Assembly: GCF_032854445.1 (NCBI RefSeq)
Contig: NC_088297.1
Coordinates: 11,680,163 to 11,744,162 of the forward strand
Length of the DNA stretch: 64,000 nucleotides
Direction of reading: 5' to 3'
Source of the DNA: Liolophura sinensis
Taxonomy: Eukaryota > Mollusca > Polyplacophora > Chitonida > Chitonidae
Part shown: positions 1-64,000 of the stretch, piece by piece
Layout: the number at the start of each line of letters is the position of its first letter
Numbering within the stretch: position 1 is the stretch's first letter
Notes under the pieces: generated by a model
Seen by the model: only the letters and a program-made list of their open reading frames with translations
What the model was told of the DNA's origin: nothing
Database searches by the model: none
Made by a program: the position numbers and the translations under genes

Positions 1-267
1 AAAAAATTAAAGATCATATCTGCAAATAAGTTTTGATGGTTTTTCATGTGATTTTGGCATCATGTTTATGTTTTCTTCTTCTTTAAGAATAATTTAAGAA
101 CTTTCAAGAACCAACTTGGTTCAAATTCAGAACTTTCAATTACTATACAGACTCAAGCCCTAAGCTGATTTCACTTCACATGTTTATTATGTAAGCTGAA
201 TGGTTTTTCATAAAATTACGTGTTTTAAAATTCATTATATACAGTACTGAAGCTGTCTAGATCCCAG

Positions 268-455
268 GGCTTCCTCTCCGGCCGTACACGAGAAGGTCTG
301 CCAGCAACCTGCGGATGGTTGTGCCCCCCCCCCGCCCCCTTCCCCGTATGCAGTATGCCCAGTTTCCTTCCCACCATAATGCTGGTTGACATCGTATAAG
401 TGAAACATCCCTGAGTAGGGCGTAAAACACCAAACAAATAAATAAATAAATAAAT
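268..455 (+). mobile_element. SINE family A, 5'-truncated
   Basis: Contains the family core GCAACCTGCGGATGGT, CCACCATAATGCTGG, TATAAGTGAAA and GTAAAACACC, ending in an (AATA)n tail. The tRNA-like head is missing and the middle has a C-rich run. Confidence 0.8.
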
Positions 456-2489
456 CTATGCATGATATATTCATTAGCCCGGCCATATTTTGGCCAGTGA
501 TATACAGACCCTCTCACCCTCCACCCAATGACAGATCTGCCTCATACAATGATGCAGACTGAGAAACACATACTTGGCTGGATATCTATGTTCATCGATG
601 TTACACCATCTGGACATTAACCAGCACAGATACGATTGGATAAACTGCCAACTCTATAAATTAATTCAAAAAAAAAAAAAGAAAAACAAAATAAAATTTG
701 AAATGGAAAAACAATAGATAAAATCAGTGTTTAGGAGCCACCAACTGTATGGTGTTTGAGATTATAGGCCAGTCTGTAGTCTAAGTTGAACTGTGAGAAG
801 ATACATGTAGGTGTGTTGAGACAAAAACTCTCTAAAGTTCTCCAGGAGCTTATCACTTATTCTCTCAATTCTCCTTACAGCCTCCTCTGATCGTGACAAC
901 GGGATTTTCAGAGCTGCACAATTTGAGATAAGGCCATTCTTTCATCCTTACCGCTGGTTATCTGACATGGGTGGTACCAATGCATGGGGGTCGTGACTAG
1001 AGAGGCGTACCGGCTAGCTAGCAAACTCATCACTTCACACAGCAACAAGTAAATGCAAACCACTCAAGCAAACATGTTTCAAACTCGCTACTGTCTTTAT
1101 GAACGATTCTAAAACAATTCTCCAGACAAGATGAACTCTTGTTTGCAGATGAATCTCATTTTCTACCCTAAAGAACAAAAAAACAAACAAACAAAAACCA
1201 TTTGGGGCCTCTGTAAAAAAACAAAAATGTTTCAACCATGAGTGTAAGTTACTCACTTTGGCTTATTCTGAGAGTTCTATTCATTTCAGAAAGACATGTT
1301 TTATGTTTTGTTTGGAAGGTGATACGATATCTCACTGGCCGGGAAAACATGAGGTTTAGAACTAAATATTTTGTGGCTTTTATTTGCATGTGAATCTGCA
1401 ATTGTTCAGGTAAGTTTTCAGGAAGAATACACTTTATCTACATGTACATGCCAGTTAATATGCTATTGTTCAGGTAAGTTTTCAGGAATAATACACTTTG
1501 TCTACATGTACATGCCAGTTAATATGCAATTGTTCAGGTAAGTTTTCAGGAAGAATACACTTTATCTACATGTACATGCCAGTTAATATGCAATCACTAT
1601 TTTTTACGCATCCATCCCTTTAACGTAAAAAAAAAAAAAAAAAAGAAGTCCTGCCATACTCAAAACTAAAGCTTTCAAGAAACCTTCAACTCCAGTTCCA
1701 TAATTCAGTTCCAGGATGAACTTTGTGCAACCTTTTACCGAGTATGTGCACTTAATTAAATCACTCAACTCCACCAGTATATATATATATTTTTTTTTTT
1801 TGCCTTCCTGACTTTTCATGCTTAGAGATAGAGCCATGGACAGGCATTTTATTTCCTGCCAATTTCCCTGAAACTTTCACCACAATACTTCAAGTGTCAA
1901 ACAGCTCTGCCAAGATTCCGTGCATGCTGGCCTTATCTCCACCATTCCTTCACACTTTACATTTTATTATTCTCATTTATTTTCCTCATAGACAGGAACA
2001 CGGCTTCTGCCAGATGAAAAGGGAAACAACATCTTTTTTTATGTGCAAAAGAACAATTCTCATACACTTAGGTTTCAACAGGCTTGCTAAGTTCCAGATG
2101 GCACAATAACCCCACGTGAAACATCAAAAAGATTAACACTAGTTTTGTTAAACTACTAAGAGTCCCCACATACTGTAATTCCTCAACTTTTTCACATGTT
2201 TGCAAGGTGTTTATTCAAGCATATTCTTAAGGCATTATTCTGTGTTGACTGTTAATATTGTTCTTTTTGTGAAAAAGCCCTGAAACTGGCCAATCCAACT
2301 AACATTATTTTATCTCCAAAATCAAATCAAAAATGTGCACAAATTGCACGCAAAGTTGCTCTTTCATAGGCAAAAAGGATGACCAGGAATTAGGCTATAT
2401 CCTTTTTTTAACTGAAACTCTGGCCTTTTGAACTGATGATGTTATGGAGTTAAAAAATGTTTCATACATGTAGAAAAGCAGGAGTATAA
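456..2489. other. AT-rich non-coding stretch
   Basis: Apart from the 64-bp repeat at 1401 and homopolymer runs, I see no gene, exon border set or conserved element here. Confidence 0.6.
1401..1590 (+). repeat. 64-bp tandem repeat, three copies
   Basis: ATTGTTCAGGTAAGTTTTCA starts units at 1401, 1465 and 1529. Each unit carries a CAGGTAAGT donor-like motif and the palindromic CTACATGTACATG. Confidence 0.9.
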
Positions 2490-3050
2490 ACTTTGCTTCA
2501 CTGCTGTGCACAGGCTTTGCTTCACTGCCATGCACAAACTCAGGCTTCACTGCAATGCACAGACTTTGGCTTCACTGCAATGCACAGACTTCGGTTTCAC
2601 TGCCATTCACAAACTTTGGCTTCACTGCAATGCACAGACTTTGCTTCACTGCCATGCACAAACTCTGGCTTCACTGCAATGCACAGACTTTGGTTTCACT
2701 GCCATTCACAAACTTTGGCTTCACTGCAATGCACAGACTTTGCTTCGCTGCCATGCACAAACTCTGGCTTCACTGCAATGCACAGACTTTGCTTAACTGC
2801 CACGCACAAACTTTGGCTTCACTGCAATACACAGACTTTGCTTCAGTGCCATGCACAAACTTTGGCTTCACTGCAATGCACAGACTTTGCCTCACTGCCA
2901 GGCACAAACTTTGGTTTCACTGCAATGTACAGACTTCGCTTCACTGCCAGGCACAAACTTTGGTTTCACTGCAATGTACAGACTTTGCTTCACTGCTGTG
3001 CACAAACCTTGGCTTCACTGCAATGCACAGGCTTTTGCATTACTATTTAG
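2490..3050 (+). repeat. 25-bp minisatellite with two alternating unit types
   Basis: Units TTCACTGCAATGCACAGAC and TTCACTGCCATGCACAAAC alternate for about 22 copies. The unit length keeps several frames open, giving spurious cysteine-rich frames. Confidence 0.92.
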
Positions 3051-3060
3051 TTTCTTTCAA

Positions 3061-3326
3061 GGGGTCCTCCGTGGCTCAGTTGGTTAGCGTGCTAGCGCAG
3101 TGTAATGACCCAGGAGCCTCTGACCAATGTGGTGGCTCTGAGTTTGTCCAGTTCATGCTGGCTTCCTCACCGGCCAAACGTGGGAAGGTATATCAGCAAC
3201 CTGCGGATGGTCGTGGGTTTCCACCAGGCTCTGCCCTGTTTCCTCCCACCATAATGCTGGCTGCCGTCATATAAGTGATATATTCTTGAGTACAGCTTAA
3301 AACACCAATCAAATAAATAAATAAAT
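3061..3326 (+). mobile_element. SINE family A, near full length
   Basis: tRNA-like head (CCGTGGCTCAGTTGGTTAGC as A box; GAGTTTGTCCAG at the B-box position), conserved core, and tail (AAATA)n. It starts about 10 bp after the 25-bp minisatellite. Confidence 0.88.
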
Positions 3327-4776
3327 CAACCTAGATATGTTTTTAAAACATTTTGCATGCTTGGATTGTTACACATTAATGCATGCGTGCAGTAATTAAG
3401 GCACATGTAGTGAAGCTGTTCTATGCCATAATTAATGAGTGGACAGATAAAGATGTAAGCAAAAAGTTTCCGTGAAAGTTGACCACATTCCTGGTACACG
3501 TACTGAGTAGTCCTATCTTCAAAGTAAAGTTAATGAGATGCAAAGATTACAACCACTGGCAATATAAAGTACAGGTATCCTGCTGAATTAAACAACAATG
3601 TAACAATTATATTCCATTGTCTTCAAGGACTCTAAATGGCCATACTTACCCTAAATCATACGCCAACTTGCGTGTTACCAAAAACTGTGTTTTAGCAATC
3701 AGGTCACCATCACATGTTGGATAGTTTATAAAAGAATTTTTGACCTTTGTAGGAAGTTGCTTTACTCCAGTCCATTCGGCATCTTGCTAAATTAATTAGA
3801 ATGAATCAAATGGGCTTTCTGCTGATCTCACAAGTATCACGCAATGCCACCATGATGTAGATTGTCATTTATCTTGAGTGACATCTAACCACGTATTTTC
3901 TTGGAGCTGTTACAGAAGGTCGGTTAACATACGCATAGATGTCAACAAATACGAGCGTAGATCAAACACACTGAGATCTCTTAAGACTGAATCAATGTCA
4001 GCTGGGCAGGAAGTTTCCCGTTTCAAAGTACGTCTTAAAGTGCTGCAAACTGTTGGGGGAAAGCAAAGTTCTTGGGTGTCAAAGTCCAGATAAAAATAAT
4101 AGACGAAGTATGACCCAATGCACTAATTTTTCAGACTGTGAAAGGTTAGCTTCTCATCAAGGCCCATTGTTTTCTAGGCTGAGTCAGGGAAATATCTACA
4201 TCTGAAAAGAAATCCAATCCTGCTCCAACCGTAATTTTACGCCTTAATTCCCATATGATAATTCTGCCTAGTCTAAATAAATTCAGTTTCCAATTTCACT
4301 ACCATCCCTACCAATGATTTTGCTCGACAAAAGATGTAAACCTTTGAAGATTTTCAACTTAATCTGAGGCAATGTCTCCAAACAGTTTCCATTTGATCTT
4401 CTTCCGGCCGAAATTCAAGCTTACCGAAAATTTTAACTTAGGTAATGATAACAACCAGATTTCCTTACGGATCACACACTATTGCAAGAGTAGACACAGA
4501 TACATAAGTTTGCTTGCTGGCGAAAAATAAAGAGTTTGGCTCTGGATGCAAATGTAGCGTTTTGCTTCGGAGCTTTGGTAGTCTTTTCGAAGAGAGTTTC
4601 CCTTTTGCTGAATGTATTCCCTGTCTCTTCTATTGGTTGCTGAACAACTGAACACAGTAGTTCATGTTGTAGTTAAAAGTAATATCTTGTTCTTGGACAA
4701 TTTAAAGGAATTTTGATTCCTTCGAAACTTTTCGTTGCAACAAAGCCGCTCCTACCTTTGTTGTTTTCTTGTGCCA

Positions 4777-4876
4777 GTTAACTGTCTCTTTCATTTAATC
4801 AGTTAAGTGTCTCTTTCATTTCATCAGTTAAGTGTCTCTTTCGTTTCATCAGTTAAGTGTCTCTTTCATTTCATCC
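4777..4876 (+). repeat. 25-bp tandem repeat, four copies
   Basis: AGTTAAGTGTCTCTTTCATT followed by TCATC repeats four times with few differences. Confidence 0.88.
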
Positions 4877-5034
4877 ATGTACTTTATCGAAGTCAAACTC
4901 ATATTGCTCAGTATGATCTTTCCTCGGTCATAAAATGTTTTCACCATGATTTACATACATAAACGTTCAATCCAGTGGAACTATTTCCTCTTTGAAAATC
5001 GGAGATAAAAAAAGCACTTTTTACATTCCCCTAT

Positions 5035-5166
5035 AACATCAGAATTCCTTTCAACACTAGGGTTCTTTTCAACATCAGAGTTCCTTTCAACACCATATTT
5101 CCTTTTAAAACCGAAGTTCCTTTCAACACCAGAGTTCCTTTCAACACCAGAGTTCCTTTCAAAACT
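5035..5166 (-). repeat. 18-bp minisatellite, about seven copies
   Basis: Unit TTCCTTTCAACACCAGAG with variants. The minus frame gives a simple V-E-R-N-S-G repeat, judged non-genic. Confidence 0.85.
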
Positions 5167-6234
5167 GAAATTAATAAACAGAATTATAGTTTTAAGTGCA
5201 ACAAATTTCACACACACAAAACTTATTCAGCTTTGAAAATTAATCCTGTCTGTGCCAGATGAACGAAACCATTCTACTTCCATTAGAAATCACCACTACT
5301 GAATTTCACACCTAAAATCCACACCTGAGCAACTTTACGATGACATCCTTCCTATGGATTTATGGGACTCCATTACTGTCCCTGCTACATTGCATCCAGA
5401 GCCTACAAGGCACAAAGGGAATACACTAAAGGCAACCACATGGAACTTAGCAACCCTTCTCAAATGGAACTCTTCAGCTTGACTGTTTGCAACAAACTTA
5501 CTCTACAGCATAAAACCTCCTGTTTCCATGGCAATCTACGCCCTTGAACAGGTGACGCTTCCACCATTTACAAAATTTGATCGACATGCCAAACTTATAG
5601 TCACTATTTCGACAGTTGGCTGGCAGCAAATTGTGTTTTCAGCATGCAACCATCCAATCAGTAAACTGTATCCATCAAGCCTGCAAACGTCACAACATAG
5701 GATACGCCATCCGTAAAAATTAGCAATAAAAAGTCTGCAGAGATCGTTAACTTTGGTAACTGCGTGCTCAAAAAAAAAAAAAACCCATGGAAGTAAGTGC
5801 GTCCAGGTGGCACCTACTGAGTAAAGAGCTATAGCATTACAGTGTCAGGGAAAGTACACTATGTAGCAAAATTGTTCAGATATATTACAGACCATCGAGA
5901 ATACAGTCTTGAGCTAGCTGCAGGTAGCTAAGTGCATTTCAGATTGGTACAACCATATATTACAAGCAATTATAAAGGACTTAAAAAGAAGTCTCATCTT
6001 GAATGCATAATTCTTCCCTTTGAACAAGTAACTGATATATACAGGTATATACATGTTATTGTTTTTTTGTTGTTGTTTTTTTTCTTTAACAAAAATCAGC
6101 TGTACACATTGATATGCACTGCATTTTGACTGCCAGCTAGAATGGTCAATCTAACATTCTTTAGGAAAGCACATCAGAATTTGGAGAGCTAGTGTTTTTT
6201 TTTTTCAATGTAGCCCAAATGTGTACATGTAGCT

Positions 6235-6430
6235 ACTCTTACATGTATGTACTGTAAATCTTCAGCTGTTTCAAGCTTTTTATTTTTTATTCAGTGGAAT
6301 TTATGCATACAATTATTATGAAAATGACACCAAAAATTGGTGATTTATTTGTGTCACTAAAGGGGCAAGCTTCATAAAACTGCACAAATTACTTCTCTAC
6401 ACCCCACAGTTCTCTCAGAACGAAAAGTCT
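6235..6430 (-). repeat. Dispersed repeat, inverted relative of 21790-21970
   Basis: GATTTATTTGTGTCACTAAA and AGCTTCATAAAACTGCACAA are the reverse complement of the copy near 21890-21935. Confidence 0.5.
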
Positions 6431-7011
6431 GAAGAATTAGGGTAGTAGCAGTTACACTTCAAACTTCACTTGTCTTCGTCAAATGAAAACAATAGCTTAC
6501 TAAAGTTACTCAAGGAAGTTCTTTACAAATTTAAAAAGGCTGCCTTTATTTCTATTCTACATGCAGATACGCAAAGCATTTTCTTCACAAGGAAAAATTG
6601 TTGCTCTTAAGTACTAACTCACCCAAAAAGGCTATGTTTTTGTCTGCTCTCAATTGTCTGTCTGTCTTTCTGCACATCTGTATGCCTATCAGTAACACTT
6701 CAATCAAAGTTAAGCATTGATTTGGATAAAGGTTTGGGCATGCACACGTTGGGCTCGTATGTGCTTAGGACCAATCCATTTTGGTGGGCATTCAAATCCA
6801 GGGAATTTTTAAACAAATTTTCACTATTAAAAAGTAAGACAACAATGCAGCGTAGTTTGCTGAGGCAGAGGTTTGCATTGTCAGCCTGCCTTCAAGTTTT
6901 GTCTAACAACATCCTTATAATAGCACAAACAATATATAATACATCAAACCAAATAATGAAACTTCTGCAATGAAATGAAATTGTTAACTAAACCAGGTCC
7001 CGCGCCAGGCA

Positions 7012-7440
7012 GACATATTCACCCTCTGGAGCCTCGGTTAGGTAACACCCACCACAAGATAGAAAATCTCCTCAATCTACAGGCGCAATTACCAGTCCCA
7101 TCAGAGTTTGGCACACCTCAGGTGGTGGAGAGTGGAATCAACTGAGGCATATAATAGGAACTGAGGTGGTCCTGATTGATTCTCCTTGTGGTGAGAGTTT
7201 TCACCTGCTGAGTCCACTTGAAGATACATCAGAGATAGGATCGACGTATATGAAGGATAACGAGGATGTCTTTTTAGACAGCTCTTAACATTCGTCAGTT
7301 TCTGAGGCCTTCGTTTCTGACGATACAGGTTATACGTCAATCAGCACCCTAAAGAACTTAAGAGAAATTAGGCCATTACCTTGCTGGGACATGAAGATGG
7401 GAATGCATTTCCCACACTCCATCCTTCCTTCACCTGAAGT
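7012..7440 (+). pseudogene. Coding-like frame with in-frame stops, family unknown
   Basis: One plus-strand frame is open for about 80 codons (7041-7285), has TAA at 7286-7288, then stays open about 50 codons to TAG near 7438. The translation looks protein-like: HTSGGGEWNQL, SFHLLSPLEDTSEIGSTY, then SDDTGYTSISTLKNLREIRP. A plausible acceptor (CTCAATCTACAG) ends at 7082 and an AATAAA lies near 7750. I do not recognise the family; it may be a decayed exon or chance. Confidence 0.25.
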
Positions 7441-7640
7441 TTAGCACTTTTGAAGTAACATGTTTTGCTTGATTCTGATTGGTTCATACAGGATCACATA
7501 CAGAGCATTTTGTGAAGTGTGATTCATATTTTATCAGAAAAACTTATGTGTTGGCATTAAAAGTATCATCTTAATGCCATAATTTAGGTGTTTCTAAAGG
7601 CGCATTTTTACTGGCCGAACATTAGGTTAAATATACTATT

Positions 7641-10600
7641 GGCCTTCTAAAACTGATGGCAGAAAAAGATGTGCAACAGAAACTTAAAATCAGAATGATG
7701 CATTTTGATTCTGCTTTGGGCATGTGAATTATCATTTCTATTTTTATTTGAATAAAAGTTTTATGCTGTAGTCAAGTATATTTAGATAGCTTTAAGATAA
7801 AGGAAAATGGGCAGAAAACATTGATCACATCTCTAGGGGGAACCACCACACAATATTAACAGAAACAAGAATAGTTTCCGTAAATTTATGAAACAAAGTT
7901 TCCAGCCACGCTGTAAAACTTTAACACATTTGTGCATATACTGGAGACAATTAAAACCTGACTAAATGTACAAACATGAATAGATCCATCTATAATGTAT
8001 ACTCCACATCAAGCCGAGCGTGACTTTTAGTCTTTGTGATCTTGTATAACTGACTCAGATATTGCAGTTCAAAGTAAGCAAAATCACACAAATTCAGAAA
8101 ATCAAAAGAGCCACCATATTATGATTTTTGACCAATCAGGTGTGTCGAGTATGTATCTGTTTCTGTTTACATCATTCGAATCTGGGGTATGTCCGGGGTA
8201 TGAGTGACACAACATGTTGTCTCTGGTGGCTCTATCACATCCTCATTCCATGGCCTCTCAAGAATTCTAGACTAATAATTGGTTTATTGAGTTAATTACC
8301 AAGCACATCAGGAAAAATACGCCTGTGGCCATTTGGGTTCATTTGGGTAGGGTTTCCACCTCTCTTCCCAAATACCTCGGGTCATATTCTTTGTGGTTTT
8401 TTTTTTATTTATTTTTTTTTTTTTGGTTTTTTTTTTTACCTTTTTCATGATGGTCAGGTGTGCAATGACCAGATGAATTAAGTCAAAGGAGTCCACTCAG
8501 CACGATGTTTTTCTAAACTATACATTTTTCTACAAATGTTCCATACATGCATGTCTACAATGTAACTTAACTTTGTTACTGCAGGATTATATGATGAAGC
8601 TCTCCATGGCAAGAACTCTTTATTTTAGACTGAATAGTCCAGATCACAAATTAATGCGAAAAAAAAGAAGAAAAGAAATAAAGACGCACAGGTTAACCTA
8701 TATAATAGGTATCAATACACAGTATGGCATTACCTCTGGTGATAAAGCGTCTCCTGCCAGTTAGCAAAGAGGTCTGGCGTAAAGACAACATACAAAATAA
8801 TCAACTGGCAAAAATCAGGATTTTGAGCCACAAAGTTTTTTATATGTTCAGGCCATTTACCAAAAGATAATTAGGTCGTCTTGAAATCTACAACGCACAA
8901 CCTTAATATTACCACAAATTATAATTTACATAAATGATAATTTATAAATAAAAATAATATCTCTCTGTCATTCCGTACCTCAGAGATAAAATAAGTGACA
9001 TGAATGAAACATAATACATGCATATGTCGAAGTTGTGTCTAAAAAACAAACATTTTGCAATTATAATACGTTCAATAAAAGTTTCTCTGTCTTACCTTGC
9101 GACTTCTCTTCGAATCCCCCTTCATGATGTGCTATTACAAATGAATTAACCAATCATTAAATCCTTGTCGTTTTGTACTGAAAACTCAAATCCTGACTGT
9201 TCTTGTCTCCATTGCAGAAGAGTTTCCAAAATGATTGATCAATGAAAAATTCAGTAACCTTGGATGATAATTGTGGTAGAGTGAAGATTTTTTTTTTCTT
9301 TCAATCCATGCCGTAAATAATCCACACAAAAAGCTGTCTTTGCAGAGTAAACAGTAGAACCACAGTCCAATACTAGCTGGTGAAAGGCCTTGCACTCTGG
9401 CAGTTGTTGTTGTATTTCACGCTTGTAACTAAGTCATTATAACTGTTGCACACATCATCAAAAAACTCTACCACCAAAATCCTGCAGTCACAATTGAAAA
9501 CACGCGTACGTTCTATAAACAACTTCCCCCTTTCAATGACTTGTAACCAGATACTTATTGCTGCATTGCTTTCCTCATACAGAGGAAGGAAAAATCCACT
9601 GGCAGGTAAAATCAGAGGTTAATTACACCTGTGCAAATTCCAGCCAGGTGAAAAAGGTTTGGTACATGGTCCATGACCCCTGCACAAGCATATAGGTATA
9701 CGTGTACATACCTACAAGCAAGATTTGTCCTGCCAAAGCATGATTAGTGGTTAGCAACAAGTCTAGCTCTCTTTGGTACTAATCCTTTCCAGAAATACTA
9801 ACCATAAACAGAGTCTCTATATTTACATTCAGATTAGGGTAGTGGGAGAAGATGGATTAACAGATTATGGGATTAACTCCATTGTATATGACTGCACTTA
9901 CTGTACAGGGGCGATGGAAATAAACTGTTTTTCGTGCGCTAAATTAAATCAATGTTTATATGCGCATTTAGGGCACCTTAGAAACGAGGGCTTAATTGTC
10001 TGCATATTAAGGAAAAATCATAAAACCTGCAAAAAATCAAATATACTAGTACTACACAGCAAACGGGACATTCATGGCGGATTAATCAAAATCTGTCCTA
10101 ACGAATGACAAAATCTAATGATCACCTTAAACTTGTACATGTACAATATCAAACTTAAATTTAAGAATTCAAAAAAAGCTAAAAAAACTCATTAATTGTT
10201 TTTTTTAATCAAATGAATGACTTTAAATACATCTACATGGCAACACAGTAATCAAATCAAATCATATAACACATGTAGTTGCTTATTATCTTTTCTTCTT
10301 TTTTTTTTTTTTTGTTTACCACCTTAGGCAAAAGCACCAATTTAGAAACCAACGCTAAAATATCATTCAGACTTGCGCTGAATGGCAAAAAATTGTTCTA
10401 ACAAATTGTCAGGGCATATTGAGCAAATTGACTTTTGTCATTATTCGCCATTTTTATTTTCACACTAGATGTTTTATGCTGTTTTATCTGTAATGTTCAG
10501 TGAGTGTATATATGTATCTGCAATACCATCAAAATGAAGCCTAACTGAAGCTTAACTGAAACCTAACTGAAGCTTAACCACATGAGTTACACAAAGTTGC

Positions 10601-12020
10601 CAAGCTGAACATGCAGTGTATCACGCTTTACATGCAATTTATAACAGAAGTTTTTTTGTTGCAGCATTATTATTACATAAATTTTCCTAAACCACAGTTT
10701 TCTAAACCACTGTTCCATCTACATGTATGTTTGCAAACCAACGTTTAATCAATGTTTCTAGCTTAATCAATGTTTCCACACCAAAGTTTCTGAAAGTTCA
10801 TTTTATCTGCCATATTTGTACATGTATGTTTCTAAACAAAATTTTTCCAAACCAAAGTTTAATCTATGTTTGCCAATCGAAGCTTAATCAATGTATCTAA
10901 ACTAAAGTTTTATGACCGTTTCTACATCAAAGCTGGAGATGTTCCCAAACTGGAGTTTTTGCTCTTTTCCCAGAACTACATGCAGCTCCTAAAGCCTAAT
11001 GGAATACTACAGAAATGAACATCCTCTTAAGCATATTCAGTCATAATACTATTTTTCAGTACTACAGATTGCTGTTGTTAAGTTTCACTTTTGCTGGAAT
11101 CTGACACCTTTGCATCGTCCAATGATCTTTCACACTGGTCAGAAAGGTTACAAACCATTTCTTCCAATAAAAAACGTTTTTTTTTACTGTATTCCTAAAC
11201 ACTGACCATTTAATCACACGTGTCTATATTCTCAATATATCTAAATCATCAAACAAAAGACTATGATCATTTACTTTTTAAAGAACTGTAAAACTGTATA
11301 TGGCAACTACATCTGCACACAGTCTATATATTTAATCCTTTCCCCCCCGACACCCACCCCTTTAGAGCCTCATTAGAGCTTACTCATAAAGAGTGGCCTG
11401 CGCATGTTTACGCAGATTACAGCTCTGATAGGTGAATTGATTGTCTCATAACATAGGTAGAACATCAGTCAAGTGAGTAACTGTAAAGCACACCTTGTTG
11501 CCTGTCACATTTACTTGGCACTCGTTAAGAGATCAAAGGCCTGACAGAGGACAGCCTACCTGTTGATCTCAGGTAAACACTGAGGTAAGAAAGGCTCACC
11601 TTAGGGGGCCTTACTATAGCCTGGTAATCCAAACTTGATTAAATCATCAAATAACACCTGGATAACAAGGTTAAGGCACTGTGTGAAAACCTGAGAGCTG
11701 TATTCTGAGGCTTAAGCAAACTCTGAAAAAGAGTGCATGTTTCTACACCTACAAAAAAAAAAGGCAAACATTGTCATCAACACCCAGAATATTGGAACTG
11801 TCACTATGGTGACCAGACAGCCAGCTTTATCCTTGCACACAGGCAGTCTAGGCCTTCTTCCAACCATTCAAAGACACATACATAAAAATGTTAATAGCTT
11901 GGGCCATAACAAAAAAAAAAAAAAGAAACAAAAACAAAAAAATCTGAATTACAATTGTCAACATGATGAAGTCTTGAACACCTTACCATCTTATCAACCC
12001 TAATATTACATATGGCTTCA
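7641..12020. other. Non-coding stretch without a recognisable gene
   Basis: Homopolymer runs, scattered TACATGTA and degenerate GTTTAATCAATGTTTC-type repeats (10735-10900). The 111-codon frame at 9773-10108 has no recognisable domain. Confidence 0.55.
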
Positions 12021-12720
12021 ATTTACATTAGAACATAAACGACAACTATAATTTTTCAACAATTCCACAAATGAAATGTGTTTATTCAGTCATATTCTGA
12101 AGGCATTTATTCTGTGTGATCAAATGAAGATTGAATAGGTGTGCTCAAATAATGATTGAACAGGTGTGCCCAAATAATGATTGAGCAGGTGTGCCCAAAT
12201 AATGATTGAGTGGATGATACGTCTCATAGAATGACTGAGCAGATGTGACAAAAAAATGATTGAATGAGTGCATGTCCTCAAATAGTGATTGAATTGATGT
12301 TCCCAAGTGCTGATTGAATTAACAGGTGTGCCCAATTTACATTAGAACATGTACGACAACTATAATTTTTCAACCATTTCCCACATGAAATGTGTTTATT
12401 CAGTCATATTCTGAAAGCATTTATTCTGTGTGCTCAAATAGGTGAAGAGGTGTGCTCAAATAATGGTTGAATGGACTTCCCCTAGAATGACTGAGCAAAT
12501 GTGATAAAAAATGATTGAAAGAGTGCATGCACTCAAATAGTGATTGAACTGATGTTCCCAAATGCTGTTGAATTAACAGGTGTGACCATATAATGACTGA
12601 ATAATCATGCACAAATAATGATGAAAGAGATGTGCCCAAATAATGATGAAAGAGGTGTGCCCAAATAATGATTGGACAGGTGTGCCCAAATAAAGATTGA
12701 ACATGTGTGCTGAAGACAAG
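12021..12720 (+). repeat. 25-bp minisatellite inside a duplicated ~315-bp composite block
   Basis: The block starting TTTACATTAGAACAT with GAAATGTGTTTATTCAGTCA occurs at 12021 and again at 12336. Each is followed by units such as GTGCCCAAATAATGATTGA. Diverged sequence similar to the block also occurs at 2205-2250. Confidence 0.85.
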
Positions 12721-13205
12721 CTTATGTGTATCATGCAGTGTTATATACTGTAGGTATTGCATGTCCCGCTTCTGCATAACTTCTTCAAAGATATACATAT
12801 AGTCTGGATATGCTCAAAAATTACCGTAACTACCTGTGTACTAATCCAAATACATACATGGACGATTTAACATTGTAAGCGCATCACACAAACAGATTAC
12901 TCCACATGACCCTGTCCTTGACGACTGACAAGTGCAGTTTTCATCTGCTCAACTACTCTACCATGTTACACAGACGACGTCGTAAATCACGAGCCACAAA
13001 ACTCCACCTAAATGGTTTTAAACGAGTCCAAGTAGCCGTGACAAACATTTGCCATCAAAATCACGGTAATAAAGTTGAGGACATAATGGGACTGTAACAA
13101 GACACCTGATGAAATTACCATTCATGATTTGCCAAACGAAACGTGTCACAGAGTGTCATGGTGCTATGACTTCTACAAGTACCCACACTACATCGAAGTG
13201 CCATA

Positions 13206-13702
13206 TTTCACCCAAGGCTATAGCATATTTCCATGTGACACATTTTGCTTGATTCTGACCCATTCATCTAGAAGTACCAGGTACTGAATTTCACCTTAAG
13301 TTTGACATCTTTCAATGTTACACATTTCGCCTCATTCTGACCCATTCATCTAGAAGTACCAGGTACCATACCTCCCCCTAAAGTTTGGCGTCTTTCAATG
13401 TTACACATTTTGCTTCATTCTCACCCATTCATATAGAATTACCAGGCACCGTATTTCACCTTAAGTTTGGCATCTTTCAATGTTACACATTTCGCCTCAT
13501 TCTGACCCATTCATCTAGTAGTACCAGGTACCGTATCTCACCTAAATTTTTGCATCTTTCAATGTTGAACATTTCGCTTCATTTTGAACAATTCATCCAA
13601 GAAAGTTTATGGTTGAAAACTTAAGTGCTGGTATAAAAAGTATAATTTTAAGATCCTTACACAAGCGCATTTTTACATGCATGTACCAAACTTAAGGCGA
13701 AA
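13206..13702. repeat. Inverted-repeat element with tandemly amplified interior (~81 bp x5)
   Basis: Units starting near 13206, 13288, 13371, 13452 and 13533 share ATTTCACCTTAAGTTTGGC, ATCTTTCAATGTTACACATT and CTGACCCATTCATCTAG. The right end (CCAAACTTAAGGCGAAAT, about 13685-13702) is the reverse complement of the unit start, suggesting a MITE whose left portion has multiplied. A diverged single-unit relative lies at 7425-7640. Confidence 0.55.
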
Positions 13703-13862
13703 TAGAGCATTATATATCGATATGAATTAATTCCACTCTCATAAGACGACCCTTATATATGTACTTTGTAAGTTAGTATACATGTCACTTCCATGTTAAT
13801 TTATGCAAATAGCTGAGCAACTGTCTAATGAAGTGGACACGAATTTAAAGAGTTAATCTTAT

Positions 13863-14100
13863 CAGAAAGCCATTCCCTTAACGACCCATTTTATAATACT
13901 CTAATCCTTTAATCTACATGTATGTATTGACTAATTGGTCAACTATACTCATAAATTTTAAAAAATGAGGTTAATGAGGTTTACTAATGACCCCTTTTAA
14001 TACTCCAATCCTGGTCAGATAACCTGGTCTGATAAACAAGTAAGAGCCTTTCTACTAATGACCCCTTCTAATACTCCAATCCTTTAAGCTGTACTTGATT
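13863..14100 (+). repeat. Degenerate direct repeats
   Basis: TGACCCCTTCTAATACTCCA with AATCCT recurs three times (about 13880, 13988, 14058) with diverged spacers. Confidence 0.5.
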
Positions 14101-14426
14101 AGATAGTTGTACATATATACACCTACATGTATATATAAATAAATTTAAACTCAAGTGAGTGTATATTAAACATTAAAACATGAAGTAACTTCAAATGGCG
14201 GTCAGTGGTGAAATATACACACATGTATGTGAAAAGTGTCTCAAGAAAAAAGGTTTTTGTTGTGAGTATAATTTCCCCTAAATCACACATTTTCTAGTAC
14301 ACGGAATCCATGGTAACAGATTCATGTACATGCATGTATATGTGTGTGTCAGCCATTTCTGGAACTGGTAATAATAATGCTAGGCTTATATGAATCAGAA
14401 CGCTACATGTAGGACCTACAGCCAGG

Positions 14427-14691
14427 GTGGGGGCTCAGTTGGTTAGCACGCTAGCGCAGCGTAATGACCCAGGAGTCTCTCACCATTGCAGTCGCTTTGA
14501 GTTCAAGTCCAACTCATGCTGGCTTCCTCTCCGGCCGTACGTGGCAAGGTCTGCCAGCAACCTGCGGATGGTCGTGGGTTTCCCCTGGGCTCTGCCGGGT
14601 TTCCACCCACCATAACGCTCACTGCCTTCGTATAAGTGAAATATTCTAGAGTACGGCATAAAATACCAATCAAATAAATAAATAAATAAAT
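14427..14691 (+). mobile_element. SINE family A, full length with 13-bp target duplication
   Basis: Head GGGGGCTCAGTTGGTTAGCA and B-box-like GAGTTCAAGTCC, core, then (AAAT)n. ACCTACAGCCAGG flanks both sides (14414-14426 and 14692-14704), which fixes the insertion borders. Confidence 0.92.
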
Positions 14692-15894
14692 ACCTACAGC
14701 CAGGCACGAAAATAATAAGTATTATCACAGAGACTGACTGTAGAACCTATATTTATCTTCAGACTTAAAGACTTTAAACACAGCTAAAATTAAAATATTT
14801 TAATTGTACTGGCAAAACTAAGGACCACATATCTTACTGACATGTTTGGTTTACTTATTTTTTTTTTTTTTTTTTTGGTATATTTTTTATGCTTTCCCTG
14901 TTTTTCAAGGCTTAGATGATATTAGATGATATTTAGGGTTAACATCTGCTCCTCCGACAGTGAAAAAATAAAACCCTTTATTCTGCCCATAAAACACCAA
15001 TTTAAATTGACGCTGCCTAATCCCAAAGCCTGGCTGGAACTTCTAGTTTCCCTCCCCATATCATGTTTTTTTTTTTCCTGCTTCTGTGAATCTGTTTATA
15101 TCCTCTTATACCTACATGTATAAAATCTATCCATCCATGTCGATGTGTCTATGTGATGTCTTTCCATCTAGTTAATAATAAGACAAATCCTGAATAGTAT
15201 TATGTTTACCAAAAAGGCAAACTGATTGACATTGTCATGCACCATCTTGCAACCCTCCATCAACAACAATGGGGGCTGTATAAAAAGAAAATTAAGACAC
15301 ATGCAATTTACACATGCCGTATATATATACTCACTGTGTTCTTGGTTCTGGATGGCTGAGCCAAAGTGATGATGTAAGGCAAGTGGTACGACTTGTTCAG
15401 CTGATGTCGCGACCTTTGGCCCCTCATCTTCTTGCTGCTGAAAAACAGAAGTGGGTACAGGACTTATCTACTTTGTTGGTGATCGCAAGGCGTAACTTTA
15501 TCCGTAAGTCGGGAAGGGAACAACACTGACTGATTTTTCATATGGTTAATCGGGTGTATCCATTAACGGAGAAGAAAACATACAGATGATGCAAGGTCAG
15601 GTAAAACAGCATGAAAACTTATTGCAGATATTCTCTCGATTGTTCTTTCTTTCAGGAGAGAAGGGTATTTGAAAATATGTTTGCATGGTGTGTATTTGGG
15701 GCCACTTCTTGGTGGATATCGTCTTTGCATGATAAATAGGGATGTGATGCACACCTTACAAATTTATCTGAATGTAAATTTCAAATTAATTATAATAATA
15801 TTTATCAATATATTGAAAGTACCAATATGATCAAAATCCAGGTGAACACTTTTGCTAGCTGAAAAGACCAAATTCTATGCAAATATATTTATTA

Positions 15895-16980
15895 AAGTGA
15901 ACATAAAGTCCGCCTCTATATATACACAGAAAAAGTGATACCAGGGGTATAGGACACCGTTATCACAGAAAAATATGTAAAAAAATATGTAAAAAGTTTT
16001 CAAAGCCCAGAAGATGAAGTTCATCATTGGGATATGGCACTAACAGACAATTCACTCCAAGTAGCCATGTTGTAGAAACCCTTATGAACTTGGCCAATCA
16101 CTAGTGCTGAAAGGTTCACATGATAGTTGGCTGTCATGTCAAAAAACTTATTTAGCTGTCGATTGTCAGTGTGGTTTCTTATAGTGGACAGACAAATATT
16201 GTTGCAATAAACTGGACTTAAAGGTTTAATTTAAGTGTTAAACTGATACATTTTGAACCACATATTTATGAGCAGGGAACTGAAAATGGCTGCCCCGTGT
16301 CACAGTGCTTACATGTTGGACAGGATACTGCAGTAATTTGTCAGGCTGAGCTGGCAAAAAAAATGCCTCTGAGAGTAACTGCTTGAAGCAAACTATTGCG
16401 ACTTTTGCATTATTTTTCCTTAGCAAAATCAGACTGGTTATGAAAATATCTTCCCAAAATCTGTATGAAAGGGTCTGTTATCAATCAGAATTTTGTGCTA
16501 TGTTTGGTAAATTCCCTGAAGTCGGTACTGCCAACTACAGCTGTAGACTAATGCTACACTCAAGCGGGGACGAGGATGAGAAGAGCCACTTAAACATAAT
16601 GCCTTGTGTCCACAAACATCGCCCTGAACGAGCGATTAACTACAAGAAACATTGGCCCTTTGAACATGGAACAGAGCTGATACTCCTCTGATTGGGTGTC
16701 AGGTGTTTTTGTTAGTATTTTCTTAATGTCACATCGTTTCATACGGATGGTAGGAGAGAGCTCCTAGGTTATATGACGTCACTCTAGACAGCTATAACAT
16801 AGTAAAATGGTGTCACCAAATGAGTGGCTAGGAACTGACGGACTGTTTGCTATTTATTTTGATGATATTCCAGAAATGCTCTAAAAATATAGTGTAGAAT
16901 TTTTAAAATATTTTTAGAACATTTCTGGAATACTACTTTTTAAATTAATTCAGCTTTAGTGGCTGACTTTATGTTCACTT
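15895..16980. mobile_element. Non-autonomous DNA transposon, 1086 bp, TA target duplication
   Basis: The ends are inverted repeats: left AAGTGAACATAAAGTCCGCC, right its reverse complement with one mismatch (GGCTGACTTTATGTTCACTT). Both are flanked by TA (15893-15894 and 16981-16982), as in Tc1/mariner-like elements. Internal frames (for example 102 codons at 16383-16691) show no transposase motif. It ends about 55 bp before the 27-bp array. Confidence 0.72.
16865..16933. repeat. Hairpin-forming inverted repeat inside the TIR element
   Basis: TATTCCAGAAATGCTCTAAA on the left is mirrored by TTTAGAACATTTCTGGAATA on the right, with an AT-rich loop. Each arm contains TTCCAGAA, which resembles heat-shock element half-sites. 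Confidence 0.6.
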
Positions 16981-17035
16981 TACACATGTGTTACATCCTT
17001 ATTTATAACATTATTAGGCAAAGACAACAATTCTG

Positions 17036-18664
17036 AAGTACCAATCTGATGACAATCCCACAAAGTACAAATCTGATAACTATCTTACACAGTACCAATC
17101 TGATGACCATACTACACAGTACCGATCTGATGACCATACTACACAGTACCAATCTGATGACCATACAACACAGTGCCAATCTGATGACCATACAACACAG
17201 TACCGATCTGATGACCATACTACACAGTACCGATCTGATGACCATAGTACACAGTACCAATCTGATGACCATACTGCACAGTACCAATCTGATGACCATA
17301 CTACACAGTACCAATCTGATGACCATACTACACAGTACCAATCTGAAGACCATACTACACAGTACCGATCTGATGACCATACTACACAGTATCAATCTGA
17401 TGACCATACTGCACAGTACCATTCTGATGACCACACAATACCAACCTGATGACTAGACTACACAGTACCAATCTGATGACCATACTACACAGTACCAACC
17501 TGATGACTCTACAGTACCAATCTGATGATCATACTACACAGTACCAATCTGATGACCATACTACACAGTACCAACCTGATGACTATACAGTACCAACCTG
17601 ATGACCATACTACACAATACCAACCTGATGACTAGACTACACAGTACCGATCTGATGACCATAGTACACAGTACCAATCTGATGACCACACTACACAGTA
17701 CCAATCTGAAGACCATACTACACAGTACCGATCTGATGACCATACTACACAGTATCAATCTGATGACCATACTGCACAGTACCATTCGGATGACCACACA
17801 ATACCAACCTGATGACTAGACTACACAGTACCAATCTGATGACCATACTACACAGTACCAACCTGATGACTCTACAGTACCAATCTGATGATCATACTAC
17901 ACAGTACCAATCTGATGACCATACTACACAGTACCAATCTGATGACTATACAGTACCAACCTGATGACCATACTACAAAGTACCAATCTGATGACCATAC
18001 TACACAATACCAACCTGATGACTAGACTACACAGTACCAATCTGATGACCATACTACACAGTACCAACCTGATGACTCTACAGTACTAATCTGATGATCA
18101 TACTACACAGTACCAATCTGATGACCATACTACACAGTACCAACCTGATGACTATACAGTACCAACCTGATGACCATACTACAAAGTACCAATCTGATGA
18201 CCATACTACACAATACCAACCTGATGACTATACTACACAGTACCAATCTGATGACCATACTACACAATACCAACCTGATGACCATACTACACAGAACCAA
18301 TCTCATGACCATAGTACACAGTACCAATCTGATGACTCTACAGTACCAAACTGATGATCATACTACACAGTACCAATCTGATGATCATACTACACAGTAC
18401 CAACCTGATGACTATACAGTACCAACCTGATGATCATACTACACAGTACCAATCTGATGACCATACTACACAGTACCAACCTGATGACTATACAGTACCA
18501 ACCTGATGACCATACTACAAAGTACCAATCTGATGACCATACTACACAGTACCAACCTGATGACCATACTACACAGTACCAACCTGATGACCAAACTACA
18601 CAGTACTATCTCTGATGACCATACTGCACAGTACCAACCTGATGACCACACAGCACCAATCTGT
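17036..18664 (+). repeat. 27-bp minisatellite with higher-order structure, about 60 units
   Basis: Unit CCATACTACACAGTACCAAT with CTGATGA. Shortened units (CTCTACAGTACC) recur in order, giving ~363-bp (17340 versus 17703) and ~336-bp (18096 versus 18432) higher-order repeats. Because 27 is a multiple of three, frames are open on both strands; I do not consider them genes. Confidence 0.95.
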
Positions 18665-18836
18665 GGACTGTGATACACAGTATAAATATACTGTTTATCC
18701 TCGAGAGTGCCTAATTGAGAATTATGTTATACAGAACTAATGCGAGGATTATCCTACAGAACTGAGTCAAGGGCAATTTCATTTTAATACAAGTGCTGTA
18801 ACCAATCTGAATCAAGGTTTTCCCAATTATTCAGGA

Positions 18837-19012
18837 ATACGCTGTGAGTTGAAGTCTAGTGCTGGCTTCCTCCCCGGTCTTACGTGGGAAGGTCTGTCAG
18901 CAACCTGCGGATGGTTGTAGGTTTCCCCCGGGCTCTGTCCGTTTTCCTCCCACCAAATTGCTGGTCGCCATCGTATAAGTGAAATATTCTTGAGTACTAA
19001 ATAAATAAATTA
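18837..19012 (+). mobile_element. SINE family A, 5'-truncated
   Basis: Begins near GCTGTGAGTTGAAGTC and contains the core GCAACCTGCGGATGG and TATAAGTGAAATATTCTTGA, with a shortened end and an (AAAT)n tail. Confidence 0.8.
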
Positions 19013-21130
19013 TTCAGGAATATTCAGGTACCAACAAACCAATGAAATGATAAACATGGCAAAATGTAAATCATTGATAAATGACTAGTCCACAGGTAAC
19101 CACATTTTTTGCCAAAACATGGGAGCAATTTTGCCAAAATGGAGCCATTAAGCCAATTTCATTCATTCATTCCACGCTATCCTAAAGGACCACTGAACAC
19201 CCATCAGGTCCAGATTTTCACCTTGGTAAAGATCCCAAATTCCTGAACATGTTTCCTTTTCACTGATCACTGATACTCAGAGTATCATCCAGCTGATGGT
19301 GCGATGACAGCTAGCAGAACTGATGCTGTTGTTGTTGTTCTTCTGTTCTTATTATGTCCAGTTAACACCAGGCATGCCTGACGGAAGGTAGAGATACTTC
19401 AATAATTCATGTCCACTGGCCATAAAGCCCAGGATGGTTTAATTAGCGCCTGGACATCGGTCTATGACACAACACCTGGACAGGTGGCACTCATTTACCT
19501 ATCTGAGGCTAAAACAGGTTAATGAGTTCAGTGCTAGGAACTGCATGCAATCTGGCCCTACATGGAAGCTAGATATTCTGTACTTTAACAGCAGTGAGCT
19601 CAGATCTGACCTCACAGACATCAAATGCTTACAAGCACACCTGTACAAATAGGGACTGAGGCTTCATATTTTCTGATCCTGAGAAGTGTCCTTAGTGTGA
19701 AGAAACACCTGGAATCATTTGTTAGGTCAAAGAAAGATTGCAGTGTGAAGTCTACAATTGTGCAGTGTATTAGTGTCTGTGGTAACGGTTGTTCTGTCTT
19801 TCATGTGACGTCATGAAAAACAAACATTAGACGTTAATAAAATGGTGCAAGGCCGTAATGGCCGATTTTAATCTGACCGGTCCCTATTAAAATTAATCAT
19901 TTAATTACACACAGATACATGTATTTACATAATTTGTATGGTTTTGTAATGTATAAACCTTTCAAATTCTCAAATTTTTAAGATTCATGTTTTCCGAGCT
20001 ACATATAAACATGTATGCACAAGGTTAAAGCCAAAGAAAACACTAACATTAAGTATATGACAGATGAAAGATGTTTAAACACAGTCAAGGAAAGTACTTC
20101 AATTTATCTCTCTCAATTTTTTTTTTTAATTAGTAAATTACATTTGAAACTTTTGATTCTATGTTGTAGCTGTCTATATACATATACATTGAATATATAG
20201 ATCAGCCTGAACATCTGTCAAGCACTTTTGCAGGCCAAACTACCACATATCAACACTACACAACAATTTTTTCCAGGCTTTCATGGCTTCGTAAAGGTAC
20301 CATGCCGTTAATTTCTAGACATTCCAAGGTTTTCAAGGAGTTTTGTGGTCCAGATGCCAAGATACCCTTTAATAATATAATAATTATTTATAATTAATTA
20401 ATGTATGAAGTATTCTGATAAAGAATCATGTAAAACAAGCTTCACCAATAGCCATTCACTTCCATGGCAACCAGGTTATGAAAGGAGGTAATCGGTGTAC
20501 TTTCAGCGCTGATAGTTACCTTGGCCCCATGAACAGTGAGAGCGAGAAAATCCAGAAATTTCGTGTTCACAACAATATTACGTTTGTAGCAAAATAATCA
20601 CACTATTCATATTTCGGCTGACAGAAACTCACTGAAAAACTCACTGAAAAACTCACGAAAGCTGACCAGGAATGATTCCACATGCATATTTGAGCTTAGA
20701 GTTCAACCATTCAAAGGACATGTCTGATAATTAGTCATGCAAATACTTCCCAGGAATATACCAGGTTGTTCTGGAAACAACTAGAAACAATTAATTTTCC
20801 AATAAAAGAAGAATGTGAAGTATTATAAATATTCTGATGTAATTAGAAGCCAGCTCTAGACATCCATGTACGCATCACAGCTGGCTGAATTGGACCGTTT
20901 CAGTCTTTCCGGTTGTCACACCTTGACCTGGCCGTCAGATTATGAGGACGCATCTATGTTTAGCCATGAGTATTTGTTAAGGCCACACCAATTTAAAGTG
21001 TTCCTTTAGGGGCAGGTTAATGTTTCCTTTTGAAGACACATTTACAAGATCAGACAAAACTAAGATTTGGTACTCAGGCTACCAAAGAGCTTGCTCAAGC
21101 TAATAAAAAAATTTTTAGGTATTTATGATC

Positions 21131-21240
21131 TGTCACTGATTGGCTGGAATGACAAGACAGGCAAGTTTAGGCTAAAGGGATACACAACTGTCACAGATTG
21201 GCTGGAATGACAAGACAGGCAAGTTTAGGCTAAAGGCATA
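21131..21240 (+). repeat. Tandem duplication of ~58 bp
   Basis: GATTGGCTGGAATGACAAGA followed by CAGGCAAGTTTAGGCTAAAG occurs twice, nearly identical. Confidence 0.9.
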
Positions 21241-21600
21241 TTCCAGGCTGAATTTTAGGTACTGCAGATTTATTCAAGCATGACCAAGTCAGCAAAGTTT
21301 AACCCAGGAATCTTCTATCTTCACTGTCAGCCAGTCAGCGTTGATTCTGTTTTCCTTTAAACACAATGGCTGAATGGGTACACGTTAAATGATCTAAAAT
21401 TTCGTCAAGGACTAAGATGCATTTTACCTGATACTGAGAGTTCAACAGATCTCAGAAAATTACTTAGAAAAGTGCATCTAAGAAAAAGCATGATGAACCA
21501 ATAAATTCAAGAAAGCACACAGCATCCATTTTAAACCGAGACAACCCACAAGTGAGAGTTTAACCATAACTGCACTTTTGCACTTCATGATCCATGTCCA

Positions 21601-21692
21601 TATATTTATTTTATTTATTTATTTGATTGGTGTTTTATGCCGTAGTCAAGAATATTTCACTTATATGATGGCGGCCAGCATTATATCATCCC
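21601..21692 (-). mobile_element. SINE family A, 3' fragment
   Basis: TTTATTTGATTGGTGTTTTA, then CAAGAATATTTCACTTAT and GGCGGCCAGCATTAT: only the 3' end of the element, in minus orientation. Confidence 0.75.
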
Positions 21693-21789
21693 TGATACTG
21701 TCAGGGATGCAAAACTATTTATTTAGATAAACTGAGCGATTGAATGTCTCGTATGGGTGCTCAAACACCTATACCAGATCAGTCCATGC

Positions 21790-21970
21790 ATGTGCATGCC
21801 ACATGCATGTATACACCCACACTACACTAATTCTTCAACCTTTTCAACTGCCTCTGAAAACAATATTTTGAAGCATTCTGAGATAATTTGCACAGTTTTA
21901 TGAGGGCTGCATCTTTAGTCACACAAACAAATCATTTTTTAGTATCATCTTCATAACAATTGTATGCCTA
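21790..21970 (+). repeat. Dispersed repeat, inverted relative of 6235-6430
   Basis: CACAGTTTTATGAGGGCTGC followed by TTTAGTCACACAAACAAATC matches the reverse complement of 6335-6390 with moderate divergence. Confidence 0.5.
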
Positions 21971-22238
21971 AATTTTTCAGTCATCTGACAACGAAGGAAT
22001 TCTTAGAGTGCATGTAATGTGCCTCCTTGTTACAGGATGGATTTCCAACGCTCTTTTATCTAGTGCTGCTTCAATGAGACAACTTACCAAGCAAATATAC
22101 TGATATAAGTTGACCAGTCGTCGCACTATACCCTTCATGCTAAATGCCAAGCGAGCAAGTTACAACTTCCTCTTTTCAGGTCTTAGGTGTGACTTGATCC
22201 AGTATTGACCTTGGATCTACTGCTCCCGAAGCAGACAA
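21965..22238 (-). mobile_element. SINE family B (tRNA-headed, minus orientation)
   Basis: On the plus strand: TTTTTCAGTCATCTGACAAC, TCTTTTATCTAGTGCTGCTT, CTTCATGCTAAATGCCAAGC and GGATCTACTGCTCCCGAAGC. The last is the complement of a tRNA-like head. Confidence 0.75.
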
Positions 22239-23021
22239 TTTACTGTAGATACAAGCTAGTATACACCTGTGCATATGTATGTGACAATGCAATTATCACA
22301 GCTTTCGTCTATATAGTTCAACAACCACAGTTAAATGCTCAATGGAGCAAAGTACGACATAATAGGCAACACCATGGTTCATTGCACATCAAACTCCTGG
22401 CAAACATTACAACTCCTAATTTACCTTTAATACGAGACAGCAGTCAGATAATGCACTTCCAAGCACCATACAAGTCTACACCTCACAAAAGCTTTTATTG
22501 CAAAAGGATATATACATGTATAGCATTGGATCTATGGCCACATTGAAATGATTCTAACATTGACTGTCCAAGTAATGAAGTGCTAAGAGGTGAGCATTTG
22601 ACAGTCGCTGGGGTAGCCCACAACAGACAAGGATAATTATGGCTTGAATTAGCATATGATTTTATTATGGGTGCATGAAGGGCTAATAGGGTTATCTCTA
22701 CAGTGCAATTTCTGAAGTACAAGGGTTAACGTGGGGAGATGAATTAATTAGTAAGACAAGAGTCATCGTATAGTTACTGTACAGATTGGGTGCCCTGCAC
22801 GTAGGGTGTATAATAATGAGTGGGCTCTTCATGTCATAAACCATGCATTCCCACTGCTGAATTCAAAATACATATACAAAAAACTATTCTCTGAATATGT
22901 ATTCATGATTATAACTGCATAATTCAATGGATACAGCAACTTCCAGCGCACATTTTACATAAAAACAAGCTTGGTAATAAACGAGCAGGGCCCTGAAAAT
23001 AACATAACTATTTAATTTCAT

Positions 23022-23290
23022 GGGGCCTCTGTGGCTCAGTTGGTTAGAGCCCTAGTGCAGCAACAATGACCCAGAAGCCTCTCACCAATGTGGTCGCTGT
23101 GAGTTCAAGACCAGCTCATGCTGGATTCCTCTCCGGCCGTAAATGGGAAAGTCTGCCAGCAACCTGCGGATGGATGTGGGTTTCCCCTAGGGCTGTGCCC
23201 GGTTTCCTCCGACCATAATGCTGGCCGCCGTCGTATAAGTGAAATATTCTTGAGTACGGCGTAAAACACCAATCAAATAAATAAACAAAT
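23022..23290 (+). mobile_element. SINE family A, full length
   Basis: GGGGCCTCTGTGGCTCAGTT head, GAGTTCAAGACC B-box-like, conserved core, and tail AAATAAATAAACAAAT. No clear target duplication was found. Confidence 0.88.
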
Positions 23291-23750
23291 TTACCTTTCG
23301 TGAACAGCTGGACAATTTGCATTTATGTCCTGAACCCAGGAATTGTGTACATGTGCACCTGTAACAATTAATTAGTCAATTAGTCAACTCTGACCATTTT
23401 CAAGGCTGATTTTTATTTCAACATACATGACTGTACATAAAAAGGAGTATTCTCTTACATGTCATTAATGTTTATTCACTTATCTGAATATGACGTTCTC
23501 CGGAACATTTGGCGTATTATTATACCAACACCATCCACAGGTTTCTGACAGGTCTTGCCATCTACGATCGGAGAAGAAGTCTTCATGAGCTGAACTTAAG
23601 GTGAGGTTCTCAAATCACTGTGCTTTGTAAACTTGCTAACTACTCGGTCACAGAGTTTGGCATCATTTTTATGTTTTCTTCACCTTCAAACAAGGTGCAG
23701 GTAAATTTACTTTGAGGAATGTAATGAGACAACACCCTTAATACTTGCAC

Positions 23751-23755
<5 letters not shown>

Positions 23756-23847
<92 letters not shown>
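23756..23847. repeat. (AT)n microsatellite
   Basis: About 90 bp of alternating AT with one ACATACAT interruption. Confidence 0.97.
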
Positions 23848-23849
<2 letters not shown>

Positions 23850-24845
23850 TTTGTCATAGTGTTTAAATGTAAGCCATACTTAAGAATTTTTCACTTAAAA
23901 TGTTGGCGGTCAGTTTTACTGGTGGAGGAAGTGATTTACATGTAACTACTGACCACTGGTAAGTTTCTGACAAAGTTTTCCACATGTGATGTACTTATGT
24001 GAACGCCACATTGGTGAAAGACTAGTAGTCACCACAGAACAAATAGGCTTTATAAATGGCCACTCAAGTGTTCACAGCTGCTTTTCTGTCACCTTGATTA
24101 TTCCCACAAGCAGTGAGAACACAGGAATCAACAAGTTATTCAACAAAATATTTTGCCTATGATATGCCAGTAATTCACCATTCTTCCATGTTAAAAGCGT
24201 GATGTATTGCTTCTTGTTGCCATACAGCATGAAGCTCAAAAATCTGTAAAAAGAAAGTAGCTCACCTCTTAGGATACATGTAGAGTGTTCTCGCCTGTCA
24301 AAGTGTTTCTGAAATAGACGTATACGGTCTTAAGACCTGGTTACCCTGAAGATCATCTCCTGGGAACATCTTGAGTGCTGCCTCGCAAGTGACGAGTCCA
24401 CAGAGGTGGACGCGTTACCAGGGGCCAAGGGTTGATGGCCATCATACATGTATGTCCCAAAAATTCAGTGCTACTCAAATATCACAAAGGGTCACATAGA
24501 CGAAGCCAAATGATGTCACATCGCGTACAGTTATAACGCAAAACCCAGCCGAATTGTTTTCAGGTACATGTAGGGCTTGATGTAGAATGGCCGATGTCTT
24601 GATGTTATAGCTAGGACTCATTCAAGGCATTACAAGGTCATCACCTGAAATCAAATATTTTAAACAGGTTTAATTTATGGTAAGTGTTATTGAAAACCTA
24701 AATTATGTTTTATTTTAATAAACGAAAATTCCACTAAATGTCATGAAAAAAACAGCATGCATTACTGCTCATTATTTTATACATGTAGAGATAACCATCA
24801 CTAGCCATTAGCATAGTAAGTTGATAGACTACTTTTCACAAAATA

Positions 24846-24997
24846 CTTATTTATGTATTCATTGGACCTGGGTTTCATGTCGTACTCAAGAATATTTCAC
24901 TTATACAACAGCAGCCAGCATTATGGTGGGAGAGAAACGGGCAGAGTCTGGAGGGAACCCACAACCATCTGCAAGTTGCTGCCAGACCTTCACAAAA
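24846..24997 (-). mobile_element. SINE family A, head-truncated
   Basis: Minus-orientation tail and core: TACTCAAGAATATTTCACTT, CAGCATTATGGTGGGA and ACCATCTGCAAGTTGCTG, then unrelated sequence. Confidence 0.75.
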
Positions 24998-25570
24998 TAC
25001 TGACACTGATGTTGACAAAGATTTCTAATGCAGCAATTTAAAATATTTATTTATTTAACATTGTTTAGTAACCACGGCCTATAAGCCTACATATGCTTAT
25101 GGTGACAGGAAAAAAAGAAAGAAAAAAAAACTCAATAACAAACAACATTAGGAACAAATGTACATACATACTGACGACATACTTTTTTGGATATCTTTTT
25201 TCTTCAGCATTACACATGTACACTGAAAATGTATGTAAACTATGTTGCAAGTTAAAATATTTTGTTGGTCATTCCCTTTAAAACAAACAAAAGAACTTGA
25301 CATAGACCTAGCACATAATGCATAATGCAACAAGAAGTGATTTGGGGTTACGCTTAACTAACTACGGTAGGCTCTGTGTAACTACATGTAAATGCACTTA
25401 TCCGTTCTGGTAGCCTATAAAGAGGTGGGAACAAATTATAGCCAACATCGTTTAATTAGAGTCGCATGCCGACTGGCCAAAAGTAAAAGGAGGTGTGTGA
25501 GACATGCAACTGTTGAAATTATAACTATCAAACAGAAACACAGCGAGACGATGATGTAAAATCAACTCAC

Positions 25571-25760
25571 CGTTTCACCGTCCAAATGTCATTGCTAGTG
25601 TGAAATCACATGGCGACTAGCGGAATCGCTATAAATCGGTGACAATCTCGGCTAACTCAATGCACCTGACACTTCAGTCGAGGCGAGAAGCTAAAAATAC
25701 ACCTCTTGCAGTCCGTGCGAGCCCTTGAGATTTGTCTTTCCGCCCGTCCGGGAGGTCGAA
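25571..25760 (-). other. Candidate non-coding first exon of a minus-strand gene
   Basis: On the minus strand an ACGGTGAAACG/GTGAGTTG splice donor occurs at 25570/25571, downstream of a GC-richer, motif-rich segment. The three ATGs in this stretch each meet a stop quickly, so it would be 5' UTR. If real, intron 1 of that gene covers the left part of the window. No downstream exon was found. Confidence 0.35.
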
Positions 25761-25799
25761 ATTTGACACTAAACAACGGCAAGACTTTTAATCACCCAG

Positions 25800-25910
25800 A
25801 TGCAAACTTCGCGACACGGCGCCCATTGTTGTAAGCCGTCACGTGACGTCGTGATGAGCCAATCACTGTCTGTGACGCCAGACCGAAAAGGGGCGTGTTC
25901 TCTGTCACAA
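25800..25910. promoter_or_regulatory. Candidate promoter: E-box, CRE-like, CCAAT and GC-box cluster
   Basis: Within about 60 bp there are CACGTG (25840-25845), overlapping TGACGTCG (25844-25851), CCAAT (25859-25863) and GGGGCGTG (25890-25897), in locally CpG-rich DNA unlike the AT-rich surroundings. It lies just upstream of the candidate minus-strand first exon. Which direction it drives is not certain. Confidence 0.45.
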
Positions 25911-27645
25911 CGTGACAGTTCTGTGATTTTGCAAACCCGATTTTCATTTGATATCGCATCTATTGACTTCTAATGTTTTCATGCATGTCTTACTAGAATG
26001 TGCATTTTGGGCTATCCGTATGTGGGTTTGGAAGATTACAGAATGGAATTAGATGTTACGGGTCACCTAGCTGCTCACCAATGTAATCTGGCTTGAGCGC
26101 GCATCTACATACATGTACACAGACCTGTAAATCTATAGTGTCAAACAGCCAAAAGTACGCTTAGCAGAATTTGATCTCCCAATAAAACGTAAGCCTAACC
26201 TAACAAATGGAGGAGGCCACTGTTATTTCAATCCATTTTAACCAACGGGTTGCATTTCACGGTGCATCTGTTGGAATAATAACGCTGAAAAAATATATCC
26301 CTCAGGAATGAATGCCGTGTGTACATATTTCTGCATAAACCGCAATATACATTCATGGACATTCATTTTACACCTATGACCACACTGTTTCTTAGGCCTC
26401 TTGTATATGCATACACAGTCTCATACCTATAATATACATTGGAAGGAGTACTATAGCCTGCAAGATTTACCATCCTTGAATATTTATCACCACGACCCTG
26501 TCCAGACAGATTTGGGATAAGATACATGTAGACATACATATATATATATATCAGCCAACGGGGTTATAGCCTTAATTTCTAAACATGTAGGCCCCTATAG
26601 CGTGCTTTGTTAACAGTGGATTGAAAGTCTGCACCAGTTTATAAGGCATAAAGTTAAGTGGCCTGCATCTATTTTAAATTGTTAAGCGTGAGTTCGATCC
26701 TAGCGGCTGCCAATGGTCATTTTTCCTACATCCTCCTGATATGACGCGAACCTTACAGGCCAGGCCTCATTATTTTTAATGTTCATAGATTTGCTATAAT
26801 TTGCCTTAATCCTTAGTTTTTTTTTTACAGTTATAATGCGTTCTTTTGACGTTACAGCATAGGGCATCAGAGATGCATGCATGCACATGTCATTGAATCT
26901 ATCAATCAACTATCAACCTGTCAAGTTAAAACTTCAAGAGTTCTTCTCCTATTTTATATAATTTTTCTCGATTCCTAGATATTTAAATCACTGTATATAC
27001 GTCTAGCTGATTTCCAGGACTTGCAAACTACATATGAATGGCGGCTGCTACATGTATATGGTAGCCACTGACAGTTTGGGATCATGAAACAGTTAATTCA
27101 CATTTCTGAGAAATTACTAAGAAAAAACTGTTGTGCTTTTGAACATCAAATTCGGTTAGGCCAGACTAGGTCATCTGCGTTTCAAAAATTACATGTGCTA
27201 TGCGTCAATACTGACTTCTCCACTTTTCAGGTCATGTCACCTGTATTGGAATAACCGTTAAGCCGCGTCGCGGAGATCATGACTTAAGGTTGCCATAGGC
27301 GACAGCACATTGAAATGACAACACTCTTTTGTAAATGTTATGAATTCAAGCGATATCGGAGACGACAGTTTATACAGACTATATACACTATATTTTATGT
27401 TCGTGTGACTTGTCAGAATATTTGATATATATGATGTAGGCGTACGCGGAGCACGTGTTTATTTAAGAAGAAAAACAGCATACCCTATATGTACGTGCTT
27501 TAAACGTTTTGAACTTGCTTTCTTATTTTCCTAACTGTCTGGTTTCCAACCAGCAGTAAAAAGGGATATATGAAAAAAGTGTACACTGGTTTATTTAAAA
27601 AAAAAAAAAAAGCGCTTAAAACGCAGCAAGTGTAGACTAGGATGC

Positions 27646-27723
<78 letters not shown>

Positions 27724-27737
27724 ATATATATATACAG
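27646..27737. repeat. (AT)n microsatellite
   Basis: About 90 bp of alternating AT with one phase slip (ATTATA). Confidence 0.97.
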
Positions 27738-28255
27738 CATAAAACTGATAAGCATTTACATGTTAAAGTAAAAAAGGCTGTTTGACAACTCTATAGTCAT
27801 CTATATTAAACTCTATGTAAAATCAGTCATTCTGAATACCAATGTTGCCTTAAGTCAGTGACACGTAACAGCGCAAGCTCTACACATGGACATGTTGGAA
27901 GTTAATATTCTTGCAAAGAAGGTCAAATTAGAACACTTTTTTAAATTTATAACTTTAAACTGCGTAAGCTTAGTTTCGATATCAAGAACTCATTGCCTCG
28001 GGTGACATTATAATTATTTAAAAACAACAGTAGCATGCTGAGGAATGGGCGTGGAGAGTAATTTGTTTTACAATAGGTGCACCAACGTTCGGTTAGAACA
28101 AACTCTACGCAGTAACACATCCTTCGCTACACTCCAAGCGAATAGACTACAATGTGTTTTACAACAAAATTTACTAATATCCGCCTTTAAAACCATACTG
28201 CCATGTGACCATGTACACCAAGAGATAACCTAAAATTCATGTATAAAGGCTACAC

Positions 28256-28442
28256 TGCTCGTACTGGCTTCCTCTCTGGCCGTCCGTGCGAAGGTCTGCA
28301 AGCTACCTGCGCATTGTCGTGGTTTTCCCCTGGCCCTGTCCGGTTTCCTCCCACCATAATGCTGGTAGCCGTCGTATACGTGAAATATTCTTGAGTACGT
28401 TGTAAAATTCCAATCAAATAAATAAATAAATAAATAAATATA
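28256..28442 (+). mobile_element. SINE family A, 5'-truncated, followed by a second 3' fragment
   Basis: Core and (AAAT)n tail as in the other copies, without a head. A further short fragment of the family 3' end (GAATATTCTAGAGTTCGGC, ATAAAACACC) lies at about 28476-28523. Confidence 0.75.
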
Positions 28443-29254
28443 CATGTATCTGGAATGCTGACTGAAGTCTCATATATGGAATATTCTAGAGTTCGGCATA
28501 AAACACCCATAAAAAAATAAATCCATGCATCTTTTCGGCGTATACACTTATTCACCGCCCTGTATTTATTTTTCATAGCGAAAAAATGCACTGTATTCGA
28601 ACCGCTGTTGTTAGCTTCATAGGAAAATAAGAAAACAAATGCGTTCTGTTGTTTCCAGTTTTTCCTGGTGTGACGTCATGCAAGAACACTTGGTGTCACT
28701 CATCTCTGTCGCATATCTACAAATGACGTCGTATATTCAAACGCGCATGACCTCATTCCAGTATAACTCCTTTACTTGTCGTCATATCATCGCCACACAA
28801 GAAATATTACCACGTCACCTCAGAAAAAATTTACGGAAACTACCTAAGATTCTTTTTCTTTTGAAGACTCTTAAAGGGCTTAAATAGTGTTATGCATAGA
28901 TAATCTTTTTGAACCTTGATGTTAGCTCTGTTCCATAAGGTATGCTTCATAACATTTTTAATATTTCCGCCTGGTTTATCGTGGTACTGAAGTATAGCAC
29001 TTTAAGTGAAGGAAGAATAGAAAACCCGAGTAAATAATAATAGCAATTAAATCTTGTTATTACGGTAAATCTAATATCGATGACTTGTACATGATAACAG
29101 GTGTGGAGTAATTATGGTGATTTCTGTCTGCCAGTGGAGCCAGTTAATTGGTGTTTCGCAGACTAGAGGGAAACAGTTTTAGTGTAATGTCTATAGTGTT
29201 GAGGGGAAATTTTAATAATATATATTCGCATCTTACGTAGTCGGTTAGCATTGT

Positions 29255-29325
29255 GTTTTTTGTTGTTGTTGTTTTTGTTGTTGTTGTTTTGTTGTTGTTG
29301 TTGTTTTTTTGTTGTTGTTGTGATT
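29255..29325 (+). repeat. (GTT)n microsatellite
   Basis: Interrupted GTT repeats followed by T-rich sequence. Confidence 0.93.
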
Positions 29326-30026
29326 TATTTATTTATTTTTATTCTTCTTTAAGGTGAACTGAGAAGATCATCTTATTTCATTAAACTACATTCATTAACT
29401 AGGCCTAAAATGGTCTTTTGTAGAATGGAAATAATTTATGTTTCTTCGATCTCTGGTTTTTTTTTGTTTTTTTTCTTTTTTATTTTAGTAGTGACGTTAT
29501 GTGAGTGTATACAGCGACGGCTAGCAGGTACATGGTTTGATGCAGAACAATACCATTACTGGCGCCGTAATAATAATGGTGTTAATGGTGTCATTATATA
29601 GCCTATGTATGCCAGATGCTATTGTTTTTTCTGCATATGTCTACACAATGTGTATTGAATGCATGGCTGCCATAAAAAAAAACAGCAAACGTAACAGAAA
29701 CGACAGCAAGCGTTTGCAGCCATATTGGTATCATTTTACCTGTTTGGTTTTGACATATAGTTAAAACTGAATTTATACAATTGGCACACTTTGATCACCT
29801 TTTTTCTTCTGCGCGCAAGAGTTATCTCCCATGTCTCATGGCACCTCTCAAGAAAGCGTTCCAAAAAGAGCTCTTTCCGTTTACTGCCTCTGTGTGTCAA
29901 TACCGGTGATCCAGTAGTTACTAACACAGTGAGCACCAGATAAGTCGCCCCACCCACAAGTCTTTTCGATGTGCTTTGTATTTAATTTCGTACATTCTTT
30001 GATCAAAGTTGTTTTCGTCTTTGTCG

Positions 30027-30052
30027 TGACGTCATTTTCTCGATATATATAA
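30027..30052 (+). promoter_or_regulatory. CRE palindrome followed by a TATA-like box
   Basis: TGACGTCA at 30027-30034 is followed ten bases later by TATATATAA (30044-30052). The arrangement resembles a small plus-strand core promoter, but no convincing gene starts just downstream; the UGT relic begins 2.3 kb away. Confidence 0.2.
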
Positions 30053-30576
30053 CGAATAAATGTTCAGCTAAACCACAGTAGGCCTACATTGATAACGGCT
30101 TAATTTATGTCACGTGATGATAATTAACAGTGTTTGTTGTGGTCGACCCTACCCCCAGTGACCGACCATCTCTTGATTTTTGTTCCATTTTCTCAGAATT
30201 TCGGACAATTTATTGATAGTGTATTCGACAAACCTTAGAACAGTACATTACTCGGCTATTCATTCACACGATGTCACGGTTTCAAGCGACCAAGTTGTGG
30301 CAAGAAATAAGCCCAACACACTTCCGGTATTGCGTAATGAATGTTTCAGCTTGACTGCATCCAACGAAAAAAATATGATTTTATATTTGAAAATAATTTA
30401 TTTTTATCTTCCAGTTTTGATAATCGTGAATTCAGACTACATTTGGTAACTCAAGAAATAGACACACTCTAATACGCGAAAAGATATGTATTTACTACGT
30501 AGTAAAGTCATCAATAATTGCCATCGCCCAGTCGTTTTTCGGTTCACCTTCATATCCTGAACATGTATATTATCAT

Positions 30577-30900
30577 AAACGTCGTACTTAACAATTTTTA
30601 ATTCATATGACGACGAAGGCGTCCTTAAGGTGCATGTACATGTGATGTGCCTCCTTGATTCAGAGCGTATTTCCACCGCTCTTTTATCTAGTGCTGCTTC
30701 ACTGAGACGACTTACCGAAGACAAGTTATCGGCCCCGCCCGAGCCACTATACTGATATGGGTCAACCAGTCGCTGCACTATCCTCTTAATGCTGAACGCC
30801 ATGCGAGGAAGCTACAACTTCCTTTTAAAGTCTTAGGTGTGAACCGACCCAGGATTGACCCTGGATCTACCGTTCCCAAAATGAACGCTCTATCAACCGT
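30577..30900 (-). mobile_element. SINE family B, near full length
   Basis: AACGTCGTACTTAACAATTT (3' tail complement), CATATGACGACGAAGG, TCTTTTATCTAGTGCTGCTT, TTGACCCTGGATCTACC, GAACGCTCTATCAACC. The last blocks are the complement of the A/B-box region. Confidence 0.8.
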
Positions 30901-31010
30901 TCTTTCAATAGGCATGACTCGAATTTAGAGATCGAATTCATACATAGCGGGTGTATTGCTGAGGACTCGAGGAAGTGCAGTGTCGGGTATCCAAAATTTA
31001 TAAACCAAGT

Positions 31011-31076
31011 TCTATTGGTGTGTTACGTCGTACTCAATAAAATTTCACAAATACAACGGTGACCATAATTAACTGA
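31011..31076 (-). mobile_element. SINE family A, short diverged 3' fragment
   Basis: TTGGTGTGTTACGTCGTACT and ATTTCACAAATACAACGGTG resemble the minus-strand 3' end of the family. Confidence 0.45.
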
Positions 31077-31304
31077 ACGGTGCGGGAACATCTGCATATT
31101 TAACTTTTGAGGTTTTTGATAGATGTTTTTGAAAACAAGCTGGATTAGTATTTCTATGGTGGTAAATAATTATGATTGATGATATCCTATAGCTTAATAT
31201 ATTTCCCAGGTCAGTTATAGATGAGTTGATTAAATTTGGTCTGATTGGACTTATAAATTCTGTAGATCAGACCGAAAAATTACATGAACTTGGCTATATT
31301 TAAT

Positions 31305-31561
31305 TTATTTATTTATTTGATTGGTGTTTTACGCCGTACTCAAGAATATTTCACTTTTACGACGGCGGCCAGCATTATGGCGGGTGGAAACAGGGCACAG
31401 CCCGGGGGAAACCCACGACCATCCGCAGGTTGCTGGCACACCTTCCCACATACGGCGGGAGACGAATCCAGCATGAGCTGGACGTGAACTCACAGCGACC
31501 GCATTCATTGGTGAGAGACTCCTGGGTCATTACGCTGCGCTCGCACGCTAACAAACTGAGC
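31305..31561 (-). mobile_element. SINE family A, full length with 13-bp target duplication
   Basis: Complete element in minus orientation, ending in a diverged head (CTGCGCTCGCACGCTAACAA). GGCTATATTTAAT flanks it on both sides (31292-31304 and 31562-31574). Confidence 0.9.
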
Positions 31562-32330
31562 GGCTATATTTAATGCTAGAGCATTTGGAGTGTGCAGACA
31601 GTGCTTTGGGTAACACAGGCGCAGTGCAGGCAGTTGGGTCGAATATTTGTCTCCGCACTGAAGAGTGATGGGGGCACTGACAGAATGATACTGCCATAGA
31701 GACATTTTAGGTTGTGGATGCTCAATAAATATCTGCACTGTTAATTTGCACCCAGTTAAAATAAAGGATGGAGCAAGAGTCTAGACCCATAGGCACTAAA
31801 AGATAACATCACACAAGAAATTGACACCATAAGAGGGAATAACTCTATGCTTCGTAATGTCCGAAGATCATGTGTCTCCCGAGTAAGATAGTATTTGGAG
31901 GAGGGTGAAATTCAATTCGAACACGTATTGTAAACTGTAAACTGATATATAGTAAATTGCCTATGGGTCCAGACTTTTGCTCCACCTTGTGTATCAGAAT
32001 TTTGTCTGTATTGGATGGGACTGAAAACTTTTTGCTAGTGTTACTTCCTACTCTCTGGAAGTTATCATGGTAAAACAATGCTATGACTTTACTTCCAGCA
32101 ACCACAGCTAAGAAAAATGGTGGTAATACTATGTTGATTTTGTGATATCTTGTAGACAAAACTGCACTCTGCATTTGGTGGTATGGCATTGTACCATGTG
32201 AAAGTTAGGGCATATATATTTTTGAGATGGAAGTTGGCAAATTTACTACATAAATAGTAAGGAAAATCAATGCGCTCATATAACCTATGCAGGAGATCCA
32301 TACGCGTAATAATAATTTTTTTTTTTTGTA

Positions 32331-32557
32331 CTGAATTTGGACCAGTTCATTACGGAGTCTGGGGATGATGGGATTATCCTGTTTAGTTTCTCAACTGTTT
32401 CTCAGCCGTTGGCTGAGACCGACGTAATCTGGAAATTCCTCGACGCTTTCTGGACTTTGCCTCAAGGAGTAATCTGTTGAGGGGAGGCAATTCAGGGCAA
32501 AATTCGGATAAAATCATGTTCTCAAAGTGGATACCACAGAGCGATGATTTGGGCGTA
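32331..32557 (+). pseudogene. UGT relic, segment 1
   Basis: Frame 1 reads LNLDQFITESGDDGIILFSF, then STVSQPLAETDVIWKFL, DAFWTLPQGVIC and TGA at 32478-32480. The second half is in another frame: SDKIMFSKWIPQSDDLG. UGT enzymes have ...GxIxFSxGS...LPQ.ViW...KWlPQ.DLLG in this order, so the parts belong to one exon joined across a frame break between about 32470 and 32500. Candidate donors lie at 32555-32560. Confidence 0.8.
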
Positions 32558-32897
32558 GGTTTAGTTGTCATTTATTACGGTATTGTGGTAAATAACACGT
32601 GGATAAATAACTTTCAGGCACGCGTTCCGCTTATTGTCAACATATCACAGCCAGCTAAGAGACCGTAGGAATATGTCCATTCACTGTCCACAACCGAGAT
32701 ACTGGGGATACGACGTCACGGCGTCGTGATAACCTCCCTTTGTGGGACACCGTGAGGCACGGTCGGGTAAAGCCATAGCCTGGCTTCCGGACCTATTCTG
32801 CGTACCTTGAATGTGGAGCGATTGGCGCCATCTGACGCCAGGGGCAGGGAACCAGCAAAGGTAAAGCCACTGAATTGTGAAGAGTGAGCGAGTTCTT

Positions 32898-33112
32898 GAG
32901 GTTTAACGTTGTACTTAACAATTTTTCAGTCATATGACAACGAAGGAATCCTTAGGATGAATGTAATGCGCCTCCTTGTTGCAGGACGGATCTCTAGCGC
33001 TCTTTTATCTAGTGCTGCTTCACTGAGACGCCTTACCGAAGGCAAGTAAGCCGCCCAGCCCGAGCCATTATACTGATACGGGTTAACCAGTAGTTTCACT
33101 ATCCCCTGCATT
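32898..33112 (-). mobile_element. SINE family B, head-truncated
   Basis: GTTTAACGTTGTACTTAACA through TCTTTTATCTAGTGCTGCTT to GGGTTAACCAGTAGTTTCAC; stops before the head. It lies between UGT relic segments 1 and 2. Confidence 0.78.
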
Positions 33113-33305
33113 GTAAAGAAGACGGGTATATACAATAATGAAAACCATCCACACAACAGGACAACGATTACCTGACTTACCTTGCACATCCTCTAGAATA
33201 AATATTTCAGGTAATACAATTCATTAGATAATGTAGATAATATCAATTATTGTATATACCTGCCCGTATTAGAATGCACTGTTTTGCCTCACCGTGCCGT
33301 AAAGC

Positions 33306-33352
33306 GACGACGTCAAGAACAAGGACGTCACCACGGTGTCGTGACGTCATAA
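33306..33352. promoter_or_regulatory. Cluster of three GACGTC motifs
   Basis: CGACGACGTCAAG, AGGACGTCACC and TCGTGACGTCATAA lie within 50 bp in the UGT relic intron; a further ACGACGTCACGGCGTCGT lies near 32710. ATF/CREB-type sites are possible, but no function is shown. Confidence 0.3.
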
Positions 33353-33489
33353 GTCGTAAGCTCAAGAGTAGAGACGTTTAGTTCGAAGTTAGAAGAAACT
33401 AGAATAGGTAAACTAATTGTAGTTTGAAGTTACAAGTAAACAAGCTTCATCTTGAAGCTAGCTTAAAGTTCTACATTACAGTCGATCCT

Positions 33490-33613
33490 GGGGCCGGTTT
33501 CCTGAAGCGTACTTAGTGTTAAGTAGCCATTACCTAAGTACACTTATACCACTACAACATACGTTGTCATGATAGTTAAGGGCTTACTTGAAAGCCCTTC
33601 ATGAAACCGGCCT
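33490..33613. mobile_element. MITE-like inverted-repeat element, ~124 bp
   Basis: Left end GGGGCCGGTTTCCTGAAG is mirrored by CTTCATGAAACCGGCC on the right; inner segments are also partly complementary, so the whole can fold. It is in the UGT relic intron. Confidence 0.6.
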
Positions 33614-34020
33614 AGAGCATGATTTGCCTCATGCTTTGAAGTTACACATCAGCGTATAGATAGATGAGCCAAGTCCCTGCTCGCTTCTTTCTGAACTTCG
33701 GCGATTGGTTTTTAAGATAGTAGGCCCTAATTAGTAGGAAGATATCACAACCTGTTAGCTTATTACGTAAGGCACCCAGTAAAACGGTCTACAGACGAAG
33801 TATCGGGTTCAACATTCGGCCAATCCAGCAAAAAAAAAAAAAAAAAAAAAACCCAAACAAAAAAAAATTAACTAAAATTCATAGCCTCGTGTCAAAAATA
33901 GGTCCATAATTATAAAAACAAGAAGTGGGCGTAATTGTCAGAAGCTCGTTTTGTAATTGCCATCATCATGATGTCGACAATATTTCACTTAGGCCTATTA
34001 TTCATCTCAAAGGAACCAAA

Positions 34021-34104
34021 CTTTACCACGTGTGATTTTACGACGTCTGAACTTAAACCACGTGTGAACTTTACCACTTGTGTACTTTACCACGTGTGAT
34101 GTAC
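34021..34104 (+). repeat. Cluster of TTTACCACGTGTGA repeats
   Basis: Four short copies of a CTTTACCACGTGTGA-like unit, three with the CACGTG E-box palindrome, inside the UGT relic intron. Confidence 0.7.
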
Positions 34105-34661
34105 ATGTACCTTGCCAAGCAACCTGAATCATCTTCGTTGAACAAAATCGCAGCTAATCCAGCAGGAGGCTGAACACAACGCTTCACTATAGTCAACTAT
34201 TAGCTTGGCTATAGTAAACTTAAGAAGATTATGTTTATGCGTGCTTTTATTTTGTCAGTCTGTCTGTCTGTTGATATTCTAGCAACTTTAAGGGAAATTT
34301 AGGGTTTAACATAAAATTCTGTGTACATACTGGCCTATAAGGACCAATCCATGAAATGTTAAGGGTAACCTGGTTTAGGATGCAGGAATTATTTAAGCGA
34401 TCGCTTGCCATTGGCAGATAGTACATAAATGCATATCTATTATTTCACCTTATAATAATGCCCAGAGTATTGTCTCTTTTTCGGCACTCACCAATCGCTA
34501 TAGCGGAGGTTATAGTGCTCTTATCGAACCTTTTTGTTTACATTGTTGTTGGAGTTATGTTAATTTTTAACCGTGTGTACAAAGTCTGTTGTCGGAGTGA
34601 TGCTAGCATGTATTCTGATATTATAATATAATACTGGGTCATATTCAACATAACATCCTGT

Positions 34662-34745
34662 TAGTCTAATAGAATCTTTATGTTAACTCAATAGAATCTT
34701 TATGTTAACTCAATAGAATCTTTATGTTAAATCAATAGAATAGGT
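34662..34745 (+). repeat. 22-bp tandem repeat
   Basis: GTTAACTCAATAGAATCTTT with AT, about four copies, the outer ones diverged. Confidence 0.85.
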
Positions 34746-34885
34746 GTTATATATAACAGAATAATCTTCTGCAATAACAGAATACATTCTTGCATCACCC
34801 AGGCAACAGACTTTTCCGTTAAATTTAACAGATTAAATTTACAAAAGTAAAGTGTACAAAAAGTTCACATGCTTGTGTTCCGTAG

Positions 34886-35100
34886 GTTCTTCAAAGGCAC
34901 GAGTTCTCGTAACACACGGGGGACTAAATGGCGTTCAAGAGGCGATGTACCACGGCGTTCCCATGGTGATTATGCACATGTTTAGTGATCAGCCCACCAA
35001 TGCGATTGGTTGAAGCTCATGGGTACGGGGTACGCCTAGATTCACTTAACCTGACTGCAGCGTCAATTGTGACAGCAGTCAAATCTGTGATATCTGACAA
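34886..35100 (+). pseudogene. UGT relic, segment 2: UDP-sugar binding signature
   Basis: Acceptor CCGTAG, then SSKARVLVTHGGLNGVQEAM, YHGVPMVIMHMFSDQPTNA, TGA at 35011. After a frame change near 35005 it continues VEAHGYGVRLDSLNLTAAS, VTAVKSVISD to the donor GTAAGT at 35101. THGG.NG...GVPM...DQ..N...G.GV.LD is the UGT signature. About two bases are missing (or one added) between NA and VEAHG. Confidence 0.88.
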
Positions 35101-35740
35101 GTAAGTGACTTTTATCCTTCCTGACCGTGTAATGCAAGACTGTGGAACCTGTGATATCTGAGAACAGGTAAGTGACTTATCTATCTTCAGCGTGTAAAGT
35201 AGGACAGTGGAACCTTGAAAATCTCTCAGCAGCTAAGTAGCTTATCTCCCTTTAGTCTGTAATGTAGACCAGTGAAACCTGTGATATCTGGCAACAGAAA
35301 AGTGACATCTCTCTTTAGCGTTTAATGTAGGGCCGTGGAATTTGTGATATCTGAGAGCAGGTAAGTGACTTATTACCCTTCAACATATAATGTGTGGCAA
35401 TGGAACCTGCGATGTCTCACAAACACGTAAGCGACTTTTATCATCCTTCAGCCTGTAATGTAGAATAGTGGAATCTGTGATATCTGACAAGAGGTAAGTG
35501 ACTTATCTCTCGACCAGTGTGTAATGTAGGAACCATGACATCGGACAACAGCTAAGTTCCTTTTTTGTATACTCAGCGTGTATTGTAGAACAGTGGAACC
35601 TGTGATATCTGACAACAGCTAATTTCCCTTTTTGCATGCCCAGCGTGTATTGTATTACAATGGAACCTGTGATATCTGACAAGAAGTACATGCAAGTCAC
35701 TTTTACTTGCACAGGGAATCTTTGACATGTGACACCAGGT
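35083..35740 (+). repeat. Minisatellite (~62 bp, about 11 copies) carrying the UGT exon end and splice donor
   Basis: Units recur at about 62-65 bp (near 35086, 35150, 35213, 35280, 35343, 35407, 35476, 35535, 35600, 35669, 35722), each around TGTGATATCTGA followed in many by ACAGGTAAGTGAC. The first unit is the real end of UGT segment 2 plus its donor. Many units also contain a pyrimidine tract plus CAG before CGTGTAATG, that is, an acceptor-like site. Confidence 0.85.
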
Positions 35741-36058
35741 AAGTGGAATCTTGCCCGATATTATACCGTCTCATCAGATTCTAACTGTGCCGCTGACATT
35801 GTTGGCATATTAATTTTTATAATTACATAGTTGCTTAATGCTTGTGTTAGAAAGCAGTGTGCATGAAAAGCTGAGTGGGACCAGAAGGTTATGGGCTACT
35901 TGGGGCTTTGTTTATTTATTACCTTTTATATTGAAAGTCAGTTAAACCTGCAAGTGTTGTGTGTGTTTCTTGTGCAATTTTGCTTTTTTGCATTGCAAAA
36001 GTGTGCATTTGCACATTGCAGCGTATAAAGATTACCAATATTCTGGCAATTGCTGTAG

Positions 36059-36369
36059 GGTGGCCAACACGATGAGGAAACTGTCTCAAAAAACTAAATT
36101 CGAGCAGTCGCATATGAGCACCAGAAAAATGGCGGCGTTTTGGGTTGAGCACGTGATGAAGTATGGCCGCCCGTTACCGCGGTCAACCAATCAGGATCTG
36201 TCTTACATACTAAGACATGACCATTGGTATTGTGGCGGTTTCCGCTTCGATATGCTTCGTGGTCGTCATGGCTCTTACAAACTTTGGGAGGAAGATTTTG
36301 AAAAAAGTGACTTTTTTCTACACTGGAATGTGTTCAATGTCATTTTTTTCTAAAGAGTTGTTTTGTTGA
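36059..36369 (+). pseudogene. UGT relic, segment 3: C-terminal region and membrane anchor
   Basis: Acceptor GCTGTAG, phase compatible with segment 2. Reads VANTMRKLSQKTKFEQSHMS, AAFWVEHVMKYG, STNQDLSYIL, then one extra base near 36210. After that frame change, DMTIGIVAVSASICFVVVMA, a hydrophobic anchor, is followed by the basic tail NFGRKILKKV; stop at 36367-36369. UGTs end with A.FW.E.VM...NDLS...LDVI plus a single transmembrane helix and a lysine-rich cytosolic tail. Confidence 0.8.
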
Positions 36370-36477
36370 AACGGCGATGAATGTTACGGTGAATATTATA
36401 TTGCATGCAGGCTACGTACCATCTTTCACAAAAATAATTCAGTCCGTACTACGATATATTCCAGGGGGAACATTTTG

Positions 36478-36613
36478 TTGTTTATTTATTTATTTTTTCA
36501 TTGGTGTTTTACGCCGTACTCAAGAATATTTTCACTTAAACGACAGCGGGCAGCATTATGGTTGGAGGAATCCGGGCAGAGCCCAGTGGAAACCCACGAA
36601 CATACGCAGGTTA
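36478..36613 (-). mobile_element. SINE family A, head-truncated
   Basis: TTTATTTATTTATTTTTTCA tail complement, ACGCCGTACTCAAGAATATT and a partial core, ending near CATACGCAGGTT. It lies 100 bp after the UGT relic stop. Confidence 0.78.
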
Positions 36614-38366
36614 ACATTTTTGTTAACAGCTACACATATATTTCTCCACTCAAATATGCTTTTACATGTATCATAATTTTCAACCTGGAGAATGGAATGA
36701 AATCTGCATGACTTCGCAACGACTGACATGCCACCAAGTCTTCTACTAGAACTTTTGCTTTTCATATAGAGGAACTATCTTTTAAGGGGGATAACTCCTA
36801 CATGTACGAACAAAGTCGTCTTTTGTTTTCGTTATTCATGACGAACAGCAACTATATAGTTCGGCGCGGATGGATATCCTTCAGAAACTGTAAAGCTTTT
36901 TCCACCTGTGAATTAAAAAATGTGAATTTTCTAGGCAAGATAAAGCGTATTACATGGTTAGCTACTCACAGCTCCACCAAGAAGGTTATGCTGTTATCTT
37001 TTTCTTTGTTTGATAGGTTTTCTGAAGCTATCTTAACAGGGATTATAGCACTGAAGAATCAAGATGGCCGTTATGACGGTATGGTTGACTGTTTAACCAA
37101 GACAGTAATAGTACAGTGCGATAAGTGACAATTGCGGGGTTAATTTACATTGAACTATCCATATCACAAAGTACTGATTCTAAAAATAATACGCTTCTTC
37201 CACAACAGACTAAAACCTGAAAATTTCTGACAAAGCCGTGGCTAGATTCTTATATTTGATCTTATACTGGCTAAGAGCAACGCTTTCAATAGAAACCTTG
37301 GGCAAAAGATCTACGATTCTCAATAAAACAGTTGCCTGTTTTTTTTATTACTGTCTAGCTGAAGGTCTGTTTGAGTGAACAAGAAGACGTTCTTTGTTGA
37401 AGTTGTAAAATTAGATCATTTGACTGTTGTCCTGACACGTCGTTTTGTGGGTAACGTCTGATTTTTTGAAAAAATGGCGGCTGAGAAAAAAAATCGTATA
37501 TAAATATGGCGCCATCAGAATTTTGCCTACGGGAAGACAGAGAAATAATTCATTCATCTTCCCTCAGACAATTTCCAGATGGCGCTATGTACGACTTCGC
37601 CAAGGGCCATAACTGAATGTTGTTTCCAGATTGATTGGCAGAATGTGGTTTAACGCCATATGAATTCAAGTATTTTTCACCTTTATCTGACGAGGTGGAG
37701 TAAAACCCGGGTAAACATTCGAGCTTAGCAAAGTTATTGACGAACTTTCCCGAAGATTGACGAAGATTTGAGTTTTGCGACAGGATAAAGCTGATATGTT
37801 ACCCATATGTTTTATTATACTGAAGTGTAAGGAAAAACAAAGAACCGGAACCTGCTGCGATGGAACTTTAAATCACTGAATTTGTACGTTGCTACATGTA
37901 GCTGTGGAGCAAATCACTAAATGACTCTTTACTTTGCAAACAAGCGCGCGACAAAGAGCAGAAAAAGGGAAATAATTGTGATGATAACGCACGAGATCGC
38001 TGGGTATTGCCTCGTAAACGTGCAATATTATTTTGTGAGTGTGACGTTGTCATGCTTTGGCAGATCATCCTTCGACATCAGTCTGTGCGAAACATCATGT
38101 GACCGTGCACTGACCACTGACAACTAATAATCATTCTGTGAGGTATAATAACACAGCTGACCGATATTACAGTCCGAAATTACAGCGCATACTACGTGAA
38201 TTTACGAAGCTGAAGTCGAACTTCATTGTATATTTTGTTACAGAGCAGTCGTATCTATTGTCATTTCAATAAACGTCGTATGAAATCCTCTGACAATTTT
38301 CCGCTTGGACCTTACAACAACAGAGACAGTGTTTGTTCATGTGGATACAGTGAAATGTGGACGATT
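36614..38366. other. Stretch between the UGT relic and the 3' end of the protease-like gene
   Basis: No recognised gene. The 108-codon frame at 36802-37128 lacks a domain or clear splice context. Confidence 0.5.
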
Positions 38367-38590
38367 TGATTTATTTATTTGACTGGTGTTTTACGCCGTA
38401 CTCAATAATATTTGACTTGTACGACGGCGGGCAGCATTATGGTGGCAGGAAACCGGGCAGAGCCCGGGGAAAACCCACGACCATCCGTAGGTTGCTAACA
38501 TACTTTCCCACGCACGGTTGGAGAGAAAGCCAGCATGAGCTGGACTTGAACTCAAAGCGACCGCATTGGTGAGAGGCCCCTGGGTCATAG
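38367..38590 (-). mobile_element. SINE family A, nearly complete, head partly lost
   Basis: TTTATTTATTTGACTGGTGT through the core to GGTGAGAGGCCCCTGGGTCA; the A-box end is missing. Confidence 0.82.
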
Positions 38591-38607
38591 TTGGAAGAAT
38601 GAATGAA

Positions 38608-38681
38608 TGCTTGGGGCTCAACGTTGTATTTAATAATTTTTCAGTCAGCTATATGACGACGAGGAATCATTAGGTTTGTGT

Positions 38682-38743
<62 letters not shown>

Positions 38744-38985
38744 TGTGTCTTCTTGTAGCGAGCCCGTGGCGAGTCCATGCCGTCATAGTGTTGCCGCCAA
38801 TGAAGTATTATTCCAAAGACACCACACATGACATCCCACCCAGTTATATTGCATTGAAACTGGGCCAACTAGACCTATTTCCTTGCTCTAACCTCTCAGT
38901 GATGAACACCAAGCGAGTCAGCAACAAGCACCATTTTTAGTCTTTGGTATAAGGGTTGGATCCCGGGTCTCCCGGCTTTTATGCG
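38608..38985 (-). mobile_element. SINE family C with internal (GACA)n(CATA)n expansion
   Basis: The minus-orientation tail (ACGTTGTATTTAATAATTTT) is separated from the body by (GACA)n(CATA)n at 38684-38742. The body shows GGCGAGTCCATGCCGTCATA, ATGACATCCCACCCAGTTAT and CTTGCTCTAACCTCTCAGTG. Confidence 0.72.
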
Positions 38986-39273
38986 GATCCTCCATTGTTT
39001 GAAAAATGTTATAACATAAGTACGTGATATAAAAGACTAGCCGAGAGAAGGTCTAAGATGACGTTATATTAACATGTGCATTTGATCTCACGTTGGGCTT
39101 GACTTGAAATACAAGGAAGCTAAGATAACATACATAATAATTCTAACCATAATTTTTGGGGTTTATGCAAAATTATATATTGAAAATTATCGAAAAATTG
39201 GAAAAGATACAAATGTATTATTCCTCAAAAAATACTGGAATTAATATTATTCTACACCTGTTTTTACAGACAT

Positions 39274-39462
39274 TTACAGTCTACCGCTGATGACGTCATC
39301 AATCCATGCTGTATACGCAGACACCCTTGTGTACACGTCAGGTTTGTACCGTTGCTTTCCCTGCTCTTGCGCGGGACACGATCGTATTCCAAAACTGACC
39401 ACCCCGTGGACTTCCCAGTAGCCTTGTGGACTCAAACACATTAAGGGGCCGCCATTGTCTCC
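39274..39462 (-). CDS. S1 exon 4 (last): mutated catalytic-serine motif and C-terminus
   Basis: Acceptor TTATTTCAG, then a phase-0 exon of 62 codons plus TAA. It begins GDNGGPLMC where active S1 peptidases have GDSGGP; the codon is AAT, one transition from the serine codon AGT. It continues with VSFGIRSC (SWG in trypsin), KPDVYTRV (KPGVYTRV in trypsin, so Gly226 is Asp) and the terminal helix AWIDDVI. The oxyanion glycine and Asp194 remain. The fold looks intact while the nucleophile is missing. Confidence 0.92.
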
Positions 39463-42400
39463 CTGAAATAACAAAGTGCACAGCTTTGTTTCTGGGATCT
39501 CAGACATCTTGTTTTACACCCATTCACACATATATGTTTACTCTAAAATACTGATTTGTGAACATTAACAGATAAATGTTGTCTGTTGTCTGAACGATGC
39601 TAGAATGTATTCTGCTATTTAAACAAATTATTCTGTCAAATTTACCACACATTTTTCTATTTTTTGAACATTTATTAGAGTAGATGAATGACTGGTTTAA
39701 CGTCACATTCGTAACATTTCAGCCATATCCTGCAGGGACGATTGTATTAGAGTAACGGGTTATTACGTTGAATATGTCACTGTATTATTTTAAAATAAAA
39801 AACATAGATTCTAACATCACTCAAACAATAGACTTTCTAACAAAATGAATAGACTATTTTCTTTTAAAGCAACAACATTAAAGATCCATGACTGTATGCA
39901 TCAATTGTCTGGCAAGTATGTCTGTGGTGAAGTATAGTATTTTTACAAATACAAGATGCCCTGTTCTGCAAACCCATATACTGCAAACAGTGAATCCGGA
40001 TCTTAACGGAATATTGTACACCCCCCAACCAGCCTGGAGGATACGCGGATGGTCCGGCATCATAGGCAGATAGTGATCAATTCCCTACTGCAATCGTTCG
40101 ATATGCATCGTTCGCTTCAAATCACCGCTGCCACTTGACAAGCTTGACCTGTGAAGCTTGTGACACGCAGGTAGGTTTGTTTAGACTTAGTCTCATCTCT
40201 CGTGCGGAACTATTTAATCAGTATTCGTAAATCAAATTTTTTCAGCTTTTGATTAGAATCATGTTGTGCATATTTAAGATAAAGAGAATGCATATGTAAA
40301 TGAAGTGTTATCGGAAACACATGTTTAGACAGAGTGTTTGTGTTTTGTGACATCACTTCCTGCCGCCTGACCGTGATCGCAGTTACCTAGGCGTAGTCCA
40401 AGGATTTCTGCACAAAATTTGCTAGTGATGGCATAAAGGTAAAGTGATTGTAGACAGCCATGCATGCGCTGTAAGGAGTACGCGGTCTTATAGGTAAGCC
40501 GTAATGAGTAACTCTCTCAATTTCGTACTTTTTAAAGCCTATTGTCTGAGAAACCAATTTGACATTTAGAAAAAAGAAAGACTTCATTTTAATACCACTG
40601 CCTGTAACCTATAGTCTGTTTCTTTTAACTTGTCGATTATATTCGGCTGTCTGTAAAATCAGTCACACTCGCTACAAAACTGACTTTCACATTGATAACA
40701 CATAGGTAACGCTACACACTGATATGTTACGATATGTGTCATTAACGAAAGGTAATTTTAACAGTAAATACGGCAAAGAACTGAATACAGGCGACAAGTT
40801 GAAAGACACAAACTAAGCAGTACTCACAGAGCAAGGTTGGGGTAGGCCATATTCAAAACCGGAGCAAATTTTCCCTTCAAAAGCAAGTGACCACTCCTCT
40901 TCACAGTAAGTGTCATTCAACACTTTAGTGCGCATGTGCCGCAGGTTCACGGGATAGTTAGCTGGAGAAGTTCAACGAAAGGGAATAGTCAGAGAATGCA
41001 AACGAAGTTACGCTCATTAAACCGGAAAATTACCGTATAATTTCCTATATACAAAAAGCTCGACCTTTCACTAATCAGATCTCACATTTCAGAACAAGTT
41101 TAAACACTGTGACAAAGAAGCCAAAAAAACTGATGTAACGTTCACCAGACGGACAACTGAGAAATAAGTGCAAAATACATATATTTCATAATGATACTTA
41201 AATTTATCTTTTAAAAAATATTTTTAAAACAATTAAATATAGACACGTGGATGCAAAACTTCACCTGAATATATTTTAAATCATTTATACGGGGAACATT
41301 TATACCTGTGATTGTATTCCTGCTGGAGGGCTAAACAACCCTGAGGCCTGGTCCCTTTGTAATGTTTAAATTTTAATGATGTTAAATATGATGACAATAC
41401 TGTATTTTGATTAATTCCAGGCTAGTGACTTCTAAAAAAACTGCAATTAACATCACTGCATTTTTTTACGTAATTCTGATAAAGCCAAGGGGCTAGAGGG
41501 CGTGCAATTTGCTACTGTTTAAGCATATTATATTTAATCTAAACAGTTAGATTAAAAACACTAGCAATTTAACTGACAAGTATTTGTATTTCACAGTTTA
41601 TGTGTGACCATTAGCCAGCTATCACACTGTTGTCGCTGCTCTTATTTTTCACTCTACGCTGTACCTGATAATGAGGTCGCCAGCTCATGGTGGCCTTATC
41701 TATGGTCGTGCATGGGGAGGTGTGTCAGCAACTTGCAGATGGAACTTGCCCACCCTAAGGCTTGTGAATTACTATTGAATGTGTCACACCTGTATGCATT
41801 AATACTTACATGACCAGAATGGACGTGTATTTCCTAACCCAGAAACGTAGCACACGGACGACTCATTAACTCTCACCCCCTCCCTCGGGAGGCAAACAGG
41901 TTGCACATTTTCCCCCAGGTTAAGGGGTCTGTCCAGTTCCACTAAGGCTATATCCGCACTGAACACGGGAAGTGTTCTATAGTTCTTATGCAATACGATT
42001 CTCCGGATGTTTCGCGTCTGCAGCAAACTGCCTGGGTATTCTGGAGTGTTAGAGCCTACCCTGATGCTGGCGTACACCAGAGGAAACCTATAAGAGAATA
42101 TAGCATATCAACGATGTGACAGATATCTTTATCATTGGTTTGTTTGCTTGATTGTTGTTTAACGAAATACTCAAAGACATTTCACTCGTAACAAAATAAT
42201 TCGTTAAAATTTAACAAAGTTTGCTGTTTGAGTGATGCTACAGTGTATTTTGTTATTGCAGTAGATTATGTATTACACATAAATTCCATTAACTCAACAT
42301 CGTTGTGAGTTCATGCCCAGCTCGTGCTGGCTTCCTCTCCGGCTGTACGTGGGAGGGTCTGCCAGCAGCCTGCGGATGGTCGTGTGTTTCCCCCCGGGCT

Positions 42401-45400
42401 CCGTCCGGTTTCCTCCCACCATAATGCTGGCCGCCGTCGTATAAGTGAAATATTCTTGAGTAGGGCGTAAAACACCACTCAAATAAATAAATAAATATTA
42501 ATTCAACACAAAGATCGTATTAGACTAACAGGATATTATGTTGAGTGAGACTCAGCCTTATGTTATAATAAGAGAATACATCCTAGCATTATTCAGACAA
42601 CATACTTTCTGTTAAATGTAACAGATTAATTTGCTTTTAGTGCATCCACACCAAATTACTGACGAATTTCTCCACAATATTGTGATTTAGAGAAATTATT
42701 AACCGCTATAACTTAGCTATGGTTGTGAAAAACGCACCCTGAAAGGAATGCAGCAAATCAACGACCAGGCGCCTTGCATTTACTTTACCTAACTCCGCTT
42801 AAATCTTGGTATTGGAGGGACGTTACTTATTTAGAATTGGTGATCTTTTACAGAATTATTAGAATAAAACCCTAACTGAGGTAAATTGACAAGCGGCCGT
42901 TTTTCACCGGTTACGTGTGACCATTTTCCACTGTCGTCGGTGCCCTATTTTTTCTTTTTTTTTTTTGGCTGTTAATGCTGTAAGCCTTTAATCATATTGT
43001 GATACATGTTACGGTTCAGAATAATTATTCATCGATACACCTTATCAATGTTTGAAAAGATGCATGCATTATGCCATGAAGGAATGTAACGCACATCAAC
43101 GGTGAGAAGCCTTGTTACCAATATCATGATTAAGCACAATTGTCATACATATACGAGTCTGAATGTGGAAAAAAAAAGAAAACAAAAACAAAAAACAAAA
43201 ACGCATGTCATATGCCCGCACTCTCTCTTCTTGTGTGCTCTGAAGGTTTACTTATTTTTGGTTAGAGATTCCTTAAAACATACACGCAAAGGACTCCATT
43301 TTCAATTTTCATTCGCTGTTTTCCACCGAATGACATGGACAATACAGATGACCGACTGCATTTCATAAATCTAACGGTGTATTGACAGCGTATGACTGGA
43401 TGTATTCTTTGTTCATTGTTCATTCATATGACAACGGGCAATCATTATATATGCGTGTGTGTGTGTGTGTGTTCTTGTGGCAGGGCGAGTCCGTGCCGCC
43501 AATGAAGTATCACGCCTAAGACACCAGACATGACAGCCTTCCCAGTCAGAATATATGGACACCAGGCCTGTGTTTTAAGAGATGTAATGTCATCTATCCT
43601 TTCTCATGCTTGTGAACCAACTTCAGCCAGTTTCAAGAAAACGAAGGCGTAAACATTTGCCAACTAAGACACAGTGACTGTTGCCACTGATCTCCGCGCT
43701 ATATGTACTGAGTTAATTACCCGTCGTTAGTTGCTCGCTTCGGTGGCCTAATGGTTAGAGCGTCCGCCTCAAAGTTGGGAGACATAACAGAGACTCTTTA
43801 ATGGTACTTTTTGCTGTCTCGCCTGGCACTGCGAGGTTAGAGCAAGGAAACAGGACTGATTGGCCCAGTATCAGTATAACGTGACTGGGTGGGGTGTCAT
43901 GTCTAGTGTGTTTGGCATGAAACTTTGGCGGCATGAACCCGCCACGCCAGAAGAAGACACAGTATATCAGCATACACCTAAGGACTCCTCGTCGTCATAC
44001 GACTGCAATATTGTTAGATACGACGTAAAACCCGAAGCATATATACATATACATACCTGTCGTTGGCAAAGCAATGAGCCGCAGTGAGGATCCATCTGTC
44101 GTTAACAATGCTACCGCCACATATCATTTTGCCCAAGTTAATGACGTATGCCATCCAGGGCCACTCCCGCGGCTGTGACACGCTTCCGCCGATGATCTGT
44201 GAGCGCTGTGGTGAGACGGCACCTTTTACACCGCATCCTGCAAACAAAAGAATTAGTCTGATCCAGTATATCTTTTTTTCATTGGTGTTTTACGCCGTAC
44301 TCAATAATACTTCCCTTATACGACCGCGGGCAGCATGATGGTGGGATGAACCGGGAAGAGCCCAGGGAAAACCCACGACCATCCGCAGGTTGTTGACAGA
44401 CCTTCCGACGTACGACTGGAGACAAGGCGACATGAGCTGGACTTGAACTTACGGCGATGGCATTGGTGAGAGGCTTCTGGGTCATTGCGCAGAGCTGGTA
44501 AACGAACCACTATAGATTATCGACGCCTCCTGATCCAATAATATTCTATGGTCATGCACTTTGCATTGTTTTGATGTGATAGTATGTTAAATGTTTTCAC
44601 AACACAGCATTTCTGGTAATTATAAATTAGTAACGTCTAATAATTTGTAACAAACATGATTGCAATTTTTGTACCTAATTCTACTTGAGCCATGGCACTA
44701 TGGGGCGTGTACGCTGCTACTTTTTTAGGCATATACGACATTTACAATAAAACCCTAACTGAGGTAAATAGACATGAGGGCGTATTTCACCACTTGGAAG
44801 TATCACGCTATCATCACTGCTCTGGATTTACTTTCTATGCTGTAAATCTTTTACTATACAGATGGAGTATGGATACATGTAATCACGCAAAACATCGTAC
44901 TATCTCGCGTTACCTAGCAACATCTGACAAAAAGTTCTGGATACAACAACAACAACAAACACATATAAAGCCTTTTAGCTTGAACTTGATTATCTTCCAC
45001 TTGGCAGGCGCCGAGACATCTTCCTATTGCGTATAAAAACAATCGCACGAGGAGAAAAATGTGATAGAAGAACAGTTTCAATTTGAGCAAATCACACGCT
45101 AGTCAGAGTTCACTGATTTCATGTATCCATTGTTTTGCATTTCCAACTTTTTAAAAGTTCTGCCCACAGACAGCCGTCTTGAAGCCATGCTTGTAACGCC
45201 ATACGGACGGGATTCCACCAGATTCAGTGAAATTTTAAAATGGAAGTAAAATATGTTAACATATTTCCAGATACAGTTTCTAAAGGCTTTTCTACTGATG
45301 CCTAGTTCATTTTCATGCTTCCTTTCAGTTTAAAGGTTTTATCCAACGATCATGATTGGCTGATTTTATGTTACCTAAATTGCCGTTACGCTGCTTGCTG

Positions 45401-46581
45401 ATGTCGTTCTTCATCAAGGACGTAATGACCGCAAAACGGATCTTAAAATATCAATATGGTGACATTCAATAAACGCGGTAAACCGTCACTATATTCGACT
45501 AGTTTTATTTATTTACATGTTTGATTGTTGTTTTACGCCGTACTCAAGAATATTTCACTTATACGACGGCTGCCAGCTTTATGATGGGAGGAAACGGGGC
45601 AGAGCCCGGGGGAAACCCAAGACCATCCGCAGGTTGCTGGCACACCTTCCCACGTACGGCCGGAGAGGAAGCCAGCATGAGCTGGACTTCACAGCGACCG
45701 CATTGGTGAGAGGCTCCTGGGTCATTACGCTGTGCTAGCGCGGTAACAAACTGAGCCACGGAGCCACGAAAAAAAGGCTTTGCACACAACGAATCCATGA
45801 AAGGCACCCACTATAAAACTGGCGGTCCCTTTAGATAGATGGGTGGACCCATCCCTGATGTGACGTCAGAAAATGCCACCGTAATATCCAACGTTACACG
45901 TTATACGAAGTAAATTACTCGGTTAAAAAAAAATCTGAAAAAATGGATCCAACCATATTTATGGACAGTGTTTAATGGTATTTCATCTGACATATACTTC
46001 ACATTAGTGTTTTCTTTGCCTTTAAGTTAATCAATCATATTTGGCTAAAAATGATCATTTGTCTGCTGTATTGCCGGTGTCGTGCGGTGTGCCTCTGCCC
46101 TCCTTCCTTTCTACTATATATTTGTGATATTATAAAAACACCTTCTTTATTTAATGCTATTCTCGTTATTGTTATTTTTTAGTTCCGCACCCCATGACTA
46201 TATTTCACCTTTATGTTTCCTTAAAAATAAACAAATTCATATTACATTTAAAGGGATGAAACAGGCCTCTCGGAGTTCTCAAATCATGCAATATTGTAAA
46301 ACTCCAAGCTTTGTAAGGTGAAATAAATAAATTTAAAATATTAATCAATGAACCAGATAGCTAATGCTCTACTTTTTAAATTGATTTCAGTGAGGTTTGT
46401 TGGTATTGCATGTACACTGGGATGAGCAGTTCATGTTACACGTTGATAGTATAAAGTGCGGTGTACTGGGTGGAGGCCTTTCTGTTGTAATGCAGGAGAT
46501 ATCAGCATGGAGTGCAAAACTAGAACGGCTACGACAGCATTTTACAGTGAACCCTCATTATCGTGCTGAGACAGTTTTGAC

Positions 46582-46657
<76 letters not shown>

Positions 46658-49600
46658 TTACCTGATGGCTCACAGGAGAGCTTCAAGACTCGCTGACTTG
46701 GACAGGATTTTCTGCAATACATTAAGCACATGATCTGAACAGACTGTAATTATATAGAAATTCTGTCATTGTCTGATGCAGGACAACGGTGCAAGCAAAG
46801 ACAAGACGTGTGTAAGGCTCATATTAGAGACTGACCATGTTGGTGGCCTAACGGTTAGAACGTCCTCCTCGAAGTCGAGAGACCTATGATCAAACCCGGT
46901 TCGGGTCACACCAAAGGCTTAAAAAATGGTAATTGTTGTTGCCTCGCTTGTCGCTCAGCACTGGACTGTTAGAGGAAGGCTGGTTGGCCCGGTGTCAGTA
47001 TAATGTGACTGGGTGAGGTGTCATGTCTGGTGTTTTTGGAATGATACTTCGGTGGCGACAGCACTTCGACGGCATTGACTCGCCTTACCACGCGAAGACA
47101 CTATATATGTACACACACCTACTGACCCCTCGTCGTCATATGACTGATAAATTGTTAAGTACGACGTTACACCACAGGCATCCATTCAGTCATATTAGAT
47201 ACTCTCTCCTCCATTTGGGTCTAAGACTTACAACTGAAAATTACTTGTTCGCTTGTAATACCCGGTGCAAGGGATAAATATGTTACCAGTCTGCCACAAA
47301 TCGTCCATTCTAAAAGAAAAGTGATCCAGCTTTCTTCGTCAGGCTTGGGTCGAGGTGTCAGCTGTAAGGTAGATACGATCCATTTTGTTTCTACCGGACC
47401 TCAGAGGATAAGGGTAAGGTCACTCAGTCACGTGCAAGCATCATGTGATTGAATAATCGGGTATGTTATTGTTGTCAAACTACTGAGCGCCGCCATGTTG
47501 GGACTGCTTTGTGTGAATCACAGTCTTTGTCCTTCACTTATATACTGTTCACTTTTGTTCCATGTGCAATTCTAGGGTTATATTTTGAGTGAGTGAGTGA
47601 GTGCGTGCGTGCGTGGGGTTTAACGTCGTACTCAACAATTTTTCAGTCATATGACGACGAAGGAATCCTTAGGGTATATGTAATGTCCTCCTTGTTGCAG
47701 AACGGATTTCCACCGTTCTCTTATTTAGTGCTGCTTCACTGAGACGACTTACCGAAGGCAAGTAAGTCGCCCCCGCTGAGCCATTATACTGATACCTGTC
47801 AACCAGTCGTTGCACTATCCCCTTCATGCTGAACGCCAGGGAGGAAGTTACAACTTCCTCTTTTAAAGTCTTAGGTGTGACTCGACCCAGGATTGAATCC
47901 TGGATCTACCGCCCCCGAAGCGAGGGGTAGTTTGAAGCCAGGAGTATTGATTTATTGGCGGCTTTCAGAAATACTGCCCCATTTTTGTGGTGAATAATTC
48001 ATGGATCGTAATATCTTGGGCCGAATTGCCTTCGGCGCGAAATGTTGCTAACTGGACGACGAACTAAACAGTACTCCAACCACCAAGATAAAGGATATAC
48101 ATTTATACTCATCAAAAACACACAAACGCACGGAGAAATTTTATGTTGTTTTCTCTCAGTATTAAATAACGTGTTAACTCAACCATTAGGGTAAATATTC
48201 ATCCTCAACTGTGGCTTCGATTTCCAACAGATTTTCACATTTTACGACAATAATCCAGGGGCCTTGGCATGCCACTTGATACAGCAGGACTATTTTTATC
48301 TTTTGCGGCACTGAGTTCAAATTCGAAACTCCCCTATTGCAAACAGTTAAACGACGTAACAAGCCCTATCTAAACATAAACCAAAAAACATACCCGTAGA
48401 CTGATGATAACGGGATAGAGTTGAAATAATGCGAAAACCCCGCTTCTCACCGTGAATTTTCTTCAAAATTACATGACTGATTTTGAACACGGGTCTATCT
48501 GACGCCATGCATATTTCGCTCCAAAATTCGTGTCGCCTGACAAGAAATTCATGCCAGGAGTAATCAACTTACACGTTAAGGTGGGCAGTTAACTGGAGGG
48601 CGTCGTCAACACTCATTTCTCTGTATGTTAGAAACGTCCGTGATGAAGTGTCGTCTATAACAGCTTCGGCACTGACAAAATGATCTGAAAGGAAATGAAA
48701 CGTGGTAATGCATAGATCCAACACATTCGATGTCCCACCACCCCTTCTCTTGACATTTATTCTTGACATTACTTTTTATTCTATTCCCAATGAAAGCAAT
48801 TGTGACGTCAGAAAGATTGAACATTTGTAGCCATTATATGGGACATCCGGTTGACCTATTTACGAGAATACTGCTTATGATTGGTCAGTTGTGTGTTTTT
48901 GATTTACAGTTGACTTTGATCTCTTGTTCATCTAAAGTACTCGACAGAACTTATTCATTTTTTTTTTACACTGTTCGTTTTAATAACATTTTTTTCTCTC
49001 TCTTCATTACATAGGCATTCCGCTTCCATGGCCTTGTGGTGAGAGCATCAGCTGCGAAGGCCACAAACCTGGGATCAAACCCAAGGCTTTAAAAATGGTA
49101 CGTGTTGCTACCTCCTTTGGTGTTCAGCACTGAGAGGTTAGAAACAGAACTCTTTGGTCCAGCATCAGTTTGTGACTGGACAGCGTCTTGTCTGGTCTCT
49201 TTGGCCTGATACATGTACTCAGGTGGAGGCTGCACTTTTGCGGCATGGACTTGCCCTGCCACAAGACGCAGTATATATACGCACACCTAATGATTTGATT
49301 TATTTGATTGGTGTTTTACGCCGTACTCAAGAATATTTTACTTATACGACGGCAGCCAGCATTATGGTGAGAGGAAACGGGGAAGACACCAGGGGAAGCC
49401 TACGACAATCGGCAGGTTGCTGGCAGACCTTCCCACGTAAAGCACACCTAATGACTCTTCGTTGCCTTATGAATGAAAAATATGTGTCATGTATTCTGTT
49501 TGGTGTGAAACCACCATGTTGACATGGAACCCAAGGCGTCTCAGATGTAATAGTTGAATATTTGCTCTTTGGGTTACACGGGGAATTGAACTCGAAATCC

Positions 49601-52600
49601 GGCAGTCTAGCACTTGAGCCCCATAGCTATCGTAATGGTTATTAAAAGCAATGAAAACCTATCTCCGTTTCTACATGTGTACACCTACTATATATAATAA
49701 AATAAGGCGTAAATATTTCCTTACGACTGAGAGCAACCTGGTTTTTGGCGACTGGTACAATAACTGCTGGCTCAGGGGCTGCTTGGAGTTGAACATGGTC
49801 TACTTTTCTGCGACCCGAAGCATCTAGTCGTCTCCAGTTGCGTCGATCAACGCGTGCTTGCCCACAGTTGTCATAGTGATGCATGCATAGGCAAAGCTTC
49901 ACGTGACAATCATAATGGTAGTTCAGAGCTGACATTTGCCGCCAGTCGTGGTCGATCTACACGCACAGAAACTAATTCTGGTCAGACATCGCCAGATGCT
50001 CATGGGGTTTCCTCAAATTTTTCGACATTTTTCCCTGGATTTATATGGAAATGGCTCTGACAACAGACCATCTCACCATTGGCAAGTTTAAGTACAGACT
50101 CACCCGTGTGTCAAATAGTCACAAAGCAACTGCAGACTTCTTTCATCAGAAACAATGTTCTCTGCACACAGAGGGTAGGATGATCCGCTTTTGTTGAAGT
50201 AAACCGTGCCGTTGGTCTCCGTCCCAGAGTGAAAAGAACCTGGCGTGAGACAATGATAATAAGGAGAGTCAGCTCCGTCATGAGACGTCATAAAGATGTG
50301 CGATGATGTCATGAAGATGTGTGATGACGTCAACCGCTTAAGAGAACTTTCACTTTCACGGAGAGGCCTTCAGCGGCGATGGCTGTTTTCTCATATTAAA
50401 CTGAAAGTGTGAGCAATTTTATCATCTGTCTGAGTAAATGTATAAGTATGGCGCTCCTATTTTCGCTCCACGAAAATGCAGTGAATACTGTATCCAGTTT
50501 GATCATTTTTCTCAGTATTTAAGGCATTATTTGCTAGCAAAACATTAAGAAAGATTATGCCTACATAATGTGTCGATCTCTGTTCAACTACAACATTTGT
50601 TAGCATAAACGTCAAACTGGGCGAAACGTGTGTGCGAAACGTGTGGCCCACTTAACGTGTGGGCGAAACTCTCTACTGCGTACAAATACCTCACGGTTTT
50701 TTCTCCGGCCCTACGTGGGAAGGTCTTCCAGCAACCTGCGGATGGTGGTGGGTTTCCCCCGGGCTCTGCCCCGTTTCCTCCCACCATAATGCTGGCCGCC
50801 GTCGTATAAGTCAGATATTCTTGAGTACGTCGTAAAAGGCTAATGGGCCAAATAAATAAATCGTGATTTGCTTATTCAGCATTCGAAGGGTCATACCACA
50901 GTTCAACTCATCAGAACCATCTTCACAGTGGAACTGGCCGTCACAGATCTGATCCTCATCCAAACACACCTGGTTACGGCACGAAAGTACCTGGCCCGCT
51001 CCGCATGCTCCTGGCAACACGAACAGAAAAGTTGTCAATAGGTTTTCCTCAGGGCAAAACAAAACAGAAAACTATGAAATGGCGATGAATCCAAAATTCA
51101 CCTACAAATAACTCTGATATACTAAAATTTGTAATGAGCTGTACAGAAACTTACATGTGGAACACTTTCTTTCTAAACAGGTGTAATGTTAAGGGAGTGC
51201 GTTCAGGGACATGTAAGTGCTTTGTTTCTGCTAACTGACGGTGTGAATTTTGACTTCCAAGATAAGTAAGAGACGCGCAGACGAACAAGCCAGGATTTAA
51301 TACACTTGTGCTTTTGGTTTATTTATTTATTTATTTATCTGATTGGTGTTTTATGCCGTACTCAAGAGTATTTCACTTATACGACGGCGGCCAACATTAT
51401 GGTGGAAGGAAACTGGGCATGGCCAGGGGGAAACCCACGACCATCCGCAGGTTGCTGCAGGCCTTTCCACTTACGGCCGGACAGCTTTCGGTTTAAGCAA
51501 AATTGCTTTAAGCAAAAGTACTTTACTTTCGAAATGTGGAATGATTTTAATCAGTGTATGTCAAAAGTGAAATGTACACAGAAATGAAAAACTAGGTCGT
51601 ACAGGTAATTCCTGGACAGAGACATGGAGAGACTTGCTATCAGCTGGCTTAGTCATGGGCGATATATTTCATATCTTCACTCTTACTCTCCATTTCTTTA
51701 TTTCGCGTCGAATTCTGAAATTTGGTTTGACTACTGTTGTTTTAACTTCTGAGGTTGAGTGTGGTGTCTAACTTTTGTGGTTGACTATTGCGGTAAATTA
51801 TTAGGGGTTGAGTACTGTAGTTAATTTATGTGGCTGACTATAGTGGTTAACTATTGTGGCGACTGACTGCTGTGGTTAAGTTTTTGAGACTATGGTTAAC
51901 CTTTGCCGTTGATTATTATGGAATAGTTTTTTGTGGTTGACTATTGTGGTTACACAATTCCATTGCTTCAACAGCTCGAAGTAATTTATGTGATACGAAT
52001 CCTAGTACGTTTACCGTGTGTCACCTAAAGTTTAGTACTGTAATTTTGGTATGTAAATTGTACATTCAAAAACAGATGAAGGCCTTACAATGATGTTTTT
52101 CATGCAAACACAGATTTTCTGATAGGAAATTAACCAATTTTTTTTTCAGAAAAACACCCAATAAGGCAGATCTCTGAATCAGATCAAGCAAAATTTGTCA
52201 TTTGACAAAAATTCTGAACTTTAGATAAAATACAGTATATCTTCACATTGGAATAGATAATAAACTTACGACACTTCCATTCGTCGGACCCATCGTCGCA
52301 GTCCTGGTGGCCGTCACAGTAAAACTCTGAACGCACGCACTGTCCGCTGTCACAGGTAAACTCGTATACCGTGCAATCTGGTTAAATAAGAAATAGGAGT
52401 TTTCACGATCAGGTCAACAATTCCGTTTAAAGGAAAAGAGCGCCTCAAAATTAAAAAAATCCATCGTCGAATACAATTCTAAAGCATACATATCAAAAAG
52501 TACTTTTAGACTTATTTTTGAATTTGTAAAATGAAACATGCCTAAAACTCATGCACAGGGTGAATCAACGCGTTTTCTCTCTAGTAGGAATCCGGAAATA

Positions 52601-55600
52601 TAAAAGAAAGTCTTACTGCATTGTCGTTCGTCGCTGAAGTCACCGCAGTGGTCAACTCCGTCGCACAACTGACGGTTCCATATATAAATGCCATTATTAC
52701 ACCGGAAGCCGTCTGTTATATCTGAAAGAAAAAAAATGGTACCATTGCCGTTATATTTCTGAAACGTTATCTCTTGAGTAAGAGAACGCTAAGCCGAGTC
52801 GGCATTTTAGGAGTCCCTCGAGTACATGCAGATATAAACGAGACAGGGTGAGGGCTCTCGCAAAGTAACACACCTAACGGCTATACATGTACATCTCGCA
52901 TAGCCGGGTCCATTAGCCCAAAGGCAGCGATAGCAGCTACCATAAAATCACGTCTTTTAGCTGCCTTAGTTCGCGAGAGCCCCCAGTCTGTCTGGTCCAA
53001 ACGTGCGTGAACTTGCAAAACTCATGAAATGCCGACTCACCTTACCAACGCCACGCACTATGCGTGACCATTTACGCTTTATTCCAGGTTGTAATTGTTT
53101 TTATACAATCCAACGTACCGGTAATGACAGTATAACTTTGCGGTTAAAAGGCACCTGTCTTTCAATCGACAGGACGCACGAAGTGTCTGACCATTGATCG
53201 CTAGAGTACTGTTGCTCATTTTCGGACTTACAAATGAAATGAAATGCGGTCAAATTTATGGACTACACACGTGAGGTACTCATGACATCTTTCCTTTTTC
53301 TTTACATTTACTAAACGGTCACATTACTTAAGTAATCTTTTACTCGTTGGTAATAAGAGCTACTCCAATTTTAGAGGCTCTGGTTAGAGTGGGAAAAGCT
53401 TCTGGTGACGTCACAGCACACAAAATCGATGGGCTTTATCTTTCGTGAAATCCACCAAAGAAGTAAAATATTTGAGCGCGTTTAAAATCGTCAAACAATC
53501 TAAAACAAAAACTGTACTGCCTCACTTCCTACATGCGAGGAAGTTATCAGTTTTGTTAACCAACAACTCGTTCCTTGTGAATCAGTAGATGCTTTATTAA
53601 TGAAATGGATATATGAAGTCACATGACAGGTATTTACAGGTCACAATTACAGACACCCTTAGAATGTTATTTAGGCGAACATTGTGTGTGGTAATACAGT
53701 AAACCACCAGAATACTTTTAAAGTTGACCAGAACACATTCACTTTCGATATCAACAACAACATGCACCATGCACAACGATATGTCTCTCTCACACCAATC
53801 TACACAGTTTCATAATATGAAAATCACGGAAGTTTGTTCTATTTCGTTCATAGTCAACTCACACTATGGGAAGCTACACATGCAGGGGGAATCTGAAGGG
53901 ATTAAAGTCCGTGACACGAGGTTTGTGTCGTCTGTGTTCCGCGCTGAACATCCGATCCGGCTGCAAACTGCTTGCCGTACCAACTTTCCAGACACGGAAT
54001 ATACCAAGGAATAAACCGTGGCGTTACAAAAACTATACAGTATTTTGATGTATACATTTCAGATGTGCATAAGGATGAACGCGGTAGATTAAATCCGTAC
54101 TGTGTTTCTTATCGATTGACAGACAAGCGTCACTTTCTGGTTTTATTGTAATTGTGTTATTATGATGCGGTGGCATGGTTATATATATATTTTTTTTTGA
54201 CTGGTGTTTTACGCCGTACTCAAGAATATTTCACTTATACGACGGCGGCCAGCATTATGGTGGGCGGAAACCGGGCACAGCCCGGGGGAAACCACGACCA
54301 TCCGCAGGTTTATGCAAGACCTTCCCACATACGGCCGGAGAGGAAGCCAGGATGAGCTGGACTTGAACTCACATCGACCGCATTGGTGAGAGACTCCTGG
54401 GTCATTACGCTGCGCTAGCGCGCTAACCAGCTGAGCCACGGAGGCCCCGCATGGTTATATAGAAACGAAAGGAATGACCAAATTAACAATTAACAAACAT
54501 TATCCATAACATTAAAATAAAATATTTATTGTTTATTCGATTGGTGCTTTACGCCGTACTCAACAATTTTTCACTTAGACGACGGCGGACAGCGTTATGG
54601 TGAGAGGAAACCGGCAGAACCCGGGGGGGAACCCACAGGTTGTTAGCAGACTTTCCCACGTACAACACATAAATACTTACTACAGCTCAGTTCGTCACTC
54701 AAATCATCTTTCCTCCATCTAATGCAATCTAGATATCTATTGCATCTAGCTCTGCCGGGCAAACATTGTCCACTCTTTTCGCATACAAACCCGTCACATT
54801 CTGAAAATCATACCAAACGTCATAGCATCCGGATCAGCATCAAACCGCAATGAATTCTGCAGAAAATTTCATCAAAACAGTGCATAACTTTTCTCGTAAA
54901 TTTGCTGACCGAGATTACACATGATCACAGCTATATTTTAACGCATTTGTGAATGGTCAGATGCCAAGATGCGCACAAATTCAATCCGAATCCGCCCTAA
55001 GCAGTGAAAGTATTTAGTAAATTGTACTCAAACGTGTCAGTGTTATTAGATTATACCACACTTTTATAAGGTTTAATAATTTTTATTATTAAATAGTCGT
55101 TCTTCATAGACTGAGGCCTCTTGCACAAAGCGATTGTAGCCTAAGTAGGCTGTAACTACCATGGTAACATATGTTCTCAACATATGTTGCCCTGGTAATT
55201 ATAATCATCTTAGCCTACAATCGCTTGGAGCAAGCGACCACTGCTCGAGTCGTTGAGCGTATATTTTACTATGCGCAGCTGGCGTTACCTGTGCAGTTAA
55301 TCTCATCTGATCCGCCATTGCAATCATATATCCCATTACAAACTACAGTTTGGTTCACGCACAGACCGGAAGTGGCGCACTGGAACTGGTCTTTGCCGCA
55401 CTGCACTGTGAATCAGAAGGCAAGAAATTGTTAACTAGAAATAAAAAAGAAACAGCACAATTGTTCGTTGACGTCGGCTTACAGGTTCTTACAGGTGAAC
55501 TTCTTTGCCCTAAAATTTGCTGTCAGCCTCCCTGTGCTATTATGGAAAATTCCCTCGTGAAATTCATTCATTAAAACCATTAATATAAATCTTTATATAT

Positions 55601-58600
55601 AGCCCAGGTAAAGATGTGTGTAAACTACGTAATACAATTTCTCTTCCAAGAGACTATCACTCTGTGCTTGATTTTCCTAAAACAGATTTTATACCTGATG
55701 AAAATTAATCACAGGTTTTCAGTTAAAAGATGGCGGTTAGTTTCATGGGTGGAGGCAACCGCCGTGCTCAAGGTATATACCACCTACCTTTGGCAAGTTA
55801 CTGACAAACTGTCCCGCCACATAGAGATACGCACTCAATGTCGATGGGATATAAATGGTCTTCAAAAATTGTTTTAAACAAAAGGAGATGTCGGCTACTT
55901 TTAAAACTCGTCGTTGGATGCTCAGCAGGTCGTTGGATGTCTAGCAGCCCGTTCGATGTCTTGACAGGGTGGTGGACGAACGGATCGTCTTAACTTTCAG
56001 CCAATGCTTCTATGCGCATGACAAATAACTATACTTACAGCATTGGGGTCCCTCGTCAATACCCCCAGGGCATTCCCCCCACTCCGTCGCATACGTCAGT
56101 ACGCTTGATACAGACGCCTGAGTCGCCACAATGGTAATCGTCCTCACTGCAGGCTGGTTAGAGAAACACAATTAAACACTGATATACTGGCGTAAGCATG
56201 CATTAGGAGAAAAGAATCATACTTCCACGGAGGGTACAGGTGTTCTATCAAGGCGACGCCATTTGCTTCGTCGTGTTCAGTTATAGTTTTACTCATAATC
56301 TGAAATAACCGCATACATTCCTTTCGGGGCCTCTGTGGCCGAGGGGGTAGACGCCAGCGAGGCCGAATGACCCAGGAGCCTCTCCAACCGTGCGTCGGAA
56401 GGTCTGCCAGCAACCTGCGAATGATCGTGGCTTCCCGCGGGCTCTGCTCGGTTTCCTCTCAGTATAATGCTGGCCTCCGTCGTACAAGTGGAACATTCTT
56501 GAATACTGCATAAAACTCCGATCAAATAAATACATGAGTAAATAAACACATTCTTCCACAAATCTGTTGCTGACAAACACATATCGTGGATCTTGTCAAG
56601 TCTTACAACAAAAGCAAAGCACTACAACAAACCATGTAGTGTATCAGATCTCGTATTATCTCGTATTTAGTAAGACCACTCCGTGTTTCAAATTACTCCG
56701 CTTTCAAACCATTAATTTATTGATAACTTGCGCGCTCGCGGCCATGTTGGATCTGTAACAAAAGAATTTCGTGGTCCTCTGCACAGAGGGAAATATGATA
56801 TAAGAGACTGCAGCATAGAGAGTAAAACCAGAGCAGTGACGACAGTGTGATAACTGGCAAATTGTCACAGGGAACCCGTGAAATACGGCTACAGCATAGA
56901 CAGTAAAACCAGAGCAGTGACGACAGTGTGATAACTGGCAAATTGTCAAATTGGCCTCTGGTCAGTTTAGCTCAGTTAGGATTTTCTTTCTAACGGTTTA
57001 TGCAAATGCTTAAACTATATGGTCTTACACGCCATCTAGCACTATATGTAGGATTAAGTAAAAATATACATGCAGTGCTGTTAAATGCAAACTTCTTAGA
57101 CGTCACTCTATTAGGCGCCCTCGGGGCCTCCGTGGCTCAGTCGGTTAAAGCGCTAGCGCAGCGTAATGACCCAGGATTCTCTCACCAATGCGGTCGCTGT
57201 GAGTTCAAGTCCAGCTCATGATGGCTTCCTCTCCGGCCGTACGTGAGAAGGTCTTTCAGCAACCTGCGGATGGTCGTGGGTTTCCTCCGGGCTCTGCCCG
57301 GTTTCCATCCACCATAATGCTGGCCGCCGTCTTATAAGTGAAATATTCTTGAGTACGGCGTAAAACACCAATCAAAAAAAAAAAAAAAAAAAAAATTAGG
57401 CGCCCTCCATGAGTAAGACCATGGAATTCTTGTGGTAGAGGTCCAAGATGGCCGCAAGTCATGTATTGTATGGCTCTAAATCCTTTCCAGCATGACATAT
57501 TTGAATGTAAAGGAAAGATTTGAACTTACGACAGTCCATCTCGTCCGACAAGTCTCCACAGTCATCAACGGAATCACATCGTTTTAGAGAAGAAACACAG
57601 AAGCCATTGCCACACTTGAACTGGTAGTCTGGATGACAGGAAGCTGTGAACAAAGGGAACATGTGCGAATTTATTGCCGGGAAATACATACAAACTGCAA
57701 CCAAATATGACAGGTTTGATAGCAAGGCGCTGAGGGAACATGTGGAGAACTGAATGATGAAATTTCTTTCTTTATTTATTTGATTGGTGTTTTACGCCGT
57801 ACTCAAGAATATTTCACTTATACGACGGCGGCCAGCATTATATGGTGGGAGGAAACCGGGCAGCTGAATGATGAAAAACGAACAAAAACTACAATCAAAT
57901 ACGATGGGTTTGGTGACAAGAGCTTGTGAACTGAGGGACCATGTGGGAAATGAATGATGAGGGGGAAAGTAAAACTAGAGCCAAATATGATAGGCTTGGT
58001 AACAAGATACTGTGAACAGAGGGGACATCAGGGAAAAGTAGCTGATTAGAAGAGAGCAGGAATTACATCTGACATGATAGGGTTGGTGGCAAGATACAAC
58101 GAAAAGCAAAAAGGTATGGGAAATTGAATGATGAGAAAAGAACACAGTCTACAACCAAATATTAGAGGATTGGTGACCGGAAGCAGTGAACAGAGGGAAC
58201 ATGTTGAAAACTGGTTGATGGGAAACAAACACTAACTACAAACAAAATGACAGGTTTGGTAATGAATAATGAGAAAGGAACAAAAACTACAATCCAATAC
58301 GATGGGTCTGGTGAACGTGTGAACAGACGGAACGTATGGGAAACTGGCTGACGGGAAGGGAACACGAATTACATTTGAATAAGATTCGCTTATAAGGTAC
58401 AAAGAGGATATATGGGGAAGTGATTGATGATAAAGGAACTAAAATCGGATATAATAATAATAAAATGCACAAGAGACTGTAAACAACTAGAATAAAGGGG
58501 AAAGTAGCTTATGCCAAAGGAACAAGAACCCAGCCTCAAGGGACTGACAACAAAAACTACAAAAAAAAATATGATAGGGCTTGGTGGGAAGTGACTATGG

Positions 58601-61600
58601 ACAGTTGGAACATATGGGAAACTGTCCGATGACAAAGGAACATAAATCAACAACTAAATATGATAGGGCTTGGTGGGAAGTGACTACGGACAGTTGGAAC
58701 ATATGGGAAACGGTCCGATGACAAAGGAACATAAATCAACAACTAAATATGATAGGGCTTGGTGGGTGGGAAGTGACTATGGACAGTTGGAACATATGGG
58801 AAACTGCCCGATGACAAAGGAACATAAATCAACAACTAAATATGATAGGGCTTGGTGGGAAGTGACTATGGACAGTTGGAACATATGGGAAACTGTTCGA
58901 TGACAAAGGAACATAAATCAACAACTAAATATGATAGGGCTTGGTGGGAAGTGACTATGGACAGTTGGAACATATGGGAAACTGTCCGATGACAAAGGAA
59001 CATAAATCAACAACTAAATATGATAGGGCTTGGTGGGAAGTGACTATGGACAGTTGGAACATATGGGAAACTGTCCGATGACAAAGGAACATAAATCAAC
59101 AACTAAATATGATAGGCTAGTTTGCAACATCTTGTGCACAGATGGAACATGCGAGAAATTTATCTAATACAAAAAAATACAAATATGCATTCAGATATGT
59201 ACTAAGGATAATTTTTCTGATTTTTTCCTGATAAGAAAAGGCCGTGTTAAGCGGCCTCCAGCAGGTGACCATGTTTATATATGTATGACCATATATGGAA
59301 GGAGCCAAAGAGAACAAATTGCGCTGACGTCATGTACACTTTTGAAGCAAAATTTAGATATTGATCTTTTATCTAATACAAATGAATCCTGTATATGATG
59401 TTTACTGGACTATACCAGAAATATATAAATATAAGAGCGTGGCACTTCTCTATGTAAGTCTGGCTTTACTTTCCTTTAATTCCGTTTCTTTGAGACGTTT
59501 ACTGTAATTGTACAGAATCTGATCATACTCCCTACAGCGCATGTGTCGCTCTCTACCTTTCGCTTTACATCACTGCCGGCAATATCAGATTTGGTACAGA
59601 AATCTTGAAAAACGCCGAGGTCACCGGGGTCACGGTGATGAGGCAGGCAGTGATGTCAGAAAACACAAACAATCCGTCTCGTCTTTCGTCTCAAATAATA
59701 CTTTATACATGTGCATTCTCTTTATCTGAAGAATGTGCAAGATGATTCTAACCAACATCTAAAAAAAAATTGATGAAAATTGATTAAATAGTTCCGCGGG
59801 AGGACACAAGTGATGAGGATAATCCTGACCAAGCCTTTGCGAATCACAAATGCTCCAAATGTCACGCTTGTCTATCCGTGGCAGTGATGTTGAGCCAAAG
59901 GTAGAGAGCGACGCATGCACTGTAAGGTGTATAGTATCTGATACGTACTTGAACAGTCGACCGGTTCGTCCTCTCCCCCAATACAATCTTTGTGGTAATT
60001 GCAGTAAGACTCTATATGTAAGCACTTCTCCTCAGAATGACAGCTAAAGGTACCGCGGGGGCATGCTGACGAAACACAAAGAAAAACATATTATGATATA
60101 TATTAGTAGTGGGAAGAATGATTTATTGACTGATTTATGATTGAATTTTGTTTACAATATACTCAAGAATTTGTTTTTTTATACGATTGAGATCAGATTT
60201 ATGGGTGAAAGAGATCTAAATGGCTGCGGTATACCGCCTTCAGTAAGCTGGGCCTGCTGACAAACCTTCTCCAGGTTATGGCGTAGAGATATGCACACCA
60301 TACTGAGGGAAGACAAATGGCTTTCATTGACGTCATACTGTATATGTCAACCCACAGGAGAGCCAAAGTTCTCTGAGGTGATTTTATTGCTGTTGTAAAG
60401 TGGGTATATTTCCTTAACAAATGAAGATATAGACGGAGTCTTAAGGTCTAACATAATTACAAGGCAAGGGGACAAATTCTACATAACTGGAAGTAACATC
60501 AGCACATCAGAAATAAGATATGCCAAAGAAAATCGCCATTATTGCATTTTTCAAAACTGAAAACTTCCGCAGCTAAAACGGGCATTGCAGAAATGTCTGA
60601 AACTTAGGCATGTTGTAGACATCAAGATGAACTTTGAGTAAATTTACGAGTAAATCTTCACGTGACCTGGCAGCCATATTGGGCTGACACGAAAATAGTT
60701 TAGAGTGTCTTCAAATTTACCATAACGTAAGCCAAGTATCCATTTCTCGGTTCAGGCCGTCCACCGGTAAAACAATATCCAAAGCCAATTCCCAAAGACT
60801 GCTTTCATTAATACAACTTATCATGAACATTCCTTTTAAAATGTATACAAATTTAGCGAAAGATAGTTAAGTATAGGCCTAACAGTTAGCAGTTTCCAGT
60901 GATGTCAGTAAAACACACGGATGTGACGTTCGATGCGTTAAATCCTGTTGACCGCAACAATTCATGTTTAACCATTGAAAAAATTCATACTGGGATCAAA
61001 ACACAATATCGACACAAGATGAAGTACCGGTATCTCAGTTACGCTTTTTTGCACACCTCCTTACATGTATTCTATATTTTTGTAATACATAGGTTACTTC
61101 CCTTTTCAAGGAATTATCTCCCTTGACGGTAGGTATCTGTCTTTTATTTCAGTACTGAAGCAAATGGGACTATAGAAAACTTGGCCGTTTACCTTGTCAA
61201 TTTCACAATACAGAGAACAATTGCAATGATTCAAGAGTTAATTACTGTTGTTGCTCAAATTCCATACCTCCAAATATGAGCATTGGCTAATTGAACTGTT
61301 AACTACCAAGGGAGGCAAATCCTTGAAAAGGGAAGTAACCTATGAATTACGAAAAAAAAAACCGCCTAAACACAGCGCTGAATTTATACATACAACATCC
61401 TGGTACTTCATCTGTGGCAGCCGGGCAATCGGCCACTCCGTCACACCATTGGCTGCTGTCGACACATGATCCGTTAGCATTCGGGTCACCGCAAGAAAAC
61501 CGATATGTGCAGTCTGTGGAAAGTAATCAAGCCTTACATTTGACCTAATTCCATTGGCTTGATTGGTGCTTGATTGGTGCTTCGGGAGCGATAGAAGCAC

Positions 61601-64000
61601 CTAAGGCTTTAAAAGAGGAAGTTGTAACTTCCTTGCTTGGCGTTCAGCATGAAGGGGATAGTGCAGCGACTGGTTGACCCATATCAGTATAATGGCTCGG
61701 TCAGGGAGGCTGACTTGCCTTCGGTGAGGCGCCCCAGTGAAGCAGCATTAGATAAAAGAGCGGTGGAAATCCTTCCTGCGACAAGCATGCACATTAAATG
61801 TACTCTTAGGATTCCTTCGTCGTCCTATGACTGAAACATTGTTAAGTACGACATTAAACCCCAAGCACTCAATACTTATATGTCAGCTTTATGAGGTGGA
61901 AGAAACTGGATTGCCCGGAGTAAATCATTAACCTTTGGCAGGTATTGGCCAAACCTCCTGACTTAAAGCCTCTGCCGAAACAGCAAGAGCTGGATTCAAA
62001 CTCGCGACATCATCGATCATTGGCCATCTGAGCCAGCGAAAGCTCCACCTCAAGCTTTTTGTGTACATCATTCCATGTAGCTTCGCATAACAAATGAGAA
62101 ATAACTGAATCATTTTTGTTTGTATACATTCGAATATTTACTTTTTACAAAGAGAAGAAAAAATAAACATTCACCTACCAACTTTCAGCAAAAATTGAAT
62201 TTAGTTATTTATTTAGAGGGATGATTCACACAGCGCTTTGCTAGGTAACTGGAAACCTCCTGACTTAAAAGCCGCAGCGCAACTGCAGGATACTTATCTC
62301 CAGCGTACTTCATGTTAGTCAACTCATTCTGAGAAACATGCACTTAGGTGTTAATTGGGACTAACTGGAATATTCAGTGAGAAAAGTGGGTTAGAATAAT
62401 AATGAATGTTCCATGACAGTGGTGGATTAGAGGAATCTTAAATGTTCCCTGAGAAGACTGGATTAGAGGAATCTTGAATGTCCCATGAGAGCAGTGAGGT
62501 AGAGGAATCGAAAGTGTTCCATGGGAGCACTGGAGTAGAGGAACCTTAAATGTTCCATGAGAGCATTGGATTAGAGAAATCTTAAATGTTCCAGGAGAGC
62601 AGTGGATTAAAGGAATCTTGAATGTCCTGTGACAGCAGTGGAGTACAGGGATCGAAAGTGTTCCATGGGAGCACTGGAGTGGAGGAACCTTAAATGTTCC
62701 ATGAGAGCACTGGATTAGAGAAATCTTAAATGTTCCAGGAGAGCAGTAAGGTAGAAGAATCTTAAATGTTCCATGAGAGCAGTGGATTAAAGGAATCTTG
62801 AATGTTCCGTGACAGCAGTGGAGTACAGGAATCGAAAGTGTTCCATGGGAGCAATGGAGTGGAGGAATCTTAAAAGTTCCATGAGAGCAGTGAGGTAGAG
62901 GAATCTTGTTCGACAGAATTCCCTGTACGATCCTAGGAATTGTGTGTGCATGCAATGAAGTTTAATAGGTAACACAAAAATAATTAAATGTAATTACGGC
63001 AGTTCTGTTCATCCGACCCGTCATTACAGTCCATACGACCGTTACACACTTGTCCACACTGCAGATAGTTACCATCGTCGCAAATAAAACCTTTGCCGAA
63101 ATAACATTGCCGCGTGGTCGAAGCTGTAATGAAAAGAAAACCAGAACTTAGGTTACTTCCATCAACCCTTCATACGAAACAAAAGTTAAAAAAACAAGCC
63201 CCCCCCCCCCAAAAAAAAAAAAACGATTGAAAAAAGAACTGAAAAAATCGAAAAAAAACTCTCACCCAAAACAAACAAAAATACACGTAATAAATGACTC
63301 TAAATGTCTTCCAGGTGATATTTCAATATTAATTCAGATCCTGTGGCACAATCGCCATGACATGATCTCAGTTGTGTAAAACAGGCTGTTTTGGTGAAAT
63401 ACGCTTTCCATTAATCACCGTTTCCCTGCTAATGGGCATCATAGATACTAAAAATATAAATAGGTACAACATTAACACCTACAATATGGACTAACCATTA
63501 ACAAAAGAGCAAAATTGACTATTTACTATATTAACACTGATCAGAGGGCTTAGTAAACTGAATAATTAAAGAATTTAATATTAATATTAGGACTAATGAT
63601 AGCATTAAGCATTAATATGAAAACTTAGCAAACGGATTAATTAAAACTGTAAACATTCAAGTTTGGCATTATACATAAATATGACTTAGGAGCCCAGCGA
63701 ATCAACGCTTTAACATTAATACTAGAACTTAGTAAACTGACTAATTAGGACATTAAACATTAACATGAGGTCTTAGCAAATTATCCAATGAAAGCATTAA
63801 ACATTAACATATGGACTTAACTTGAAATTCGGACTACTTGAACGATTGCCAGAATTTTTGGACGTCGGCATGTGAGCTATAAAGTGAAAGTTTAACCTGC
63901 TGCTGGATTAACCCAAGGCACTTACGGTTTGTACACAGTCCTGGTGAGACATTCAGGTCGTCAATAGCGAAGAAGCCTGTGCTACAGTCGGAAAGAAGAG
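39274..64000 (-). CDS. MAM-(LDLa)x10-SRCR-S1 pseudoprotease gene, enteropeptidase-like order, 5' end beyond the window
   Basis: Nineteen exons on the minus strand (listed separately) give about 2.39 kb of coding sequence, roughly 795 residues, ending at TAA 39274-39276. Domain order is the end of a MAM domain, ten LDLa modules, one SRCR domain and a C-terminal trypsin-fold domain. Every junction has AG/GT borders and matching phase, apart from one single-base frame break in LDLa 5. The order MAM...LDLa-SRCR-S1 is that of the C-terminal half of enteropeptidase (TMPRSS15), but ten LDLa modules are far more than that family carries. The peptidase domain keeps His57, Asp102 and the cysteines for the usual disulfides, but has Asn for Ser195, Gln for Asp189, Asp for Gly226 and Gln at the activation P1. 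From this I infer a secreted or type II membrane binding protein without proteolytic activity. Any signal anchor, SEA or CUB region would lie beyond 64000. Only sequence reading supports the exon model. Confidence 0.88.
40828..40961 (-). CDS. S1 exon 3: region leading into the primary specificity pocket
   Basis: 134 nt, acceptor CTCCAG, donor GTGAGT. Encodes NYPVNLRHM...TYCEEEW...KICSGFEY...PQPCS. The TYC/KIC pair matches the Cys168-Cys182 disulfide. The residues before the nucleophile motif read Q-P-C-S, so position 189 is Gln rather than the Asp of trypsin or enteropeptidase. The split first codon joins the previous exon as TCT (Ser). Confidence 0.9.
41810..42087 (-). CDS. S1 exon 2: catalytic Asp region
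   Basis: 278 nt, acceptor CTTATAG, donor GTAAGT. Contains [11 protein letters not shown], then [12 protein letters not shown], in which the D of DIAL aligns with catalytic Asp102. It continues with VQPVCLP (the Cys122 that links the catalytic chain to its stem) and [13 protein letters not shown] (Cys136 region, normally GWG). These are ordinary S1 landmarks; the triad Asp is conserved. Confidence 0.92.
42300..42497 (+). mobile_element. SINE family A, 5'-truncated
   Basis: Starts at TCGTTGTGAGTTCATGCCCA, contains the complete core and an (AAAT)n tail. It lies in the intron between S1 exons 1 and 2. Confidence 0.82.
43424..43555 (-). mobile_element. SINE family C, fragment with (GT)n
   Basis: CATATGACAACGGGCAATCA, a (GT)n run, then GGGCGAGTCCGTGCCGCCAA and AGACACCAGACATGACAGCC, in minus orientation. 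Confidence 0.65.
43735..44040 (+). mobile_element. SINE family C, full length, next to S1 exon 1
   Basis: Strong tRNA-like head: TGGCCTAATGGTTAGAGCGT then CCGCCTC. Body TGACTGGGTGGGGTGTCATG, and 3' tail CGTCGTCATACGACTGCAAT, TTGTTAGATACGACGTAAAA. It ends about 17 bp from the S1 exon 1 donor. Confidence 0.85.
44057..44237 (-). CDS. S1 exon 1: activation site and catalytic His
   Basis: 181 nt, acceptor TTTGCAG, donor GTATGT. Encodes [46 protein letters not shown]. The His of TAAHC is catalytic His57, and the first Cys would pair with Cys122. The zymogen cleavage site reads R-S-Q before IIGG: P1 is Gln (CAG, one transition from CGG Arg), so trypsin-like activation at the canonical bond is not expected. 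Confidence 0.92.
44269..44529 (-). mobile_element. SINE family A, near full length
   Basis: Minus orientation from TTGGTGTTTTACGCCGTACT to GGGTCATTGCGCAGAGCTGG and beyond. CTGATCCA followed by AT-rich bases occurs on both sides (44256 and 44530), a likely target duplication. It is 32 bp upstream of S1 exon 1. Confidence 0.82.
45503..45768 (-). mobile_element. SINE family A, full length
   Basis: Complete copy in minus orientation, ending CTGAGCCACGGAGCC (complement of the A-box head). It lies in the intron between the SRCR end and S1 exon 1. Confidence 0.88.
46585..46653. repeat. (AT)n microsatellite next to a splice donor
   Basis: About 70 bp of alternating AT begins a few bases downstream of the donor (GTAAGTACAT on the minus strand) of SRCR exon 4. 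Confidence 0.97.
46662..46711 (-). CDS. SRCR exon 4 (domain end)
   Basis: 50-nt exon, acceptor ATTGCAG, donor GTAAGT, encoding [17 protein letters not shown]. The spacing C-P-S-x-R-V-L-x-L-x-C matches the last strand of SRCR domains preceding the S1 domain in TMPRSS-type proteases. Its phase joins exactly to the next exon, giving S-G-C-G. A long (AT)n array starts a few bases beyond its donor. Confidence 0.85.
46840..47185 (+). mobile_element. SINE family C, full length
   Basis: Head TGGTGGCCTAACGGTTAGAA, body GTGACTGGGTGAGGTGTCAT, and tail CGTCGTCATATGACTGATAA, TTGTTAAGTACGACGTTACA. Confidence 0.82.
47585..47932 (-). mobile_element. SINE family B, near full length with tetranucleotide tail
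   Basis: A GAGT/GCGT microsatellite (47585-47612) is the complement of the element's 3' tail. It is followed by GGGGTTTAACGTCGTACTCA, the core, and ATCTACCGCCCCCGAAGCGA. Confidence 0.8.
48573..48684 (-). CDS. SRCR exon 3
   Basis: 112 nt, acceptor CCTTTCAG, donor GTAAGT. Encodes [11 protein letters not shown]...[16 protein letters not shown]...HLNV. It has no diagnostic cysteine and is assigned to the SRCR domain by position and phase: it splices in frame into the KSCPSQ exon. It does not splice in frame directly from the upstream SRCR exon at 50104, which implies an exon between them. Confidence 0.72.
49018..49490 (+). mobile_element. SINE family C interrupted by a family A SINE
   Basis: Head CCATGGCCTTGTGGTGAGAG, body CAGCACTGAGAGGTTAGAAA and TTGCGGCATGGACTTGCCCT. 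The 3' part (GACTCTTCGTTGCCTTATGA) resumes after the inserted family A element at 49454. Confidence 0.8.
49294..49441 (-). mobile_element. SINE family A inserted into a family C SINE
   Basis: Head-truncated family A copy. GCACACCTAATGA occurs on both sides (49281-49293 and 49442-49454), and the family C sequence continues across the duplication. Confidence 0.92.
49725..49807 (-). CDS. SRCR exon 2 (candidate, needed for phase)
   Basis: 83 nt, acceptor GGGTCGCAG, donor GTAAGG. Encodes [20 protein letters not shown] then KNQVALS. I propose it because the exons at 50104 and 48573 are out of phase with each other and this is the only open segment found between them with suitable borders and phase (one base in, one base out). 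The sequence is not a recognised SRCR motif, so it may be an insertion in the domain. An upstream alternative acceptor is possible. Confidence 0.55.
50104..50239 (-). CDS. SRCR exon 1
   Basis: 136 nt, acceptor CACGCCAG, donor GTGAGT. Encodes [44 protein letters not shown]. The pattern G-x-V-x-F...YPLCAE...LLCDYL fits the start of an SRCR domain (usually V-C-A-D...C-R-x-L-G). It lies between the last LDLa module and the S1 domain, as in enteropeptidase and corin. Confidence 0.78.
50270..50335. promoter_or_regulatory. Triplicated TGACGTCA-like motif in an intron
   Basis: GACGTCATAAAGATGTGCGA, GATGTCATGAAGATGTG and TGATGACGTCAACC are tandem variants of one ~21-bp unit carrying a CRE-like core, about 30 bp upstream of SRCR exon 1. 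Confidence 0.35.
50699..50861 (+). mobile_element. SINE family A, 5'-truncated, near an exon
   Basis: GGCCCTACGTGGGAAGGTCT through the core to an AAATAAATAAAT tail. It ends 36 bp from the LDLa 10 donor. Confidence 0.82.
50897..51010 (-). CDS. LDLa module 10
   Basis: 114 nt, symmetric phase 1, acceptor GTTGCCAG, donor GTATGA. Encodes [20 protein letters not shown] then [17 protein letters not shown]: six cysteines and the calcium-binding acidic set CDG...DGSDE. A family A SINE ends 36 bp from its donor. Confidence 0.92.
51318..51488 (-). mobile_element. SINE family A, head-truncated
   Basis: (TTTA)n start, core in minus orientation, ending near CACTTACGGCCGGACAGC. Confidence 0.82.
51726..51955 (+). 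repeat. Degenerate minisatellite
   Basis: GTGGTTGACTATTGTGGTTA and similar units repeat irregularly about ten times in the intron between LDLa 9 and LDLa 10. Confidence 0.7.
52270..52377 (-). CDS. LDLa module 9
   Basis: 108 nt, symmetric phase 1, acceptor TAACCAG, donor GTAAGT. Encodes [35 protein letters not shown]. All six cysteines and the full acidic calcium site are present; this is a canonical module. Confidence 0.93.
52617..52721 (-). CDS. LDLa module 8, lacking the C1-C3 disulfide
   Basis: 105 nt, symmetric phase 1, acceptor CTTTCAG, donor GTAAGA. Encodes [34 protein letters not shown]. Only four cysteines remain. The first falls on Asn (the split codon) and the third on Tyr (TAT, one transition from TGT). 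These two pair with each other in LDLa folds, so exactly one disulfide is lost while C2-C5, C4-C6 and the acidic site remain. Confidence 0.88.
54186..54448 (-). mobile_element. SINE family A, full length with 13-bp target duplication
   Basis: Complete minus-orientation copy ending GCTGAGCCACGGAGGCCCC. GCATGGTTATATA flanks both sides (54173-54185 and 54449-54461). Confidence 0.92.
54522..54665 (-). mobile_element. SINE family A, head-truncated, next to the LDLa 7 donor
   Basis: Minus-orientation 3' half (GCTTTACGCCGTACTCAACA, GACGGCGGACAGCGTTATGG). It stops about 15 bp from the LDLa 7 exon. Confidence 0.82.
54681..54800 (-). CDS. LDLa module 7, with an insertion in the calcium loop
   Basis: 120 nt, symmetric phase 1, acceptor ATTTTCAG, donor GTAAGT. 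Encodes [39 protein letters not shown]. Six cysteines are present, but between C5 and the SDE motif there are about five extra residues (RWRKD), and the usual CDG is CNR, so calcium binding may be weakened. A truncated SINE ends about 15 bp from the donor. Confidence 0.88.
55114..55239. mobile_element. MITE-like inverted-repeat element, ~126 bp
   Basis: Left GCGATTGTAGCCTAAG and right CTTAGCCTACAATCGC form long imperfect terminal inverted repeats around a short interior that contains its own palindrome (CATATGTT...AACATATG). It is in the intron 50 bp from the donor side of LDLa module 6. Confidence 0.6.
55289..55405 (-). CDS. LDLa module 6
   Basis: 117 nt, symmetric phase 1, acceptor TTCACAG, donor GTAACG. 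Encodes [38 protein letters not shown]. Six cysteines are present; the CDG Asp is Asn, a change also seen in modules 1 and 3. Confidence 0.9.
56039..56153 (-). CDS. LDLa module 5, broken by a one-base homopolymer difference
   Basis: 115 nt between acceptor CTAACCAG and donor GTAAGT. The first part reads [23 protein letters not shown], then a run of six G (six C on the + strand at 56075-56080) moves the frame into a TGA. With five G the exon would be 114 nt, symmetric phase 1 like its neighbours, and would end in E-C-P-G-G-I-D-E. This is either a sequencing or assembly error in a homopolymer or a real null allele; everything else about the exon is normal. Confidence 0.85.
56324..56549 (+). mobile_element. 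SINE family A with internal deletion
   Basis: Head GGGGCCTCTGTGGCCGAGGG, then a jump from the CCAGGAGCCTCTCC region to CGTGCGTCGGAAGGTCT. The B-box region is deleted; core and tail are present. Confidence 0.8.
56795..56950. repeat. Two tandem copies (~74 bp) of a dispersed repeat
   Basis: CAGTAAAACCAGAGCAGTGA and GTGTGATAACTGGCAAATTG occur twice. Related diverged sequence in the other orientation lies at 44790-44850 and 41590-41660, suggesting a MITE family. Confidence 0.55.
57123..57394 (+). mobile_element. SINE family A, full length with 13-bp target duplication and poly-A end
   Basis: Complete head with A box (TGGCTCAGTCGGTTAAAGCG) and B box (GAGTTCAAGTCC). The tail is a long A run rather than (AAAT)n. 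ATTAGGCGCCCTC flanks both sides (57110-57122 and 57395-57407). It is the best preserved copy in the window. Confidence 0.93.
57530..57643 (-). CDS. LDLa module 4
   Basis: 114 nt, symmetric phase 1, acceptor GTTCACAG, donor GTAAGT. Encodes [36 protein letters not shown], with six cysteines and the acidic site. The intron sequence just beyond its acceptor seems to have seeded the tandem array that extends to 59113. Confidence 0.92.
57644..58566. repeat. Degenerate array derived from an acceptor region
   Basis: Irregular units on the + strand read like AGTGAACAGAGGGAACATG, AACTGGATGATGGGAAA and CAAATATGATAGG. They resemble the intron immediately before LDLa 4 (GCTGTGAACAAAGGGAACAT at 57643-57662). 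A family A fragment interrupts it. Confidence 0.65.
57766..57863 (-). mobile_element. SINE family A, 3' fragment
   Basis: TTTATTTGATTGGTGTTTTA to GGTGGGAGGAAACCGGGCAG. It lies inside the acceptor-derived minisatellite region. Confidence 0.82.
58567..59113 (+). repeat. 89-bp minisatellite, about six copies
   Basis: Near-identical 89-bp units starting TATGATAGGGCTTGGTGGGA. The third copy has a four-base GGTG-type insertion. It is continuous with the older degenerate array to its left. Confidence 0.95.
59949..60065 (-). CDS. LDLa module 3
   Basis: 117 nt, symmetric phase 1, acceptor TCGTCAG, donor GTACGT. Encodes [38 protein letters not shown]. Six cysteines are present, with a degenerate calcium site (CNY for CDG, GEDE for DGSDE). 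Confidence 0.9.
61394..61513 (-). CDS. LDLa module 2
   Basis: 120 nt, symmetric phase 1, acceptor TTCCACAG, donor GTATGT. Encodes [39 protein letters not shown]. Six cysteines are present; the C2-C3 loop is longer than usual. The donor was chosen because only this GT gives the phase needed by module 3. Confidence 0.88.
61574..61872 (+). mobile_element. SINE family B, plus orientation
   Basis: Diverged head (GGTGCTTCGGGAGCGATAGA), GAGGAAGTTGTAACTTCCT, TTGACCCATATCAGTATAAT, then the tail ATTGTTAAGTACGACATTAA. It lies next to the LDLa 2 acceptor region. Confidence 0.78.
61873..62050 (-). mobile_element. Diverged SINE with tRNA-like end (family D)
   Basis: TCAGCTTTATGAGGTGGAAG is the complement of a family A-like core; GCTGGATTCAAACTCGCGAC and CATCTGAGCCAGCGAAAGCT look like complements of B-box and A-box segments. 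Related fragments may lie near 23895-24030 and 55728-55815. Confidence 0.45.
62380..62920 (-). repeat. 36-bp minisatellite, about 15 copies
   Basis: Unit TTAAATGTTCCATGAGAGCA then GTGGATTAGAGGAATC. It lies in the intron after LDLa 1. The minus frame is open for about 190 codons as a 12-residue repeat, but reading through from the LDLa 1 donor meets a stop, so it is not an exon extension. Confidence 0.92.
62998..63123 (-). CDS. LDLa module 1
   Basis: 126 nt, symmetric phase 1, acceptor CATTACAG, donor GTAATT. Encodes [38 protein letters not shown]. Six cysteines and a DGSDE site are present. A 36-bp minisatellite starts about 80 bp into the downstream intron. Confidence 0.92.
63470..63825 (+). 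repeat. Degenerate ~60-bp tandem repeat
   Basis: Blocks like ATTAAACATTAACATGAGG, ACTTAGTAAACTGACTAATT recur five to six times with drift, in the intron between the MAM and LDLa 1 exons. Confidence 0.6.
63926..64000 (-). CDS. End of a MAM domain (partial, continues beyond the window)
   Basis: Donor GTAAGT next to 63926; reading frame D-C-S-T-G then [16 protein letters not shown]. The AIDD...PG.C pattern is the usual last strand of MAM domains. A good internal acceptor (CTTTCCGACTGTAG, ending near 63982) could start the exon inside the window; otherwise it runs past 64000. Phase fits LDLa 1 (split codon CCT). Confidence 0.75.

Follow-up and report, generated by a model that had tools for sequence, protein, structure and literature searches.

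A chiton trypsin-fold domain with Asn at position 195 downstream of a row of LDLa exons, probably an inactive relative of enteropeptidase or matriptase

Much work has been done on the serine protease homologues of insects, and an inactive S1 homologue carried on binding modules is a kind of protein already known in other animals. In the excerpt of PMC10036332, 43 of the 177 S1 genes of Ostrinia are classed as inactive homologues, and LDLa modules occur together with a catalytically inactive S1 domain in Nudel (its second domain), Drosophila SPH198 (TM-SEA-Fz-2LDLA-PLD) and Ostrinia OfuSPH21. Among active enzymes, matriptase-2 (TMPRSS6) and the type II transmembrane serine proteases carry LDLa modules followed by a Cys-containing linker and the S1 domain, and enteropeptidase (TMPRSS15) is described as a set of LDLa, MAM, SRCR and S1 modules (PMC8046417, in part). 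The replacement of Ser195 by Asn has itself been reported, in 5 of 15 viper serine protease homologues in the accessible text of PMC3123349. Among the matches listed in our literature searches there was no paper on a chiton serine protease homologue or on a mollusc S1 pseudoprotease, and no relevant case of S195N with serine protease; the string GDNGGP gave no literature match.

We analysed a window of 64,000 nucleotides from the chiton Liolophura sinensis (NC_088297.1, positions 11,680,163 to 11,744,162), in which an S1 gene lies on the minus strand. Splicing of four exons gave an open S1 frame of 259 aa that ends at TAA. Their junctions are GT-AG, with AG at the 5' side and GT at the 3' side wherever an intron comes next.

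44057..44237, minus strand: S1 exon 1, with the linker Cys, activation site RSQ/IIGG and TAAHC (His57); preceding intron in phase 1
41810..42087, minus strand: S1 exon 2, with DIAL (Asp102), Cys122 and Cys136
40828..40961, minus strand: S1 exon 3, with Cys168, Cys182, Gln189 and Cys191
39274..39462, minus strand: S1 exon 4, with GDNGGP (Asn195 = AAT, 39454-39456), Asp226 and stop TAA

The spliced domain (residues as read: [32 protein letters not shown]) matches the Pfam Trypsin profile over its full length (1-220 of 220, E 4.4e-50), a match that is not due to chance and that places it in the S1 (chymotrypsin) fold family. I16, H57, D102 and D194 are all present. There are ten cysteines; we assign them to the five disulfides usual for S1 domains, one of which is the propeptide link 1-122. 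In an alignment to five solved S1 chains, 39 of the 46 columns identical among the homologues are kept in the chiton domain, and three of the seven changed columns are Leu/Val/Ile exchanges; identity in at least 4 of the 5 homologues was required per column, and the Ala at column 195 of the TMPRSS6 chain, taken as an engineered change, was dropped from the count. These data support the view, put forward in a first-pass annotation from TAAHC, DIAL and the usual cysteines, that the domain keeps what the fold needs.

The same alignment bore out the substitutions that the annotation had read at the functional sites. The Ser195 column holds Asn, the Asp189 column Gln and the Gly226 column Asp, and the zymogen P1 residue is Gln. 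The domain thus retains His57 and Asp102 of the catalytic triad of active S1 peptidases with Asn at 195, and in place of the Asp189 of trypsin specificity it has Gln, with Asp at 226; as an S1 fold in which one triad residue is replaced, it falls by sequence among the S1 non-peptidase homologues (SPH, pseudoproteases). The need for Ser195 in Ser-His catalysis is established chemistry of the family, and as read from the codon Asn195 should stop that catalysis. An unseen exon supplying GDSGGP, which would have undone this reading, was sought by regex (GD/GE.GGP/A and TAAHC/TAGHC, both strands, three frames each). The window returned one GD.GGP-type and one TAAHC-type motif, and so no second unsplit exon there supplies Ser195; this search would not see a motif interrupted by an intron. 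The annotation had also counted three functional sites as changed independently, which does not hold. Active proteases are known in which the pocket charge has shifted from 189 to 226: in the consulted portion of PMC7914634, trypsin D189G/G226D keeps basic specificity and NSP4 has Asp226, and fire-ant chymotrypsin is a further case (PMC2930297, in part). P1 Gln is listed for honey-bee SP22, SP27 and SP43, which are classed as proteases (PMC1761132, in part). We therefore rejected Gln189 and P1 Gln as independent signs of a dead enzyme, and only the change at Ser195 is a clear catalytic loss.

Upstream of the S1 exons lies a row of LDLa exons whose phases are compatible with S1 exon 1 and, farther upstream at the window edge, the end of a MAM-like exon.

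50897..51010, minus strand: LDLa10, 6 Cys; phase 1 end; joins S1 exon 1 as ELNC-G-CGVKG, a junction suggested by phase
52270..52377, minus strand: LDLa9, 6 Cys
52617..52721, minus strand: LDLa8, with just 4 Cys, the first and the third both being absent
54681..54800, minus strand: LDLa7, 6 Cys with an insertion; under the Pfam cut-off (23.3 vs 24.1 bits)
55289..55405, minus strand: LDLa6, 6 Cys
56039..56153, minus strand: LDLa5, 115 nt; frameshifted as assembled by a one-base shift at a six-G run, with an in-frame TGA
57530..57643, minus strand: LDLa4, 6 Cys
59949..60065, minus strand: LDLa3, 6 Cys
61394..61513, minus strand: LDLa2, 6 Cys
62998..63123, minus strand: LDLa1, 6 Cys
63926..64000, minus strand: end of a MAM-like exon (63926-64246, running past the window); Pfam MAM E 0.13, below cut-off and weak alone

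The ten LDLa modules of the annotation hold up in nine cases: the nine that keep their frame were scanned against Pfam LDLa, and each of them matches the profile, eight over the curated cut-off. The fifth is frameshifted as assembled. Phase suggests that LDLa10 is spliced to S1 exon 1. The MAM domain claimed from the piece at the window edge was weak there, but a clear MAM exon (Pfam E 7e-13) lies ~10 kb beyond, and LDLa, SRCR and MAM exons go on upstream of the window on the same strand, so that LDLa, MAM, SRCR and S1 are all present on one strand. We infer that these upstream exons belong to the same gene as the S1 domain. No SEA or CUB was found among the Pfam matches on the minus strand of window positions 44001-64000 and two further upstream stretches (L009, L010), and these two stretches of the upstream 30 kb gave no Trypsin match. 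There were no Rfam matches or tRNA genes in the window. In a DNA search of the animal's own genome, with 40 of 22306 candidates scored, the non-self matches fell in intron repeats, so that this search bears little on further copies of the gene. Paralogous exons do occur, the nearest at C3:11264624-11268978 and others at C3:11798508, 11848902 and 11859107.

We compared this arrangement with the described proteins. LDLa10 plus S1 found matriptase-2 as best solved match (E 1.3e-43, aligned over LDLa, linker and S1), with enteropeptidase third. When S1 was searched without LDLa10, pancreatic elastase came first and TMPRSS6 second, which leaves the subfamily unsettled. The module order appears to resemble that of matriptase-2 and enteropeptidase: an LDLa row, a Cys linker and a C-terminal S1 domain, given the splice junction suggested by phase. 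The S1 domains of matriptase-2 and the chiton are 34.2% identical (79/231), but the chiton protein differs in Asn195, Gln189, Asp226 and P1 Gln, and the stretch searched, which stops short of the gene's start, showed neither a CUB domain nor a transmembrane segment. Enteropeptidase shares LDLa, MAM, SRCR and S1, if the chiton modules form one gene as we suppose; it is an active protease with a transmembrane anchor that also carries SEA and CUB domains, neither of them seen in the chiton stretches scanned, whereas the chiton LDLa modules are expanded tenfold and lie directly before S1. As far as the cited excerpts go, the insect LDLa proteins have Frizzled/SEA or two S1 domains, in place of MAM and SRCR; Nudel has its two S1 domains between LDLa blocks, whereas the chiton window holds a single TAAHC and a single GD.GGP. 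The viper homologues are described as single-domain secreted venom proteins with His57 mostly changed too, whereas the chiton domain keeps His57. The annotation had not recognised its module combination, but LDLa, MAM, SRCR and S1 together are the set described for enteropeptidase, and LDLa with an inactive S1 domain is found in insects.

The likeliest reading of these sequences is a retained pseudoprotease. We give a probability of roughly one half to the S1 domain forming the non-peptidase C-terminus of a large extracellular mosaic protein similar in kind to matriptase and enteropeptidase, probably retained for binding; the chiton protein would then probably be related to these two enzymes while lacking their activity. 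The non-peptidase reading draws on the Trypsin match, the open four-exon frame, the invariant columns, the matriptase-2 match and the viper and insect precedents. The LDLa5 frameshift and the first place of pancreatic elastase for S1 alone count against this account. Asn195 would leave no useful proteolysis, and the domain may have been kept since it still binds something. The LDLa/SRCR/MAM stem might attach to ligands or surfaces. The S1 domain, which still has His57, Asp102, Asp194 and an acidic pocket at Asp226, might hold on to a partner protease, a substrate or an inhibitor but not cleave it; its role would be that of a cofactor, a decoy or an adhesion module, as with the insect serine protease homologues. 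A more specific version, which we hold only tentatively, is a chiton-lineage pseudoprotease under selection, in which S1 has traded catalysis for binding on its ten-LDLa/MAM/SRCR stem and the Asp226 pocket still takes up basic or polar side chains without cutting; the protein would work at the surface of cells or tissues as a protease decoy or cofactor.

The main rival is recent inactivation: an LDLa-S1 protease that was active until lately would have been lost in this lineage or allele and would keep no function, Asn195 and the frameshift in LDLa5 being the first lesions. We regard it as a plausible but less probable account. Asn is one transition from Ser (AAT/AGT), decayed LDLa-like fragments lie at 57978-58148, and a segment just upstream is repeated ~9.8 kb apart at 95% identity, so that the locus is changing and a redundant gene is plausible. 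An mRNA that includes LDLa5 would not yield S1 from that start, and the frameshift weakens the annotation's case against decay; its open four-exon frame stands, but an open frame alone cannot date a loss. However, the S1 frame, splice sites, cysteines and invariant columns are intact to the extent given above. With 14x HiFi coverage, the LDLa5 shift in its six-G run could reflect an error in the consensus; skipping of the exon is another possibility, as its neighbours are all 3n and phase 1-1.

It is unlikely that AAT is an assembly error or minor allele and that the typical gene encodes Ser195. Substitution errors are uncommon in HiFi consensus, and at 1.24% heterozygosity a polymorphism at any one base is rare. 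This explanation also leaves Gln189 and Asp226 unaccounted for, though both fit an active enzyme of altered specificity. What lends it some room is the assembled animal itself, with 1.24% heterozygosity and 14x HiFi coverage according to the accessible part of PMC11068029. Switching the enzyme on in some transcripts by A-to-I RNA editing of AAT to a Ser codon is highly improbable. By the genetic code, an A-to-I change at the middle position can in principle recode Asn as Ser, but none of the five inverted-repeat pairs in 38900-41000 includes codon 195; no editing duplex is evident, and we rejected editing as unsupported.

Were the S1 domain not conserved across chitons, the locus would be an ordinary example of protease gene loss. 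If it is conserved, lophotrochozoans would gain an example of an inactive S1 domain carried on an LDLa/MAM/SRCR stem, which would offer a ready test of a pocket kept for binding once catalysis is lost.

We observed that the trypsin-fold (S1) domain is encoded by four minus-strand exons, which splice into a 259-residue open frame with a stop, in agreement with the four open S1 exons of the first-pass annotation.

44057-44237, minus strand, S1 exon 1, AG/GT at intron borders
41810-42087, minus strand, S1 exon 2, AG/GT at intron borders
40828-40961, minus strand, S1 exon 3, AG/GT at intron borders
39274-39462, minus strand, S1 exon 4, AG at intron border, stop at end

The proposed fold-keeping core was likewise borne out. 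The domain covers the whole Pfam Trypsin profile (E 4.4e-50), is 32 to 37% identical to five solved S1 chains and contains His57, Asp102, Asp194, the Ile16 terminus and ten cysteines. At 46 alignment columns, four or more of these five chains agree; the domain keeps 39 of these residues and at the other seven has Val for Leu, Ile for Leu, Leu for Val, Leu for Trp141, Lys for Met, Ser for Ala183 and Asn for Ser195 (numbers 141, 183 and 195 follow our own mapping). An unseen exon supplying GDSGGP had been named as a possible refutation, and a search of the 64-kb window (contig C3, 11680163-11744162) for motifs uninterrupted by an intron found no second GD.GGP or TAAHC. One S1 intron holds, at ~42190-42650, a member of an interspersed repeat family with a motif near TTTTACGCCGTACTCAA; a further copy lies in loci L001-L008, and the matches listed by our genome search include many copies at 75-94% identity. 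Elsewhere, 17037-18648 is a 27-base tandem repeat of ~62 copies, open in several frames over part of its length.

Asn195 takes away the nucleophile, and by the family's established chemistry ordinary catalysis should therefore be abolished. The pocket residues are Gln189 and Asp226, with RSQ/IIGG as the activation site. Among viper serine protease homologues, 5 of 15 are reported to carry Asn195 naturally (PMC3123349). Asp226 with a non-Asp residue at 189 is a known relocation of pocket charge: trypsin D189G/G226D is described as remaining specific for basic residues, and NSP4 (both PMC7914634) and fire-ant chymotrypsin (PMC2930297) carry Asp226. Gln189 itself is absent from these three precedents. 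P1 Gln is recorded for honey-bee SP22, SP43 and one of the two domains of SP27, all classed as proteases (PMC1761132), and P1 residues outside the usual classes for 21 of 177 Ostrinia genes (PMC10036332). The pocket-charge precedents and P1 Gln proteases therefore reduce the three independent losses first proposed to one clear loss, Asn195.

Upstream of S1, on the same strand, we observed ten LDLa exons (LDLa1 to LDLa10, 5' to 3'). Nine have lengths divisible by three, begin and end in phase 1, and match Pfam LDLa at E 7.6e-5 or better, eight of them above the curated cut-off. Of the ten modules counted originally, nine are in frame; LDLa5 (56039-56153, minus strand, 115 nt) is, as assembled, frameshifted by one base at a six-G run and contains an internal stop. 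The shift may reflect an error in the consensus, an exon that is skipped or a genuine lesion; the flanking LDLa exons are symmetrical, so skipping would preserve the frame. In LDLa8 (52617-52721, minus strand), cysteines 1 and 3 are both absent and four remain. The same pair is missing, with four left, from an LDLa at 67452-67628 (extended coordinates, past the window edge), and human MSPL is described as having one LDLa without its N-terminal half (PMC8046417). Decayed-looking LDLa-like fragments with some cysteines and no complete module lie beside LDLa4 (57978-58148, minus strand). LDLa10 ends in the phase required by S1 exon 1, and the predicted junction reads ELNC-G-CGVKG.

A MAM-like exon (63926-64246; Pfam E 0.13, below cut-off) straddles the window edge. 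Beyond it, on the minus strand, Pfam scans of two upstream stretches (L009 and L010) gave SRCR (E 2.9e-15), LDLa (E 4.4e-6) and MAM (E 7e-13), plus other SRCR and LDLa matches too weak to reach the cut-off; a third stretch, L011, was covered by motif search alone. Part of this region occurs twice, ~9.8 kb apart, and the two copies share 95% identity along 3.1 kb (3132 aligned bases); either a recent duplication or an artefact of assembly could account for this. The copies (70097-73186 and 79881-83005, extended coordinates; L009, L010) hold exons of the same module kinds. We infer that S1, the LDLa row and the upstream MAM, SRCR and LDLa exons form one gene.

Against solved structures, S1 alone ranked pancreatic elastase (1bru) first, then TMPRSS6 and enteropeptidase-1. 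When LDLa10 and S1 were joined, TMPRSS6 came first (E 1.3e-43; alignment covering LDLa, linker and S1) and enteropeptidase 7wqx third among solved matches. Enteropeptidase is described as carrying SEA, LDLa, CUB, MAM, CUB, LDLa and SRCR ahead of its protease (PMC8046417). Searching the chiton's own genome (609,464,459 bases, 632 contigs) gave 56 matches to the S1 protein; the nearest paralogous exon set lies ~450 kb off on the same contig (52% for exon 4, 42% for exon 1, 33% for exon 2), and more paralogous exons lie 75 to 140 kb away on the other side of the locus. The published chiton assembly (609,495,693 bases, 632 scaffolds, 13 pseudomolecules) is reported with 14x HiFi coverage and 1.24% heterozygosity (PMC11068029), its species name, Liolophura japonica, later being corrected to L. 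sinensis (PMC12441733).

We judge the domain to be a real S1 homologue, probably without catalytic activity, on a matriptase/enteropeptidase-like stem. We give its retention for a binding role a probability of about 0.5; recent loss of a protease is a serious but weaker contender. That the Asn195 codon is an error or minor allele seems improbable. RNA editing of this codon is very unlikely, as none of the five inverted-repeat pairs detected across 38900-41000 covers it.

Insect LDLa proteins with inactive S1 domains include Nudel, SPH198 and OfuSPH21, and S1 genes classed as homologues without activity are given as 43 of 177 in Ostrinia and 67 of 257 in Drosophila (67 being our sum of 18 and 49; all PMC10036332). 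The interest of the chiton combination hinges on orthologue data. In conclusion, an inactive S1 domain on such a stem is of a kind already known, and the exact combination described here for a chiton seems to be new within the literature searched.
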